A stretch of DNA of 42,778 nt from Bacillota bacterium (GTDB lineage Bacteria > Bacillota > JADQBR01): positions 1 to 42,778 of the forward strand of contig JADQBR010000009.1 in the NCBI GenBank assembly GCA_016278515.1, written 5' to 3'. Positions within the stretch are counted from its first letter, which is position 1. Each line of letters begins with the position of its first letter. Below are positions 1 through 42,778 of this stretch, one piece after another. The position numbers and the translations under genes were made by a program. Below the pieces are notes generated by a model. It saw only the letters and a program-made list of their open reading frames with translations, did no database searches and had not been told where the DNA came from.

Positions 1-55
1 AACTCTAAAGCAACAAGTTGCTAAGAGTTTTGCTAACGGTTCTCAAGTTGAATTT
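1..55 (+). repeat. Interspersed palindromic repeat, copy A (cut by window edge)
   Basis: The window opens inside the hairpin core of the repeat (CTCTAAAGCAAC, then GTTGCTAAGAG) and runs to the right-hand end TTGAATTT at 48-55. The sequence matches the right part of copies at 8821-8908 and 22906-22992, in the same orientation. The left part lies outside the window. A rho-independent terminator follows at once. Confidence 0.9.
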
Positions 56-57
56 TT

Positions 58-89
58 GACCTGCTCTAGCAAGCGAGTAGGTCTTTTTT
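58..89 (+). terminator. Rho-independent terminator
   Basis: GACCTGCTC pairs with GAGTAGGTC (one G-U pair) around an 8-nt loop and is followed by TTTTTT. It ends a forward-strand transcript from outside the window and separates it from tctC. A small inverted repeat, TAAGAG-N6-CTCTTA at 136-153, lies further down in the tctC leader and could be an operator. Confidence 0.8.
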
Positions 90-182
90 GATTTTCTGTC
101 ACAGTTTAAAAGGTGGTGAATAATATGTTCTTACATAAGAGAGTGTACTCTTAAATTTAAAATGTTAATGGGGGAAGTGCGG

Positions 183-1217
183 ATGCAGATTTTGAAAAGT
201 CTAGGTTTATTAGTACTGATACTGTTGTTGTCTACGTTGGTGGTTGTAGGCTGCGGAAATGGGGATAAAAATCCTGACACCGGAGAAGTGGAGAAACAAG
301 GTGCAGTAGCTGTTGCGGAACCGGCTAAGATAGATTTTCCGACTAAGCCGATCTGCTACATCATACCGTTTAATCCAGGCGGCCAGTCAGATGTAGAAGC
401 ACGGCGTCAACAGCCCTTGCTGGAAGAATTCTTAGGTACTTCAATCGTAGTCCAATATAAAGCCGGGGGTGGCGGGGCCTTAGGCTGGACAGAACTGATG
501 CATGCTGAACCGGATGGCTATACCATCAGCGGAATTAACATTCCACATATTATTTTGCAGCCAATTGCCAGAGAAAATGCCGGATACAGTACCGAACAGA
601 TAAACCCTGTCGCTATTTTCCAGGGCACACCCATTGGTCTTGCCGTACTCAAGGATAGTCCCTTTGACAGTTTGGAAGATTTCATCGCATATGCTAAAGA
701 AAACCCTGGTAAAATCACCGTGGGCGGTTCGGGAAAATGGAGCGGGCATCATATAGCGCTGCTTCAGTTGGAAGCTTTAGCCGGTATTGACTTGAACTAT
801 ATTCCGGAGACCGGCGCAGCACCGTCGGTTAGTAAGTTTCTAGGTGGGCACACCGATGCATTGTTTGCCAATTCAAATGACTTGGTAACTCATAATGACA
901 AGATAAAGGTTCTTGGTTTGGGGTCTGAAGAACGGTTTGAAGCGTTGCCCGATGCACCAACTTTTGTGGAACAGGGATATGATATGACACCCAGTATTGA
1001 TAGGGGTGCGGCAGTGCCGCCTGACACATCGGATGAGGTAAAGGCTGTGCTGGAAGAAGCTTTCGTAAAAATTATGAATAATGAAAGTGTGCGGGGGCAG
1101 ATGACGGAACAAGGTTTTGTGCCGCTGAATATGGATGCGGAAAAGGCTCGGCAGCATATTAAAAAGAAACAACAGGAATATATTAAGCTTCTTCAAGACT
1201 TAGGTTTGCCGGAATAA
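183..1217 (+). CDS. tctC: Tripartite tricarboxylate transporter substrate-binding lipoprotein (TctC/Bug family)
   Basis: Predicted extracytoplasmic solute receptor of a TTT transporter. It would bind a carboxylate outside the membrane and pass it to TctA/TctB. ATG 183 was chosen because GGGGGAAG lies 7-9 nt upstream. An earlier in-frame ATG at 162 would put extra residues before the signal peptide. From 183 the protein has 344 residues, beginning with a hydrophobic stretch that ends in a lipobox (VVGC, Cys24), so a lipid-anchored protein is expected. The mature part shows Bug-family features: the PTKPICYIIPFNPGG opening, a YKAGGGGALGW loop, and the usual length. tctA and tctB follow, which fixes the system. 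The substrate cannot be read from the sequence; citrate-like or other carboxylates are typical of the family. Confidence 0.93.
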   Translation: MQILKSLGLLVLILLLSTLVVVGCGNGDKNPDTGEVEKQGAVAVAEPAKIDFPTKPICYIIPFNPGGQSDVEARRQQPLLEEFLGTSIVVQYKAGGGGALGWTELMHAEPDGYTISGINIPHIILQPIARENAGYSTEQINPVAIFQGTPIGLAVLKDSPFDSLEDFIAYAKENPGKITVGGSGKWSGHHIALLQLEALAGIDLNYIPETGAAPSVSKFLGGHTDALFANSNDLVTHNDKIKVLGLGSEERFEALPDAPTFVEQGYDMTPSIDRGAAVPPDTSDEVKAVLEEAFVKIMNNESVRGQMTEQGFVPLNMDAEKARQHIKKKQQEYIKLLQDLGLPE

Positions 1218-1287
1218 ACAAAAGCATAACCGCTTAAAGCCGAAGGGCATGAAATGCTTTTGTTCCATTTGATGGAGGGAAAAATAA

Positions 1288-2823
1288 ATGCTCGAATACT
1301 TAGCCGGAGCGTTATATCATATATTTAACCTTTCAAATTTTTTATTAATGACATTGGGAGTATCGGTTGGCATAATAGTTGGTGCCCTACCGGGACTCAC
1401 TGCAACTATGGCCTTAGCGGTTTTGGTTCCATTTACCTTTGTCATGGACCCAGCAACCGGCTTGATGACGTTAGGTGGTATTTATGTTGGCGCAATTTAT
1501 GGCGGCTGTATTTCAGCAATTTTAATTAATACTCCGGGGACGCCTTCAGCCATTGCTACCACTTTCGATGGCTACCCGCTTAGCCAAAAAGGAAAAGGTG
1601 AACACGCACTAGTTGCAGCGGCATTTAGTTCCGGCGTAGGAGGGGTTATTGGAGCACTGCTTCTAATGTTGTTAGCTCCATTATTAGTAGAAGTAGCGTT
1701 GAAGTTTGGCCCGCCTGAATATTTTTGGCTGGCGGTATTCGGTTTGGCTATTATCGCCACCATTGCAGCCAATTCTATTTTAAAGGGTCTAATCGGCGGG
1801 GCGCTGGGATTGTTGGTATCCACAGTAGGACTATCGCCAATAGGTGGTGCCATGCGTTTCACCTTCGGATTTTACCAACTTCAGGCCGGTATAGAGTTGA
1901 TTGTTGCGTTAATCGGTTTCTTCTGTATTCCGGAAATTCTTGGTATGGTAGAGGAAAAGATTTCGAACAAACAAAAAATTAAAAGGTTTGTCACTAAAAA
2001 AGGTGTAGCAAAAGAAGTTATTATTTACTTGCTTAAAAAGCCCATACTTTTAATTCGTTCTGCGATTATAGGAGCTTTTGTAGGAATAATTCCAGGTGCG
2101 GGCGGCAATGTGGCAGGATTAGTATCATATAATGAAGCGGTACGTTGGTCCAAGGAAAGAGATAAGTTTGGCACCGGCGTACTTGAAGGAGTTGCAGCAT
2201 CAGAGGCCGCCAACAATTCGGAAGTGGGAGGTTCGTTGGTGCCGCTGTTGACTTTAGGCATCCCTGGAGCACCACCTGCAGCAGTTCTGATGGGTGCTCT
2301 GCTTCTTCAGGGGCTTCGTCCCGGTCCGGATTTGTTCTTGCAGCACGGCGCTATTACTTATACCTTTCTTCTTTCGTTGGTAGTTGCGAATATTGTAATG
2401 TTTATTTTAGGATTTTACGGATCCAAGTACATTGCCCGGGTGATTAATATTCCTGTTAGTTACCTAGCACCGTTGATAGCCTTTATGACAGTGATTGGTT
2501 CTTTCAGCATCAGAAACAACATGCTGGATGTGTATATCATGGTTACCATGGGGTTTACCGGCTATATATTGCGTAAGCTTGAGTTTCATCCAGGTCCCAT
2601 AGTCCTAGGCATGATACTAGGGCCTATTGCGGAAAAAGGCTTTGTCCAGTCGGTGATGCTGGTCAGTTCCACAGGAAGTGTTGCAAAAGTTTTCTTTACA
2701 CGACCCATTTCCCTAGTGTTAATAATCTTAAGCGTTGTTTCAGCCTCTTGGCCCTTTATCGCAAACTGGTGGAGAAAAAAGAAAGAAGCAGCAGGGGAGG
2801 TGACGAGTAGTGGTCAATCGTAA
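1288..2823 (+). CDS. tctA: Tripartite tricarboxylate transporter large permease TctA
   Basis: Large membrane subunit that carries the substrate across the membrane with cation symport, working with TctB and the TctC receptor. It has 511 residues, the normal family size, with about a dozen hydrophobic segments. Family signatures are visible: GALPGLTATMALAVLVPFTF near the N-terminus, a GAIYGGCISAILINTPGTP segment around residues 71-89, and a second NTPG-like repeat, LLTLGIPGAPPAAVLMGALL, around residue 325. The start is ATG with GGAGGG 8 nt upstream. It follows tctC by 70 nt, and its 3' end overlaps tctB by 14 nt, which suggests translational coupling. The gene order C-A-B differs from the C-B-A order of the Salmonella system. 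Confidence 0.96.
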   Translation: MLEYLAGALYHIFNLSNFLLMTLGVSVGIIVGALPGLTATMALAVLVPFTFVMDPATGLMTLGGIYVGAIYGGCISAILINTPGTPSAIATTFDGYPLSQKGKGEHALVAAAFSSGVGGVIGALLLMLLAPLLVEVALKFGPPEYFWLAVFGLAIIATIAANSILKGLIGGALGLLVSTVGLSPIGGAMRFTFGFYQLQAGIELIVALIGFFCIPEILGMVEEKISNKQKIKRFVTKKGVAKEVIIYLLKKPILLIRSAIIGAFVGIIPGAGGNVAGLVSYNEAVRWSKERDKFGTGVLEGVAASEAANNSEVGGSLVPLLTLGIPGAPPAAVLMGALLLQGLRPGPDLFLQHGAITYTFLLSLVVANIVMFILGFYGSKYIARVINIPVSYLAPLIAFMTVIGSFSIRNNMLDVYIMVTMGFTGYILRKLEFHPGPIVLGMILGPIAEKGFVQSVMLVSSTGSVAKVFFTRPISLVLIILSVVSASWPFIANWWRKKKEAAGEVTSSGQS

Positions 2824-3256
2824 TATTGTATTTTCAATAATAATCATTTTAATTGCCCTGGGAGCATTCTATAACGTAGGCAATTTAGAGATGGACAGCA
2901 GCATCTTTCCTCAGGTAACTGCTGTAATATTAGTAATATTAAATCTATTGCACATTTTTAAACACATACGCAAAGATAAGAAAAAAGCGTTACTTAACGA
3001 CGTAAACTTTTCAGGATTAATTACTATGGCATTAGGTATAGTAATTTATGTGATAGCAATTAAATTGATTGGTTTTTTGGTTGCAAGCTTAATCTTTTTA
3101 AGTCTATTTATGTGGCTTCTCAACGAAAACAGAAAGAAACAGCCTTTGAAGGCATTCATTCAGTGCATATTTGTAGCCAGTCTAATAACTTTTGGTTTTT
3201 ACGGGATATTCCAACACCTTTTCCTAATTCCCCTCCCGCAAGGCGTCTGGTTTTGA
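2810..3256 (+). CDS. tctB: Tripartite tricarboxylate transporter small permease TctB
   Basis: Small membrane subunit of the TTT transporter, 148 residues with four predicted membrane helices (about residues 7-22, 37-49, 68-92 and 114-136), as is usual for the family. The start is GTG 2810: GGGGAGG at 2794-2800 gives a proper 9-nt spacing, and the start lies inside the end of tctA. Weak sequence identity is normal for TctB; position and topology carry the assignment. The TGA stop forms the first bases of a tandem GAATGCCACGGGGACG repeat, so the repeat abuts the gene with no spacer. Confidence 0.88.
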   Translation: MVNRNIVFSIIIILIALGAFYNVGNLEMDSSIFPQVTAVILVILNLLHIFKHIRKDKKKALLNDVNFSGLITMALGIVIYVIAIKLIGFLVASLIFLSLFMWLLNENRKKQPLKAFIQCIFVASLITFGFYGIFQHLFLIPLPQGVWF

Positions 3257-3305
3257 ATGCCACGGGGACGTGAATGCCACGGGGACGGTGAATGCCACGG
3301 GGACG
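3254..3305. repeat. Three tandem copies of a 17-18 bp repeat
   Basis: TGAATGCCACGGGGACG occurs at 3254, 3271 (with an extra G) and 3289, directly at the tctB stop codon. The same GGGGACGG core recurs at 4952-4959 upstream of another repeat. No hairpin is obvious within one unit. Repeats of the GGGGACGG type are common in clostridial genomes; what these copies do is unknown. Confidence 0.85.
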
Positions 3306-3454
3306 TTTTGTTTGCCATATGATATAGCAAATAGCTTACATGGGGTATCCTTACGGATTAGAGGAGCCCTTACAGGCAAAATTTAGTTTGCTATTATCTG
3401 TGTTTTCAGCAGGAAAATATTAGTTCGTGTTGAATAAATCACCTATAAAGTATA

Positions 3455-3626
3455 TTGTGCTTATTGGTGCCCACTAAGGGAGAATAGGGAAGTCCAGCCT
3501 GAGAATTAGGTGAAGGACGCGGTCCCGCCGCTGTAGTAGGGTTACGAAAGCTCCGAAACCACTGGCTTTGCCGGGAAGGGGAGTGATTAGGCAGCCCTGA
3601 GTCAGAAGACCTGCCAATGAGTGAAA
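3455..3626 (+). promoter_or_regulatory. Cobalamin riboswitch aptamer
   Basis: The consensus blocks of the adenosylcobalamin aptamer occur in the right order: GGTGCC at 3466, AGGGAGAATAGGGAA at 3477-3491, GCCGCTGTA at 3527-3535, CCACTGGC at 3559-3566, GCCGGGAAGG at 3570-3579, and the B12 box GTCAGAAGACCTGCC at 3601-3615. It sits about 100 nt upstream of an ECF S component and is followed by a terminator, so cobalamin binding should switch off cblT-cblS. The aptamer borders are approximate. Confidence 0.95.
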
Positions 3627-3630
3627 CTTT

Positions 3631-3701
3631 AAAGCCCCCGCGGAAAGGGGTGACGCAGTTCAGGATGATGGCAAAGTCCTCGGGAAACCGGGGGCTTTTT
3701 T
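3631..3701 (+). terminator. Riboswitch-controlled terminator (expression platform)
   Basis: AAAGCCCCCG (3631-3640) pairs with CGGGGGCTTT (3689-3698), followed by a run of T. The long loop holds a second GC-rich element, CCTCGG-GAAA-CCGGGG, so alternative foldings are possible. Its position straight after the B12 box and before cblT fits transcription attenuation. Confidence 0.85.
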
Positions 3702-3729
3702 ATTTTTTCTTAAAAAAGGAGGATTTTTT

Positions 3730-4209
3730 ATGTTAACCAAAACTGTCACTCGAGTAGGTATTTTTGTTGCATTAAGTGTTGTGGGCGCGTTTTTAAAGAT
3801 TCCCAGTCCTACTGGAACTGTGGCATTTGATTCTGCGCCGGGGTATTTTGCTGCTGCAGCTTTCGGCGGTGCTGAGGGTGCACTGATTATATCCATCGGT
3901 CACCTGGTATCATCTGCTTTAGTAGGTTTCCCGTTGTCATTACCTGTACATTTACTTATTGCCGTACAAATGGCGATATTTGCCTATCTTTTTGGATTCC
4001 TAGTACGTAAAGTAAATGGTTATGTTGCCATGGCCCTAACCACGCTGGCCAATGGCATCCTGGCACCTCTTTCTTTGGTACCCATGAATGGCTGGCCTTT
4101 TTTCGTGGCCATGCTACTTCCCTTATTGATAGCATCCTTTGCCAATGTTGTGTTGGCGTACATTATTTACACGTCTGTACGGAAAGCCGGTATAAACATT
4201 GCCGGATAA
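3730..4209 (+). CDS. cblT: ECF transporter S component, probable alpha-ribazole transporter CblT
   Basis: Small integral membrane protein (159 residues, about five to six hydrophobic segments) with the look of an ECF-transporter substrate-specificity subunit. It would need the shared EcfA/A'/T module encoded elsewhere. It starts at ATG with AAGGAGG 6-8 nt upstream. Two pieces of context set its role. A cobalamin riboswitch and terminator lie directly upstream, and the next gene, which overlaps it, encodes a PurM-like kinase. In Listeria and Geobacillus the CblT/CblS pair imports and phosphorylates alpha-ribazole, the lower-ligand nucleoside of cobalamin. An S component for another corrinoid precursor remains possible. 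Confidence 0.78.
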   Translation: MLTKTVTRVGIFVALSVVGAFLKIPSPTGTVAFDSAPGYFAAAAFGGAEGALIISIGHLVSSALVGFPLSLPVHLLIAVQMAIFAYLFGFLVRKVNGYVAMALTTLANGILAPLSLVPMNGWPFFVAMLLPLLIASFANVVLAYIIYTSVRKAGINIAG

Positions 4210-4939
4210 TAGGCGGGTGCGTGACTTAACCCTGGTGGATCTGGGTCAGCAGACGTTGGTAATAGCTTGTGATTCTGCCGGGGCTGTAGGCCCAAAATCC
4301 GCTGACAGGCTACAGGTGACCGGGGAGCTGCTGGGAAAAATGATTGCTGCCGTACCTATAATGGAAGTAATGGCCAGTGGTGCTTTACCTGTGGCTGTGA
4401 TAGATACATTGAGTGTGGAAATGTATCCTACAGGGGAAGATATCGTTAATGGCATAAAGAAAAGTATCGAGGAAGCAGGACTGTCGCTTTCACTTATTAA
4501 TGGTAGTACCGAGGAAAACTTTCCTACCAGTGAGACCGGTATGGGGGTAACGGTGGTGGGCGTTGCTGACCGGGATGAGTTGAGGATTGGTTCTTCAGTG
4601 AGCGGGGATGTAGTTTACTTAGTGGGTAAACCGATGGTGGGGGAAGAAGTTCTTGATAACCCCCATCTGGCTGCCGGTATCAAAACCCTGCATTATTTAC
4701 TGGATATTACAGAAATACATGAAATTCTGCCGGTAGGTTCTAAAGGTATTGATTATGAACTTAAACTGCTAGCGACAACCGCTGGATTATCTTTTGAACA
4801 TCTTCGTGGTGCGAATAAGGTAGATACGCAAAAGTCTGCCGGCCCAGCAACGTGTTTGCTTGCTGCCGGGGAGAGGGAAGCTGAAGGATATTTAAAGGAT
4901 TTGCATTTACCGGTGACTCCCATTGCATTACTAAAATAA
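4199..4939 (+). CDS. cblS: AIR synthase (PurM)-related kinase, probable alpha-ribazole kinase CblS
   Basis: A 246-residue protein of the PurM/ThiL/HypE/SelD superfamily. The N-terminal half carries an ATP/metal-type motif, ACDSAGAVGPKSAD (about residues 24-37), and the GMGVTVVGVADRDEL segment resembles the second half of the AIRS fold. Its likely reaction is ATP-dependent phosphorylation of alpha-ribazole to alpha-ribazole phosphate for the nucleotide loop of cobalamin. This is inferred from its overlap with cblT under one riboswitch. The start is uncertain. TTG 4199 overlaps the cblT stop and gives the length stated. GTG 4217, behind AGGCGG, is an alternative and costs only six residues. Confidence 0.72.
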   Translation: MPDNRRVRDLTLVDLGQQTLVIACDSAGAVGPKSADRLQVTGELLGKMIAAVPIMEVMASGALPVAVIDTLSVEMYPTGEDIVNGIKKSIEEAGLSLSLINGSTEENFPTSETGMGVTVVGVADRDELRIGSSVSGDVVYLVGKPMVGEEVLDNPHLAAGIKTLHYLLDITEIHEILPVGSKGIDYELKLLATTAGLSFEHLRGANKVDTQKSAGPATCLLAAGEREAEGYLKDLHLPVTPIALLK

Positions 4940-5029
4940 TAGATTGAATAGGGGACGGTTGTGCGCCACGAAAGGTGCATTAGCGCAGAAAATAAAGCAT
5001 TAATTTATAAAGAAGAGACTTTAATGAAC

Positions 5030-5232
5030 AAATTCAACTTGAGAACCGTTAGCAAAACTCTTAGCAACTTGTTGCTTTAGAGTTTTGGATATGCCCCTTG
5101 CGAGTATAGCAAAACTCTTAGCAACTTGTTGCTTTAGAGTTTTGGATATGCCCCTTGCGAGTATAGCAAAACTCTTAGCAACTTGTTGCTCTAGAGTTTT
5201 GGATATGCCCCCTGCGGGTACCCCAAATTCAA
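5030..5232 (-). repeat. Interspersed palindromic repeat, copy B (three 57-bp cores)
   Basis: Direct repeats AAATTCAA at 5030-5037 and 5225-5232 bound three hairpin cores starting at 5051, 5108 and 5165, an exact period of 57. Each core has an AAAACTCT-T-AGCAAC arm and a complementary GTTGCT-YT-AGAGTTTT arm. The orientation is opposite to copies A, C and E. The last core carries CTCTAGAG where the other two carry CTTTAGAG. The element fills most of the gap between cblS and the molybdenum hydroxylase genes. The rest of that gap (4940-5312) holds one GGGGACGG motif and no gene. Confidence 0.95.
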
Positions 5233-5312
5233 TCTAATGTTCAAAAAGGTATCTAAATATTTTTGTAGAATATGTCGAGGGCGGGTGAGGCCGGGAATGG
5301 GAGGAATTCAGT

Positions 5313-6104
5313 TTGATTACAATCAAAGATTATGCCCTTCCTGATACATTGGAAGAAGCATATAACCTGTTAAATAAGAAAAGAAGCAATACAGTACTAG
5401 GGGGCGGAGCTTTTTTGCGTCTCGGGTCAAAAAAGATTGGTACAGCAATAGATTTGTCTAAGCTAATGTTGGATGCAATAGAAGAGACAGATGAATTTAT
5501 TGAAATTGGGGCTATGGTTACTTTTCGCCAAGTTGAAACGGACCCAGTGTTAAAAAAGTTTGCTAATGGGATATTGTCTCAAGCAGTGAAGAATATTGTG
5601 GGAGTTCAATTAAGAAATATTGCTACTGTGGGAGCTACTGTGTATTCCAGGTACGGTTTTTCAGATTTTATCACTGCACTACTGGCTTTGGATACAAAAG
5701 TACTATTACATAAAAGAGGTCTCATGAGGCTGGATGAATTTTTGGCGGATGGGGCAAAAAATGACATCCTAGTCAAGGTAATTATTAATAAGACAGGCAG
5801 AAAGGCAGCATTTAACATGATGCGCAATTCCCAAAGCGACTATGCCATTTTAAACGTGGCAGTTTCTAGGTTGGCTGATGACTGGAAAGTGATAATAGGT
5901 GCAAGACCGCATCGGGCTGCCATTGCTTATGAGGCTTCTAAGTATTTATCCGGCAGCGATTTGACCGGGGAAAGCGTTCAACAAGCGGCGACAATTGCTT
6001 CAAAGGAATTAAGCTTTGGCACCAATATTAAAGGCAGTAGGGAATATCGCCGAAAAATCTCTACAGCCTTGGTAAAGCGTGCGGTTTTGGAGGTCTTAGC
6101 ATGA
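5313..6104 (+). CDS. Molybdenum hydroxylase FAD-binding subunit (CoxM/XdhB-like)
   Basis: Medium subunit of a xanthine-dehydrogenase-family enzyme. It would pass electrons from the iron-sulfur subunit through FAD to an acceptor. It has 263 residues, slightly short for the family. The FAD-site regions are recognisable but diverged: VLGGGAFLRLGS around residues 28-39 in place of the usual GGT loop, and QLRNIATVGATVYSRYGFSD around residues 98-117 in place of QIRNxATIGGN. The start is TTG 5313 with GGGAGGAA 7 nt upstream; no better ATG lies near. It overlaps the 2Fe-2S subunit by 4 nt, so the three subunits form one operon. The substrate is unknown; purines, N-heterocycles, aldehydes and aromatic CoA esters are all handled by relatives. 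Confidence 0.88.
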   Translation: MITIKDYALPDTLEEAYNLLNKKRSNTVLGGGAFLRLGSKKIGTAIDLSKLMLDAIEETDEFIEIGAMVTFRQVETDPVLKKFANGILSQAVKNIVGVQLRNIATVGATVYSRYGFSDFITALLALDTKVLLHKRGLMRLDEFLADGAKNDILVKVIINKTGRKAAFNMMRNSQSDYAILNVAVSRLADDWKVIIGARPHRAAIAYEASKYLSGSDLTGESVQQAATIASKELSFGTNIKGSREYRRKISTALVKRAVLEVLA

Positions 6105-6550
6105 AGATATCGGTTACCATTAATAATAAGCCGGCGGAATTTGATGTTATGCCGGATGAATATTTAGCGGACAGTTTAAGAAGATACGGATATTTAAGCA
6201 TCCGAAAGGGCTGTGACACAGGTTCCTGCGGTTTATGCACCGTTTGGTTGGATGATAAGCCAATTCTTTCCTGTTCAGTGCTGTCAATGAGGGCAATGGG
6301 TAAACAGATTACAACTATTGAGGGCGTTAAGGAAGAGGCTAAGGAATGTGCTCAGTACCTTGTTGGCGAAGGTGCTGAACAATGTGGCTTCTGCAGTCCA
6401 GGATTAATTATGACCATCCTGGCTATGAAGCGGGAATTAGTCAATCCTACGGAACAGGATATAGTCCATTACTTGAACGGAAACCTTTGTAGGTGTACAG
6501 GATATGTGGGTCAGTTGAGAGCTGTGAAAAAGTATTTGGGGGTAGAGTAA
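6101..6550 (+). CDS. Molybdenum hydroxylase [2Fe-2S] subunit
   Basis: Small electron-transfer subunit of the same enzyme, 149 residues. Both cluster motifs are complete. The plant-ferredoxin-type cluster has Cys38, Cys43, Cys46 and Cys58 (CDTGSCGLC, then SC). The second, near the molybdopterin, has Cys95, Cys98, Cys130 and Cys132 (CGFC and CRC). The ATG overlaps the FAD subunit stop as ATGA, and the molybdopterin subunit starts one base after its stop, so the order is FAD, FeS, Moco. Length and motifs are those of CoxS/XdhC-type proteins. No sign of damage. Confidence 0.95.
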   Translation: MKISVTINNKPAEFDVMPDEYLADSLRRYGYLSIRKGCDTGSCGLCTVWLDDKPILSCSVLSMRAMGKQITTIEGVKEEAKECAQYLVGEGAEQCGFCSPGLIMTILAMKRELVNPTEQDIVHYLNGNLCRCTGYVGQLRAVKKYLGVE

Positions 6551-6551
6551 A

Positions 6552-8861
6552 ATGCGAGTTGTAAATAGTCCCGTAAGCAAAATAGACGGAATGCAAATTG
6601 CAACAGGAGCACCGGTATATACAGATGATCTAGTAAATAATGCCTTGGTTATCAAGCTATTGAGAAGCCCCCATGCCTTTGCGCGAATTAAATCAATCGA
6701 TATTGAACGGGCAAAAAAAGTGGACGGCGTAGAATATATTTTTACTTACCAGGATGTACCAAAGAAGCGTTTTACCGTTGCTGGGCAGTCATATCCGGAG
6801 CCTTCGCCTTATGACCGGCTGATTTTAGATGAATATGTCCGCTACGTAGGGGATGAAGTAGCAATTGTTGTGGCGGAAACTGAGAAAGCGGCCCTTAAGG
6901 CTATGAAATTTATCAAAGTTGAATATGAGGTACTGGAGCCGGTGTTGGATTTTGAAACAGCAATGAATCATCCCATAGTGGTTCACCCAGAAGACAACCT
7001 GGAGGTTAATTTCGATATCGGTATGCAGAAGGGAAAAAACATTGTTGCTGCTTACAAATTTGAAGTGGGCGATGTAGAGGCAGAGTTGAAGAAATGTGAC
7101 ACAGTAGTAGAGGAAACCTATTACAGCCAAGCTCAGGCCCACGCAATGATGGAAACATATCGAGCTTTTTCCTATATGGATCACAATGGTAGGCTAAATG
7201 TTGTCAGTTCTACCCAAGTACCCTTTCATGTAAGGCGTATTATGGCACGGGCACTGGATATCCCCAAGAGCACGGTAAGAATAATTAAACCACGAATTGG
7301 CGGCGGCTTTGGGGGAAAACAGACAGCGGTAATGGAGTTTTTCCCGGCTTTTGTTACTTGGGCAACCGGTAAACCCGCAAAACTTGTTTATGACCGTAAG
7401 GAAACCTTTAGCTGCACAAATAGCCGACACGCCATGCGAATTAAGGTGAAGATCGGTTCGGATAAGGAAGGGAACATTGAAGTTATTGATATTGAGGCAT
7501 TATCAGATACCGGTGCCTTCGGCGAACATGCCTCTACAGTATTTCCTTTGGTTGCTGAAAAGACGCTTCCTTTATACAACAGGGTGAAAGCATCACGATT
7601 TGAGGGTCAAGCAGTTTATACCAACAAGATGCCCGGAGGAGCTTTAAGAGGCTATGGTGCAACCCAAGGAGCTTTTGCAGTGGAAACTGCCATTAATAAA
7701 TTGGCCTCAGTACTAAAGGTGGATCCGATAACTCTGCGAGAGAAAAACCTTATTAAAGTTGGCGAGGAACACCCTATACTACATGGTGCGACGACCAAGC
7801 CCAGCGCACTGACCAGCAGCACCTTAGATAAATGTATTGCTAGAGGTAAGCAATTAATTAACTGGGATGCCAAATACCCAAGGGAAATAATTGATGACAC
7901 TAAAGTAAGAGGTCTGGGCATGGCTGTTACCATGCAAGGGTCTGGGATTGCTAATATTGACACTGCATCAGCAGAGATAAAGTTAAATGATGACGGCTTT
8001 TATACGCTTCTTTTCGGTGCTACTGACATGGGCACGGGTTGTGATACTATTCTTTCGCAAATGGCGGCAGAGGTGTTGGATATATCCATGGACAGAATAA
8101 TCGTGAATTCTTGTGACACGGACATTTCGCCCTATGATCCCGGTTCATATGCTTCCAGCACTACTTATGTGACTGGAAATGCGGTAATAAAAGCTGCTGA
8201 AGATATCAGGCAGCAAATAATAAATAAAGGTGCGGAATTTTTGGGGTTGGCTCCTAAAAGTACTCAATTTGAAGGCGGTATAGTAAAGAGTTCTGACGGG
8301 AATAAGGAAATATCATTGAACGAAATAGCCCAGCGTTTAAGCTCTTCTGAAGGTCAGGATCAGTTAATTGGAAAGGGTACGTTTGGTTCGGAAACCAGTC
8401 CGCCCCCTTTTATTGCCGGCTTTGCGGAAGTGGAAGTGGATAAAGAGACGGGCCAAGTGGATCTAATTAACTATGTTGCAGTAATTGATTGCGGTACCTT
8501 AATAAATCCAAAGCTTGCCCGTATACAAGCAGAGGGTGGCTTGGTACAAGGAATCGGCATGGCGTTGTTTGAAGATGTTATTTACACCGATAAGGGGAAA
8601 ATGGCTACCAATACTTTTATGAATTACAAAATCCCCAGCCGAAAAGATATTGGCAAAATTATCGTAGAATTTGAACCTAGCTATGAGCCCACAGGTCCAT
8701 TCGGTGCTAAATCAATCGGTGAAATAGTAATCAATACACCGGCACCGGCTATTGCCCATGCTATATATAATGCCGTAGGTGTATTCGTTACCAGTCTACC
8801 AATCACACCCGAAAAAATTCTTGAATTTGGGCACCCGCAAGGAGCATATCCAAAACTCTAG
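6552..8861 (+). CDS. Molybdenum hydroxylase molybdopterin-binding subunit
   Basis: Large catalytic subunit (769 residues) that hydroxylates the substrate at a molybdenum-pterin centre. Visible family elements are the GGGFGGKQ loop near residue 250, ALRGYGATQGAFAVE near residue 366, and GPFGAKSIGE near residue 720, whose Glu is the general base in this family. The start is ATG 6552, one base after the FeS subunit stop. The extreme C-terminus is odd. After SLPITPEKIL, the last 12 residues (EFGHPQGAYPKL) and the TAG stop are encoded by the interspersed repeat at 8821-8908, so the native end was replaced by repeat sequence. The family core appears intact, so the enzyme is probably still active. 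Substrate unknown. Confidence 0.93.
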   Translation: MRVVNSPVSKIDGMQIATGAPVYTDDLVNNALVIKLLRSPHAFARIKSIDIERAKKVDGVEYIFTYQDVPKKRFTVAGQSYPEPSPYDRLILDEYVRYVGDEVAIVVAETEKAALKAMKFIKVEYEVLEPVLDFETAMNHPIVVHPEDNLEVNFDIGMQKGKNIVAAYKFEVGDVEAELKKCDTVVEETYYSQAQAHAMMETYRAFSYMDHNGRLNVVSSTQVPFHVRRIMARALDIPKSTVRIIKPRIGGGFGGKQTAVMEFFPAFVTWATGKPAKLVYDRKETFSCTNSRHAMRIKVKIGSDKEGNIEVIDIEALSDTGAFGEHASTVFPLVAEKTLPLYNRVKASRFEGQAVYTNKMPGGALRGYGATQGAFAVETAINKLASVLKVDPITLREKNLIKVGEEHPILHGATTKPSALTSSTLDKCIARGKQLINWDAKYPREIIDDTKVRGLGMAVTMQGSGIANIDTASAEIKLNDDGFYTLLFGATDMGTGCDTILSQMAAEVLDISMDRIIVNSCDTDISPYDPGSYASSTTYVTGNAVIKAAEDIRQQIINKGAEFLGLAPKSTQFEGGIVKSSDGNKEISLNEIAQRLSSSEGQDQLIGKGTFGSETSPPPFIAGFAEVEVDKETGQVDLINYVAVIDCGTLINPKLARIQAEGGLVQGIGMALFEDVIYTDKGKMATNTFMNYKIPSRKDIGKIIVEFEPSYEPTGPFGAKSIGEIVINTPAPAIAHAIYNAVGVFVTSLPITPEKILEFGHPQGAYPKL

Positions 8862-8908
8862 AGCAACAAGTTGCTAAGAGTTTTGCTAACGGTTCACGAC
8901 TTGAATTT
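8821..8908 (+). repeat. Interspersed palindromic repeat, copy C (single core)
   Basis: An 88-bp element bounded by TTGAATTT at 8821-8828 and 8901-8908, with one hairpin core between. The left 41 bp are translated as the C-terminus of the molybdopterin subunit, whose TAG stop (8859-8861) lies in the CTCTAGAG part of the stem. Confidence 0.95.
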
Positions 8909-8923
8909 TAGCTTCCTTCATTA

Positions 8924-8951
8924 ACAGTGGATTTAGAATCCACTGTTTTTT
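8924..8951 (+). terminator. Rho-independent terminator
   Basis: A perfect 10-bp stem (ACAGTGGATT / AATCCACTGT) with a TAG loop and six T. It ends the molybdenum hydroxylase operon and faces the converging permease gene. Confidence 0.92.
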
Positions 8952-8974
8952 CATAAGTATTACTGATTACTCTA

Positions 8975-10366
8975 TTAATTATTTTTATCATTCGGTTGTT
9001 TCTCTTTATGTGGTTTGGCTGCCGGCTGCGCTGTGATCAATTTGCTTGGAAGAGCTTTAAAAATAGCATATGCAAGGGAGTAGAATGTTACCAACATAAT
9101 GCCGGCGAAAAGTCCGGAACCTTGGCCGGGCACTAAGGGCATGGTAATGATGACTACGATTAATCCGGCGATAGCTATCCAGGAAGTATAAGGAAAGCCA
9201 GACAATTGGCAATTGCCCTTTGGAGGACAACCGTTAGCGGCTCTATGCTTATAGTGGGTAAAAAGAATAATGACATAGGTAAATAGTATGGCAAAACCGC
9301 CGGAACTCACTAAGAAAATATAGATACTCCTTGGCAGCACATAAGATAAAGCGGCGCCAACAAACATGGATATCCCCGAAAAAAGGATTCCTCGCAGCGG
9401 TACTTCACCTTTATCAATTAATATGGCAGGGGCATTGCCTGCGTCGGCGATGGAACGGGCCATGCGTCCAAGACCAAATGTAGCAGCTAGCATAGTAGAA
9501 AGGATTGCAGTAACCAAAATGAAATTTACTGCACCTGCAGCCACACTTAAACCACCTTTACCAAGGGCGGCAACCATTGGACTAGTTTCTTCCGTAAGAG
9601 CACCGGTAGAAATTAACGGAAGCAGAACCCCTATCACAGTTAAGTAGAGTCCTACTAAAGCGATAACTGTTAGAATGATTGCTCGGGGTACTGTTTTATG
9701 AGGATCTTTTGCTTCAGACGCTGCTAAACCGATTATTTCAAATCCGGCGTAACTAAATAGTACAATCAGCATACTACCGGCAATACCGCCTATGCCATTA
9801 GGGAAAAATGCTTCCGCCTTCAGTACACCGGCTCCCACCGGGGGTTTGCCAGGAATTATACCTGTTATAAGGACGATACCTATTACAATAAAAGCAACTA
9901 AAGCAAGTAGTTTGATTGCTGCTAAACCATTTTCCAAGCGGCTAAGAATTTTAGCACCTAAAAGGTTGAGAATAGTAACGACGCTGACGATACTGATTGC
10001 AAGAAGGGGAAGTGAAATCTGAGGAACCCAAGTTCTCATAAGAAACGCAGCGGCTGTTGCCTCGCTGGACATGGCCAGCACAAGCCCTGTCCAATAAATC
10101 CAGCCTGTTATGAAACCAATAAATGGACCAAAGGCTTTTTCGGAATGGGTTCGGAAGGATCCAGGCGCTGGGCTTGCCACAGTCATTTCAGAAAGCGCGG
10201 TCAAAATGATGTAGACTAAAATACCGCCCAGGATGTAGGATATAAATATGGCCGGGCCTGCTGTTCTAATTGCTATTGCTGAACCTAAAAAAAAGGATCC
10301 ACCCACTATGGTTCCTAGAGCCAGCATAGTTAGCTGCCAAGCAGACATGCCGTTTTTGTGTGACAT
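8975..10366 (-). CDS. APC-superfamily amino acid permease
   Basis: Integral membrane transporter of the amino acid-polyamine-organocation superfamily, 463 residues with about 12 hydrophobic helices. The N-terminal helix carries the APC signature, LGTIVGGSFFLGSAIAIRTAGP. A FSYAGFEIIGLAASEAKDP segment around residues 212-230 matches the conserved region after TM6. The start is the ATG at 10366 (MSHKNGMSAW) with GGGAGG 8 nt upstream; a longer frame to 10432 would add 22 residues before this strong ribosome site. It lies 87 nt downstream of a cupin gene on the same strand and probably shares its transcript. The substrate is not evident; an amino acid or amine is typical. Confidence 0.9.
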   Translation of the reverse strand: MSHKNGMSAWQLTMLALGTIVGGSFFLGSAIAIRTAGPAIFISYILGGILVYIILTALSEMTVASPAPGSFRTHSEKAFGPFIGFITGWIYWTGLVLAMSSEATAAAFLMRTWVPQISLPLLAISIVSVVTILNLLGAKILSRLENGLAAIKLLALVAFIVIGIVLITGIIPGKPPVGAGVLKAEAFFPNGIGGIAGSMLIVLFSYAGFEIIGLAASEAKDPHKTVPRAIILTVIALVGLYLTVIGVLLPLISTGALTEETSPMVAALGKGGLSVAAGAVNFILVTAILSTMLAATFGLGRMARSIADAGNAPAILIDKGEVPLRGILFSGISMFVGAALSYVLPRSIYIFLVSSGGFAILFTYVIILFTHYKHRAANGCPPKGNCQLSGFPYTSWIAIAGLIVVIITMPLVPGQGSGLFAGIMLVTFYSLAYAIFKALPSKLITAQPAAKPHKEKQPNDKNN

Positions 10367-10453
10367 AAAAATAACCTCCCGAGTGTGTTTAATGGTTAGT
10401 TTGCGCTTAATTAAGCTAACAAATACTAACACATAAACTCGAGAGGAAATTTC

Positions 10454-10801
10454 TTATTTGTCTCCTTCCTCAGGAACAATACATATAAATTGAAGGGCTT
10501 CTTCGCCGTTATTAATAAATTGATGTTCTAAGTTATTTGGGACAAAGGCAGTGCTTCCTGCCTCTACAGGATATTCCTTGCCGTCTAGAAAGAGAGTTCC
10601 TTTACCGCTGATGAAATAATTAATATGCGGCCAAGGGTGAGAATGGCGGGGAGAATACCCTTGATCATCTAATGTAAACATACGCATGACCCAACCATCC
10701 CAACCTTGCTCAGGTCCTACCAAGACGTGTTTGGTAACATTTTTTACAGAATCCATGTTGACTGGTATCCCCTTAATATCATTGATCTTACTAACAAACA
10801 T
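10454..10801 (-). CDS. Small cupin-domain protein
   Basis: A 115-residue single-domain cupin. The metal-binding histidines of motif 1 are seen in RHSHPWPHINYFISGKG (about residues 52-68), and motif 2 in PNNLEHQFIN (about residues 88-97). Proteins of this kind bind a metal and act as small isomerases, dioxygenases or ligand sensors; the sequence does not decide which. ATG 10801 has AGGAGG 9 nt upstream. It is the first gene of a two-gene unit with the APC permease and is divergent from an IclR-type regulator, so a role in metabolism of the imported compound is likely. It is not a transcription factor: no helix-turn-helix region is present. Confidence 0.85.
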   Translation of the reverse strand: MFVSKINDIKGIPVNMDSVKNVTKHVLVGPEQGWDGWVMRMFTLDDQGYSPRHSHPWPHINYFISGKGTLFLDGKEYPVEAGSTAFVPNNLEHQFINNGEEALQFICIVPEEGDK

Positions 10802-10822
10802 ATATTAACGCCTCCTTGAAAG

Positions 10823-10853
10823 TTGTGTTAAATTAATATTCTCTTGTTATAAT
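10823..10853 (+). promoter_or_regulatory. Possible sigma-A promoter (extended -10) for the IclR gene
   Basis: TATAAT at 10848-10853 preceded by TGT (extended -10), with a poor -35 (TTGTGT, 19-nt spacer). If used, the transcript would carry repeat copy D in a leader of about 310 nt before the IclR gene. Confidence 0.35.
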
Positions 10854-10960
10854 GGGATATCCTGCTAAATGGAGAAAAATGAAAGTGAGAGGAACGCTTG
10901 GGGATACTAAGTTAGGAACTATATTTATGGCCAATTATTGACGGTGTTAATTGACCGGAG

Positions 10961-11106
10961 AAATTCAACTTGGGAACCGTTAGCAAAACTCTTAGCAACT
11001 TGTTGCTTTAGAGTTTTGGATATGCCCCCTGCGAGTATAGCAAAACTCTTAGCAACTTGTTGCTCTAGAGTTTTGGATATGCTCCTTGCGGGTACCCCAA
11101 ATTCAA
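10961..11106 (-). repeat. Interspersed palindromic repeat, copy D (two 57-bp cores)
   Basis: Direct repeats AAATTCAA at 10961-10968 and 11099-11106 bound two cores starting at 10982 and 11039, a period of 57. Same orientation as copy B, with the same variant order (CTTTAGAG, then CTCTAGAG). It lies in the gap between the divergent cupin and IclR genes. The rest of that gap (10802-11173) shows only a possible promoter. Confidence 0.95.
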
Positions 11107-11173
11107 GCAGGAGAAAAATATTATTTGTCGAACAAGGTTTTACAATGTCAAACAAGCAGCAGGGGGAAATAAT

Positions 11174-11941
11174 ATGGGCAGCGGTACTATTAAATCCATT
11201 GATAAAGCATTGGACGTATTAGAAATTTTATCCAAGCAAAAACAACCAATGGGAGTTACTGAACTAAGCAAAATCTTGGAGATTAATAAAAGTACTTTGC
11301 ACGGGACATTGACTACATTGTTAAACCGGGGTTATTTGGAACAAGATGGGGAAACAGGGAAATACATGGTAGGGATATCGATACTTGGTCTGGCCAGTGC
11401 AGCCTTGCAGGGCCTGGATTTAAGAGCTAAGGCACGGCCTGTCATTAAGGCACTGTCAGAGAAATACAATGAGACTGTTCATATGGTAGTTCTGCGACAG
11501 GGAAGAGTAGTTTATATTGATAAGGAAGAAAGTGCACAGTCCATTAGGATTCACACCGAAATTGGCACTAGCCTTCCGGCGCATTGCACAGGGGTAGGTA
11601 AAGCTCTGCTGGCATGGACCGATACCAAGAAACTTAAGAATATCATTGAAGAATACGGCATGAAAAAACACACAGTAAATACAATTACCGATGAAGAAAC
11701 GCTGCTGAGGCATTTTGCAGATATTCGGAACAAAGGCTATGCAATTGATAACGAGGAAATAGAAGAAGGTTTACGGTGTGTCGCTGTTCCCATTAGAGAT
11801 TACTCGGGTAAAGTGATTGCTGCAATTAGTATTGCAGGGCCTTCAGTGAGAATGCCGCTGAATAAACTTGAAGAAATGGCAGATTCTGTAGTGGAAGCAG
11901 GGATGGAAATTTCACGGGTTTTAGGTTATAGAACTAACTAG
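11174..11941 (+). CDS. IclR-family transcriptional regulator
   Basis: DNA-binding regulator of 255 residues. The N-terminal winged helix-turn-helix (about residues 5-65) shows the IclR pattern SIDKALDVLEIL and MGVTELSKILEINKSTLHG. The C-terminal effector domain (about 75-250) has the typical LPAHCTGVGKALLAW, GYAIDNEEIEEGLRCVAVPI and AISIAGPSVRM stretches. The ATG has AGGGGGAA 8 nt upstream. The ligand is usually a small organic acid. The most likely targets are the divergent cupin-permease pair and perhaps larB, 175 nt downstream on the same strand; this comes from position only. Confidence 0.93.
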   Translation: MGSGTIKSIDKALDVLEILSKQKQPMGVTELSKILEINKSTLHGTLTTLLNRGYLEQDGETGKYMVGISILGLASAALQGLDLRAKARPVIKALSEKYNETVHMVVLRQGRVVYIDKEESAQSIRIHTEIGTSLPAHCTGVGKALLAWTDTKKLKNIIEEYGMKKHTVNTITDEETLLRHFADIRNKGYAIDNEEIEEGLRCVAVPIRDYSGKVIAAISIAGPSVRMPLNKLEEMADSVVEAGMEISRVLGYRTN

Positions 11942-12005
11942 ATTAACTAAATTAACTAAATTTACTATCTTTAAAGAGCTAGTTAATTCGTTATCAGGGC
12001 AGGAA

Positions 12006-12033
12006 ATAGTTGTTATACGTAGAATACAACTAT
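12006..12033. other. Inverted repeat upstream of larB
   Basis: ATAGTTGT and ACAACTAT form an 8-bp inverted repeat separated by 12 nt, in the gap between the IclR gene and larB. No T-run follows, so it is more likely an operator or leader hairpin than a terminator. Its function is unknown. Confidence 0.4.
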
Positions 12034-12116
12034 ATCAAAAACTGAACAACGTTTGGTAATAACATACAGAAATATATTATCATGAAACTATAATTTAGAC
12101 ATAAAGGGTGAAAGCA

Positions 12117-12878
12117 ATGCATGAACAAAAGCTCAAGAATCTCTTAGCAAAACTTTCTGCTGGGGCACTTTCAGTCGATGACGCATTTCAGGAACTAAAG
12201 AACTTGCCGTTTGAAGATTTAGGTTTTGCAAAAATTGATAACCATAGACAGATCCGAAACGGTTTTCCCGAAGTGATTTACTGTGGTGGAAAGACCACGG
12301 AACATGTGGTGGCAATCATGAAGCGATTGGTGGAAGTTAGTGATAATAACGTTTTGGCTACCCGGGCGGAGAAAGAAGTCTTTGATGCTGTACTGAAGGA
12401 AATTCCAGATGCGGAGTATCACGAATTGGCGCGTTTGATTATGGTTCGCCGTGGTGCCCAGAAAGAAACAGGTAATATTTTGGTGGTAAGCGCCGGAACA
12501 TCGGATTTGCCGGTAGCGGAGGAGGCGGTATTGACTGCCGAGCTTATGGGCAATCATGTGGAACGTCTTTATGATACTGGGGTAGCGGGTATTCATCGTT
12601 TGCTTGGGCATAAAACCGTTTTAGACAAGGCTAAGGTGATCATAGTTGTTGCAGGCATGGAAGGGGCATTGGCTAGTGTGGTTGGCGGATTGGTGGATAA
12701 GCCGGTAATAGCAGTTCCCACCAGCATTGGCTATGGTGCCAGTTTCAATGGATTGGCGGCGCTTTTAAGTATGTTAAACAGCTGTGCGTCCGGCGTTACT
12801 GTAGTAAATATTGATAATGGTTTTGGCGCCGGTTATGCGGCTGCTTTAATAAATAGAATGGGAGAGTTAAACAAATGA
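12117..12878 (+). CDS. larB: LarB, nicotinate adenine dinucleotide carboxylase of nickel-pincer cofactor synthesis
   Basis: First enzyme of the nickel-pincer nucleotide pathway. It carboxylates and hydrolyses NaAD to pyridinium-3,5-biscarboxylic acid mononucleotide in the cytoplasm. From ATG 12117 it has 253 residues, the normal length; a GTG at 12108 in the same frame sits inside the AAAGGGTG ribosome site and is less likely. The C-terminal half is the PurE-like domain, with VVSAGTSDLPVAEEA around residues 123-137 and PVIAVPTSIGYGASFNGLAALL around 197-218. The N-terminal part has the family stretch LGFAKIDNHRQIRNGFPEVIYCGGKT. It overlaps larC by 4 nt. Confidence 0.93.
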   Translation: MHEQKLKNLLAKLSAGALSVDDAFQELKNLPFEDLGFAKIDNHRQIRNGFPEVIYCGGKTTEHVVAIMKRLVEVSDNNVLATRAEKEVFDAVLKEIPDAEYHELARLIMVRRGAQKETGNILVVSAGTSDLPVAEEAVLTAELMGNHVERLYDTGVAGIHRLLGHKTVLDKAKVIIVVAGMEGALASVVGGLVDKPVIAVPTSIGYGASFNGLAALLSMLNSCASGVTVVNIDNGFGAGYAAALINRMGELNK

Positions 12879-14098
12879 TGAAGATAGCTCATTTTCAATG
12901 TTCGGCTGGTATCAGCGGCGATATGATGCTAGGTGCTTTAGTTGATGCAGGTTTGGACTTTGCCAGGCTCGAACAGGAAATCAATAAGCTTAATATATCC
13001 GGTTATCGGTTAGAACATCACAGGGTAGTAAAAAACGGTATTTCCGGTACCAAAGTAGATGTCATAATTAATGAAAAACACGTACATAGGCACCTGCGTG
13101 ATATTAAAGAGATTATAGAAAATAGCAATTTGGCTTCTTTAGTAAAAGAAAAATGCTCTATAGTATTCGGAAAGATAGCGGAAGCGGAAGCAAAGGTTCA
13201 TAATTCTACCAAGGAGGAGATTCACTTCCACGAAGTAGGCTCTTTGGATGCTATTATAGACGTTGTGGGCTCTGTTGTAGGTTTGGATCTATTAGGAGTA
13301 GAGAAGGTAACGGCTTCAAAAATACATGTTGGCACCGGTTATACAAAATGTGCCCATGGAACGATTCTTTTGCCGGCCCCGGCTACATTAGAATTGCTTC
13401 AGGGAGTTCCGGTTTACTGCCAGGGTATCGAGAAAGAACTTGTCACACCCACAGGGGCGGCACTTATCACTACCCTGGCGGAGAGCTTTGGTGAAATGCC
13501 GTCTATGTCCGTTACGGATATTGGCTACGGTGCCGGTACCAGAGATTTAGATATTCCTAATCTCTTGAGAATTTCTTTAGGCGAAGCGGCTGAAGATACA
13601 GGCAGTTTTCCAGACGTGCGTTTTGGAGGTCAAGGAGACATTCATCAGGCAGAGGCAATGATGTTGGAAGTTAATATTGATGACTTGAATCCTGAATTTT
13701 ACGATTATCTGTTTAGCAGGTTATTGGCAGAAGGGGCACATGATGTCTTTCTGCAGCCAATTCAAATGAAAAAGAATCGGCCGGCTGTCAAATTGAGTAT
13801 TCTAACGTATGCATCTCAGATGGAAAGGATTATGGAAACTGTTTTTCAAGAGACTAGTACTATTGGGGTAAGAGCGTACCCGGTTACCAAGTATATGCTA
13901 CCTTATGAAATTAAAGCATTGGCCACTAAATACGGAGATGTAAGGGTAAAAGTAGCCAGCTTAAATAATACTATTACTACTATAGCTCCTGAATATGAGG
14001 ACTGCCGTTCTAAGGCTGAATCTTATGGAGAGCCAATAAAAAATGTTTACGAGCATGTAAAATCTGAAGCAAAAAAGGCTTTTAAAAAAGACGAATAG
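12875..14098 (+). CDS. larC: LarC, CTP-dependent nickel insertase of nickel-pincer cofactor synthesis
   Basis: Inserts nickel into the bisthiocarboxylate nucleotide to give the pincer cofactor of LarA-type enzymes. It has 407 residues in one uninterrupted frame; in some Lactobacillus species the gene is split into larC1 and larC2 by a frameshift, which is not so here. The N-terminus CSAGISGDMMLGALVDAG, a His-rich HVHRHL segment around residues 69-74, and HFHEVGSLDAIIDVVGS around residues 116-132 are family hallmarks. The ATG overlaps the larB stop. Neither larE (sulfur transferase) nor a larA-type enzyme is present in the window, so the pathway must be completed from elsewhere. Confidence 0.94.
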   Translation: MMKIAHFQCSAGISGDMMLGALVDAGLDFARLEQEINKLNISGYRLEHHRVVKNGISGTKVDVIINEKHVHRHLRDIKEIIENSNLASLVKEKCSIVFGKIAEAEAKVHNSTKEEIHFHEVGSLDAIIDVVGSVVGLDLLGVEKVTASKIHVGTGYTKCAHGTILLPAPATLELLQGVPVYCQGIEKELVTPTGAALITTLAESFGEMPSMSVTDIGYGAGTRDLDIPNLLRISLGEAAEDTGSFPDVRFGGQGDIHQAEAMMLEVNIDDLNPEFYDYLFSRLLAEGAHDVFLQPIQMKKNRPAVKLSILTYASQMERIMETVFQETSTIGVRAYPVTKYMLPYEIKALATKYGDVRVKVASLNNTITTIAPEYEDCRSKAESYGEPIKNVYEHVKSEAKKAFKKDE

Positions 14099-14115
14099 AC
14101 GGTTTATGATTTGCC

Positions 14116-14143
14116 GGCCGGCTTGTTTGCTGGCCATTTATTT
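14116..14143 (+). terminator. Possible weak terminator after larC
   Basis: GGCCGGC pairs with GCTGGCC (one G-U pair) around TTGTTT and is followed by an A/T-rich ATTTATTT stretch. The stem is good but the T-run is interrupted. Confidence 0.5.
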
Positions 14144-14250
14144 GTGCTTTATCAGAAATAATATATTATAATGCAATATTTTTGGTGTAGCTAGGAAATT
14201 ACGCTACAAATGCCTTGTTGGGATATTAAATATGATTGGGAGGCGGAGAA

Positions 14251-15525
14251 ATGACGCAAAGATTGTTAGAACTTTATGATAGTATAAACCGTTTGGTACT
14301 CTACAGGGATATACTGGACGACGGGCTAGTTAAAAAGGTCAATAAACTGTTTGAAGTGAGTCTAAAAGAATATGATTCTGCAGTTGCTTCCAGACTGTAC
14401 CATGAAATTTGTTATGATTTAATTGATTATGCCAAAAAGGAAGGATTAACGGGTGATCTCTGGAAAGAATATCTTTTGAGGCTGATTATGCTAAACGAAA
14501 ATGCCTTTAGTCTTGAGTGTGAACAATTGGGCAGTAATTTAAGTAAAAGTCTATATAAGGCAGCAAAACACGATTTTGACATCTTAATAAACTTGTATTT
14601 TCTTGACTGGCGGGAATTTGGTTTTAGACCGTTAGATTTTGTCTGTGACTTTGTAAGGAGCCAACAATTGGAGGGTCCTTATATTCAGATTAAAAGCGCT
14701 CTCGAAAGGGATGGTTCTACAGAGAAAGTTGTAGACGCAGTTATCAATTATTATCATGTTCAGGGCTGCGGTGATATAGGTTTGTACCATGCTTTTCGCT
14801 GGGGCGAGAATGAGGGTTTAATACCGATTAAACAACCAGATCCCATTACCTTTCAGGATTTAATCGGTTATCAGGATCAGAAAGAACAGTTGATTGAGAA
14901 CACCGAAAGCTTTGTTCGAGGCAGTTTGGCAAATAATATCTTATTATTTGGAGATCGGGGAACGGGAAAATCTTCATCGGTGAAGGCCTTGGGCAATAAA
15001 TATGCTTCCCAAGGATTAAGGTTGATAGAATTGTCCCAACAGCAGTTAAAAAATTTCCCGGATCTACTACAAAAGCTGCGGGACCGGGGTCAACGTTTTA
15101 TCATATTCATTGATGATTTATCTTTCGAAGAATTTGAAACCGAATACAAGTACTTAAAAGCAATTATTGAAGGTAGTATTGAGGCCAAGCCGGATAACGT
15201 CTTGATCTATGCCACGTCCAACCGACGAAACTTAATCAAAGAAAGCTGGAAAGAACGGGAAGGCGACGATATTCACGCAGCAGATTCTATGCAGGAGAAG
15301 CTTTCGTTGGTGGATCGTTTTGGTATTACTATAACCTTTACTTCGCCTAATCAGGAAGAATACTTGGCAATAGTAACTGGTTTAGCTGACACATTTGGTT
15401 TGGAAATGCCCCTCGGCGATCTGAGGGAACAGGCATTAAAATGGGCGGTTTGGAATAAAGGTAGATCAGGAAGAACGGCACGGCATTTTATTAACTATCT
15501 GTTGGGGAAAGAAAATTCAAACTGA
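14251..15525 (+). CDS. DUF815-family AAA+ ATPase
   Basis: A P-loop ATPase of the DUF815 family, 424 residues from ATG 14251, which has GGGAGGCGG 5-8 nt upstream; the frame also offers TTG at 14236. The N-terminal 190 residues are helical and unassigned. The ATPase part shows FQDLIGYQDQKEQLIENTESF, Walker A GDRGTGKSS around residues 232-240, Walker B FIIFIDDLSF around 284-293, and a sensor-type IYATSNRRNL. It ends with GRSGRTARHFINYL. DUF815 proteins occur widely in bacteria as stand-alone ATPases of poorly known function. Terminators on both sides suggest a single-gene unit. No partner is evident. Confidence 0.87.
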   Translation: MTQRLLELYDSINRLVLYRDILDDGLVKKVNKLFEVSLKEYDSAVASRLYHEICYDLIDYAKKEGLTGDLWKEYLLRLIMLNENAFSLECEQLGSNLSKSLYKAAKHDFDILINLYFLDWREFGFRPLDFVCDFVRSQQLEGPYIQIKSALERDGSTEKVVDAVINYYHVQGCGDIGLYHAFRWGENEGLIPIKQPDPITFQDLIGYQDQKEQLIENTESFVRGSLANNILLFGDRGTGKSSSVKALGNKYASQGLRLIELSQQQLKNFPDLLQKLRDRGQRFIIFIDDLSFEEFETEYKYLKAIIEGSIEAKPDNVLIYATSNRRNLIKESWKEREGDDIHAADSMQEKLSLVDRFGITITFTSPNQEEYLAIVTGLADTFGLEMPLGDLREQALKWAVWNKGRSGRTARHFINYLLGKENSN

Positions 15526-15588
15526 TAATAGTTTCCAAATTAAAAGGTTTGTGTAGGGTGTAGAAACGTTAATGAATAGAAAGATATT

Positions 15589-15620
15589 AGTGGCCGGCAC
15601 GCGGGCCACTTTATATTTTT
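15589..15620 (+). terminator. Rho-independent terminator
   Basis: AGTGGCC pairs with GGCCACT around an 8-nt loop, followed by TTATATTTTT. Ends the DUF815 ATPase transcript. Confidence 0.8.
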
Positions 15621-15760
15621 CTTGATCTGGCTCCACTCGCCTTTATCGTTTGATTGGTTCTAGCGTGACTGGAGACTAAGTTTTTGGGGCAGGCAGGAAT
15701 AGATGGTTTGATAAGGAATAAGTTTAATATCAGAAAATTCCAGCAAGGGGGGGGGTTCTT

Positions 15761-17200
15761 GTGAAGCCAAAAGATATTATGCGGCCTTTTCAGGCCACAT
15801 TAGGGCCCGAAAGCACATTGAAGGCAGCTATAGAGGCCATGCAGAAATGCGCTTTAAATATTATTCCCGTAACGGATGACTGGGGTCAGCTGCTGGGGAT
15901 TCTTACCCGGTCAAAACTGTTTGACTTGCTGCTACAGGAACAGCCTTTGTCGACGGTTATCAAACCTTTTTACGATACGGATGTAATTACTGTTCCCGAG
16001 GATGAGTTTTATGATGTAGAAAAATTATTTGCGGAATTCATATCAAATGAGGGAAATAGCAAGTTTTCTAAGATAAGTACAGTAATCATTACGGATAACA
16101 GTGGGACGAATCTGACCGGGGTTATTACTAAAGAAGAGCTTATTCAATATTTGATGAAAGAGGCGTATCGGTTAAAAAAACAATTGGAGTTGGCCTTGGA
16201 GGCAACACAGGAAGAACTACGGCGGGTCAAGCTAAAACAAAAGTCCAAATATTCTTTTCGCCAGTTTATTACTAATGATTCTTATATGAAGCAGTTGATT
16301 AGCATGGCGCAGAAGGCGGCGCGGCAGAACTCCACTGTTTTAATTCAGGGTGAAAGCGGAACCGGTAAGGAGTGGTTTGCCCATGCCATACATCAGGCCA
16401 GTCAGCGGGCCGGGGGGCCATTTATCACTGTAAACTGTGCGGCTTTCCCTGAACACTTGTTGGAGTCAGAATTTTTCGGTTATGAGGAAGGAGCCTTTAC
16501 TGGGGCAAATAAGCAGGGTAAGTACGGAAAACTAGACTTGGCCCATGGCGGAACGCTGTTTCTGGATGAAATCGGAGACATGTCCTTATCCCTACAATCA
16601 AAATTGCTGAGAGTACTTCAGGAAAGAGAGTTTTACCGAGTTGGTGGTACGGAGAAAATATCCGTAGACGTGCGAGTCATTGCAGCAACCAACCAGTCCT
16701 TGGAAAATCTGGTCACTGAGAAAAGGTTTCGGGAAGACCTGCTTTATCGTCTTAACGTTGTTACATTCAATCTGCCGCCATTGAGAGAGCGAGGAGAGGA
16801 CTTAACTCTATTGGCGGACAATTTTATCAAAGAGCTGGATATTACCCTCAATACTAATATTAAGGGTATAAATAACGATGCTTTGGACAGGCTGAAAAGC
16901 TACCATTGGCCGGGAAACATTAGGGAACTGAGAAACGTAATCGAACGAATGATGATTTTTACGGAACAAGGAGAAATTGGTATTTGTCATATGCCGGACA
17001 AAATAAAAGGCTCGGGCTGGCAGGCGGCAGGCGGGGATAATCCGTCCCAGGTAAATGATATTATGGAGCAAAAACAAAGAGAAGTTATCCTAGAAGTATT
17101 AGGACAGACCGGCGGCAACAAGACCCAAGCAGCTAAAACGCTGGGTATGAGTCGATCTACACTATACGAAAAGATAAAGAAATTTGACTTAACGTATTAA
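15761..17200 (+). CDS. Sigma-54-dependent transcriptional activator with CBS-pair sensor
   Basis: Enhancer-binding protein that would remodel sigma-54 RNA polymerase by ATP hydrolysis. It has 479 residues. Order: two CBS motifs (about residues 1-60 and 68-132), a short coiled segment (about 134-165), the AAA+ domain (about 168-400) with Walker A GESGTGKE, the sigma-54 contact loop GAFTGA (about 244-249) and Walker B LFLDEIGD, then a Fis-type helix-turn-helix at the end (GNKTQAAKTLGMSRSTLYEK). No receiver, GAF or PAS domain is present, so the CBS pair is the sensor; such pairs often bind adenosine nucleotides. The start is GTG 15761 behind a long G-rich ribosome site. A sigma-54-like promoter lies 175 nt downstream before the next operon, its obvious target. 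Confidence 0.95.
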   Translation: MKPKDIMRPFQATLGPESTLKAAIEAMQKCALNIIPVTDDWGQLLGILTRSKLFDLLLQEQPLSTVIKPFYDTDVITVPEDEFYDVEKLFAEFISNEGNSKFSKISTVIITDNSGTNLTGVITKEELIQYLMKEAYRLKKQLELALEATQEELRRVKLKQKSKYSFRQFITNDSYMKQLISMAQKAARQNSTVLIQGESGTGKEWFAHAIHQASQRAGGPFITVNCAAFPEHLLESEFFGYEEGAFTGANKQGKYGKLDLAHGGTLFLDEIGDMSLSLQSKLLRVLQEREFYRVGGTEKISVDVRVIAATNQSLENLVTEKRFREDLLYRLNVVTFNLPPLRERGEDLTLLADNFIKELDITLNTNIKGINNDALDRLKSYHWPGNIRELRNVIERMMIFTEQGEIGICHMPDKIKGSGWQAAGGDNPSQVNDIMEQKQREVILEVLGQTGGNKTQAAKTLGMSRSTLYEKIKKFDLTY

Positions 17201-17230
17201 CTTAAACGTATGAAATTTATGCACTACTGT

Positions 17231-17264
17231 AAAGAACTGTCTGATTAACGGACGGTTCTTTTTT
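17231..17264 (+). terminator. Rho-independent terminator
   Basis: AAGAACTGTC pairs with GACGGTTCTT (one G-U pair), followed by a T-run. It separates the sigma-54 activator gene from the catabolic operon, so the operon needs its own promoter. Confidence 0.88.
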
Positions 17265-17302
17265 ACATGTCCAGCGGTAGCGAAATATTGGCTGGATTGG
17301 AT

Positions 17303-17316
17303 TAAATAATTATTTA
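17303..17316. promoter_or_regulatory. Palindrome, candidate upstream activator site
   Basis: TAAATAATTATTTA is a perfect 14-bp palindrome centred about 68 nt upstream of the -24 element of the sigma-54-like promoter, a distance normal for enhancer sites. A/T-rich palindromes of this length can arise by chance. Confidence 0.35.
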
Positions 17317-17375
17317 CCGATATTAAAGGCGTGGGGCGAGTCAAACTTATCCAATGGGTGGCGGCAAAAGGCTAG

Positions 17376-17391
17376 CGGCATAGAAATTGCT
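17376..17391 (+). promoter_or_regulatory. Sigma-54-type promoter of the acid-degradation operon
   Basis: CGGCAT-AGAAA-TTGCT has GG at 17377-17378 and GC at 17389-17390, the required spacing of 10 nt between the dinucleotides. The -12 half is consensus; the -24 half differs at two positions. A start near 17402 would place the GGGAGGAGGGG ribosome site and ATG 17426 just downstream. Confidence 0.68.
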
Positions 17392-17425
17392 TCTATTAAA
17401 TGGAAAGTACGGGAGGAGGGGTCAG

Positions 17426-17893
17426 ATGGTCGTTGAGGGGAAAAAAGGTTATCGGTTCAAGCCCTACTCAATGGTAGTGGAACGAGGTAAAATCAAGGAA
17501 TTTGCCATGGCAGTCGGTGATGATAATCCCATATATTATGAAAAAGACGCAGCGACAAAAGCAGGATTTAAGGACATTACCGTACCGCCTACTTTTTTTA
17601 CGGTTATTGACATGTGGGCAGGTCCAAATTTTGAGGAAATTTGTCGTGAGTTGGAGTTAGACCCGGTGATGGTACTGCATGGAGAGCAAGAATACGAGTA
17701 TTTTTACAATATTTATCCAGGAGATGAAATTAAGACTGTATCTACTGTTCAGGATGTAGCTACTCGCACAGGCAGTATGGGCGGAATGAACATCTATTTA
17801 ATGGAAACAAACTATTACAACCAAAACGGACAGAAGGTAATGATTGCTCGCTCCAAGATCATTGAAAGAGTTAGGGGGCAAAGGAATGAATAA
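17426..17893 (+). CDS. MaoC-like hydratase, N-terminal-type subunit
   Basis: Hot-dog-fold protein of 155 residues resembling the N-terminal MaoC dehydratase half (FAS1-like, HadA/HadC type). It probably pairs with the next gene product to hydrate an enoyl-CoA. The family opening is clear: GYRFKPYSMVVERGKIKEFAMAVGDDNPIYYEKDAA, followed by VPPTFFTVIDMW and an LHGEQEYEYFYNIYPGD stretch. ATG 17426 was chosen because GGGAGGAGGGG ends 4-5 nt before it; upstream in-frame codons would run into the promoter. It is the first gene of a ten-gene run and overlaps the next gene by 8 nt. This half usually lacks the complete catalytic Asp-His pair, which the partner provides. Confidence 0.87.
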   Translation: MVVEGKKGYRFKPYSMVVERGKIKEFAMAVGDDNPIYYEKDAATKAGFKDITVPPTFFTVIDMWAGPNFEEICRELELDPVMVLHGEQEYEYFYNIYPGDEIKTVSTVQDVATRTGSMGGMNIYLMETNYYNQNGQKVMIARSKIIERVRGQRNE

Positions 17894-18290
17894 AAAGTAC
17901 GAAGTGGGGTATCACTTTCCTTCCCTAACGAAGCCTGCGGTTACTAAAGTGCAGCTTGCCAAGTATGCAGGGGCCTCCGGCGATTTTAACCCGCTGCATC
18001 TAGACGATAGAGTGGGGAAAGAGGCAGGAATTGGGGGCGTAATAGCCCACGGCATGTTAATTATGGGCATGGCCGGTGAAGCAATTGGCAGTTGGGTACC
18101 GAGGATATCGTTAAAGAGTTTTTCTGTACGATTTAAGGCTATGACGGTTCCCGGAGAGGTTATTACATTGACAGGCAGGGTAGTAGATAAGGAAAAGACT
18201 GATAACGGCAGTTTAATCATCTGTCAGGTGGAGGCTAAAAATCATTCGGATGAGATTAAGTTAAGTGGACGATTTGCGGCGCTGTTGTGA
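17886..18290 (+). CDS. MaoC-like enoyl-CoA hydratase subunit
   Basis: Second hot-dog subunit, 134 residues from ATG 17886, behind AGGGGGCAAAGG and overlapping the previous gene by 8 nt. It has the R-hydratase catalytic signature: GASGDFNPLHLDDRVGKEAG (about residues 27-46), with the Asp and His of the D-x-N-P-x-H motif, then GVIAHGMLIMGMAGEAI. The size and pairing are those of a heterodimeric (R)-specific enoyl-CoA hydratase as in HadAB/HadBC or ChsH1-ChsH2. In the operon it would perform the hydration step of the beta-oxidation-like route. The stereochemistry is assumed from family membership, not seen. Confidence 0.9.
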   Translation: MNKKYEVGYHFPSLTKPAVTKVQLAKYAGASGDFNPLHLDDRVGKEAGIGGVIAHGMLIMGMAGEAIGSWVPRISLKSFSVRFKAMTVPGEVITLTGRVVDKEKTDNGSLIICQVEAKNHSDEIKLSGRFAALL

Positions 18291-18322
18291 GTTGTTGAAT
18301 ATGAGAAGGGGGCGGTTAGTTG

Positions 18323-19135
18323 ATGAGCTATTTAAGCGGTAAGGTCGCCATTATTACCGGGGCAGGCAGGGGGATTGGCAAGGCGGCAGCCTTACTCTTT
18401 GCAAAAGAAGGAGCAAAGGTAGTGGTGACAGATATTGATGAACAGTCGGTTAAAGAGACTGAGGCTGAAATAAAGAAATTGGACGGTGAGGCCCTTAGTT
18501 TAAGCGGGGATATTACAGCGCCTGATTTTCCGGGTCAATTAATAAACACGTCAGCTGCCGAGTTTGGCAGACTGGATATTTTGGTTAACAACGCGGGCTA
18601 TACCTGGGACGGTATGATTCATAAGATGTCCGATAAGCAGTTCCAAGCCATGCTGGACGTTCATCTGTTGGCGCCGTTCCGTCTAATTAGGGCAGCGGCT
18701 CCATATATGCGTGATAAGGCAAAGGAAGAGATGACCCGAGGCCAGGTAGTGCAGCGAAAGATTGTCAATGTGACGTCTGTTGCAGGCTTGATGGGTAATG
18801 TGGGCCAGGCAAATTATTCTGCAGCAAAAGCTGGGATAGTTGGCTTTACCAAAACTATCGCTCGAGAATGGGGTCCATATAACATTAACTGCAACGCAGT
18901 CGGCTTTGGCATTGTTGACACCCGTTTAACCCAAGCCAAAGAAATGGGAGAGATGGTTGACGGTAAGCCGGTGGGGATTCCGGAAAAGATGCGTTCCATG
19001 ATGATTAAGATGGTTCCTCAGCAGCGATCCGGTACTATCGAGGAGGCTGCAGCAGGCATTTTCTATTTGGCATCGCCCCTGTCTGATTATGTAAATGGGG
19101 AAGTACTGAAGGTAGACGGTGGATTTTACACTTAA
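18323..19135 (+). CDS. Short-chain dehydrogenase/reductase (3-hydroxyacyl-CoA dehydrogenase-like)
   Basis: Cytoplasmic NAD(P)-dependent oxidoreductase of the classical SDR family, 270 residues. It has the TGAGRGIG cofactor motif (about residues 13-20), NNAG (about 88-91), and the catalytic Ser with YxxxK in NVTSVAGLMGNVGQANYSAAKAG (about 149-171). ATG 18323 was preferred to the adjacent TTG 18320 since AAGGGGG lies 8-10 nt upstream. Placed after the MaoC pair and before the thiolase-like genes, it most likely oxidises the 3-hydroxyacyl-CoA. An insertion around residues 133-143 (RDKAKEEMTRGQ) is longer than in FabG and is common in multifunctional-type SDRs. Confidence 0.92.
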   Translation: MSYLSGKVAIITGAGRGIGKAAALLFAKEGAKVVVTDIDEQSVKETEAEIKKLDGEALSLSGDITAPDFPGQLINTSAAEFGRLDILVNNAGYTWDGMIHKMSDKQFQAMLDVHLLAPFRLIRAAAPYMRDKAKEEMTRGQVVQRKIVNVTSVAGLMGNVGQANYSAAKAGIVGFTKTIAREWGPYNINCNAVGFGIVDTRLTQAKEMGEMVDGKPVGIPEKMRSMMIKMVPQQRSGTIEEAAAGIFYLASPLSDYVNGEVLKVDGGFYT

Positions 19136-19152
19136 GAAAGGAGGGGGGAGCT

Positions 19153-20565
19153 TTGGCAGGAATAACAGGTTACGGGGCTAGAATCCCGTATTTCCGGTTA
19201 GAGAAAAAAAAGATTGGTGAAGCATGGGGTACTTATGGTGCCGGGGAAAAGGCCGTGGCAAATCATGATGAAGACAGTGTTTCTCTTGCTGTGGCGGCGG
19301 CTGTTGACTGCGGTAAAGAGACGGCGGATGCCGACTGTCTTTACTTGGCTACAACCACCGGGCCTTATGGGGAAAAGGGCTCGGCCAGTACAGCCGCCAT
19401 GGCGCTAGGTCTTAAAAAAGACGTACGTACAATGGATATTACCGGAAGCCTCAAAGGGGGCATATCAGGTTTGTTGTCCGGGTTGGAGCAGGCCGAATCC
19501 GGCATCAAAACCTTGGTTGCTATGTCTGATTGCAGGCTGGGCGCGCCTCAGGGACCTTACGAGCAGGTACTGGGGGACGGAGCTGCAGCGTTTGTTTTAG
19601 GTAATGATGACATTATTGCTGAGTTAGAGGCCAGTGAAAGCGCTAATCAAGAAGTGATGGCTTACTGGCGCAGCAGCACGGATCGTTTCCTTCAGACTGG
19701 GGAAGACCGTTTTGCATCCACTAAGTATGTGGAAATATTAATGGCTGCTATGGGCAATTTTGCTAAACAAACTGGGGCAACCATCAAGGATTTTGACAAA
19801 GTTGTCTTGGATGCACCTTCTGCTAAGCTTCACAAGTTAACTGCTAGGATGTTGAAGGTATCGCCTGAACAATTAATTGAGGGAATGTATGACAGCATTG
19901 GCCATACCGGCTGTGCCAATGTGGGCCTCATGCTGGTTAGTGCCTTAAGTAATGCTGAACCCGGGGAGCGAATACTAGTCGCTGCCTTTGGTGAAGGGTG
20001 CCATATTGCAGCTTTTAAGGTTACGGAAAAGATTGTCTCCTTTAAACCAAAGCGCCCATTAAAAGAACAGTTGGCGAATAAGGATAATAGCGTCAGATAC
20101 ACGGACTATCTTAAGTGGCGAGGTATTATCGAGACGGAACCACCTCGAAGACCTGCAGTGCCTAAGCCTTCGCAGCCGGCTCTCTACCGGGGATATGATC
20201 AGAATTTAGGATTTATAGGCAGCCGGTGCAAAAAATGCGGTACGCCTCAGTTTCCAAAACAAAGAGTTTGCGTTCATTGCCAGGCGAAAGATGAAATGGA
20301 GGATTATTCTTTCAAGAATAAAACAGCCAGGCTAGCGACATACACCGTGGATTACTTGGCGGCCTCTGTGGCTCCGCCTACTGTCATTGGGGTAGTGGAC
20401 TTTCAAGGCGGCGGCAGAATGCTGGCAGAAGTTACTGACTGCCGCCCTGAACAGATGAGGATAGGCATGGAATTGGATTTTTGCTTTAGAAGGCTGCAGG
20501 TGGCCGACGGAATAAGCAACTATTTTTGGAAAGCGGTACCTAAGCGAGGTGGGACCAATGACTAG
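19153..20565 (+). CDS. HMG-CoA synthase-like protein fused to DUF35 zinc-ribbon/OB domain
   Basis: Two-part protein of 470 residues. The N-terminal 320 residues look like the HMG-CoA synthase/thiolase fold (ITGYGARIPYFRLEKK opening, DSVSLAVAAAVDC, GDGAAAFVLG). The C-terminal part (about 345-465) is a DUF35 module with a rubredoxin-like zinc ribbon (Cys359, Cys362, Cys373, Cys376) and an OB domain. Where HMG-CoA synthases have the nucleophilic Cys (NACYGG), this protein reads TGSLKGG (about 97-103), so the usual acyl-Cys chemistry is unlikely. The start is TTG 19153 behind GGAGGGGGGAG. It overlaps the thiolase-like gene by 8 nt. In archaea separate HMG-CoA synthase, thiolase and DUF35 proteins form a complex that channels acyl-CoA; a fused version of that assembly is the best guess. 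Confidence 0.85.
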   Translation: MAGITGYGARIPYFRLEKKKIGEAWGTYGAGEKAVANHDEDSVSLAVAAAVDCGKETADADCLYLATTTGPYGEKGSASTAAMALGLKKDVRTMDITGSLKGGISGLLSGLEQAESGIKTLVAMSDCRLGAPQGPYEQVLGDGAAAFVLGNDDIIAELEASESANQEVMAYWRSSTDRFLQTGEDRFASTKYVEILMAAMGNFAKQTGATIKDFDKVVLDAPSAKLHKLTARMLKVSPEQLIEGMYDSIGHTGCANVGLMLVSALSNAEPGERILVAAFGEGCHIAAFKVTEKIVSFKPKRPLKEQLANKDNSVRYTDYLKWRGIIETEPPRRPAVPKPSQPALYRGYDQNLGFIGSRCKKCGTPQFPKQRVCVHCQAKDEMEDYSFKNKTARLATYTVDYLAASVAPPTVIGVVDFQGGGRMLAEVTDCRPEQMRIGMELDFCFRRLQVADGISNYFWKAVPKRGGTND

Positions 20566-21739
20566 AGGTATTAAAGATAAGGTTGCTATTATCGGCATGG
20601 GCTGCACTCAATTTGGAGAGCACTGGGATAAAAGCACCGACGACCTGTTGGTGGATGCGGCTTATGAAGCTTTTGCTGATGCCGGTTTAGGCCCAGAGGA
20701 CATAGATGCATACTGGCTGGGTACCATGCAGTCCGGTTATGCCGGGATTGTTTTATCAGGGCCACTAAAGTCCCAGTATAAGCCGGTTACTAGGGTTGAG
20801 AATATGTGCGCAACTGGATCGGACGCATTTCGTAACGCCTGTTATGCAGTTGCCAGTGGCGCATATGATATGGCGATGGCTATTGGTGTTGAAAAGCTGA
20901 AGGATTCCGGCTATAGCGGTCTCACTATTGCCGAGCCCCCTCATGATGGCACCAAGTTGGATGTTACTGCTCCGGCTGCATTCTCGCTGCTGGCGCCGGC
21001 GTACTTTAACAAGTTTGGCGTAGACCCCAAGCAGGGGAAAGAAGTGCTGGCTAAGATTGCGTGGAAAAATCATAAGAACGGCAGCCTAAATCCAAAGGCT
21101 CAATACCGGACGGAAATTCCCATGGAAAAAATCTGTTCATCGCCGATGGTAGCGGCACCGCTGGGTATTTTGGACTGTTCCGGCGTCGCTGACGGTGCGG
21201 CGGCAGCTATTATTGTCCGGGCCGAAGATGCTGAAAAATATTGCAAACAGCCCACCTTTGTTAAAGCCTTATCCGTTTCTGCAGGTCCGGGCCATGGTGC
21301 ACTGCATCAAGATTTCGATTTTACTTCCATTCCGGAAAACTGTGCAGCGGCAAAGGACGCCTATGACCAAGCCGGTATTAAAAACCCCAGGCAGGAGTTG
21401 AGCATGGCAGAAGTGCATGACTGTTTTACACCGACCGAGTTGGTTATTTATGAAGACTTAGGTTTTAGTAAACGGGGTGAAGGATGGAAGGATGTTTTGG
21501 CCGGAACATTTGAACTGGCGGGTGAACTGCCGGTGAATCCGGATGGCGGTCTTAAATCTTTCGGTCACCCAATCGGCGCCAGTGGCTTGCGGATGCTTTA
21601 TGAAGCTTATTTGCAGTTTCAGGGAAAGGCCGGTCAGCGGCAGCTTAAAGATCCCAAACTGGCATTAACTCATAACTTAGGCGGATATCCTTGGCAGTGC
21701 GTTTGTTTTATTTCCATCGTCGGTTCTCAGCTGGGCTAA
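20558..21739 (+). CDS. Thiolase-like acyl-CoA acyltransferase (SCP-x type)
   Basis: Thiolase-superfamily protein of 393 residues from ATG 20558 (GAGGTGGG upstream), overlapping the previous gene by 8 nt. The nucleophilic Cys84 is present in NMCATGSDAFRNA and the catalytic His337 in SFGHPIGASG. A second conserved region reads AEVHDCFTPTELVIYEDLG. The C-terminal CxG motif of classical thiolases is replaced by THNLGGYPWQC, as in SCP-x-type members. It should cleave the 3-oxoacyl-CoA, or do a retro-aldol as Ltp2 does, probably in complex with the DUF35 fusion encoded just upstream. The retained Cys and His favour thiolysis. The substrate is unknown. Confidence 0.9.
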   Translation: MTRGIKDKVAIIGMGCTQFGEHWDKSTDDLLVDAAYEAFADAGLGPEDIDAYWLGTMQSGYAGIVLSGPLKSQYKPVTRVENMCATGSDAFRNACYAVASGAYDMAMAIGVEKLKDSGYSGLTIAEPPHDGTKLDVTAPAAFSLLAPAYFNKFGVDPKQGKEVLAKIAWKNHKNGSLNPKAQYRTEIPMEKICSSPMVAAPLGILDCSGVADGAAAAIIVRAEDAEKYCKQPTFVKALSVSAGPGHGALHQDFDFTSIPENCAAAKDAYDQAGIKNPRQELSMAEVHDCFTPTELVIYEDLGFSKRGEGWKDVLAGTFELAGELPVNPDGGLKSFGHPIGASGLRMLYEAYLQFQGKAGQRQLKDPKLALTHNLGGYPWQCVCFISIVGSQLG

Positions 21740-21769
21740 TTAAAAATTGATGATGAAGGGAGGTAAGTG

Positions 21770-22909
21770 ATGAAGCGCAGACTACTAGAGGAAGAGCATA
21801 GAATTTTTCAAACAGCAGTCAGATCTTTTCTGGACAAGGAAGCCGTTCCCTATTTTGACCAGTGGGAAGAAGAACGGATGGTGCCCCGGGAATTTTGGAT
21901 TAAACTGGGAAAGCAGGGGTACCTATGTCCCCAGGCAGCCGAACAGTATGGAGGGATAGGAGCCGATTTCATCTATAATGTCATTATTAACGAAGAATTT
22001 GCACGGGTAGGTTTAGGACTGATGGGTGTTGGCCTCCATAACGATATCATAGCGCCCTATTTGGAGACCTACGGCAGTACTGAGCAAAAGGAACATTGGC
22101 TGCCAAAGTGTATCTCGGGTGAAAGTATTTTAGCCATTGCTATGACCGAACCGGGGGCGGGTAGTGACCTGCAGGCAATCAAAACGACTGCTTTCAGGGA
22201 TGGAGACAGCTATATCCTTAACGGCCAGAAAACTTTTATTTCCAATGGTATTTGTTCGGATTTGGTGTTGGTTGCCTGTAAGACGGACCCGAAGGCCCAA
22301 CCGGCCTATAAAGGGATTAGCCTGATGCTGGTGGAACGAGATACACCCGGTTTCACCAGGGGCAGGAAAATGGACAAAATGGGTATGCATAGCCAGGATA
22401 CGGCGGAACTGTTCTTTGAGGATTGCCGGGTGCCGGCAGAAAACTTGATAGGTGAAGAAGGAAAAGGTTTCTACTACATGATGAACAGCTTGCCTCGGGA
22501 ACGGCTTGTGACAGCAATAACCTCCCAAGTGGCAGCAGAAGAGATGCTGCGAGAAACGTTAGAATATACCGGTATTCGAAAGGCTTTTGGTAGACCCCTC
22601 AAAGATCAGCAGCATATCCAATTTACGCTGGCGGAGCTCAAATCAGAGATTGTCTTAGGGCGAACATTCGTGGACCGAGTTATTGAAGCTTACCTGGCAG
22701 GCGAGGACATGGGTACCGAATCTTCAATAGCTAAGTGGTGGGTGACTGAGATGGCCAACCGGGTGGCGTACCAATGTTTGCAGCTCCACGGCGGCTACGG
22801 TTATATGGAGGAATATCCCATTGCCCGCTGGTACCGGGATATTCGCGTCACCCCAATATATGCCGGCAGCAACGAAATAATGAAAACCATCATCGCCCGT
22901 ACCCTTTGA
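21770..22909 (+). CDS. Acyl-CoA dehydrogenase (first of two)
   Basis: FAD-dependent acyl-CoA dehydrogenase of 379 residues that introduces the alpha-beta double bond and passes electrons to ETF. The start is ATG 21770 with AAGGGAGGT 6 nt upstream; the GTG just before it is in frame but too close. Family signatures: AMTEPGAGSDLQAIKT (about 122-137), the RKAFGRPL stretch, QLHGGYGYMEEYPIARWYRDIRV near the C-terminus, and the catalytic Glu in YAGSNEIMKTI. The stop codon lies in the first bases of the interspersed repeat at 22906-22992, which separates this gene from the second acyl-CoA dehydrogenase. Confidence 0.93.
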   Translation: MKRRLLEEEHRIFQTAVRSFLDKEAVPYFDQWEEERMVPREFWIKLGKQGYLCPQAAEQYGGIGADFIYNVIINEEFARVGLGLMGVGLHNDIIAPYLETYGSTEQKEHWLPKCISGESILAIAMTEPGAGSDLQAIKTTAFRDGDSYILNGQKTFISNGICSDLVLVACKTDPKAQPAYKGISLMLVERDTPGFTRGRKMDKMGMHSQDTAELFFEDCRVPAENLIGEEGKGFYYMMNSLPRERLVTAITSQVAAEEMLRETLEYTGIRKAFGRPLKDQQHIQFTLAELKSEIVLGRTFVDRVIEAYLAGEDMGTESSIAKWWVTEMANRVAYQCLQLHGGYGYMEEYPIARWYRDIRVTPIYAGSNEIMKTIIARTL

Positions 22910-22992
22910 ATTTGGGGTACCCGCAAGGGGCATATCCAAAACTCTAAAGCAACAAGTTGCTAAGAGTTTTGCTAACGGTTCTCAACTTGAAT
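22906..22992 (+). repeat. Interspersed palindromic repeat, copy E (single core)
   Basis: An 87-bp element with TTGAATTT at 22906-22913 and TTGAAT at 22987-22992, one hairpin core, and the GGGGTACCC left arm. It contains the TGA stop of the preceding gene and fills almost the whole gap between the two acyl-CoA dehydrogenase genes. It is the only copy inside an operon here. Confidence 0.95.
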
Positions 22993-23022
22993 AGTTATGT
23001 TAACTAGAAGGGAGATGCTTAA

Positions 23023-24261
23023 ATGTTTGATTTTATGATGACACCTGAGCAGAAAGCGCTGCAGCAGGAAACACGGGAATTTGTTAAAACCATTCCCAAA
23101 CAATTATTGGTTGATATGGATCAGGATAAGGTGCAATACCCCAGACAATATATCGAAGATCTTGCGGCCAGAAACCTGTTGGGTTTACGATTTCCAAAGG
23201 AATTTGGCGGTAGAGGGCTGGATTGGAGTACGGAGATTATTGCTTTGGAAGAAGTAGGTGTATTGGGGACTTCTTTAGGGTGCTTATTTTCGTTACCCAG
23301 TATTATTGGTGAGGCGATCAATAAATTTGGTACCCAGTCACAAAAAGAAAAATACTTGACGAAGATTACCTCAGGCGAATTGACGGTGGCGGAAGGACTA
23401 ACCGAACCGCGAGGCGGTTCTGATTTCTTTGGCAGCACTACTAAGGCTACCAAGGAAGGCGACCATTATATTATTAGAGGACAAAAGCGTTTTGTAGTCG
23501 GTGCCGAAGGTGCAGATCTATTCCTAATCTATGCCCGTACGGATGAAACTGTGCCGGCACACAAGGGTATAAGTGCATTTTTAGTTGAACGAGGTCCTGG
23601 GGTAAAAGCCGATTACATCTATGGACTAATGGGGACTCGCGGCGGAGGTGCCGGCCGACTAATCTTTGATGATGTAAAAGTTCCTGCAGAAAATATAGTA
23701 GGCGAGGAAAACGGGGCAACAGCAATATTTTATCAGATGATGATTCCCGAACGCATGACCAGTGCGGCCGGGGCCCTAGGCATGGGTAGGGCAGCCTTGG
23801 AGGTTGCAACAAGATACAGTGATCGCCGGAAAGCTTTTGGCCAACAAATAAGAAAATTTGAAGCTGTAAGTTTTAAAGTTGCAGACAGTATTACCAAGCT
23901 GGATGCTGCCCGAAGTCTTGTCTATAGCGCCGCTCAGGCAGTGGATCAAGGGGCACCGTCAGAGACTGCAAGGCGTATGGTTTCTGAGGCCAAAAAATTT
24001 GCAACTGACAGCGCGTGGGAGATCGTTAACCATGCCATGCAAATTATGGGTGGTATTGGTTATACGGATGTCTATCCGATCGAAAAATTATTAAGGGATA
24101 TTCGTTTAATTATGATTTGGACGGGAACTAACGAGATTATGGATTTGATTATTCAACATGAGTATTACAAAGAATTGTTAGGTGCAAAGGAAAATGTTCC
24201 CCGAGATGTGGAACACGATGCGGTCAATGCTGATGCGGTAGAAGAAAAAATATATGAATAG
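23023..24261 (+). CDS. Acyl-CoA dehydrogenase (second of two)
   Basis: A 412-residue acyl-CoA dehydrogenase, distinct in sequence from the one upstream. Signatures: [17 protein letters not shown] (about 125-141), [45 protein letters not shown], and the catalytic Glu in [12 protein letters not shown]. It also has a 30-residue polar tail beyond the usual end ([20 protein letters not shown]). ATG 23023 has AAGGGAG 8 nt upstream. Two neighbouring, unlike acyl-CoA dehydrogenases may form a heteromer, as ChsE1/ChsE2 do in steroid side-chain degradation, or may act on successive intermediates. Which of these holds cannot be decided from the sequence. Confidence 0.93.
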
Positions 24262-24274
24262 GGAGGTTTAATAA

Positions 24275-25768
24275 ATGGGAGAAGCTTTACACATGTTGTT
24301 AGAACGAAATGCGCGCAAGTACCCTAATGAATGCGGCGTATTGAGCCTGGAGTATCAAACGGAGTGGTCATGGCAGGAACTTAATCAAAGGGCAAACGGT
24401 GTGGCAGAAACTATGTTAAAGAAAGGTTTAAAGAAAGGTGACAGAGTGGCCATGGTTATTCCTAACCGTCCGGAATTTTTAGCCGTCTATTTCGGAGTGC
24501 TGAAAGCGGGAGGCGTTGTAGTCCCGGTAAATGTTCGTTTAGCCAAACCGGAAGTGGAGTACTTACTTAATGACAGTCAGGCTGTAGGTGCGGTGTTCGA
24601 TCCAGGCATGGGATTTTCCGGCCAAGAAATTTCAGAAAAGTGCGAAATATTGCAGTTTTATCTTACTATCCAGGAGCTGGAATACGGAAATTATGATGAC
24701 CCGGAGTTGGATATCTCAGTTTATGATGTAGCGGAAATATTATATACATCCGGAACTACGGGTAAACCAAAAGGAGTGGTACTGACTCATAATTGCGTAT
24801 ACGAAGTAGGGACCATGATGGCTTATGAAGCAGAGATAGAATATGGAGACCGGGCACTATTGCTGATGCCGTTGACACATTCTGCGCCCCTCAATTTATT
24901 TGTTATCGGCGCTGTTTACGCTGGGGCTGCGTGTGTGGTCGGAAACTTCACTACTCCTCAAGCCATTCTAAAAACCTGCCACGAAGCAAAAACTACTCAT
25001 TTTTTTGGTGCTCCGGTGGCTTATTTATTAGCCTTACAGATTGATAATTTTAACGATTATGATTTATCTAGTACTAAATTGTGGACTTACGGTGGTGCAC
25101 CCATGGCTAAAGAAGCCATACACAAAATAATGAGCAAGTTTCCTGGGAAATTCATGAGCCTTTATGGATTGACGGAAAGCGGACCTAATGGTGTAGCCAT
25201 GTATCATGAACAACACGAAGAGCATGCCGGCAGTATTGGTAATAAGGCGGCTGTCAACTGCGAGTACAAAGTGCTCACTGATGAGGGGAAAATTGCCGGT
25301 CCGGGGGAGAAAGGGGAGGTATACCTTAAATCGCCATCGGTGATGCTGGAGTATTTGAATAAACCTGAGGCCACTGAAGAGGTATTAGAGAACGGATGGA
25401 TTAAGACAGGAGATATTGCAGAAATTGATGATAAAGGATACCTTTGGATAATGGGACGAAAAAAAGATATTATTCTGTCAGGCGGGGTAAATGTTTATCC
25501 GAAAGAAATCGAAGATGCACTAGCCCAGCATTCTGCGGTAGCAGATGTAGCAGTAATAGGAGTTCCCCACAAGGATTGGGGAGAAACTGTCATGGCAGTT
25601 GTAGTACTGAAACCGGGAGTAGAAAAGCCGGATAAGAAAGAATTACAGGAGTTTTGTGGTAAATTTCTAGCGGACTTTAAGCTGCCTAGGATGATAAGAT
25701 TTGATGAGGCGATACCCAGAAATGCTTCGGGTAAAATCCTGAAACATTTAATTAGTAGAGACATATAA
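24275..25768 (+). CDS. Acyl-CoA synthetase (AMP-forming, class I adenylate-forming)
   Basis: ATP-dependent ligase that activates a carboxylic acid to its CoA thioester, 497 residues. Motifs: the P-loop YTSGTTGKPKGVVLTH (about 157-172), GLTESGPNG (about 296-304), and the hinge region GDIAEIDDKGYLWIMGRKKDIILSGG split by residues around 375-405. The catalytic Lys near the C-terminus is in RNASGKILKH. ATG 24275 has GGGAGG 8 nt upstream and follows the acyl-CoA dehydrogenase by 13 nt. It provides one way to start the pathway; the CaiB-type transferase at the operon end provides another. The acyl chain cannot be predicted. Confidence 0.93.
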   Translation: MGEALHMLLERNARKYPNECGVLSLEYQTEWSWQELNQRANGVAETMLKKGLKKGDRVAMVIPNRPEFLAVYFGVLKAGGVVVPVNVRLAKPEVEYLLNDSQAVGAVFDPGMGFSGQEISEKCEILQFYLTIQELEYGNYDDPELDISVYDVAEILYTSGTTGKPKGVVLTHNCVYEVGTMMAYEAEIEYGDRALLLMPLTHSAPLNLFVIGAVYAGAACVVGNFTTPQAILKTCHEAKTTHFFGAPVAYLLALQIDNFNDYDLSSTKLWTYGGAPMAKEAIHKIMSKFPGKFMSLYGLTESGPNGVAMYHEQHEEHAGSIGNKAAVNCEYKVLTDEGKIAGPGEKGEVYLKSPSVMLEYLNKPEATEEVLENGWIKTGDIAEIDDKGYLWIMGRKKDIILSGGVNVYPKEIEDALAQHSAVADVAVIGVPHKDWGETVMAVVVLKPGVEKPDKKELQEFCGKFLADFKLPRMIRFDEAIPRNASGKILKHLISRDI

Positions 25769-25773
25769 ACTTT

Positions 25774-25795
25774 AGGGCGCTGCTAGCGGCGCCCT
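25774..25795 (+). other. GC-rich hairpin between ligase and MBL genes
   Basis: AGGGCGCTG pairs with CGGCGCCCT around CTAG, with one G-U pair. There is no T-run, so it may be an RNA-processing or attenuating hairpin within the operon rather than a full terminator. Confidence 0.5.
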
Positions 25796-25853
25796 ATCTG
25801 ATTAGCAGGAAAAAGTATAATTATTTTGAATACTTACAAAGAGAGGTGATTGT

Positions 25854-26822
25854 ATGATTGAAGAAGTGTTACCAAACTTGTACAGGCTGGAAGCGCCACT
25901 GCCCAATAATCCACTTAAGGCTATTAACTCCTACGTTATAAAAGGGCATGACAGAAATCTTATGGTTGATACCGGTATGAACAGAGAAGAGTGTTTAGAT
26001 GCACTAACAGCTGGGCTTCAGGAATTAGAGGTAAAGCTTGAGGAGACTGATTTTTTTATAACTCACATGCATGCGGATCATTCCGGCCTGGTAGCTCAAT
26101 TGTCAACAAAAGAATCAAAGATTTTCTGCGGCGATGCTGACGCAGTGGTAATTAATCACGGCATAGATTGGGAAGAATTATTAGAACATGCTCGGATGAC
26201 CGGTTTTCCCGCAATAGAGTCGAGAGAGGCTATTAACCGGCATCCCGGGTACAAATATAGCGGGAAAGGTCAGTTGAACATTTACTCGGTGAAGGATAAC
26301 GATTGTATTACAGTTGGTGATTATACCTTTCAATGCATTGAGACGCCGGGACATACCTATGGTCACATCTGCCTTTACGAACCGGACAAAAAGATTTTGA
26401 TTTCAGGTGATCACATATTAAGCAATATCACCCCAAACATTTCCCAATGGTTGGATGATGACAAATGTATGGAAGATTACATGAGTAGTTTGGATAAGGT
26501 CTACCACTATGATGTTGATATAGTGCTGCCAGGCCATCGTCGGATTATTTATGACCATAGGAAAAGAATAGATGAGCTGAAGGAACATCATAAGAGCAGA
26601 AACAATGAAATTTTAGGACTTCTTAACAGCAAGGGTAAAACCGCTTATCAAATGGCTTCGGAAATGCCTTGGGATTTGACCTATAAGACATGGGAGCAGT
26701 TTCCCATTCCACAGAAATGGTTTGCCACAGGGGAGGCCAATGCTCATTTGAAATATCTAGAAGGGCAGGGTCTAGTGGAAAAAAGCATAGAGAATAGTAA
26801 TTTTGTTTATAGGTTGCCGTAG
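25854..26822 (+). CDS. MBL-fold metallo-hydrolase
   Basis: Metallo-beta-lactamase-fold hydrolase of 322 residues. The metal site is intact: THMHADH (His71, His73, Asp75, His76), then ETPGHTYGH (about 162-170), ISGDHIL with the bridging Asp, and LPGHRR. The C-terminal 80 residues (KTAYQMASEMPWDLTYKTWEQFP and after) look like the winged-helix tail of LACTB2-like proteins. ATG 25854 has AGAGAGGTG 5-8 nt upstream. Within a CoA-ester operon it could be a thioesterase or lactonase; family membership does not say. It follows the ligase by 85 nt with a hairpin between, and precedes the CoA-transferase by 40 nt. Confidence 0.88.
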   Translation: MIEEVLPNLYRLEAPLPNNPLKAINSYVIKGHDRNLMVDTGMNREECLDALTAGLQELEVKLEETDFFITHMHADHSGLVAQLSTKESKIFCGDADAVVINHGIDWEELLEHARMTGFPAIESREAINRHPGYKYSGKGQLNIYSVKDNDCITVGDYTFQCIETPGHTYGHICLYEPDKKILISGDHILSNITPNISQWLDDDKCMEDYMSSLDKVYHYDVDIVLPGHRRIIYDHRKRIDELKEHHKSRNNEILGLLNSKGKTAYQMASEMPWDLTYKTWEQFPIPQKWFATGEANAHLKYLEGQGLVEKSIENSNFVYRLP

Positions 26823-26862
26823 AACGGAAAATATCATTTGATTTTCGTTGGGGGTATAGGTA

Positions 26863-28008
26863 GTGTACGAATTTCTGAAAGAAATGCGTATTTTAGACTT
26901 GACCAGACTACTTCCGGGTGGTTATGCAACACAGCTTTTGGCCGATTTGGGTGCAGAGGTTTTGAAAGTGGAAGATCCTTGGCAGGGTGACTACATGCGT
27001 TGGATGGAGCCACATTTTCCAGGCACAAAGGAAAGCAGCCTGTTTTGGGGACTAAATCGTAATAAGAAAAGTATCAAATTAAACTTAAAAAGCAAAACGG
27101 ATAAAGAAGTATTTCTAAAGCTTGTGGGTAAGTATGACGTTGTGATAGAGGGTTTTAGGCCTGGTGTAATGGAAAAGCTGGGCTTGGGATACGAGGTTTT
27201 GAAAGAGGTTAATCCTAGAGTTATACTTTGCTCTGTATCCGGCTACGGACAAGATGGTCCGTACAAGGACCGGGTAGGCCACGATATAAATTATAATGCC
27301 ATCGCGGGTGTTCTTGGTTTAACCGGCAAGGAAGACGGCCCGCCTGCCATTCCTGCGGTGCAGATTGCAGATATTGGCGGTGGGGCGCTAATGTCAGTCA
27401 TCGGTATTCTAACCGCTTATATCAATCGTCAGCATACTGGACAAGGCCAATACATAGATATTTCTATGTTGGATGGGGTAGTTTCCTGGATGTCCATGCT
27501 TCTTATGCAGCATACCGCCGGTGATTCCAGCCTGGCCCGGGGCCAGTCCCTGCTTAATGGCGGCTACCCTTGCTATAGCATTTATGAAACAAAAGATGAA
27601 AAATATATGAGCTTGGGAGCTTTGGAACCGAAGTTTTGGGAGAATTTTTGTGAAATAGTTGATAGGGATGATCTGCTGCCACAACAGTTTTCCCGGGAGG
27701 CTGAAATTAAAGAAGAAGTTGCAGTAATTTTTAAGAGTAAAACACGGGATCAATGGACCAAGAGTTTTGCTGATAGAGACGTCTGCTGCGAGCCCGTTTT
27801 GGACATTGGAGAAACAATTAATCACCCACAGGTGGTATTTAGGAAATTATTAACCGAACTGCCCCATCCTGTAGCCGGTGCGGTAAAAGTTGCCAGTAAT
27901 CCTATTAAGTTTAATGAGAAGGAAACAGTTATTGATCAGCAGCCCCCGGGTCACGGGGAGCATACTAAAGAGGTGTTGGAGGATTTGGGTATTATTTTAG
28001 CAGAATAG
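26863..28008 (+). CDS. CaiB/BaiF family (class III) CoA-transferase
   Basis: Moves CoA from a donor thioester to a free acid without ATP. It has 381 residues, the family length. The opening is typical: MRILDLTRLLPGGYATQLLADLGAEVLKVE (written across residues 8-37). Next come NRNKKSIKLNLKSK, a GFRPGVMEKLGLGYE segment, and the catalytic Asp in QIADIGGGALMSVIG (about residue 169). GTG 26863 has GGGGG 8 nt upstream and no closer ATG fits the family N-terminus. As the last gene of the ten-gene run it would recycle CoA from a pathway product, such as an acyl-CoA, to the incoming acid. This is analogous to BbsEF in benzylsuccinate activation. Confidence 0.93.
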   Translation: MYEFLKEMRILDLTRLLPGGYATQLLADLGAEVLKVEDPWQGDYMRWMEPHFPGTKESSLFWGLNRNKKSIKLNLKSKTDKEVFLKLVGKYDVVIEGFRPGVMEKLGLGYEVLKEVNPRVILCSVSGYGQDGPYKDRVGHDINYNAIAGVLGLTGKEDGPPAIPAVQIADIGGGALMSVIGILTAYINRQHTGQGQYIDISMLDGVVSWMSMLLMQHTAGDSSLARGQSLLNGGYPCYSIYETKDEKYMSLGALEPKFWENFCEIVDRDDLLPQQFSREAEIKEEVAVIFKSKTRDQWTKSFADRDVCCEPVLDIGETINHPQVVFRKLLTELPHPVAGAVKVASNPIKFNEKETVIDQQPPGHGEHTKEVLEDLGIILAE

Positions 28009-28019
28009 TGGGATCTTAA

Positions 28020-28151
28020 GCTCAATTTGGAGTAGTTTTTAGTATAAATAAGGTGTCTATTTGTCGAAATGCTTGGTGGAATTGTGCACCTAAAGAAAAC
28101 GCAAATAGGGCTGAAGCAGCTGTAATGCTTTATCGATTATTTAAAAAGTAG
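28020..28151 (+). pseudogene. Remnant of an S-layer homology (SLH) domain gene
   Basis: An open stretch of 43 codons ends with APKENANRAEAAVMLYRLFKK, the characteristic end of an SLH domain (usually xxTRAEAAVMxYRL). Only the last part of the domain remains. The nearest possible start is GTG 28053, without a good ribosome site, and the frame is closed by a stop at 28017-28019. It is best read as the 3' scrap of a decayed or displaced cell-surface protein gene. A terminator follows, as expected for an original gene end. Confidence 0.6.
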
Positions 28152-28168
28152 ATACTGAGAGTTAAAGC

Positions 28169-28210
28169 AAGACACTCTGGAGGTTAATTTCTTTCGGGGT
28201 GTCTTCTTTA
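28169..28210 (+). terminator. Probable terminator
   Basis: AAGACACTCTG pairs with CGGGGTGTCTT (two G-U pairs) around a 15-nt loop, followed by CTTTAT. It closes the catabolic operon and SLH remnant region. The rest of 28211-28341 shows nothing further. Confidence 0.6.
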
Positions 28211-28341
28211 TAGAATGAGCAAATATATAAATAAGTATGTCTCTATTGAAAATAATTTGCCAATATTTACAGGACTTAGTAGAGATTCATCGAAACTTTA
28301 GAGTAGTTCATCACTAATGAGCAGATAGGAGGATCATAATC

Positions 28342-29988
28342 TTGAGCGAACAAGAACATAACGTTAAGAAAGGCTTTAAGCTGATAACAGCAATACCATT
28401 AACTCTAGTTGTAATAGGAATGGCTTTATCCGGTTGGCTGCTCACCTTAATGGGTTTATCATTGAGCATCAATCATTGGGCAATGCTTCTAGAAGTTGGC
28501 GCAGCAATAGGGGCTACAGCAAGCACAGTTGTTTACAAAAATGTAATTAAACCTACCACGGAAATATCCAATGCGATTTATGCTTTTAATGAGGGAAACA
28601 TGGGGGTAACCGTAGAACTAAAAAGAGGCTATTTTAAAAAGATGGGTGAAGGCTTTAACAGCTTAACCCAAGAGGTTAGACATATGATAGGTGAACTGCA
28701 GGTCTCTTCGGAACAACTAAAGCAAATTTCTTCCCAATTGGCGGAAGGCACAGATGAAACCGCTAGTGCGAATAAGGAAATGGCTACAACCATGGACCAA
28801 ATATCACAGGATGCACAGGGCCAGGCCTCTGCTGCCAATAGTACTTTAGAAAATATTGAGAAGTTATTATTAGCATCAGAGAAGATTTCAAATATCGCCC
28901 AGGAAACCGGCAGCAGCAATTTAGAGGTAAAAGACGCACTAACCGAAAGTGCTAAGGCACTGAAGGAATTGGTTGCCGGTGTTAGAGAGGCTGCAGATTG
29001 GTCTGCTCGTTCAGCACAAGGGGCTAAACAACTGGAGCAGGGCACGCAAGAAATTCACAGGATATTAGAAGTGGTTACAGGAATCGCGGCAGAGACGAAT
29101 CTTTTGGCTTTAAATGCAGCTATCGAAGCGGCTCGCGCAGGCGAACATGGCAGGGGCTTCGCTATTGTAGCAGAAAGAGTTCGGGAGTTATCGGAAGAAT
29201 CTGTCCATGCAGTTGACCAGATAAAAACAGTGTTAGGTAATATTCAGACCAGTGTCACTGAGGTCTCAGAATTAACTGCACAAACGGGCAAACAGGCCCA
29301 ATCCGAAGCAGAAAGGGCCGGAAATGTTCAAAACGGCATGGAAAAAGTAGTCAATGCTATGGTAGTTGCATCAAAAAAAGTCGAGGGCGTGGCAGATCAA
29401 GCTAATATTCAGGTAGAGTTGGCGCAACAAGTGCAGGAGGCTGCGACAGGGATGACGTCTCTGGCTGAAGGTACTGCTGCCGCTGTGGAGGAAGCCGCAG
29501 CATCCGTTGAAGAACAGTTGGCCTTAAGCGAATCTATTAATGAAACTGGCAAAAAGCTGCTGGCTTTAGCCCAACATTTACACGGATACGTAGACAAGTT
29601 AGGTATGTCTGGGGCAATAGACGATACAGTGATTGAGCAGGCAAAAGAACAGGTAAGCAGGGCAGCTGCTGCAGCCCAGTTAAGAGGCATGGATTTAGAT
29701 AATATCAAGGATTTTTATGGTCAATTCAAGCAAGAATTACCCGAGTGCTCCGGTTTTGTCATGGTTGATGCTTCCGGAAAATCTGTTTTTAATTCTAATA
29801 CCAATACTAATGTACATGATTTTTCTTTCCGGGATTGGTTTAAGGATGGGATGCTGAAAAAGCCATATATTTCAAATAAATTTATTAGCGCACTGACAGG
29901 CAAATTAACTGTTTCCGTTGCATATCCTGTGTTAGGGGATAAAGGCAGTATAGTAGGCGTTTTATGCTGCGGTATTGAAGTTAACTAA
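28342..29988 (+). CDS. Methyl-accepting chemotaxis protein with C-terminal Cache-like domain
   Basis: Chemoreceptor of 548 residues with an unusual order. Two closely spaced membrane helices lie at the N-terminus (about residues 13-33 and 43-61) with almost no external loop. A HAMP-like and helical stretch follows, then the MCP signalling domain with its hairpin tip ([21 protein letters not shown], about residues 247-267, then [14 protein letters not shown]). After the signalling domain the last 100 residues resemble a Cache/PDC sensor: [29 protein letters not shown], and [22 protein letters not shown]. Cache domains are normally extracytoplasmic and N-terminal; here it must be cytoplasmic. 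TTG 28342 with AGGAGG upstream is the start. No che genes are adjacent. Confidence 0.9.
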
Positions 29989-29992
29989 CGGG

Positions 29993-30020
29993 AAAGCTGT
30001 CGAAAAGACAGCTTTTGTTC
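29993..30020 (+). terminator. Rho-independent terminator
   Basis: A perfect 9-bp stem AAAGCTGTC / GACAGCTTT with a 5-nt AT-rich loop, followed by TTGTTC. Ends the chemoreceptor transcript. Confidence 0.82.
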
Positions 30021-30235
30021 TGTGTCATGCCCAGCAAAACACGCAGTAGCAAAAGTCAATGGATTAAAATCCGAGCTTACCTGTGTTCAATCCTAGCGAG
30101 GATTTCTGGGTTGGGGAGTATCAGAAAAGAGTGAAATATCATTGCCTTATTAATATCAGAACTGAAAAACTGACGGTAATGCACCTCCACATTGGAATCA
30201 ATATGATTTGACTCCAGGGTATCTTTTTAGCCATC

Positions 30236-30251
30236 TGGTACAAATATTGCA
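30236..30251 (+). promoter_or_regulatory. Sigma-54-type promoter of the IlvD/Edd gene
   Basis: TGGTAC-AAATA-TTGCA has GG at 30237-30238 and GC at 30249-30250 with exact 10-nt spacing, and matches the consensus at all but one key position. It lies about 100 nt before the ATG. The rest of the 360-nt gap (30021-30349) holds no gene that I can see. Confidence 0.72.
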
Positions 30252-30349
30252 TAATAATGGTAGAAAGCAAGTTAGGTGGGCCAGGCAAAACCTTATCCCG
30301 TTGAAAAGGAAATTCCTAAAAGACTATGAAATAATTAGGAGGGGTATTA

Positions 30350-32029
30350 ATGACTGAGTTGCGTAGTAATAAAATAATCACGGGGATTGAACGGGCAGGT
30401 ATTAGGGCCCATATGAATGCTATAGGGCTTGTGGAAAAAGAGTTAAGGCAGCCGTTTATTGGTGTAGTAAACTCATGGAATGAAATGCATCCGGGCCATA
30501 AACATCTGAGAGAAATTGCTCAAGAAGTTAAAAATGGCATCAGAATGGCTGGGGGTGTGCCTTTTGAATTTAACACTATTGCTATTTGCGACGGAATTGC
30601 CCAAGGTCATGTGGGGATGTGTTATGTTTTACCCAGCAGGGAGATAATAACGGATTCCATAGAGGTGACAGTGGAGGCTCAACAGCTTGACGGACTAGTC
30701 TTTATTGCTTCTTGTGATAAAATAATTCCGGGAATGCTCATGGCATTGGGGAGGCTTGACCTGCCTTCGCTTATGGTAACAGGGGGTCCCATGCTGGCTG
30801 GTAAATGTGATGGCAAAGATATGGCAGTATATGAAATTAGAGAAACTTCAGCAAACATGGGTAAAGGAAAGATTTCGCCAGAAAAACTTAAGGAGCAAGA
30901 GGAAGGCATTTCTCCAACAGTCGGTTCGTGTGCTATGATGGGCACAGCTAATACTATGGCTTGCGTAGCAGAAGCTCTAGGGCTAACTATTCCCGGGTGT
31001 GCAACTACTCCTGCGGTTTATTCGCGGAAATTAAGAGAAGCTAAAGCATCGGGTATCTTGGCTGTAGAAATGGTTAATAGAGATATAACACCATCAAAAA
31101 TTGTAAAAAGGGAATCCTTTGAAAATGCTCTTACTGTGGCCATGGCAATAGGTGGTTCCACAAATACGGCAATACACTTGCCAGCAATTGCATCGGAGTT
31201 CGCCATACATATTACGGCCGATGATATTGAGCGTGTCAGTAAGGGTACTCCATATATCGTAAATGTTAAGCCCTCGGGACAATATACTTTGGCTGATCTG
31301 GACCTTGAAGGAGGTATACCTGCCGTAATAGAGGAGTTAGGTGAGAAATATCTTCACCTTGACGTCCGGACGGTAAATAATAAAACATGGCGGGATAATT
31401 TGCCCAAGGTGACCATGCCACAAGGGGCAAGAAAAGTGATAGCAACTTGTAATAGGCCCATCCATAAAGAGGGTAGCTTAGCAGTTCTTAAAGGGAACCT
31501 AGCAACCGAAGGAGCTTTGGTGAAACAGTCGGCGGTGGACCCGGCTATGTTTTATCATCAGGGCCCTGCAAGAGTTTTTGATTCTCAAGAGGAAACAATT
31601 GAGGCAATGATGCAGGGTAAAGTAAATGAAGGTGATGTCGTTGTTATTCGCTATGAAGGGCCTAAAGGCGGCCCCGGCATGCGGGAGATGCTGGCTGCAA
31701 CCGCTACGCTAGTGGGCTTAGGATTGGGAAACAGCACTGCACTAATTACTGATGGCCGTTTTTCCGGAGCAACCAGAGGTCCTTGTGTTGGTCATGTAGC
31801 CCCTGAAGCAGCGGTTGGTGGGCCTATTGCCTGTTTGGAAGATGGTGACATGGTTACAATTGATATTGCTAAGAGAACATTGAGTGTGGATTTATCAGAG
31901 GAAGAAATGACAAGTCGTCTAAAAAATGTTCAGCCGAAACCTTGTAAAGTTGATAGTAAATACTTAAGACGTTATAGTAATCTGGTAGAATCTGTCTGGA
32001 AAGGGGCAATATTAAAAGAAAAATTTTAA
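30350..32029 (+). CDS. ilvD: IlvD/Edd family dehydratase (dihydroxy-acid dehydratase-like)
   Basis: Iron-sulfur dehydratase of 559 residues, the normal length. It removes water from a 2,3-dihydroxy acid to give a 2-oxo acid. Family motifs: [31 protein letters not shown], the cluster Cys in [13 protein letters not shown], and [20 protein letters not shown], then [11 protein letters not shown] and [22 protein letters not shown]. The protein departs from biosynthetic IlvD in several conserved places (PTCGSC reads PTVGSC, and GIAMGH reads GIAQGH). No other branched-chain synthesis genes are near. Instead it has a sigma-54-like promoter and lies among FAH and UxaA-type genes, so a sugar-acid or hydroxy-acid dehydratase in a catabolic route is at least as likely. 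ATG 30350 has AGGAGGGG upstream. Confidence 0.85.
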
Positions 32030-32048
32030 TAAATAAATATTTAAAAAA

Positions 32049-32087
32049 TTTGCAAAATTGCAAAAAGTGATGAAGAATTGCATACAT
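32049..32087. promoter_or_regulatory. Shared upstream element, copy 1
   Basis: The palindrome TTTGCAAAATTGCAAA is followed by AAGTGATGAA and, 30 nt from its start, TGCATACAT. The same series occurs at 35548-35585 upstream of the 3-hydroxyacyl-CoA dehydrogenase gene. Here it lies about 145-180 nt before the FAH-family gene. No sigma-54 promoter was found in the 140 nt between. Confidence 0.6.
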
Positions 32088-32230
32088 TTTACATTGGGGA
32101 TAACCACGGTCAAGAACGGCATGTCGGCACCCTTCCGTAAATATCGATATAGTTCCAATAATTATTAATAAATCTCTGTTGTTCTGCTGTAGTATTTTTT
32201 TAACATATTTAACACTTAGGGGGAATTCAC

Positions 32231-32983
32231 ATGAAATTCACCAAATTTTTGACAGAGACCGGTGAAAAATACGGAGTAATTGAAAGCAATTTAGTAAAAG
32301 AAATTGAAGGTAGTATATTTGGCAGTTGGACTTTTAGCGGCAACACTTATCCAATAGAAGGGTTAAAATATTGTCCTTTTGTTAAACCGGGCAAAATTAT
32401 TGCTATTGGTCTTAACTACCGTTCCCATGCTGAAGAAGTTAATAAGGCTCTGCCCGATGAACCGATGATGTTTATGATATCGCCTTCTGCAATAATAACT
32501 GAAGATGATGCGGTCATTCTTCCTCATCCGGATCACCGGATTGACCATGAAGCTGAATTAGTAGTTGTTATCGGGAAAGAAGGCCGTGATATATCTGAAG
32601 AATATGCATTGGATTATGTTTTTGGCTATACCATTGGCAATGACGTGTCAGACAGAGTACTTCAGAAAAAAGACCAACAGTATACTCGAGCCAAATCATT
32701 CCACACATTTAAGCCGATTGGCTCTATTGTGGAAACGGAACTTAACCCATCTAACCTCGAGATTAAGTTGAAGGTTAACGGTGAAACAAAACAGTATTCG
32801 AATACAGACCAATTTATTCATGACGTTCCAAAGATAATCAAATTTATTTCCGAAGTAATGACACTTGAACCCGGTGACCTCATCTTTACTGGAACCCCCG
32901 AAGGTGTTGCGCCCATTAAGCCCGGTGACTGTATAGAAATATCTATAGAAAATATTGGCACATTAATTAATTGGGTAAAATAA
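32231..32983 (+). CDS. Fumarylacetoacetate hydrolase (FAH) family protein
   Basis: Metal-dependent hydrolase or decarboxylase of the FAH fold, 250 residues. Metal-site motifs are present: GLNYRSHAEE, HEAELVVVIG (about 99-108), GYTIGNDVSDR, RAKSFHTFKPIG (usual form RGKSFDTFxPxG; here His replaces Asp), and GDLIFTGTPEGVAPIKPGD at the end. Members cleave acylpyruvates, 2,4-dioxo sugar acids or isomerise 2-hydroxyhepta-diene-dioates. ATG 32231 has GGGGGAA 5-8 nt upstream. Following an IlvD/Edd dehydratase by 200 nt, a step in a sugar-acid or dioxo-acid route is plausible. A regulatory element shared with the 35717 gene lies upstream. Confidence 0.9.
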   Translation: MKFTKFLTETGEKYGVIESNLVKEIEGSIFGSWTFSGNTYPIEGLKYCPFVKPGKIIAIGLNYRSHAEEVNKALPDEPMMFMISPSAIITEDDAVILPHPDHRIDHEAELVVVIGKEGRDISEEYALDYVFGYTIGNDVSDRVLQKKDQQYTRAKSFHTFKPIGSIVETELNPSNLEIKLKVNGETKQYSNTDQFIHDVPKIIKFISEVMTLEPGDLIFTGTPEGVAPIKPGDCIEISIENIGTLINWVK

Positions 32984-33391
32984 ATATTGAAATAATACTA
33001 TATTATTCTACTCAATTGAATATTAAGTGTAGATTACTATAGAAATAAATAAATGCTCTTAATTCCACCCTAGTCCAAAAGTTTGATGTGTTGGATAGAA
33101 TAAAGCAAAAAGCTACGAAATCAAAATGGAACCGGGACATTATATGCGTCATACAAAAAAGGCTTTGTGACGGAGTATCTGGTTTTTCAAAGAAAAACTT
33201 GCGAAACTGAAGACTAAAGGGGTAATCTAGCTGTATAGCAAAATTGGGGTTTTGCAAAAAAATGGAGCGAAAATTGGGAGTATATATCATATTCTATATA
33301 ATTATAACATCATAAGGTGCATCATATGTGGTTTCTTTAAAAACAATGAATTCATAAAGGTGGGGGATTTTAATTCTTGGAATCATTATTG

Positions 33392-33610
33392 TCACATCGC
33401 TTTGGGTTTTGTATTTTCTGGACATGTTTCTACAGTTATTAATAGATCATTGTTACATAGATAAAAGTACACTTGCGAGTTAAAGTCTTCAACCCTGGGT
33501 TCATCTAGGTATATTCCAGCATTCGGTTGATACTCTAAAACTTTAGGATCGCGCTCCGGATTTTTACCGGGCCTGCGGGCCGTATCTTTTGCTGCGCCGT
33601 AATAGAGAGC
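33392..33610 (-). pseudogene. Degenerate coding remnant, unidentified
   Basis: The minus strand has an open stretch of 72 codons with a protein-like composition (for example YYGAAKDTARRPGKNPERDP and LEYQPNAGIYLDEPRVEDF) but no start codon near its beginning. The frame continues upstream through a TGA (33611-33613) into 17 more coding-like codons (ELIETKVSCKAEIPHG) before another stop. This pattern suggests a decayed gene fragment. I do not recognise the family. It lies in a 796-nt stretch (32984-33779) that otherwise contains no supportable gene. Confidence 0.5.
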
Positions 33611-33779
33611 TCAACCATGTGGTATTTCGGCTTTGCAAGAAACTTTTGTTTCTATTAGTTCCACTTATTTTGTGCATCATCAAAAAAATGTTAACCCATT
33701 TTCAGGGAAGCATCAGAAAAGTGATCGAATATTTAGGATATTAGGGATATCCTTGAGCTATTAAGCTAGGCTTATTTTA

Positions 33780-34845
33780 CTATACGGAACCAAACATTCG
33801 GCTTATTCCTATTTCCGAAAAACCCAAGCTTTCGGCTTTAGTTATTTTTCCATTGGCTACAGCTAATATTTCTTGAAATATCTCCTTGCTGGCTCCTGTA
33901 ATACTAATTTTTCCATCAAGGATAGCTCCAGCATTATAGTCAATAATATCATCAAGTTTTCTAAACGTACCTGGATTACCTGTAACTTTAATAACAGGTA
34001 CCAAAGGATTTCCAACAGGTGTGCCTCTTCCCGTTGTAAAAACGCATATTTGCGCACCACCTGCTACCATACCCGTAACAGACTCCACATCATAGCCTGG
34101 TGTATCCATCATAACTAAACCCTTTTCTGAAGGTCGTTGAGCATAATTTAACACCTCAACCAAAGGAGCAGTTCCACCTTTGTGAATGCAACCTAAGGAC
34201 TTTTCTTCAATGGTGGTTAACCCCCCTTTTATATTACCAATTAGACGCACGACGAGCAAAGATATGTTCCGCACCAATAAATTCTGTAGTTTCAGATATG
34301 ATACTAGTCCCACCAGCCGCTACTATAAGGTCACTCGCTAAGCCCACTGATGGATTCGCTGCGATACCGGAAGTAGGGTCTGATCCTCCACATTCCAATG
34401 CAACTATTAATTCTGAAATATCTACATCTTCTCTTTCGAGAAGAGACATCTCTTGAACCATTTTCCGTGCCAAGGATACTCCTTTCGCTATAGAATTAAC
34501 GATGCCCCCACCTTCTTGAATGACGATAAGTTCTAAAGGTTTATTGGTCATTTCTTGTATTTTATTTGTTAATATATCAGGCTGCACTACCTCACAGCCA
34601 AGGCTAACTACAATAGTACCGTATATATTGGGGTTTGCTGCAAAACCTGAGAGTGTTCTGACAGTTTGATTAACATCTTCCCCTATTTGGCCACAGCCAT
34701 ATTGATTTGTTATTGTTATTGTACCCGGAACCTGTTGGGATATTAATCTAGAAGCCTCAGCAGAACATGATACACTAGGTAGGATTAATACCTTATTCCG
34801 TATACCGAAGCGACCGTCATGGCGCCTATATCCTTTAAATTTCAA
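33780..34845 (-). pseudogene. UxaA/SuyB-type dehydratase large subunit, frameshifted
   Basis: The reading frame from TTG 34845 (behind GGGGGTG) gives a UxaA-type N-terminal part: KFKGYRRHDGRFGIRNK, a NQYGCGQ Cys motif and ECGGSDPTSGIAANPSVG. It stops at 34234-34236 shortly after GAEHIFARRAS. Homologous protein resumes in another frame with LIGNIKGGLTTIEEKSLG and continues through MDTPGYDVESVTGMVAGGAQ and TTGRGTPVGNP to 33780. Intact relatives have about 30 residues between the ARRA and GGLTTIEEKS parts that are absent here. So a deletion with frameshift near 34235-34255 probably inactivated the gene. Relatives are altronate dehydratase or (2R)-sulfolactate sulfo-lyase large chains. A sequencing error would explain the frameshift but not the missing residues. 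Confidence 0.8.
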
Positions 34846-34849
34846 ATCT

Positions 34850-35131
34850 TCACCCCCTTTTACTTTCAAGATTATGAGTATGCACATAACTGCCCAGAAG
34901 AATATCTTGACTGGCACGCCCAATGACTTCTCCGTATTTCAGTAGATTCTCACCTGATTGCAATAACCTGATAGAAAATTTATGATAAATAGGAATATCA
35001 TCGAGTAAAGTAATTTTTAACAATTTTTGTCCCTTCTTAACTTGTACTTTTGTATCTTTTGTCAGATTGGCTAAGGCTACTGCAACATCATCCTGATCGG
35101 TAATTAATAAGCTATGAAAATTTTTATCCAA
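34850..35131 (-). CDS. SAF-domain small subunit of UxaA/SuyA-type dehydratase
   Basis: A 93-residue SAF-domain protein, the size of separate small subunits such as SuyA. The conserved run PIYHKFSIRLL, GENLLKYGEVIGRASQDI and GSYVHTHNLES is typical of the UxaA N-terminal domain. It starts at TTG 35131 with GGGGGTGAAG upstream, and the large-subunit frame begins 4 nt after its stop, so the two form one unit. Since the large subunit is broken, this gene is probably a left-over with no partner, although its own frame is intact. The substrate could have been altronate, another sugar acid or sulfolactate. Confidence 0.83.
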   Translation of the reverse strand: MDKNFHSLLITDQDDVAVALANLTKDTKVQVKKGQKLLKITLLDDIPIYHKFSIRLLQSGENLLKYGEVIGRASQDILLGSYVHTHNLESKRG

Positions 35132-35547
35132 AACTTCACCCCCTTCATCTTAAGGTATTTTTTTAAATTGTTTGTTTTGTGAGATGTATTCTCTTTTAAA
35201 GATAGTTAACCTTCTAATTTTCTGAAATTAATGAAAGAAATGTAAAGATAAATTGACATCTTAGAATACTTCTATTTTGGCAACAAACTAAGCCGGGAAT
35301 ATAAAGCCTATTTTTCCGTACCATTGAATAAGGAAAGGAATTAAATTAGTGGTTCTAATTCAAGCCCATCTTCTATTTTCATATGTATTCACGCATAGGA
35401 GGTCTAAGATTTACCGGGCATGTTCATTTGTTGCATTTGCTTATGCCACTTGTACGTTTCACGGCAATACACTAAATTGGTAATTTTTGAGGTGTAAACT
35501 TAATAAGTTTAATTTGAATATACATTTAGTTAATAACATTATAAATT

Positions 35548-35585
35548 TTTGCAAAATTGAAAAAGTGATGAATGTCTGCATACAT
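35548..35585. promoter_or_regulatory. Shared upstream element, copy 2
   Basis: TTTGCAAAATTGAAAA, then AAGTGATGAA, then TGCATACAT 29 nt from the start: the same order and spacing as at 32049-32087, with changes between. It lies 72 nt upstream of the sigma-54 promoter at 35657, a normal position for an enhancer site. The remaining part of 35132-35716 has no gene. Confidence 0.6.
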
Positions 35586-35656
35586 ATTGCGACGTTAAAA
35601 TCAGTAGATGGTCCATCTTGAATAAAGAGACGGAGAGTTAAGGAGATATTGCAGCC

Positions 35657-35672
35657 TGGCACAGTTATTGCT
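35657..35672 (+). promoter_or_regulatory. Sigma-54-type promoter, near-perfect
   Basis: TGGCAC-AGTTA-TTGCT, with GG at 35658-35659 and GC at 35670-35671, is an essentially consensus -24/-12 promoter. A start near 35683 leaves a short leader with the GGAGGG ribosome site before ATG 35717. Confidence 0.88.
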
Positions 35673-35716
35673 TAAGTAGTATAGACAATTAAAATTTATT
35701 ATATGGAGGGACAGAT

Positions 35717-36595
35717 ATGCGAGAGATCAAACACTTAACCGTACTAGGTGCTGGCGTTATGGGTAAAGGGATTGCCCAGGTAGGGGCGGCCGGCGGACTC
35801 GTGGTGGATTTGGTAGATGTAAATGATGTCGTATTGGATAAAGCCATTAAAACAATTGAGAAAAATCTAAGCAAAGGTGTTCAGTTAGGTAAAGTGGCGA
35901 AGGAAGCCATGGAAACAGCTCTGAAAAATCTTAACCCACAAACGGATTTAGAGCAGGCTTTAGCTAAAACGGACTTTGTCATTGAAGTTGTTCCGGAAGA
36001 ATTGGAGTTAAAACATAAGTTTTTTAGTAAAATGGACGAAATTTGTACTGCTGACGTGATATTGGCTACCAATACTTCGGCAAAAAGCATTACCGAAATA
36101 GCGGCAGTATGCAACCATCCAGAACGGGTAATCGGGATGCATTTCTTTAATCCGGCTCATATTATGAAGCTGGTGGAGATCGTTCGGGGCTTAGAAACTC
36201 ACGATGAAGCGGTTAAGGCGACTGAGTACGTCTCCCAACTTATGGGTAAGGAGACTGTTGAAGTGAATGAGTTCCCTGGATTTGCCACTTCCCGAATTAA
36301 TGCTATGATTGGGAATGAGGCTTTCTATATGCTCATGGAAGGCGTGGCCAGCCCGAAAGATATTGATAAATCATTGAAGCTCGGTTTAAACCATCCTATG
36401 GGACCCTTTGAACTGGGCGATTTGGTTGGTTGGGATACGCGTTTAAAAGTGCTGCAATATCTGCACGAATCCTTGGGAGACAAGTTCCGCCCCTGTCCGT
36501 TGTTAGTGAAATATGTTAAGGCTGGCAGATTAGGCCGCAAAGTAGGAAAAGGAGTCTATGTGTATGACGAAGACGGCAGGATGACTGACTCATAA
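35717..36595 (+). CDS. hbd: 3-hydroxyacyl-CoA dehydrogenase (3-hydroxybutyryl-CoA dehydrogenase type)
   Basis: NAD(P)-dependent oxidation of an (S)-3-hydroxyacyl-CoA, or the reverse reduction in fermentation. It has 292 residues, the size of stand-alone Hbd/PaaH enzymes. The Rossmann motif GAGVMGKGIAQV (about residues 11-22) is followed by ATNTSAKSITEIA and the catalytic His in IGMHFFNPAHIMKLVEIV. The C-terminal domain has GFATSRINAMIGNEAFYMLMEG and LGLNHPMGPFELGDLVG. ATG 35717 has TGGAGGG 7 nt upstream. A near-perfect sigma-54 promoter precedes it, which suggests induction by a substrate rather than constant expression. A CoA-transferase follows after a gap that may hold one small gene. Confidence 0.93.
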   Translation: MREIKHLTVLGAGVMGKGIAQVGAAGGLVVDLVDVNDVVLDKAIKTIEKNLSKGVQLGKVAKEAMETALKNLNPQTDLEQALAKTDFVIEVVPEELELKHKFFSKMDEICTADVILATNTSAKSITEIAAVCNHPERVIGMHFFNPAHIMKLVEIVRGLETHDEAVKATEYVSQLMGKETVEVNEFPGFATSRINAMIGNEAFYMLMEGVASPKDIDKSLKLGLNHPMGPFELGDLVGWDTRLKVLQYLHESLGDKFRPCPLLVKYVKAGRLGRKVGKGVYVYDEDGRMTDS

Positions 36596-36730
36596 GAAGA
36601 GGCGCGAGACGATAATGGGCCTGTTCCCTACCAGAGACACTCTGGATTTAGCCGGTTAAAATGAAAGACATTGATGATTGAACTTAAACGTTTACTGCTT
36701 AATCTTTAGTGGTAAATAAAGGAATTAGGG

Positions 36731-36883
36731 GTGGAAGTAGAAAAGAAACTGCGGAACTATTACTATAGGCTATCTTCTGAGAGAAAACAGGTGCAATTAT
36801 TGCAACAAGCTCCTTTGCGATATGGATTGTTTGGTGCTAAGTACGGATTAGCTAACCTTTGTATCGCCGCGACTTTGAAATAG
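36731..36883 (+). CDS. Possible small protein of 50 residues
   Basis: GTG 36731 opens a frame of 50 codons (MEVEKKLRNYYYRLSSERK, with a C-terminal end of GLANLCIAATLK) with a modest AGG-rich sequence upstream. It fills about half of the 328-nt gap between hbd and the CoA-transferase. The charged, helical start and codon use look coding-like, but no family is recognised. A weak sigma-54-like match (GG 36790, GC 36802) lies inside it and would argue against a gene. The remainder of the gap shows nothing else. Confidence 0.3.
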   Translation: MEVEKKLRNYYYRLSSERKQVQLLQQAPLRYGLFGAKYGLANLCIAATLK

Positions 36884-36923
36884 CTACAATTATAGAAAAT
36901 ATGCAGGGCTAGGAGGTTGGAGT

Positions 36924-38114
36924 ATGAGTAGTTTTGGGCCACTTGAGGGGATTAAAGTAGTTGATTTCTCCCGACAGTTAGCGGGTCCATACTGTGCCAT
37001 GATGTTGGGGGATATGGGAGCGGATGTAATTAAGATTGAAGAGCCCGTTCAGGGTGATGAAAGCAGAACCTATCTTCCCATGTGGGGTGACGAAAGCAGT
37101 TATTTTATCAGCGCTAACCGCAACAAACGAAGCCTAACGTTAAATTTAAAGAGCAAAGAAGGCCTTTCAATTGCTAGAAAGCTCGCCGAAGATGCAGACA
37201 TATTAATTGAAAATTTCCGTACTGGAACAATGAAGAAGTTTGGGTTAGATTTTGAAACCTTATCAAAAATCAATCCTCGCTTGGTTTATATGACTATTTC
37301 CGGGTTTGGCCGGACTGGTCCGTTAAAGGACAAACCGGGCTATGACCTTTTGGTTCAGGCCTACGGCGGCATCATGGGTCTTACCGGTAATGAAGGAGAT
37401 GAACCGGTGAGGGTAGGTGCATCCGTTGCAGACATCGCCTGCGGCATGTTTGCTTATTCTTCGGTGCTGACTGCTCTTTATAACCGGGAAAAAACCGGCA
37501 AGGGGCAGTTGGTGGAGAGTACACTCTTGGAAGGCCAGGTGGCTTGGTTGACCTATCATGCCACAGCTTATTTTGCTACTGGTGAGCTGCCGAAACGGAT
37601 GGGCTCAGGACATTTCAGTATTGTGCCTTATCAGGCCTTTGAAAGCAGTAACGGCTGGATCGTGGTGGGAACGCCCAATAATCGACTTTTTGGCCGGCTT
37701 TGCCAGGCTGTCGGTCAGCCGGAGCTAGCAGAGGATCCCAGGTTTGAGTCTAATGAAACCCGGGTGGCTCATAGGGAAGCGCTGGTTGGGATACTCAATA
37801 AGGCTTTTAAACAAAAAACCACTGATGAATGGGTAGAAATTATTGAGAGCTACAGCATCCCCTGTAGTCCGATTAATACAGTAGATCGGATTGTGACCGA
37901 CCCTCAGGTACTTGCTCGTAATAATATAGTGACCTTGATGCATAGTACCCTGGGTGAGATAAAGGTAACCGGTAACCCGTTGAAACTGGCGGATACTCCG
38001 GGAACCATGCGTTTGGCACCGCCCTTATTAGGTGAACATTCCACAGAGGTTTTGGTTGAGCTAGGGTATTCCCGGCAACAAATAGTAGCATTGAAAGAGA
38101 AAGGTGTAGTTTAA
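36924..38114 (+). CDS. CaiB/BaiF family (class III) CoA-transferase
   Basis: Second class III CoA-transferase of the window, 396 residues. Typical features: VDFSRQLAGPYCAMMLGDMG and ADVIKIEEP at the start, NRNKRSLTLNLKSKEG, ENFRTGTMKKFGLDFE, SGFGRTGPLKDKPGYDLL, and the catalytic Asp in GASVADIACGMFA (about residue 169). ATG 36924 has AGGAGG 8-9 nt upstream. It lies between a 3-hydroxyacyl-CoA dehydrogenase and a TRAP transporter, so it would activate the imported acid using CoA from an intermediate. It is not a close copy of the transferase at 26863-28008; the two share the family pattern but differ throughout. Confidence 0.94.
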   Translation: MSSFGPLEGIKVVDFSRQLAGPYCAMMLGDMGADVIKIEEPVQGDESRTYLPMWGDESSYFISANRNKRSLTLNLKSKEGLSIARKLAEDADILIENFRTGTMKKFGLDFETLSKINPRLVYMTISGFGRTGPLKDKPGYDLLVQAYGGIMGLTGNEGDEPVRVGASVADIACGMFAYSSVLTALYNREKTGKGQLVESTLLEGQVAWLTYHATAYFATGELPKRMGSGHFSIVPYQAFESSNGWIVVGTPNNRLFGRLCQAVGQPELAEDPRFESNETRVAHREALVGILNKAFKQKTTDEWVEIIESYSIPCSPINTVDRIVTDPQVLARNNIVTLMHSTLGEIKVTGNPLKLADTPGTMRLAPPLLGEHSTEVLVELGYSRQQIVALKEKGVV

Positions 38115-38117
38115 CAG

Positions 38118-38170
38118 GTTACTGTATACATGTCGGAAAGATATAGACTTTCTGACATGTATACAGTAAC
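38118..38170. other. Long near-perfect inverted repeat after the CoA-transferase
   Basis: A 23-bp arm at 38118-38140 is complementary to 38148-38170 except for one G-U, with a 7-nt loop (ATATAGA). The stem begins 4 nt after the CoA-transferase stop. No T-run follows on either strand, so it is not a standard terminator. It may stabilise or process mRNA, or bind a dimeric regulator through its GTATAC centre. Confidence 0.85.
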
Positions 38171-38310
38171 AAATCGTTTCAGGAGGAAAGAATGGCATAA
38201 TATTTGTTTCAGAGCAATATCTGCCAAATTATTATATATAAACAGAATTACAAAATGCAAAATATACTGAAAAATTAAAAAAATCGTACACCATTTAAGG
38301 AGGTAATTTG

Positions 38311-40293
38311 ATGGCAAGCGAAAAGTTTAAGTTGGAAGTGGGTGTAATGGAAAACCCGCGACACCGGGATTTGCTCGGTATTTCCCAAAAGATTATCACA
38401 GTGCTGGCTATTATCTTTACGTTATTTCAGCTTTATACTGCTTTCTTTGGAATTTTCGAGTCCATGCTTCAGCGGTCTCTTCACCTAACATTTGCATTGG
38501 TTCTGGCGGTGCTGTTGTTTAAGCCGACCAAGAAAGCGAAAGTGACCAACAGAATCCAGTGGTTTGATTGGATATTGCTTGGAGGTGTTCTATTTAGCTT
38601 TGGCTACGTCATTCTTAACTCTTATGAATTGGCTTCCCGCCTAGCTTATGTAACTCCATTAGACAAGTTGCAGTTGGTGGCCGGGGTTATTGGTATTTTG
38701 GTGCTGCTGGAGGTAGCCCGGCGCATTATGGGTCCGGCTTTTGCCATTATCATCGGTGTTTCTTTGTTGTATGCCCTCTTCGGTGAACATCTGCCGGGAT
38801 TGCTGCAGCACCGTGGCTACAATTTAGGGTGGATCGTGGATCACTTATTCTTTACAACTGAAGGGATTTTTGGTATTCCGGCCGGTGTATCATCAACTTA
38901 CATCTTTATTTTCATTCTATTCGGAACCTTTCTAGAAAAAACTGGTGCTGGGGACTTCTTTATTAGTGCAGCTTTGTCCACCATGGGTAAATATCGCGGC
39001 GGCCCGGCTAAGACGGCCGTTGTAGCCAGCGGTTTTATGGGTATGCTGTCCGGCAGTGCCGTGGCCAATGTGGTAACTACGGGAGCTTTTACCATTCCTT
39101 TGATGAAAAAACTTGGTTATGAGAAGCATTTTGCAGGTGCCGTAGAAGCGGTAGCTTCCTCCGGTGGTCAGTTCATGCCGCCTATTATGGGGGCAGCGGC
39201 CTTTATCATTGCTGAATTTACTGGAATTCCCTATTTGAAGGTAGCTGCTGCGGCAGTTATTCCGGCTCTGCTTTACTATACCAGTGTAGGCTTCATGGTC
39301 CACTTTGAAGCGGTAAAACTAGGGCTGGAAGGCATGCCCAAATCCCAACTTCCTAATTTCAAAAAGGTAATGAAGGCCGGTTTTCATTACCTGATACCGG
39401 TAGTGGCAATCATTTACTTTCTAATAAAGGGTTACAGCCCGCTGAAAGCCGGTTTATATGCCATTATAACAGTGGTAGCGGTTACTGTATTAAAGAGTAT
39501 TCTAATTAGAGGAGAAAGTTCTAGATTTGTGTGGGGAGATTTCCCAGAAGCATTTGAACAGGGTGCCAAAAACGTCATTGAAGTAGCCGTTGCCTGTGGT
39601 GCCGCCGGTATTATCATCGGCGTGGTTTCCTTGACAGGTATCGGCCTGAGGTTTAGTTCGATTATTATTGCCTTAGCCGGCGGCAGTAAGATATTGGGTC
39701 TATTCTTCACTATGCTGACTGCCATTATTTTGGGTATGGGTCTTCCCACGGTGGCGGCTTATATCATTCAGGCAGCACTAATTGTGCCTGCCTTGGTTGG
39801 TATGGGACTGCCCTTATTAGCAGCGCACCTCTTTGCATTTTATTTCGCCATAATCTCTGCCGTGACACCACCGGTTGCTCTGGCAGCCTATGCCGGTGCC
39901 GGAGTAGCTGGGTCTGATCCTTCAAAAACGGCTTGGACCGCATTCCGACTGGCTATTGCGGCTTTTATCGTTCCGTATATGTTTGCTTTCGGGCCGGCAT
40001 TGATTCTGATTGGCACACCGGCAAAAATTGCACTGGGAACTATTACGGCTCTTCTTGGTGTGGTTGCTTTGGCCGGTGCTGCTGAAGCCTGGTTTCTTAA
40101 GAAAACTAATCTATTGGAAAGGACACTTTTGTTTGCCGGTGCACTATCTCTCATTAAGAGCGGTTGGCTGACGGATATTGCAGGTGTGATAATCATTGCC
40201 ATTGTAATTTTCTTACAAAAGGCCAGAAAAGAAAAGCATTTTCCTTCCAGCTCGGGTGGAGAGAGCGTTGGCCGGAGGACTGATTTTAATTGA
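38311..40293 (+). CDS. TRAP transporter fused permease (TAXI type, DctM-like with 4TM region)
   Basis: Integral membrane protein of 660 residues that fuses the small and large TRAP permease parts, as TAXI-type systems do. The N-terminal region (about residues 20-130) has four membrane helices. The rest matches the DctM-like part, with AVVASGFMGMLSGSAVANVVTTGAFTIPLMK (written over residues 231-261), SSGGQFMPPIMGAAAF, GLPTVAAYIIQAALIVPAL and AVTPPVALAAYAGAG. It uses an ion gradient to import an organic acid or amino acid. ATG 38311 has AAGGAGG 7 nt upstream; an in-frame TTG lies just before it. The matching substrate-binding protein follows at 40431. Confidence 0.95.
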   Translation: MASEKFKLEVGVMENPRHRDLLGISQKIITVLAIIFTLFQLYTAFFGIFESMLQRSLHLTFALVLAVLLFKPTKKAKVTNRIQWFDWILLGGVLFSFGYVILNSYELASRLAYVTPLDKLQLVAGVIGILVLLEVARRIMGPAFAIIIGVSLLYALFGEHLPGLLQHRGYNLGWIVDHLFFTTEGIFGIPAGVSSTYIFIFILFGTFLEKTGAGDFFISAALSTMGKYRGGPAKTAVVASGFMGMLSGSAVANVVTTGAFTIPLMKKLGYEKHFAGAVEAVASSGGQFMPPIMGAAAFIIAEFTGIPYLKVAAAAVIPALLYYTSVGFMVHFEAVKLGLEGMPKSQLPNFKKVMKAGFHYLIPVVAIIYFLIKGYSPLKAGLYAIITVVAVTVLKSILIRGESSRFVWGDFPEAFEQGAKNVIEVAVACGAAGIIIGVVSLTGIGLRFSSIIIALAGGSKILGLFFTMLTAIILGMGLPTVAAYIIQAALIVPALVGMGLPLLAAHLFAFYFAIISAVTPPVALAAYAGAGVAGSDPSKTAWTAFRLAIAAFIVPYMFAFGPALILIGTPAKIALGTITALLGVVALAGAAEAWFLKKTNLLERTLLFAGALSLIKSGWLTDIAGVIIIAIVIFLQKARKEKHFPSSSGGESVGRRTDFN

Positions 40294-40408
40294 ACATAAT
40301 GCTGAGTATTTAGTGGAAGATATTAGGCGAAATCCAGCGGTACATATATCTTTAAAGGAGGTGATGATTAGGAGGTCTGGATGGATCAAATTTGCAACTA
40401 CCATGTAA
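40268..40408 (+). CDS. Possible small protein overlapping the TRAP permease end
   Basis: TTG 40268 with GGTGGAG 5-11 nt upstream opens a 46-codon frame that overlaps the permease end by 26 nt and closes 22 nt before the binding-protein ATG. The product is polar and protein-like (IEHNAEYLVEDIRRNPAVH), ending WIKFATTM. It belongs to no family I know. A shorter version could start at ATG 40364, behind AAAGGAGGTG. Coding is uncertain, but the frame accounts for most of the gap between permease and binding protein. Confidence 0.35.
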   Translation: MAGGLILIEHNAEYLVEDIRRNPAVHISLKEVMIRRSGWIKFATTM

Positions 40409-40430
40409 AACAATATTAAGGAGGCGTAAT

Positions 40431-41468
40431 ATGAAAAAGTATTTTAAAATTTTAAGTTTAGCTTTAGCGTTAGGTGTAGCAATGTTTGCCGTAGTTGGCT
40501 GCGGCGGAGATGCAGGAAGTGACAGTCAGTCTCAAGACCAGGGCCAGCAGGACCAGCAGCAAGCCGATTCTGGTTCCAGTACTCCTGAAACAATTAACTT
40601 GACCTTAGCAAGCGGGCCTGCTGGCGGTACTTGGTATCCGTTGGGTGGAGCTATTGGTAAGGTGCTTCAAGAAGCCATTCCCGGTGTGGTTGTTTCCGTA
40701 CAGCAGGGTGGCGGCGAAGCTAACGTGAAAGGTGTTAATAAAGGCATGTATGACCTTGGCATTACCTACTCCCATACTTCAGTTGAAGGATTAAACGGTC
40801 TAGGTGCTTTTGAAGAGCCTCAAACTAATGTTGTAGCTATTACCGGTCTTTATCCTTCTGCGTTACAGCTGGTGGTAAAAGCGGACTCCGATATTCAGTC
40901 AGTTGCGGATCTTAAAGGAAACAGAATTTCTCCCGGCCGTAAAGGCTTATCCGGTGAAACTTTAACTCGCATGGTACTGGATGTCTATGGTCTTAGTTAC
41001 GATGATATGGAAAAAGTTGAACGGGTTTCTTACAGTGATTCCGTTAACCTGATTAAAGACCGTCAGATTGACAACTACAGCCCAATCACCACTTGGCCTT
41101 CCCCGTCTATTCAGGAGATTGCTTTAACTGGCGGCGTTCGTTTACTGCCTATCGACGACGATAAAATGGCGGCTCTTAAGGAAATTAACCCTGGATATAT
41201 GACCATCGTTCTGCCTAAGGACACTTATAAGGGAATGGAGCAAGATGTTCAGACAGTGGGAAGCAACGCTACTTTAGTAGTAAGAAAAAATATGGATGCC
41301 GAGTTGGTCTATAAGATTACTAAGGCTTTAATGGAGAATATGGATAAATTGCATGCAGTGCATAAGAGCATTGAGAAAAACTTAAGTGTAGAGAGTGCAT
41401 CTAAGGATACTGGTATCGAACTACATGAAGGCGCTAAGAAATATTATGAAGAGGCTGGAGTCCTCTAA
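40431..41468 (+). CDS. TAXI family TRAP transporter substrate-binding lipoprotein
   Basis: Extracytoplasmic receptor of the TRAP system, 345 residues from ATG 40431, which has AAGGAGG 6 nt upstream. The signal peptide ends in a lipobox, VVGC (Cys24), followed by a Gln/Ser/Asp-rich linker. The mature protein has the TAXI pattern: LASGPAGGTWYPLGGAIGKVL (written around residues 59-79), then GGGEANVKGVNKGMYDLGITYSHT, LKGNRISPGRKGLSGE and SVNLIKDRQIDNY. TAXI receptors bind glutamate, other amino acids or organic acids; the ligand is not evident here. In this cluster it follows the permease, whereas many TAXI operons put the receptor first. Confidence 0.95.
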   Translation: MKKYFKILSLALALGVAMFAVVGCGGDAGSDSQSQDQGQQDQQQADSGSSTPETINLTLASGPAGGTWYPLGGAIGKVLQEAIPGVVVSVQQGGGEANVKGVNKGMYDLGITYSHTSVEGLNGLGAFEEPQTNVVAITGLYPSALQLVVKADSDIQSVADLKGNRISPGRKGLSGETLTRMVLDVYGLSYDDMEKVERVSYSDSVNLIKDRQIDNYSPITTWPSPSIQEIALTGGVRLLPIDDDKMAALKEINPGYMTIVLPKDTYKGMEQDVQTVGSNATLVVRKNMDAELVYKITKALMENMDKLHAVHKSIEKNLSVESASKDTGIELHEGAKKYYEEAGVL

Positions 41469-41482
41469 TCTAATGCTAACAG

Positions 41483-41512
41483 GGGTTGTCTAATCTTCGG
41501 ATTAGGCAACCC
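41483..41512 (+). other. Stable hairpin with UUCG loop between TRAP receptor and dehydrogenase genes
   Basis: A 13-bp stem (GGGTTGTCTAATC / GATTAGGCAACCC, one G-U) closed by TTCG. No T-run follows. It probably protects the 3' end of the abundant receptor mRNA or lowers read-through into the next gene. Confidence 0.75.
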
Positions 41513-41537
41513 ACTCTAATGATAGGGGGGTCAAGGG

Positions 41538-42593
41538 ATGGATTTTGTTAGTTCAATTTCAGGAAAATCATTGGAACAGTTTTGCGCAAATATCTTTGTC
41601 AGTTTGGGGGTGCAGCCTGATTATGCCAAGATAGCAGCCCGTTCGGTAGTGGAGGCGGATTTAAGAGGGATTCGTTCCCATGGTATCCTGCGTTTCCCAA
41701 TTTATATTAAACGAATGGAATTAGGACTTATTGAGAGTAAAGCGGAACCGAAGGTAGTATCTCGAAAGGGTGCCGTCTCTTTGTTTGATGGTAAACACGG
41801 CATGGGACAGGTAACGGGTTATTTGGCAATGCAGCAGGCAGTGGCCAGTGCTAAAGAATATGGCATCGGTGCGGCGGGAGTGTACAACAGCACTCACTTC
41901 GGTTTTTTGGCTTACTATTCTAATATTGCGGCAGCTAATGGAATGATCGGTATGGCCTTTTCCAATACTACGCCGCTCATGGCACCTACTGGGGGTGCCC
42001 AGCGGGTTATTGGCAACAACCCTATTTCCATCTCTGTTCCTTACGGAGGCAATGGCCCGGTTATATTGGACATGGCCTGTAGTACCGTGGCCTTAGGTAA
42101 GGTGCAGTATGCGGCTCAAGAGGGTCAGGAGATACCGGGCGGTTGGGGCATGGACCAAAACGGTCACGTAACCAACAATCCTCAAGAGGTAATAGACGGC
42201 GGCCTGTTGGGACCCATTGGTTCGTATAAAGGGTATGGTTTAGCTTTTATCATTGAGGTGCTCAGTGGCGTATTGACCGGGGCTGGTTTAGGTGTAGGAG
42301 TTAGATCTTTATATCAAGATCTGGTCAATAAACAGGATACGGGGCATTTTATGATCGCTCTGGATGTGGCTCCCTTTATGGATAAGGAGCAATTCTATGG
42401 GCGTTTGACAGGTTTTATTAAACAGATGAAAACAGCCAAGCAGGTGCCGGGGGAAAGGATATATATTCCTGGTGAAATAGAAAACGACATTTTCAAGGAA
42501 AGGGAAGAGAAAGGAATTCCGTTAACGGCGAAAAATATAGAGGCACTACAGGAATTGGCGGCTAAATATAATTTGGAATTACCACTTGCCTAA
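41538..42593 (+). CDS. Ldh2/malate-lactate dehydrogenase family oxidoreductase
   Basis: NAD(P)-dependent 2-hydroxyacid dehydrogenase of the MDH2/LDH2 type (malate, L-sulfolactate, ureidoglycolate and similar), 351 residues. The family elements are ADLRGIRSHGILRFPIYIKR (catalytic region, about residues 40-59), DGKHGMGQVTGYLAM, GVYNSTHFGFLAYY (about 114-127), GNNPISISVPYGG, VILDMACSTVALGKV, and GPIGSYKGYGLAFIIEVLSGVL. ATG 41538 follows a GGGGGGTCAAGGG ribosome region. Directly after a TRAP transporter it probably oxidises the imported hydroxy acid to a 2-oxo acid. The broken UxaA/SuyAB-type unit in the window makes sulfolactate a possibility to consider, not more. Confidence 0.93.
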   Translation: MDFVSSISGKSLEQFCANIFVSLGVQPDYAKIAARSVVEADLRGIRSHGILRFPIYIKRMELGLIESKAEPKVVSRKGAVSLFDGKHGMGQVTGYLAMQQAVASAKEYGIGAAGVYNSTHFGFLAYYSNIAAANGMIGMAFSNTTPLMAPTGGAQRVIGNNPISISVPYGGNGPVILDMACSTVALGKVQYAAQEGQEIPGGWGMDQNGHVTNNPQEVIDGGLLGPIGSYKGYGLAFIIEVLSGVLTGAGLGVGVRSLYQDLVNKQDTGHFMIALDVAPFMDKEQFYGRLTGFIKQMKTAKQVPGERIYIPGEIENDIFKEREEKGIPLTAKNIEALQELAAKYNLELPLA

Positions 42594-42745
42594 ATCTGTG
42601 TTTTCCTTTCTGAAGAAATAGATTCCGCCAAGAAGATAAAAAGTTGCTTGTTGAATATAATCCATCCAGGAAAGTATCGCTGATTGGGACAAGAAAGCAA
42701 AACTTAGTCCAATGTTTTAAACGGTAATTAAAGGAGGGGTATGGT

Positions 42746-42778
42746 ATGGTGCAGATTACCATCAAGGACAAACTTTGC
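42746..42778 (+). CDS. Start of a gene cut by the window edge
   Basis: ATG 42746 with AAGGAGGGG 6-8 nt upstream opens a frame (MVQITIKDKLC) that runs off the end. Eleven residues are too few to name a family. An alternative ATG at 42741 is in another frame. The preceding 42594-42745 has no gene. Confidence 0.5.
   Translation, partial: MVQITIKDKLC

Follow-up and report, generated by a model that had tools for sequence, protein, structure and literature searches.

Isoprenoids, hydrocarbons, drugs and methyl-branched lipids are all sources of alpha-methyl-branched acids. Peroxisomal branched-chain beta-oxidation employs AMACR, a branched-chain acyl-CoA oxidase, MFE-2 (D-bifunctional protein) and SCPx thiolase. 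Complexes of a thiolase, an HMG-CoA-synthase (HMGS)-fold protein and DUF35 are exemplified by 6esq and PhlACB; PhlA lacks the Cys and Glu, and PhlC alone is catalytic (PMC6392133). The bbs operon combines an acyl-CoA dehydrogenase, an SDR and a DUF35-associated thiolase with alpha-substituted intermediates, and the igr operon and the Sal/Ltp2 aldolases combine a MaoC pair, DUF35 and a thiolase-fold enzyme. Anaerobic beta-oxidation of branched acids occurs in syntrophic branched-chain fatty acid degraders, for which the proposed 2-methylbutyrate genes are of the crotonase/3-hydroxybutyryl-CoA dehydrogenase type (Narihiro et al. 2016, PMC5017805).

The 42,778-nucleotide stretch of DNA analysed here (the window), from an anaerobic, Firmicute-like bacterium of the Bacillota, carries ten plus-strand open reading frames at positions 17426–28008. 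Profile searches recovered every family named in the preliminary description (two MaoC proteins, an SDR, DUF35, a thiolase, two acyl-CoA dehydrogenases, an AMP ligase, an MBL protein and a family III 'CoA-transferase'), and the gene set supports its catabolic beta-oxidation logic. The gene content, like the catalytic residues, residue losses, synteny and linkage described below, is read directly from the DNA. With a probability that we put at roughly 58 per cent, the locus would be an operon under sigma-54 control whose products carry out (R)-specific beta-oxidation of an alpha-methyl-branched acyl-CoA, and on the best reading its function would correspond, in bacteria, to that of the peroxisomal AMACR/MFE-2/SCPx route. 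Like that route, the window would bring together a racemase-type enzyme, an (R)-hydratase, an SDR-type (R)-3-hydroxyacyl-CoA dehydrogenase and an SCP2-type thiolase. The window differs in having an acyl-CoA dehydrogenase instead of an oxidase, a HadAB-like hydratase pair and a FabG-like SDR instead of MFE-2, a thiolase paired with a DUF35/pseudo-HMGS fusion, and the organization of a bacterial operon under sigma-54 control. We infer the substrate class, direction, stereochemistry and complex formation of the pathway; the literature on anaerobic phytanic and pristanic acid degradation yielded nothing usable.

The thiolase and its HMGS-like/DUF35 partner

The gene at 19153–20565 (plus strand) encodes a 470-aa fusion with matches to ACP_syn_III_C, zf-ChsH2 and OB_ChsH2_C. 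DUF35 (a zinc ribbon and an OB fold) is thus present, as previously noted, but as the C-terminal ~120 aa of a protein with a ~330-aa HMG-CoA-synthase-like N-terminus and not as a separate thiolase subunit; the HMGS-like domain and the loss of its catalytic triad had been overlooked. The fusion matches NF003274 (198.6 bits), 6esq_I (122 bits) and 6esq_E (61 bits). The catalytic Glu/Cys/His of HMG-CoA synthase are replaced by Thr/Leu/Asp, and the triad is lost in all 15 aligned fusions; on this loss we dropped an HMG-CoA-synthase role. By analogy with PhlA, which likewise lacks the catalytic Cys and Glu, the fusion would be a catalytically dead scaffold of the thiolase. It differs from the 6esq and PhlACB complexes in that its HMGS-like part and DUF35 form one polypeptide, in its catabolic gene context, and in that the operon has no mevalonate or phloroglucinol genes.

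Because 6esq and PhlACB act in synthesis, and because the window also contains HadAB/FabG-like parts and an HMGS/KAS III-like fold, we considered a synthetic pathway (reverse beta-oxidation or polyketide-like) in which the thiolase complex condenses acyl units. The dead HMGS active site, an SDR residue (Asp38) that suggests NAD rather than NADP, an acyl ligase and a racemase within the unit, and sigma-54 control of an inducible type make such a pathway very improbable.

The adjoining thiolase (20549–21739, plus strand) belongs to the PRK06157 family (NF004810, 622.9 bits; cut-off 403) and matches 6esq_A (193 bits) and BbsB (7pxp_C, 154 bits). It carries Cys87, HDCF and GHPIGASG, which are conserved in all fusion-linked homologues. 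HDCF fits SCP2 thiolases, whereas the retro-aldolases have YDHF (Ltp2) or YDCY (Sal) (PMC12329534), and neither of these motifs is present. On these residues the protein is an SCP2-type thiolase that partners the fusion, not an igr-type aldolase. Given Cys87, HDCF and GHPIGASG, and an SDR that would oxidize the alcohol first, the cleavage should be retro-Claisen and not retro-aldol, and the likeness to the igr operon that had been drawn previously is not supported at this step. In favour of an igr-like steroid side-chain module with terminal retro-aldol cleavage, the window has a MaoC pair, two acyl-CoA dehydrogenases, DUF35 and a protein of thiolase fold, but the fusion partner of DUF35 is HMGS-like and not MaoC, and an SDR occurs in every type-1 cluster; we consider this module hardly credible and dropped the aldolase on the thiolase residues. 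Of the earlier guess of a branched, cyclic or side-chain acid, the branched acid is supported; the steroid-aldolase reading is disfavoured.

The racemase-type enzyme and activation

In the family III protein at 26863–28008 (plus strand), His140, Asp170 and Glu255 align with H126/D156/E241 of MCR, the proposed catalytic bases (PMC12246613). The triad is present in every linked homologue aligned, and its full form is missing from human SUGCT and from the genome's five transferase-type family III proteins. Pairwise bit scores for MCR and SUGCT are nearly equal (213.7 and 211.8); the MCR score is 141.7 bits for the window's transferase-type paralogue. In a phylogenetic tree, the enzyme groups with MCR, apart from SUGCT and the transferase-type proteins (split support of 1.0). 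By triad and tree it is of the alpha-methylacyl-CoA racemase type and not of the transferase type, and the CoA-transferase activation step proposed earlier is not supported. Within the window, activation is best assigned to the AMP-forming acyl-CoA ligase at 24275–25768 (plus strand; AMP-binding, 253.5 bits), which probably provides this step. Triad-bearing family III enzymes could also act on other alpha-substituted acyl-CoAs.

The assignment bears on a bbs-type aryl- or alkyl-succinate route, in which succinyl-CoA transfer, dehydrogenation, hydration and oxidation lead to DUF35-thiolase cleavage that returns succinyl-CoA. The chemistry runs in the same order, benzylsuccinyl-CoA is itself alpha-substituted, and the bbs likeness seen earlier holds in that a DUF35-associated thiolase, related together with DUF35 to BbsA/BbsB, is used. 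However, the solved benzylsuccinate CoA-transferase 9fn0 scores 123 bits with the family III enzyme, far below the 214 bits of MCR, and the homologous fusion and thiolase fall far below the NCBIfam cut-offs for BbsA (26.5 of 250 bits) and BbsB (151 of 750 bits). The window also has the racemase-type enzyme in place of the CoA-transferase BbsEF, MaoC in place of a crotonase, and the extra HMGS-like domain. The earlier description noted that the operon has no fumarate-adding glycyl radical enzyme, and across the genome, too, none of the benzylsuccinate type (BssA/MasD-like) was identified. Of the genome's two PFL-like enzymes, one is a hydroxyproline dehydratase and the other is CutC/PFL2-like, far from solved BssA and MasD. 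One glycyl radical enzyme (G000:C33) is matched at 749 bits by 8iof, a chain named benzylsuccinate synthase alpha subunit, but that name was set aside, as genuine BssA (4pkc) and MasD (9o8u) score only 168 and 183 bits. We judge the succinate route distinctly unlikely and dropped it on two grounds: the racemase triad, and the failure to identify a BssA/MasD-type enzyme.

Predicted dehydrogenation, hydration and oxidation steps

ACD1 (21767–22909, plus strand) scores 567 bits with 2pg0, 389 with human LCAD (8w0t), 255 with IVD and 244 with SCAD. Its catalytic base is Glu245 on helix G, with Ala366 at the MCAD Glu376 position, and by these scores and residues it is of the LCAD type. ACD2 (23023–24261, plus strand) likewise has its base on helix G (MIPERM), but Thr occupies the Glu376 position.

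MaoC1 (17426–17893, plus strand) is a HadA-like hot-dog subunit (FAS1_DH_region, 117 bits) whose motif reads GDDNPIY; as the catalytic His is replaced, it is probably a non-catalytic partner. MaoC2 (17886–18290, plus strand, with the start taken at the ATG at 17886; MaoC_dehydratas, 73.8 bits) is a predicted HadB-like (R)-specific enoyl-CoA hydratase with an intact hydratase-2 motif, GDFNPLH, conserved in all type-1 clusters. The SDR (18320–19135, plus strand), a predicted (R)-3-hydroxyacyl-CoA dehydrogenase, has Ser-Tyr-Lys and, after strand 2, the Asp38 mentioned above. Within the window the hydratase pair is HadAB-like and the SDR FabG-like, and the match to MFE-2 is a weak one, of MaoC1 to MFE-2_hydrat-2_N (36.9 bits; cut-off 27). 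Related bacterial clusters contain the MFE-2 halves outright: an SDR and a ~280-aa MFE-2-type hydratase precede the same fusion and thiolase pair in G184, G349, G388, Variovorax and Sphingomonas, and for the pair in G184 the scores are 448 bits with the yeast and 314 bits with the human MFE-2 dehydrogenase and 264 bits with human hydratase 2.

The proposed pathway would begin with the AMP ligase converting the acid to its CoA ester. The family III enzyme would interconvert the (2R) and (2S) epimers, so that both could reach a stereospecific dehydrogenase, and ACD1 would yield the 2-methyl-enoyl-CoA. A MaoC1/MaoC2 heterodimer would hydrate this to the (3R)-hydroxy compound, for oxidation by the presumably NAD-dependent SDR. 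The resulting alpha-branched 3-oxoacyl-CoA would be the substrate of the SCP2-type thiolase, which would cleave it to a shortened acyl-CoA and, if the branch is methyl, propionyl-CoA. The fusion would assemble the thiolase complex and may shape the CoA/substrate cleft, as PhlA and PhlB do for PhlC. ACD2, the ligase and the MBL protein would be accessory modules recruited in the source genome. For the handling of propionyl-CoA or isobutyryl-CoA, the genome encodes three B12 acyl-CoA mutases.

MaoC- and SDR-based beta-oxidation is not limited to branched substrates, and the same genes could serve a general (R)-specific beta-oxidation whose substrates are straight-chain acids of medium or long length, with the racemase-type gene a neighbour of separate function. 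Consistent with this, the racemase-type gene lies away from the core in G251, G342 and G177, and a type-2 cluster with the same fusion and thiolase is found in Syntrophothermus lipocalidus (G100), known for using C4–C10 acids and isobutyrate. Against it stand the LCAD type of ACD1, the joining of MFE-2 halves to the same thiolase in relatives, and the presence of a racemase-type gene within 7 kb at 8 of the 20 ACD1-orthologue loci in the phylum, in varied and mostly fusion-unrelated contexts. We regard the straight-chain alternative as rather unlikely. Such a racemase is encoded by each of the 14 genomes that have the full fusion and by 77 of 398 overall (counts that ignore phylogeny); in G002 the racemase is present but the core is not.

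For the branched-acid pathway, 2-methylbutyrate as the specific substrate is weakened by the absence of the fusion from G133, the probable genome of the 2-methylbutyrate degrader of Narihiro et al. (2016), which indicates that short 2-methyl acids do not need the fusion.

Regulation, composition and distribution

A sigma-54-dependent activator with CBS, AAA+ and Fis-type HTH domains (15761–17200, plus strand; Pfam Sigma54_activat, 243.8 bits; CBS, 43.6 bits; HTH_8) and a -24/-12 element (17376–17391, plus strand; CGGCAT-N5-TTGCT, GG-N10-GC), 35 nt before the MaoC1 start, lie directly upstream of MaoC1; both were absent from the preliminary description. An activator orthologue (67 per cent identical) is directly upstream of the G001 cluster, where TGGCATCGTATTTGCA occupies the position equivalent to the element in an identical layout, and similar sigma-54-like sites precede the first gene of other clusters. 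As a shuffled strand is expected to yield about 2.4 chance matches of equal quality, the promoter assignment rests on position and conservation. By this arrangement, activator and element are part of the operon unit, and the activator is likely its regulator. A terminator was considered in the 113-nt gap before ACD2 (22910–23022) and the 85-nt gap before the MBL gene (25769–25853); both contain a stable hairpin, but the plus strand has no T-run there. Co-transcription may extend over all ten genes, the last four included.

The order MaoC1-MaoC2-SDR-fusion-thiolase-ACD1 is kept in G001 at 54–81 per cent identity (74 per cent for the SDR), and the same gene set, rearranged, is found in G251, G342 and G177. 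On this recurrence, we regard the grouping of the genes as not due to chance. In two genomes besides the source genome, ACD2 and the ligase are conserved as a pair of their own. In G001, ACD2 (82 per cent identical) lies 35 kb from the core and adjoins the ligase (70 per cent identical; 51 per cent in G251). The operon is, by this comparison, composite: the ten co-oriented genes and complete beta-oxidation set noted before stand, but not as one evolutionary unit.

More broadly, and somewhat short of even odds, anaerobic bacteria may share, through horizontal spread, a system dedicated to alpha-methyl-branched acids (isoprenoid or other 2-methyl ones), comprising the racemase, an LCAD-type dehydrogenase, (R)-specific MFE-2-like steps and an SCP2 thiolase on a dead HMGS-DUF35 fusion. 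If so, thiolases would have a specificity subunit of a new kind, the fused pseudo-HMGS, for alpha-branched 3-oxoacyl-CoA. Branched-chain fatty acid breakdown by syntrophic anaerobes was called unresolved in 2016 (PMC5017805), and the operon offers a concrete, testable enzyme set for it. The analysis also suggests that racemases are to be found among annotated 'CaiB/BaiF CoA-transferases' adjoining LCAD-type dehydrogenases, and that fusions annotated 'OB-fold / hydroxymethylglutaryl-CoA synthase' and adjoining SCP2 thiolases are scaffolds, not synthases; both re-readings, if true, would correct annotation in Bacillota, Pseudomonadota, Actinomycetota and haloarchaea.

The MBL-fold hydrolase (25854–26822, plus strand; Lactamase_B, 78 bits), a possible thioesterase, is 25 per cent identical (E-value of 4e-30) to an MBL protein adjoining a racemase-type gene in Rhodococcus. 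The GC content is 47–50 per cent from MaoC2 to ACD1, 41 per cent in MaoC1 and 40–45 per cent in most flanking genes, and the contrast between MaoC2–ACD1 and the flanks led us to consider horizontal transfer.

The ten-gene set and its predicted promoter

Ten plus-strand ORFs fill positions 17426-28008. Pfam and NCBIfam searches identified two MaoC proteins (17426..17893 and 17886..18290), an SDR (18320..19135), a fusion of an HMG-CoA-synthase-like (HMGS-like) domain with DUF35 (19153..20565), an SCP2-type thiolase (20549..21739), two acyl-CoA dehydrogenases (ACD1, 21767..22909; ACD2, 23023..24261), an AMP ligase (24275..25768), an MBL hydrolase (25854..26822) and a family III CoA-transferase-superfamily protein (26863..28008). 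The co-oriented set recognized in the preliminary description is therefore real, with some parts reidentified below. The 5' boundary, 17426, is an ATG preceded by a strong ribosome-binding site. A sigma-54 element (GG-N10-GC, 17376-17391) lies 35 nt before this start, and a sigma-54 activator with a CBS domain (15761-17200) is encoded directly upstream of the set. About 2.4 -24/-12 matches at this score are expected per shuffled strand, and a lone match is not rare by chance. The case for a sigma-54 promoter hence derives not from the match alone, but from its position, from a TGGCATCGTATTTGCA site in the equivalent position in G001 (the only further genome of the family found to carry the fusion), and from similar -24/-12 sites preceding the first genes of related clusters.

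In G001, the gene order and identities are racemase-type gene (67 per cent), sigma-54 activator (67 per cent), MaoC1 (57 per cent), MaoC2 (54 per cent), SDR (74 per cent), fusion (56 per cent), thiolase (81 per cent) and ACD1 (69 per cent). ACD2, ligase and MBL genes are not in this core cluster; ACD2 (82 per cent) is found beside the ligase (70 per cent) about 35 kb away, and the two are paired again in G251. The window operon is thus a composite of the MaoC1-ACD1 core and an ACD2-ligase module. In G251, G342 and G177 the core gene set is the same but its arrangement differs, and a sigma-54 activator adjoins it; ligase-type genes also lie near the core in G342 and G177. Within the window, two intergenic gaps (22910-23022 and 25769-25853) contain hairpins, which may bear on how far the transcript extends. 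A distant MBL homolog on a plasmid of Rhodococcus has a racemase-type gene as its neighbor. The GC content of MaoC2 to ACD1 (17886-22909) is 47–50 per cent, compared to 41 per cent for MaoC1 and about 40–45 per cent for most flanking genes, which may reflect a separate origin or expression level.

A predicted racemase and its association with ACD1

Against solved structures, the family III enzyme scores almost equally with Mycobacterium tuberculosis alpha-methylacyl-CoA racemase (MCR; 213.7 bits) and human SUGCT (211.8 bits), while its paralog at 36924 matches SUGCT at 347 bits and MCR at 142 bits. The MCR catalytic residues His126, Asp156 and Glu241 (PMC12246613) correspond to His140, Asp170 and Glu255 of the family III enzyme; SUGCT and the five transferase-type proteins of the host genome have only the Asp. 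On the phylogenetic tree, the enzyme falls on the MCR side, apart from the SUGCT/transferase-type group (split support of 1.0). The triad and the split argue against the earlier designation as a CoA-transferase, and we read the gene as a predicted alpha-methylacyl-CoA racemase (probability of about 0.8).

ACD1 is of the LCAD type (2pg0, 567 bits; human LCAD, 389 bits), with the base Glu245 on helix G and Ala366 at the position of MCAD Glu376. Dehydrogenases of this type accept branched substrates (PMC10573383). Among 398 genomes of the phylum, ACD1 orthologs (E <= 1e-130) occur at 20 loci in 17 genomes. At 8 of these loci (G000, the host genome, and G001, G083, G100, G146, G329, G062 and G188), a racemase-type gene shares the contig and is no more than 7 kb away (binomial P = 3e-6 for at least 8 of 20, under a generous 5 per cent chance per locus), and weaker racemase homologs adjoin ACD1 at two more (G326, G394). 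All racemases checked near ACD1 loci have the triad. Several such clusters are without the fusion: thiolase-ACD1-SDR-racemase-sigma-54 activator in G083, and racemase-DUF35-SCP2 thiolase-ACD1 in G329 and G062. The ACD1-racemase link is thus independent of the window locus. Racemase-type genes are present in all 14 full-fusion genomes versus 77 of 398 overall (Fisher test, 4e-11, with kinship of genomes ignored). In G002 (C21, L100), which is without the core, a racemase-type gene (70 per cent) follows a DUF815 gene (59 per cent); the window's DUF815 gene (14236-15525) is just upstream of the sigma-54 activator, and the G002 order may mark the ancestral place of the racemase.

The thiolase and its fusion partner

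The thiolase belongs to PRK06157 (622.9 bits; cut-off of 403) and contains Cys87, HDCF and GHPIGASG, all kept in fusion-linked homologs. Its HDCF differs from the YDHF of Ltp2 and the YDCY of Sal, both steroid aldolases (PMC12329534). Because an SDR is encoded in the same operon, retro-Claisen thiolysis would be expected rather than retro-aldol cleavage.

The N-terminal ~330 aa of the fusion score 122 bits against archaeal HMG-CoA synthase (6esq) and 101 bits against PhlA, and the C-terminal ~120 aa score 61 bits against the DUF35 partner in 6esq. The catalytic Glu/Cys/His of HMG-CoA synthase are Thr/Leu/Asp in the window fusion. Glu and Cys are replaced in 15 of 15 aligned fusions, and also in separate HMGS-like proteins of related clusters; none of the aligned fusions has the His. 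Zinc-ribbon cysteines are retained, except in Sphingomonas. Cys127 (19531-19533), present in most Bacillota-type fusions, is at a different site from the lost nucleophile. PhlA likewise is without Cys and Glu, and in PhlACB the thiolase-fold PhlC is the only catalytic subunit (PMC6392133). By analogy, it is natural to infer that the fusion is a putative scaffold for the thiolase.

Elsewhere, the pair keeps different company. In type 2 clusters (G213, G100, G329, G062 and G188), it occurs with a canonical acyl-CoA dehydrogenase and an L-3-hydroxyacyl-CoA dehydrogenase; in G100, which is Syntrophothermus lipocalidus, of the same phylum as the window organism, a scan of the other genes identified them as a crotonase and a family I CoA-transferase of two subunits. 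Type 3 clusters (G184, G349, G388, and Variovorax and Sphingomonas plasmids) have an SDR and a ~280-aa MFE-2-type hydratase ahead of the fusion. The G184 SDR/hydratase pair scores 448 bits with yeast (3R)-hydroxyacyl-CoA dehydrogenase, 314 with human HSD17B4 and 264 with human MFE-2 hydratase 2. In G388, Variovorax and Sphingomonas, too, the hydratase hits the MFE-2 hydratase model. One conserved thiolase pair thus appears to be served by three different hydratase/dehydrogenase sets, the pattern expected if the shared step is 3-oxoacyl-CoA cleavage. On Rhodococcus (L060) and Mycobacterium avium (L065) plasmids, the neighbors of fusion and thiolase are three enoyl-CoA hydratases, an AMP ligase and subunits of a ring-hydroxylating dioxygenase, an aerobic pathway with the same cleavage pair.

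Proposed route and neighboring features

Peroxisomal handling of 2-methyl-branched acids proceeds through AMACR, MFE-2 and SCPx steps. The window has counterparts: a predicted racemase that would act on alpha-methylacyl-CoA, ACD1, of a type that takes branched substrates, to dehydrogenate it, hydration and oxidation steps that are (R)-specific, and a thiolase of the SCP2 type whose expected product would be propionyl-CoA. The host genome encodes three B12-dependent acyl-CoA mutases, through which propionyl-CoA can presumably be handled. Given this correspondence, a medium- to long-chain alpha-methyl-branched acid is the most likely substrate. A short 2-methyl acid is a less probable dedicated substrate, since no fusion was found in G133, probably the 2-methylbutyrate degrader 4J5 (PMC5017805). 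The earlier proposal of an unidentified acid degraded by a bbs/igr-like (benzylsuccinate or steroid side-chain) operon can accordingly be narrowed to putative alpha-methyl-branched acyl-CoA oxidation with a racemase. The chemistry itself is known; the gene set is a novel version of it.

Elsewhere in the host genome, a B12-dependent acyl-CoA mutase adjoins two acyl-CoA dehydrogenases (G000:C68:206110-211358), suggestive of an isobutyryl-CoA or methylmalonyl-CoA type rearrangement, and a CutC/PFL2-like, PFL-like glycyl radical enzyme (G000:C33:44196-46133, L070) scores under every NCBIfam cut-off. In the window, a three-subunit (FAD, 2Fe-2S, Mo) molybdenum hydroxylase of the xanthine/CO dehydrogenase family is encoded at 5313-8861. 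An IclR regulator is followed by AIRC/LarB-like and LarC nickel-insertion proteins (11174-14098), resembling lactate racemase maturation. A perfect sigma-54 site, TGGCACAGTTATTGCT (35657-35672), precedes a 3-hydroxyacyl-CoA dehydrogenase (35717), the SUGCT-like CoA-transferase (36924), a TRAP DctM protein and an NMT1-like binding protein; positions 35657-41468 are probably a second sigma-54-controlled carboxylate module.

Follow-up and report, generated by a model that had tools for sequence, protein, structure and literature searches.

The Cys-less HMG-CoA-synthase (HMGS)-like/DUF35 fusion encoded in the window (the whole 42,778-nt stretch of DNA analysed, which is an entire contig of a 4.27-Mb source genome) and the thiolase encoded immediately after it probably form one obligate enzyme, in which the fusion would act as a non-catalytic scaffold or pocket subunit of a thiolytic beta-oxidation thiolase for branched or bulky acyl-CoAs. 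Both open reading frames, and the overlap between them, are present as described in an earlier sequence-only reading of this DNA:

19153–20565, + strand: HMGS-like (Cys-less)/DUF35 (zinc ribbon plus OB fold) fusion, 470 aa, TTG start
20558–21739, + strand: SCP2-type thiolase, ATG start, with the nucleophilic Cys, the HDCF motif and the His of the GHP motif intact

The TTG start of the fusion at 19153 is preceded by a strong Shine-Dalgarno sequence (ggaggggg). For the thiolase, the ATG at 20558 is the most likely start; an alternative GTG at 20549 gives the longest ORF, and its use would renumber Cys84 and His337 as Cys87 and His340. The ATG lies 8 nt inside the 3′ end of the fusion gene, and this overlap of the reading frames suggests translational coupling of the two genes. 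Profile matches divide the fusion into an HMGS-like domain (residues 1 to ~327), a zf-ChsH2 domain (354–379) and an OB_ChsH2_C domain (390–446), with PF12172 and PF01796 both scoring above cut-off, as expected for a zinc-ribbon/OB protein of the DUF35/ChsH2 type. All three domains (thiolase, HMGS-like and DUF35) are encoded together. The genome has no zf-ChsH2 match besides the fusion and no thiolase of this subtype besides the paired one. Its relatives that carry close homologues are Bacillota, including Peptococcaceae/Desulfotomaculum-like organisms. In public records the fusion goes under the names 'OB-fold domain-containing protein', 'hydroxymethylglutaryl-CoA synthase' and '3-oxoacyl-ACP synthase III C-terminal domain' protein.

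Judged by its residues, the HMGS-like half looks dead as a synthase. When aligned with the archaeal HMGCS (PDB 6ESQ, chain I), Cys114 corresponds to Leu100 of the fusion (FA-C-KAG against GS-L-KGG), Glu82 to Thr68 and the His of FHQPN to Asp; hence, the missing catalytic Cys pointed out in the sequence-only reading is borne out, and the loss extends to the whole Cys-Glu-His triad (Leu, Thr, Asp). That reading had named another Cys at the active site as the observation that would count against it. Across the alignment of 95 fusions, the nucleophile column holds Leu (59), Thr (10), Val (10), Ile (9), Met (3), Pro (3) or Ser (1) and Cys in none (0/95), while the column of the catalytic Glu is Thr in 93/95. 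A Cys lies within four columns of the nucleophile position in 15 of the 95 fusions, the window protein having none there; a displaced nucleophile was rejected, as no Cys near the site is conserved among the 95. Cys53 (72/95) and Cys127 (61/95), the commonest non-zinc Cys residues shared with the window protein, were also discarded because neither aligns with the HMGS nucleophile. The zinc-ribbon residues Cys359, Cys362, Cys373 and Cys376, likewise recognised from the sequence, are kept in all 95 fusions.

Homology and the automatic names (PRK04262 match) suggest a working HMG-CoA synthase in an isoprenoid or ketogenic route. This reading is refuted by the wholly replaced triad, and we regard it as having almost no chance of being right; the fusion also falls below both archaeal HMGS equivalog cut-offs (TIGR00748: 139.6 vs 353.35; NF003274: 198.6 vs 244). 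HMG-CoA reductase was not found in the source genome, in which the MEP enzyme DXR is present, nor was it found in nine other fusion genomes. As the genome is without HMG-CoA reductase, a mevalonate role is excluded.

Structural models place both proteins among the subunits of known complexes. The AF2 model of the fusion (pLDDT 92.2, pTM 0.92) has an HMGS fold, matching 6ESQ chain I over its full length (TM 0.89, normalised on the target; rmsd 1.6), and PhlA, archaeal HMGCS and MucA rank highest among its PDB matches. The thiolase model (pLDDT 88.7, pTM 0.91) matches ST0096, the thiolase of the archaeal complex, BbsB and SCP2 thiolases. These fold matches include subunits of 6ESQ, PhlABC and MucABC. 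The archaeal thiolase/HMGCS/DUF35 complex (thermolithotrophicus, PDB 6ESQ/6ET9) contains the same three domains, and its chains I and A match the HMGS-like half and the thiolase, respectively, by sequence and by fold. However, it consists of three separate chains with a catalytic HMGS (Cys114, Glu82), whereas in the window the HMGS-like and DUF35 parts share one chain that has lost the triad, and the genome lacks HMG-CoA reductase.

Two acyltransferases come closer in this respect. The Friedel-Crafts acylase PhlACB (P. protegens, PDB 5M3K/5MG5) requires all three of its subunits, although PhlA lacks both the Cys (Gly115) and the Glu (Cys83) and acyl transfer uses PhlC residues only. It resembles the window pair in combining a Cys-less HMGS-like subunit, a thiolase-fold catalytic subunit and a DUF35 linker, but it is encoded by three genes, acylates phenols without CoA and has another active-site context in PhlC, and PhlA groups with archaeal HMGS. 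MucABC (Streptococcus macacae, PDB 9VBO/9VBT) likewise unites a Cys-less HMGS-like chain and a thiolase-like chain in one complex; it differs in being an acyltransferase of separate chains whose sequence is far from the fusions.

The HMGS-like half carries a signature of its own. Thr68, Glu74, Arg128, Asp142, Glu184, Gly31 and Ala36 are each conserved in at least 93 % of the 95 fusions and differ from the residues of HMGCS and PhlA. Because this fusion-specific signature is kept across several phyla, the fusion is not a decaying relic; a chance ORF or pseudogene is ruled out by the 95 strongly conserved relatives. The conservation of residues unlike those of HMGS and PhlA would also suit an HMGS-like half that is itself an enzyme beside the thiolase, with a new activity (e.g. 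hydrolase or ring-opening) exerted via Thr68, Glu74, Arg128, Asp142 and Glu184, and the authors of the N. tardaugens study speculated on another activity for their 'HMG-CoA synthase' (PMC7793797). We consider such an activity unlikely, since the old site offers no conserved column for a candidate nucleophile, and the Cys has also been lost in an unfused sister group and in PhlA, whose complex relies on PhlC residues alone for acyl transfer.

The thiolase half, in contrast to the HMGS-like half, looks fully competent by sequence. It has the HDCF motif at 290–293 together with the nucleophilic Cys and GHP-His of an SCP2-type thiolase, and scores 622.9 bits against NF004810 (cut-off 403). Among 83 thiolase partners of fusions, the nucleophilic Cys is present in 81, the HDCF Cys in 82 and the GHP-His in 82, so that Cys84 and His337, correctly read as intact, are near-invariant. 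The sequence-only reading had left retro-aldol chemistry open. In Ltp2-ChsH2 and Sal-Shy, as in BbsAB, the DUF35 protein shapes the thiolase-fold active site, and the SCP2-like fold and DUF35 partnership common to Ltp2 and Sal could mean that the window thiolase is a retro-aldolase acting on 3-hydroxyacyl-CoA, with the fusion as its DUF35 partner. Yet Ltp2-ChsH2 and Sal-Shy carry YDHF/YDCY motifs, and their DUF35 is fused to a MaoC hydratase and not to an HMGS-like domain. Because the window thiolase has HDCF, the nucleophilic Cys and the GHP-His in place of those motifs, it falls outside the Ltp2/Sal type and retro-aldol chemistry is disfavoured; moreover, the SDR encoded nearby would make a 3-keto substrate, and Novosphingobium ES2-1 encodes, in the operon of its fusion–thiolase pair, another protein of the aldolase type (YDAF) that has a DUF35 of its own. 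We judge a retro-aldolase very improbable.

The two genes keep company across a wide range of bacteria. A scan using one genome per species returned at least 450 fusion relatives, and the best 80 of these at least 450 loci were analysed; they span Bacillota, Chloroflexota, Thermodesulfobacteriota, Binatota, Myxococcota and Pseudomonadota. Plasmid-borne fusion relatives occur in Rhodococcus, Mycobacterium, Sphingobium, Haloferax and others. In the same best 80 of at least 450 loci, a thiolase lies directly 3′ of the fusion in 77 of 81 assessable fusions. Across 299 related genomes sampled, ten thiolases reach 49 % identity or more, and every one of them is a neighbour of a fusion; each of the ten genomes with a close fusion has a thiolase of the same subtype. 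The next thiolases in the sample are at most 40 % identical and, among the matches listed, most of them lie in three-gene sets of thiolase, HMGS-like and DUF35 genes. Distances among fusions and among their thiolase partners are strongly correlated (Mantel r = 0.81; largest of 1000 permutations, 0.09), in part owing to the shared species history of the genomes. Six Chloroflexota loci carry the pair twice in tandem; there, fusion and thiolase point to the same nearest relative in 8/12 cases. The adjacency and the correlated distances also fit two separate enzymes of one pathway. Nevertheless, the synthase half as a scaffold for the thiolase, as put forward in the sequence-only reading, is the best-supported interpretation when adjacency, co-occurrence, partner distances, homology and triad loss are considered together, and we infer on these grounds that the two chains would associate physically.

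A phylogeny, which the same reading had suggested, was built and midpoint-rooted. All fusions form one clade (100/99), adjoined by unfused and likewise Cys-less Bacillota proteins (99/98), while PhlA, MucA and archaeal HMGCS fall on the opposite side, where PhlA groups with 6ESQ_I, MucA (on a very long branch) and L017u. This separation bears on a synthetic role, in which the pair would transfer acyl groups in the manner of PhlACB to yield a C-acylated product. HMGS-like subunits without the Cys are indeed otherwise found in PhlACB and MucABC, but the fusions do not group with PhlA or MucA, and the neighbouring genes are those of catabolic beta-oxidation; a synthetic direction therefore seems most doubtful. 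At the same time, the proposal of a distinct kind of thiolase complex was too strong, given a PhlA without Cys and Glu, a MucABC without Cys and a fusion family with at least 450 relatives in public genomes. With the archaeal complex, PhlACB and MucABC as precedents, a complex of this composition is not categorically new. What is new is the fusion, its own clade, its conserved pocket signature and its pairing with a true degradative thiolase across many phyla. The literature searched, which leaves out most subscription journals, yielded no study characterising the fusion.

The pair lies in a catabolic operon, whose remaining features (assigned by profile matches unless stated otherwise) are as follows:

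15761–17200, + strand: sigma-54-dependent activator, apparently CBS pair-AAA-Fis, probable operon regulator (translation read)
17376–17391, + strand: sigma-54 promoter-like site CGGCATAGAAATTGCT with two mismatches, lying 5′ of the operon (site scan)
17387–17893, + strand: MaoC/FAS1-type dehydratase, HadA/MFE-2-hydratase-N-like half of a two-gene (R)-enoyl-CoA hydratase
17844–18290 (longest ORF start), + strand: MaoC dehydratase, HadB-like half
18320–19135, + strand: SDR, probable 3-hydroxyacyl-CoA dehydrogenase (FabG-like)
21767–22909, + strand: acyl-CoA dehydrogenase 1
23023–24261, + strand: acyl-CoA dehydrogenase 2
24275–25768, + strand: AMP-forming acyl-CoA ligase, candidate for substrate activation
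25854–26822, + strand: MBL-fold hydrolase, possible thioesterase, weakly conserved in this context
26863–28008, + strand: CaiB/family III CoA-transferase, candidate for substrate activation

The site CGGCATAGAAATTGCT is only suggestive: two of its positions mismatch, and since sites of this kind are frequent in the window (33 against 22 expected), it does not by itself rise above chance. Position 17387 is the longest-ORF start of the HadA-like gene, and the true start is probably further in. The MaoC pair and the SDR stand beside the fusion–thiolase pair in 12 of the 80 loci analysed (best 80 of at least 450), e.g. in Brevibacillus, Alkalihalobacillus, Oceanobacillus and Desulfotruncus, and the loci of Brevibacillus and Alkalihalobacillus also have an acyl-CoA dehydrogenase directly after the thiolase.

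The HadA-like hydratase matches the N-terminal part of MFE-2 hydratase-2. In the peroxisomal MFE-2/SCPx route for 2-methyl-branched acyl-CoAs, a (3R)-hydratase/dehydrogenase is followed by an SCP2-type thiolase. Because the operon layout resembles this route, a branched or bulky substrate may be inferred by analogy; hence, the access to an unusual acyl-CoA that the sequence-only reading had credited to the thiolase is plausible from the catabolic context. With two acyl-CoA dehydrogenases and two activating enzymes present, the operon may serve two or more substrates or cycles. BbsAB (PDB 7PXP), a benzoylsuccinyl-CoA thiolase with a DUF35 zinc-finger subunit, ends a beta-oxidation-like pathway that also comprises a CoA-transferase, an acyl-CoA dehydrogenase, a hydratase and an SDR. 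The window thiolase matches its fold, but BbsAB has no HMGS-like domain. The window pair scores far below the Bbs equivalog cut-offs (BbsA, 26.5 vs 250 bits; BbsB, 151.4 vs 750 bits). Two PFL-like glycyl radical enzymes were found in the genome, one of which is 4-hydroxyproline dehydratase, while the second falls below every listed cut-off and has choline TMA-lyase as its best match. The anaerobic toluene (Bbs) pathway was rejected on these scores, neither glycyl radical enzyme being benzylsuccinate synthase.

We propose that the window pathway would begin with the ligase or the CoA-transferase, proceed through the acyl-CoA dehydrogenases, the MaoC hydratase pair and the SDR and close with the thiolase complex, as a beta-oxidation module of the (3R) type whose layout follows the peroxisomal route. 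The chemistry would be done by the thiolase, whose Cys would accept the acyl group of the 3-ketoacyl-CoA before thiolytic cleavage by CoA, assisted by HDCF and the GHP-His. Where the archaeal complex has HMGCS and DUF35 as separate subunits, the fusion would take the place of both. The DUF35 part of the fusion would dock on the thiolase as in the solved complexes and help to build the acyl/CoA pocket, and the HMGS-like body would occupy the place of archaeal HMGCS or PhlA while condensing nothing. The remodelled but intact pocket of this body, placed beside the thiolase site, would hold and select the bulky or branched acyl group.

Related pairs occur in steroid degradation. Ibero et al. (PMC7793797) reported that the edc oestrogen cluster of N. 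tardaugens has an 'HMG-CoA synthase' (EGO55_13555) beside a thiolase (EGO55_13550) and left the role of the former unassigned, as an HMG-CoA synthase made no sense there. The genes of Novosphingobium ES2-1 that are syntenic with these two, and through which the likeness of the N. tardaugens pair is known here, encode an HMGS-like/OB fusion without the Cys (HSLRAG) and a thiolase with HDCF. Identity to the window proteins is 34 % for the fusion and 47 % for the thiolase, and this pair presumably acts on a different substrate. On this sequence likeness, a thiolase-subunit function is a candidate for the oestrogen-cluster 'HMG-CoA synthase'. Close fusion relatives in pollutant- and steroid-degrading bacteria are still annotated as 'HMG-CoA synthase'.

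More tentatively, and with the odds in our view somewhat against it, these proteins may represent a large unrecognised class of degradative thiolase complexes, whose substrate-reading subunit would be a remodelled HMG-CoA synthase with conserved pocket residues of its own, joined to the DUF35 docking domain; a change of this partner would retarget a single thiolase framework to bulky acyl-CoAs (branched, cyclic or steroid-derived). The pair is carried by at least several hundred genomes, and reading the fusion as a thiolase subunit would clear spurious mevalonate steps from their annotations and give the oestrogen-cluster gene a testable role. The pair would also be a natural experiment in a degradative enzyme, in which a dead enzyme domain has been kept as a specificity subunit.

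Apart from the fusion, in which an HMG-CoA-synthase-like protein without the nucleophilic Cys is joined to a DUF35 domain, and its partner thiolase, the window encodes several further features:

12108-14098, + strand, adjacent larB-like and larC-like genes (nickel-pincer cofactor synthesis)
33780-34923, - strand, altronate-hydrolase/UxaA-like gene, seemingly in two pieces
35657-35672, + strand, TGGCACAGTTATTGCT, which fits the consensus of sigma-54 promoters without a mismatch
41538-42593, + strand, malate/lactate-dehydrogenase-like (Ldh2) ORF, close to the contig end

No larA-like gene was noticed among the window ORFs read. The UxaA-like pieces (34923-34234 and 34313-33780) overlap in different frames; the break seems to be a frameshift, so that the gene is a pseudogene or the assembly is wrong here. 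A 3-hydroxyacyl-CoA dehydrogenase gene lies at 35717, shortly downstream of the sigma-54 match.

In other Bacillota (loci L012, L013, L014, L015 and L016), the thiolase, HMG-CoA-synthase-like and DUF35 proteins are encoded by three separate genes, and the nucleophilic Cys is also absent from all four unfused synthase-like proteins read (L012, L013, L015 and L016). These unfused sets are an uncharacterised sister group. The oestrogen-type cluster of Novosphingobium ES2-1 (L117:8995-15102) combines a fusion-thiolase pair with an aldolase-type protein, which carries a YDAF motif, lacks the nucleophilic Cys and is accompanied by a stand-alone DUF35 protein.

Finally, Chloroflexota loci (L059, L065, L067, L070, L074, L075 and L105) carry two fusion-thiolase pairs in tandem. 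Six pairs were compared, and in five of them the paralogous fusions differ more (0.46-0.53) than the paralogous thiolases (0.32-0.39), as would be expected if the fusion sets specificity.
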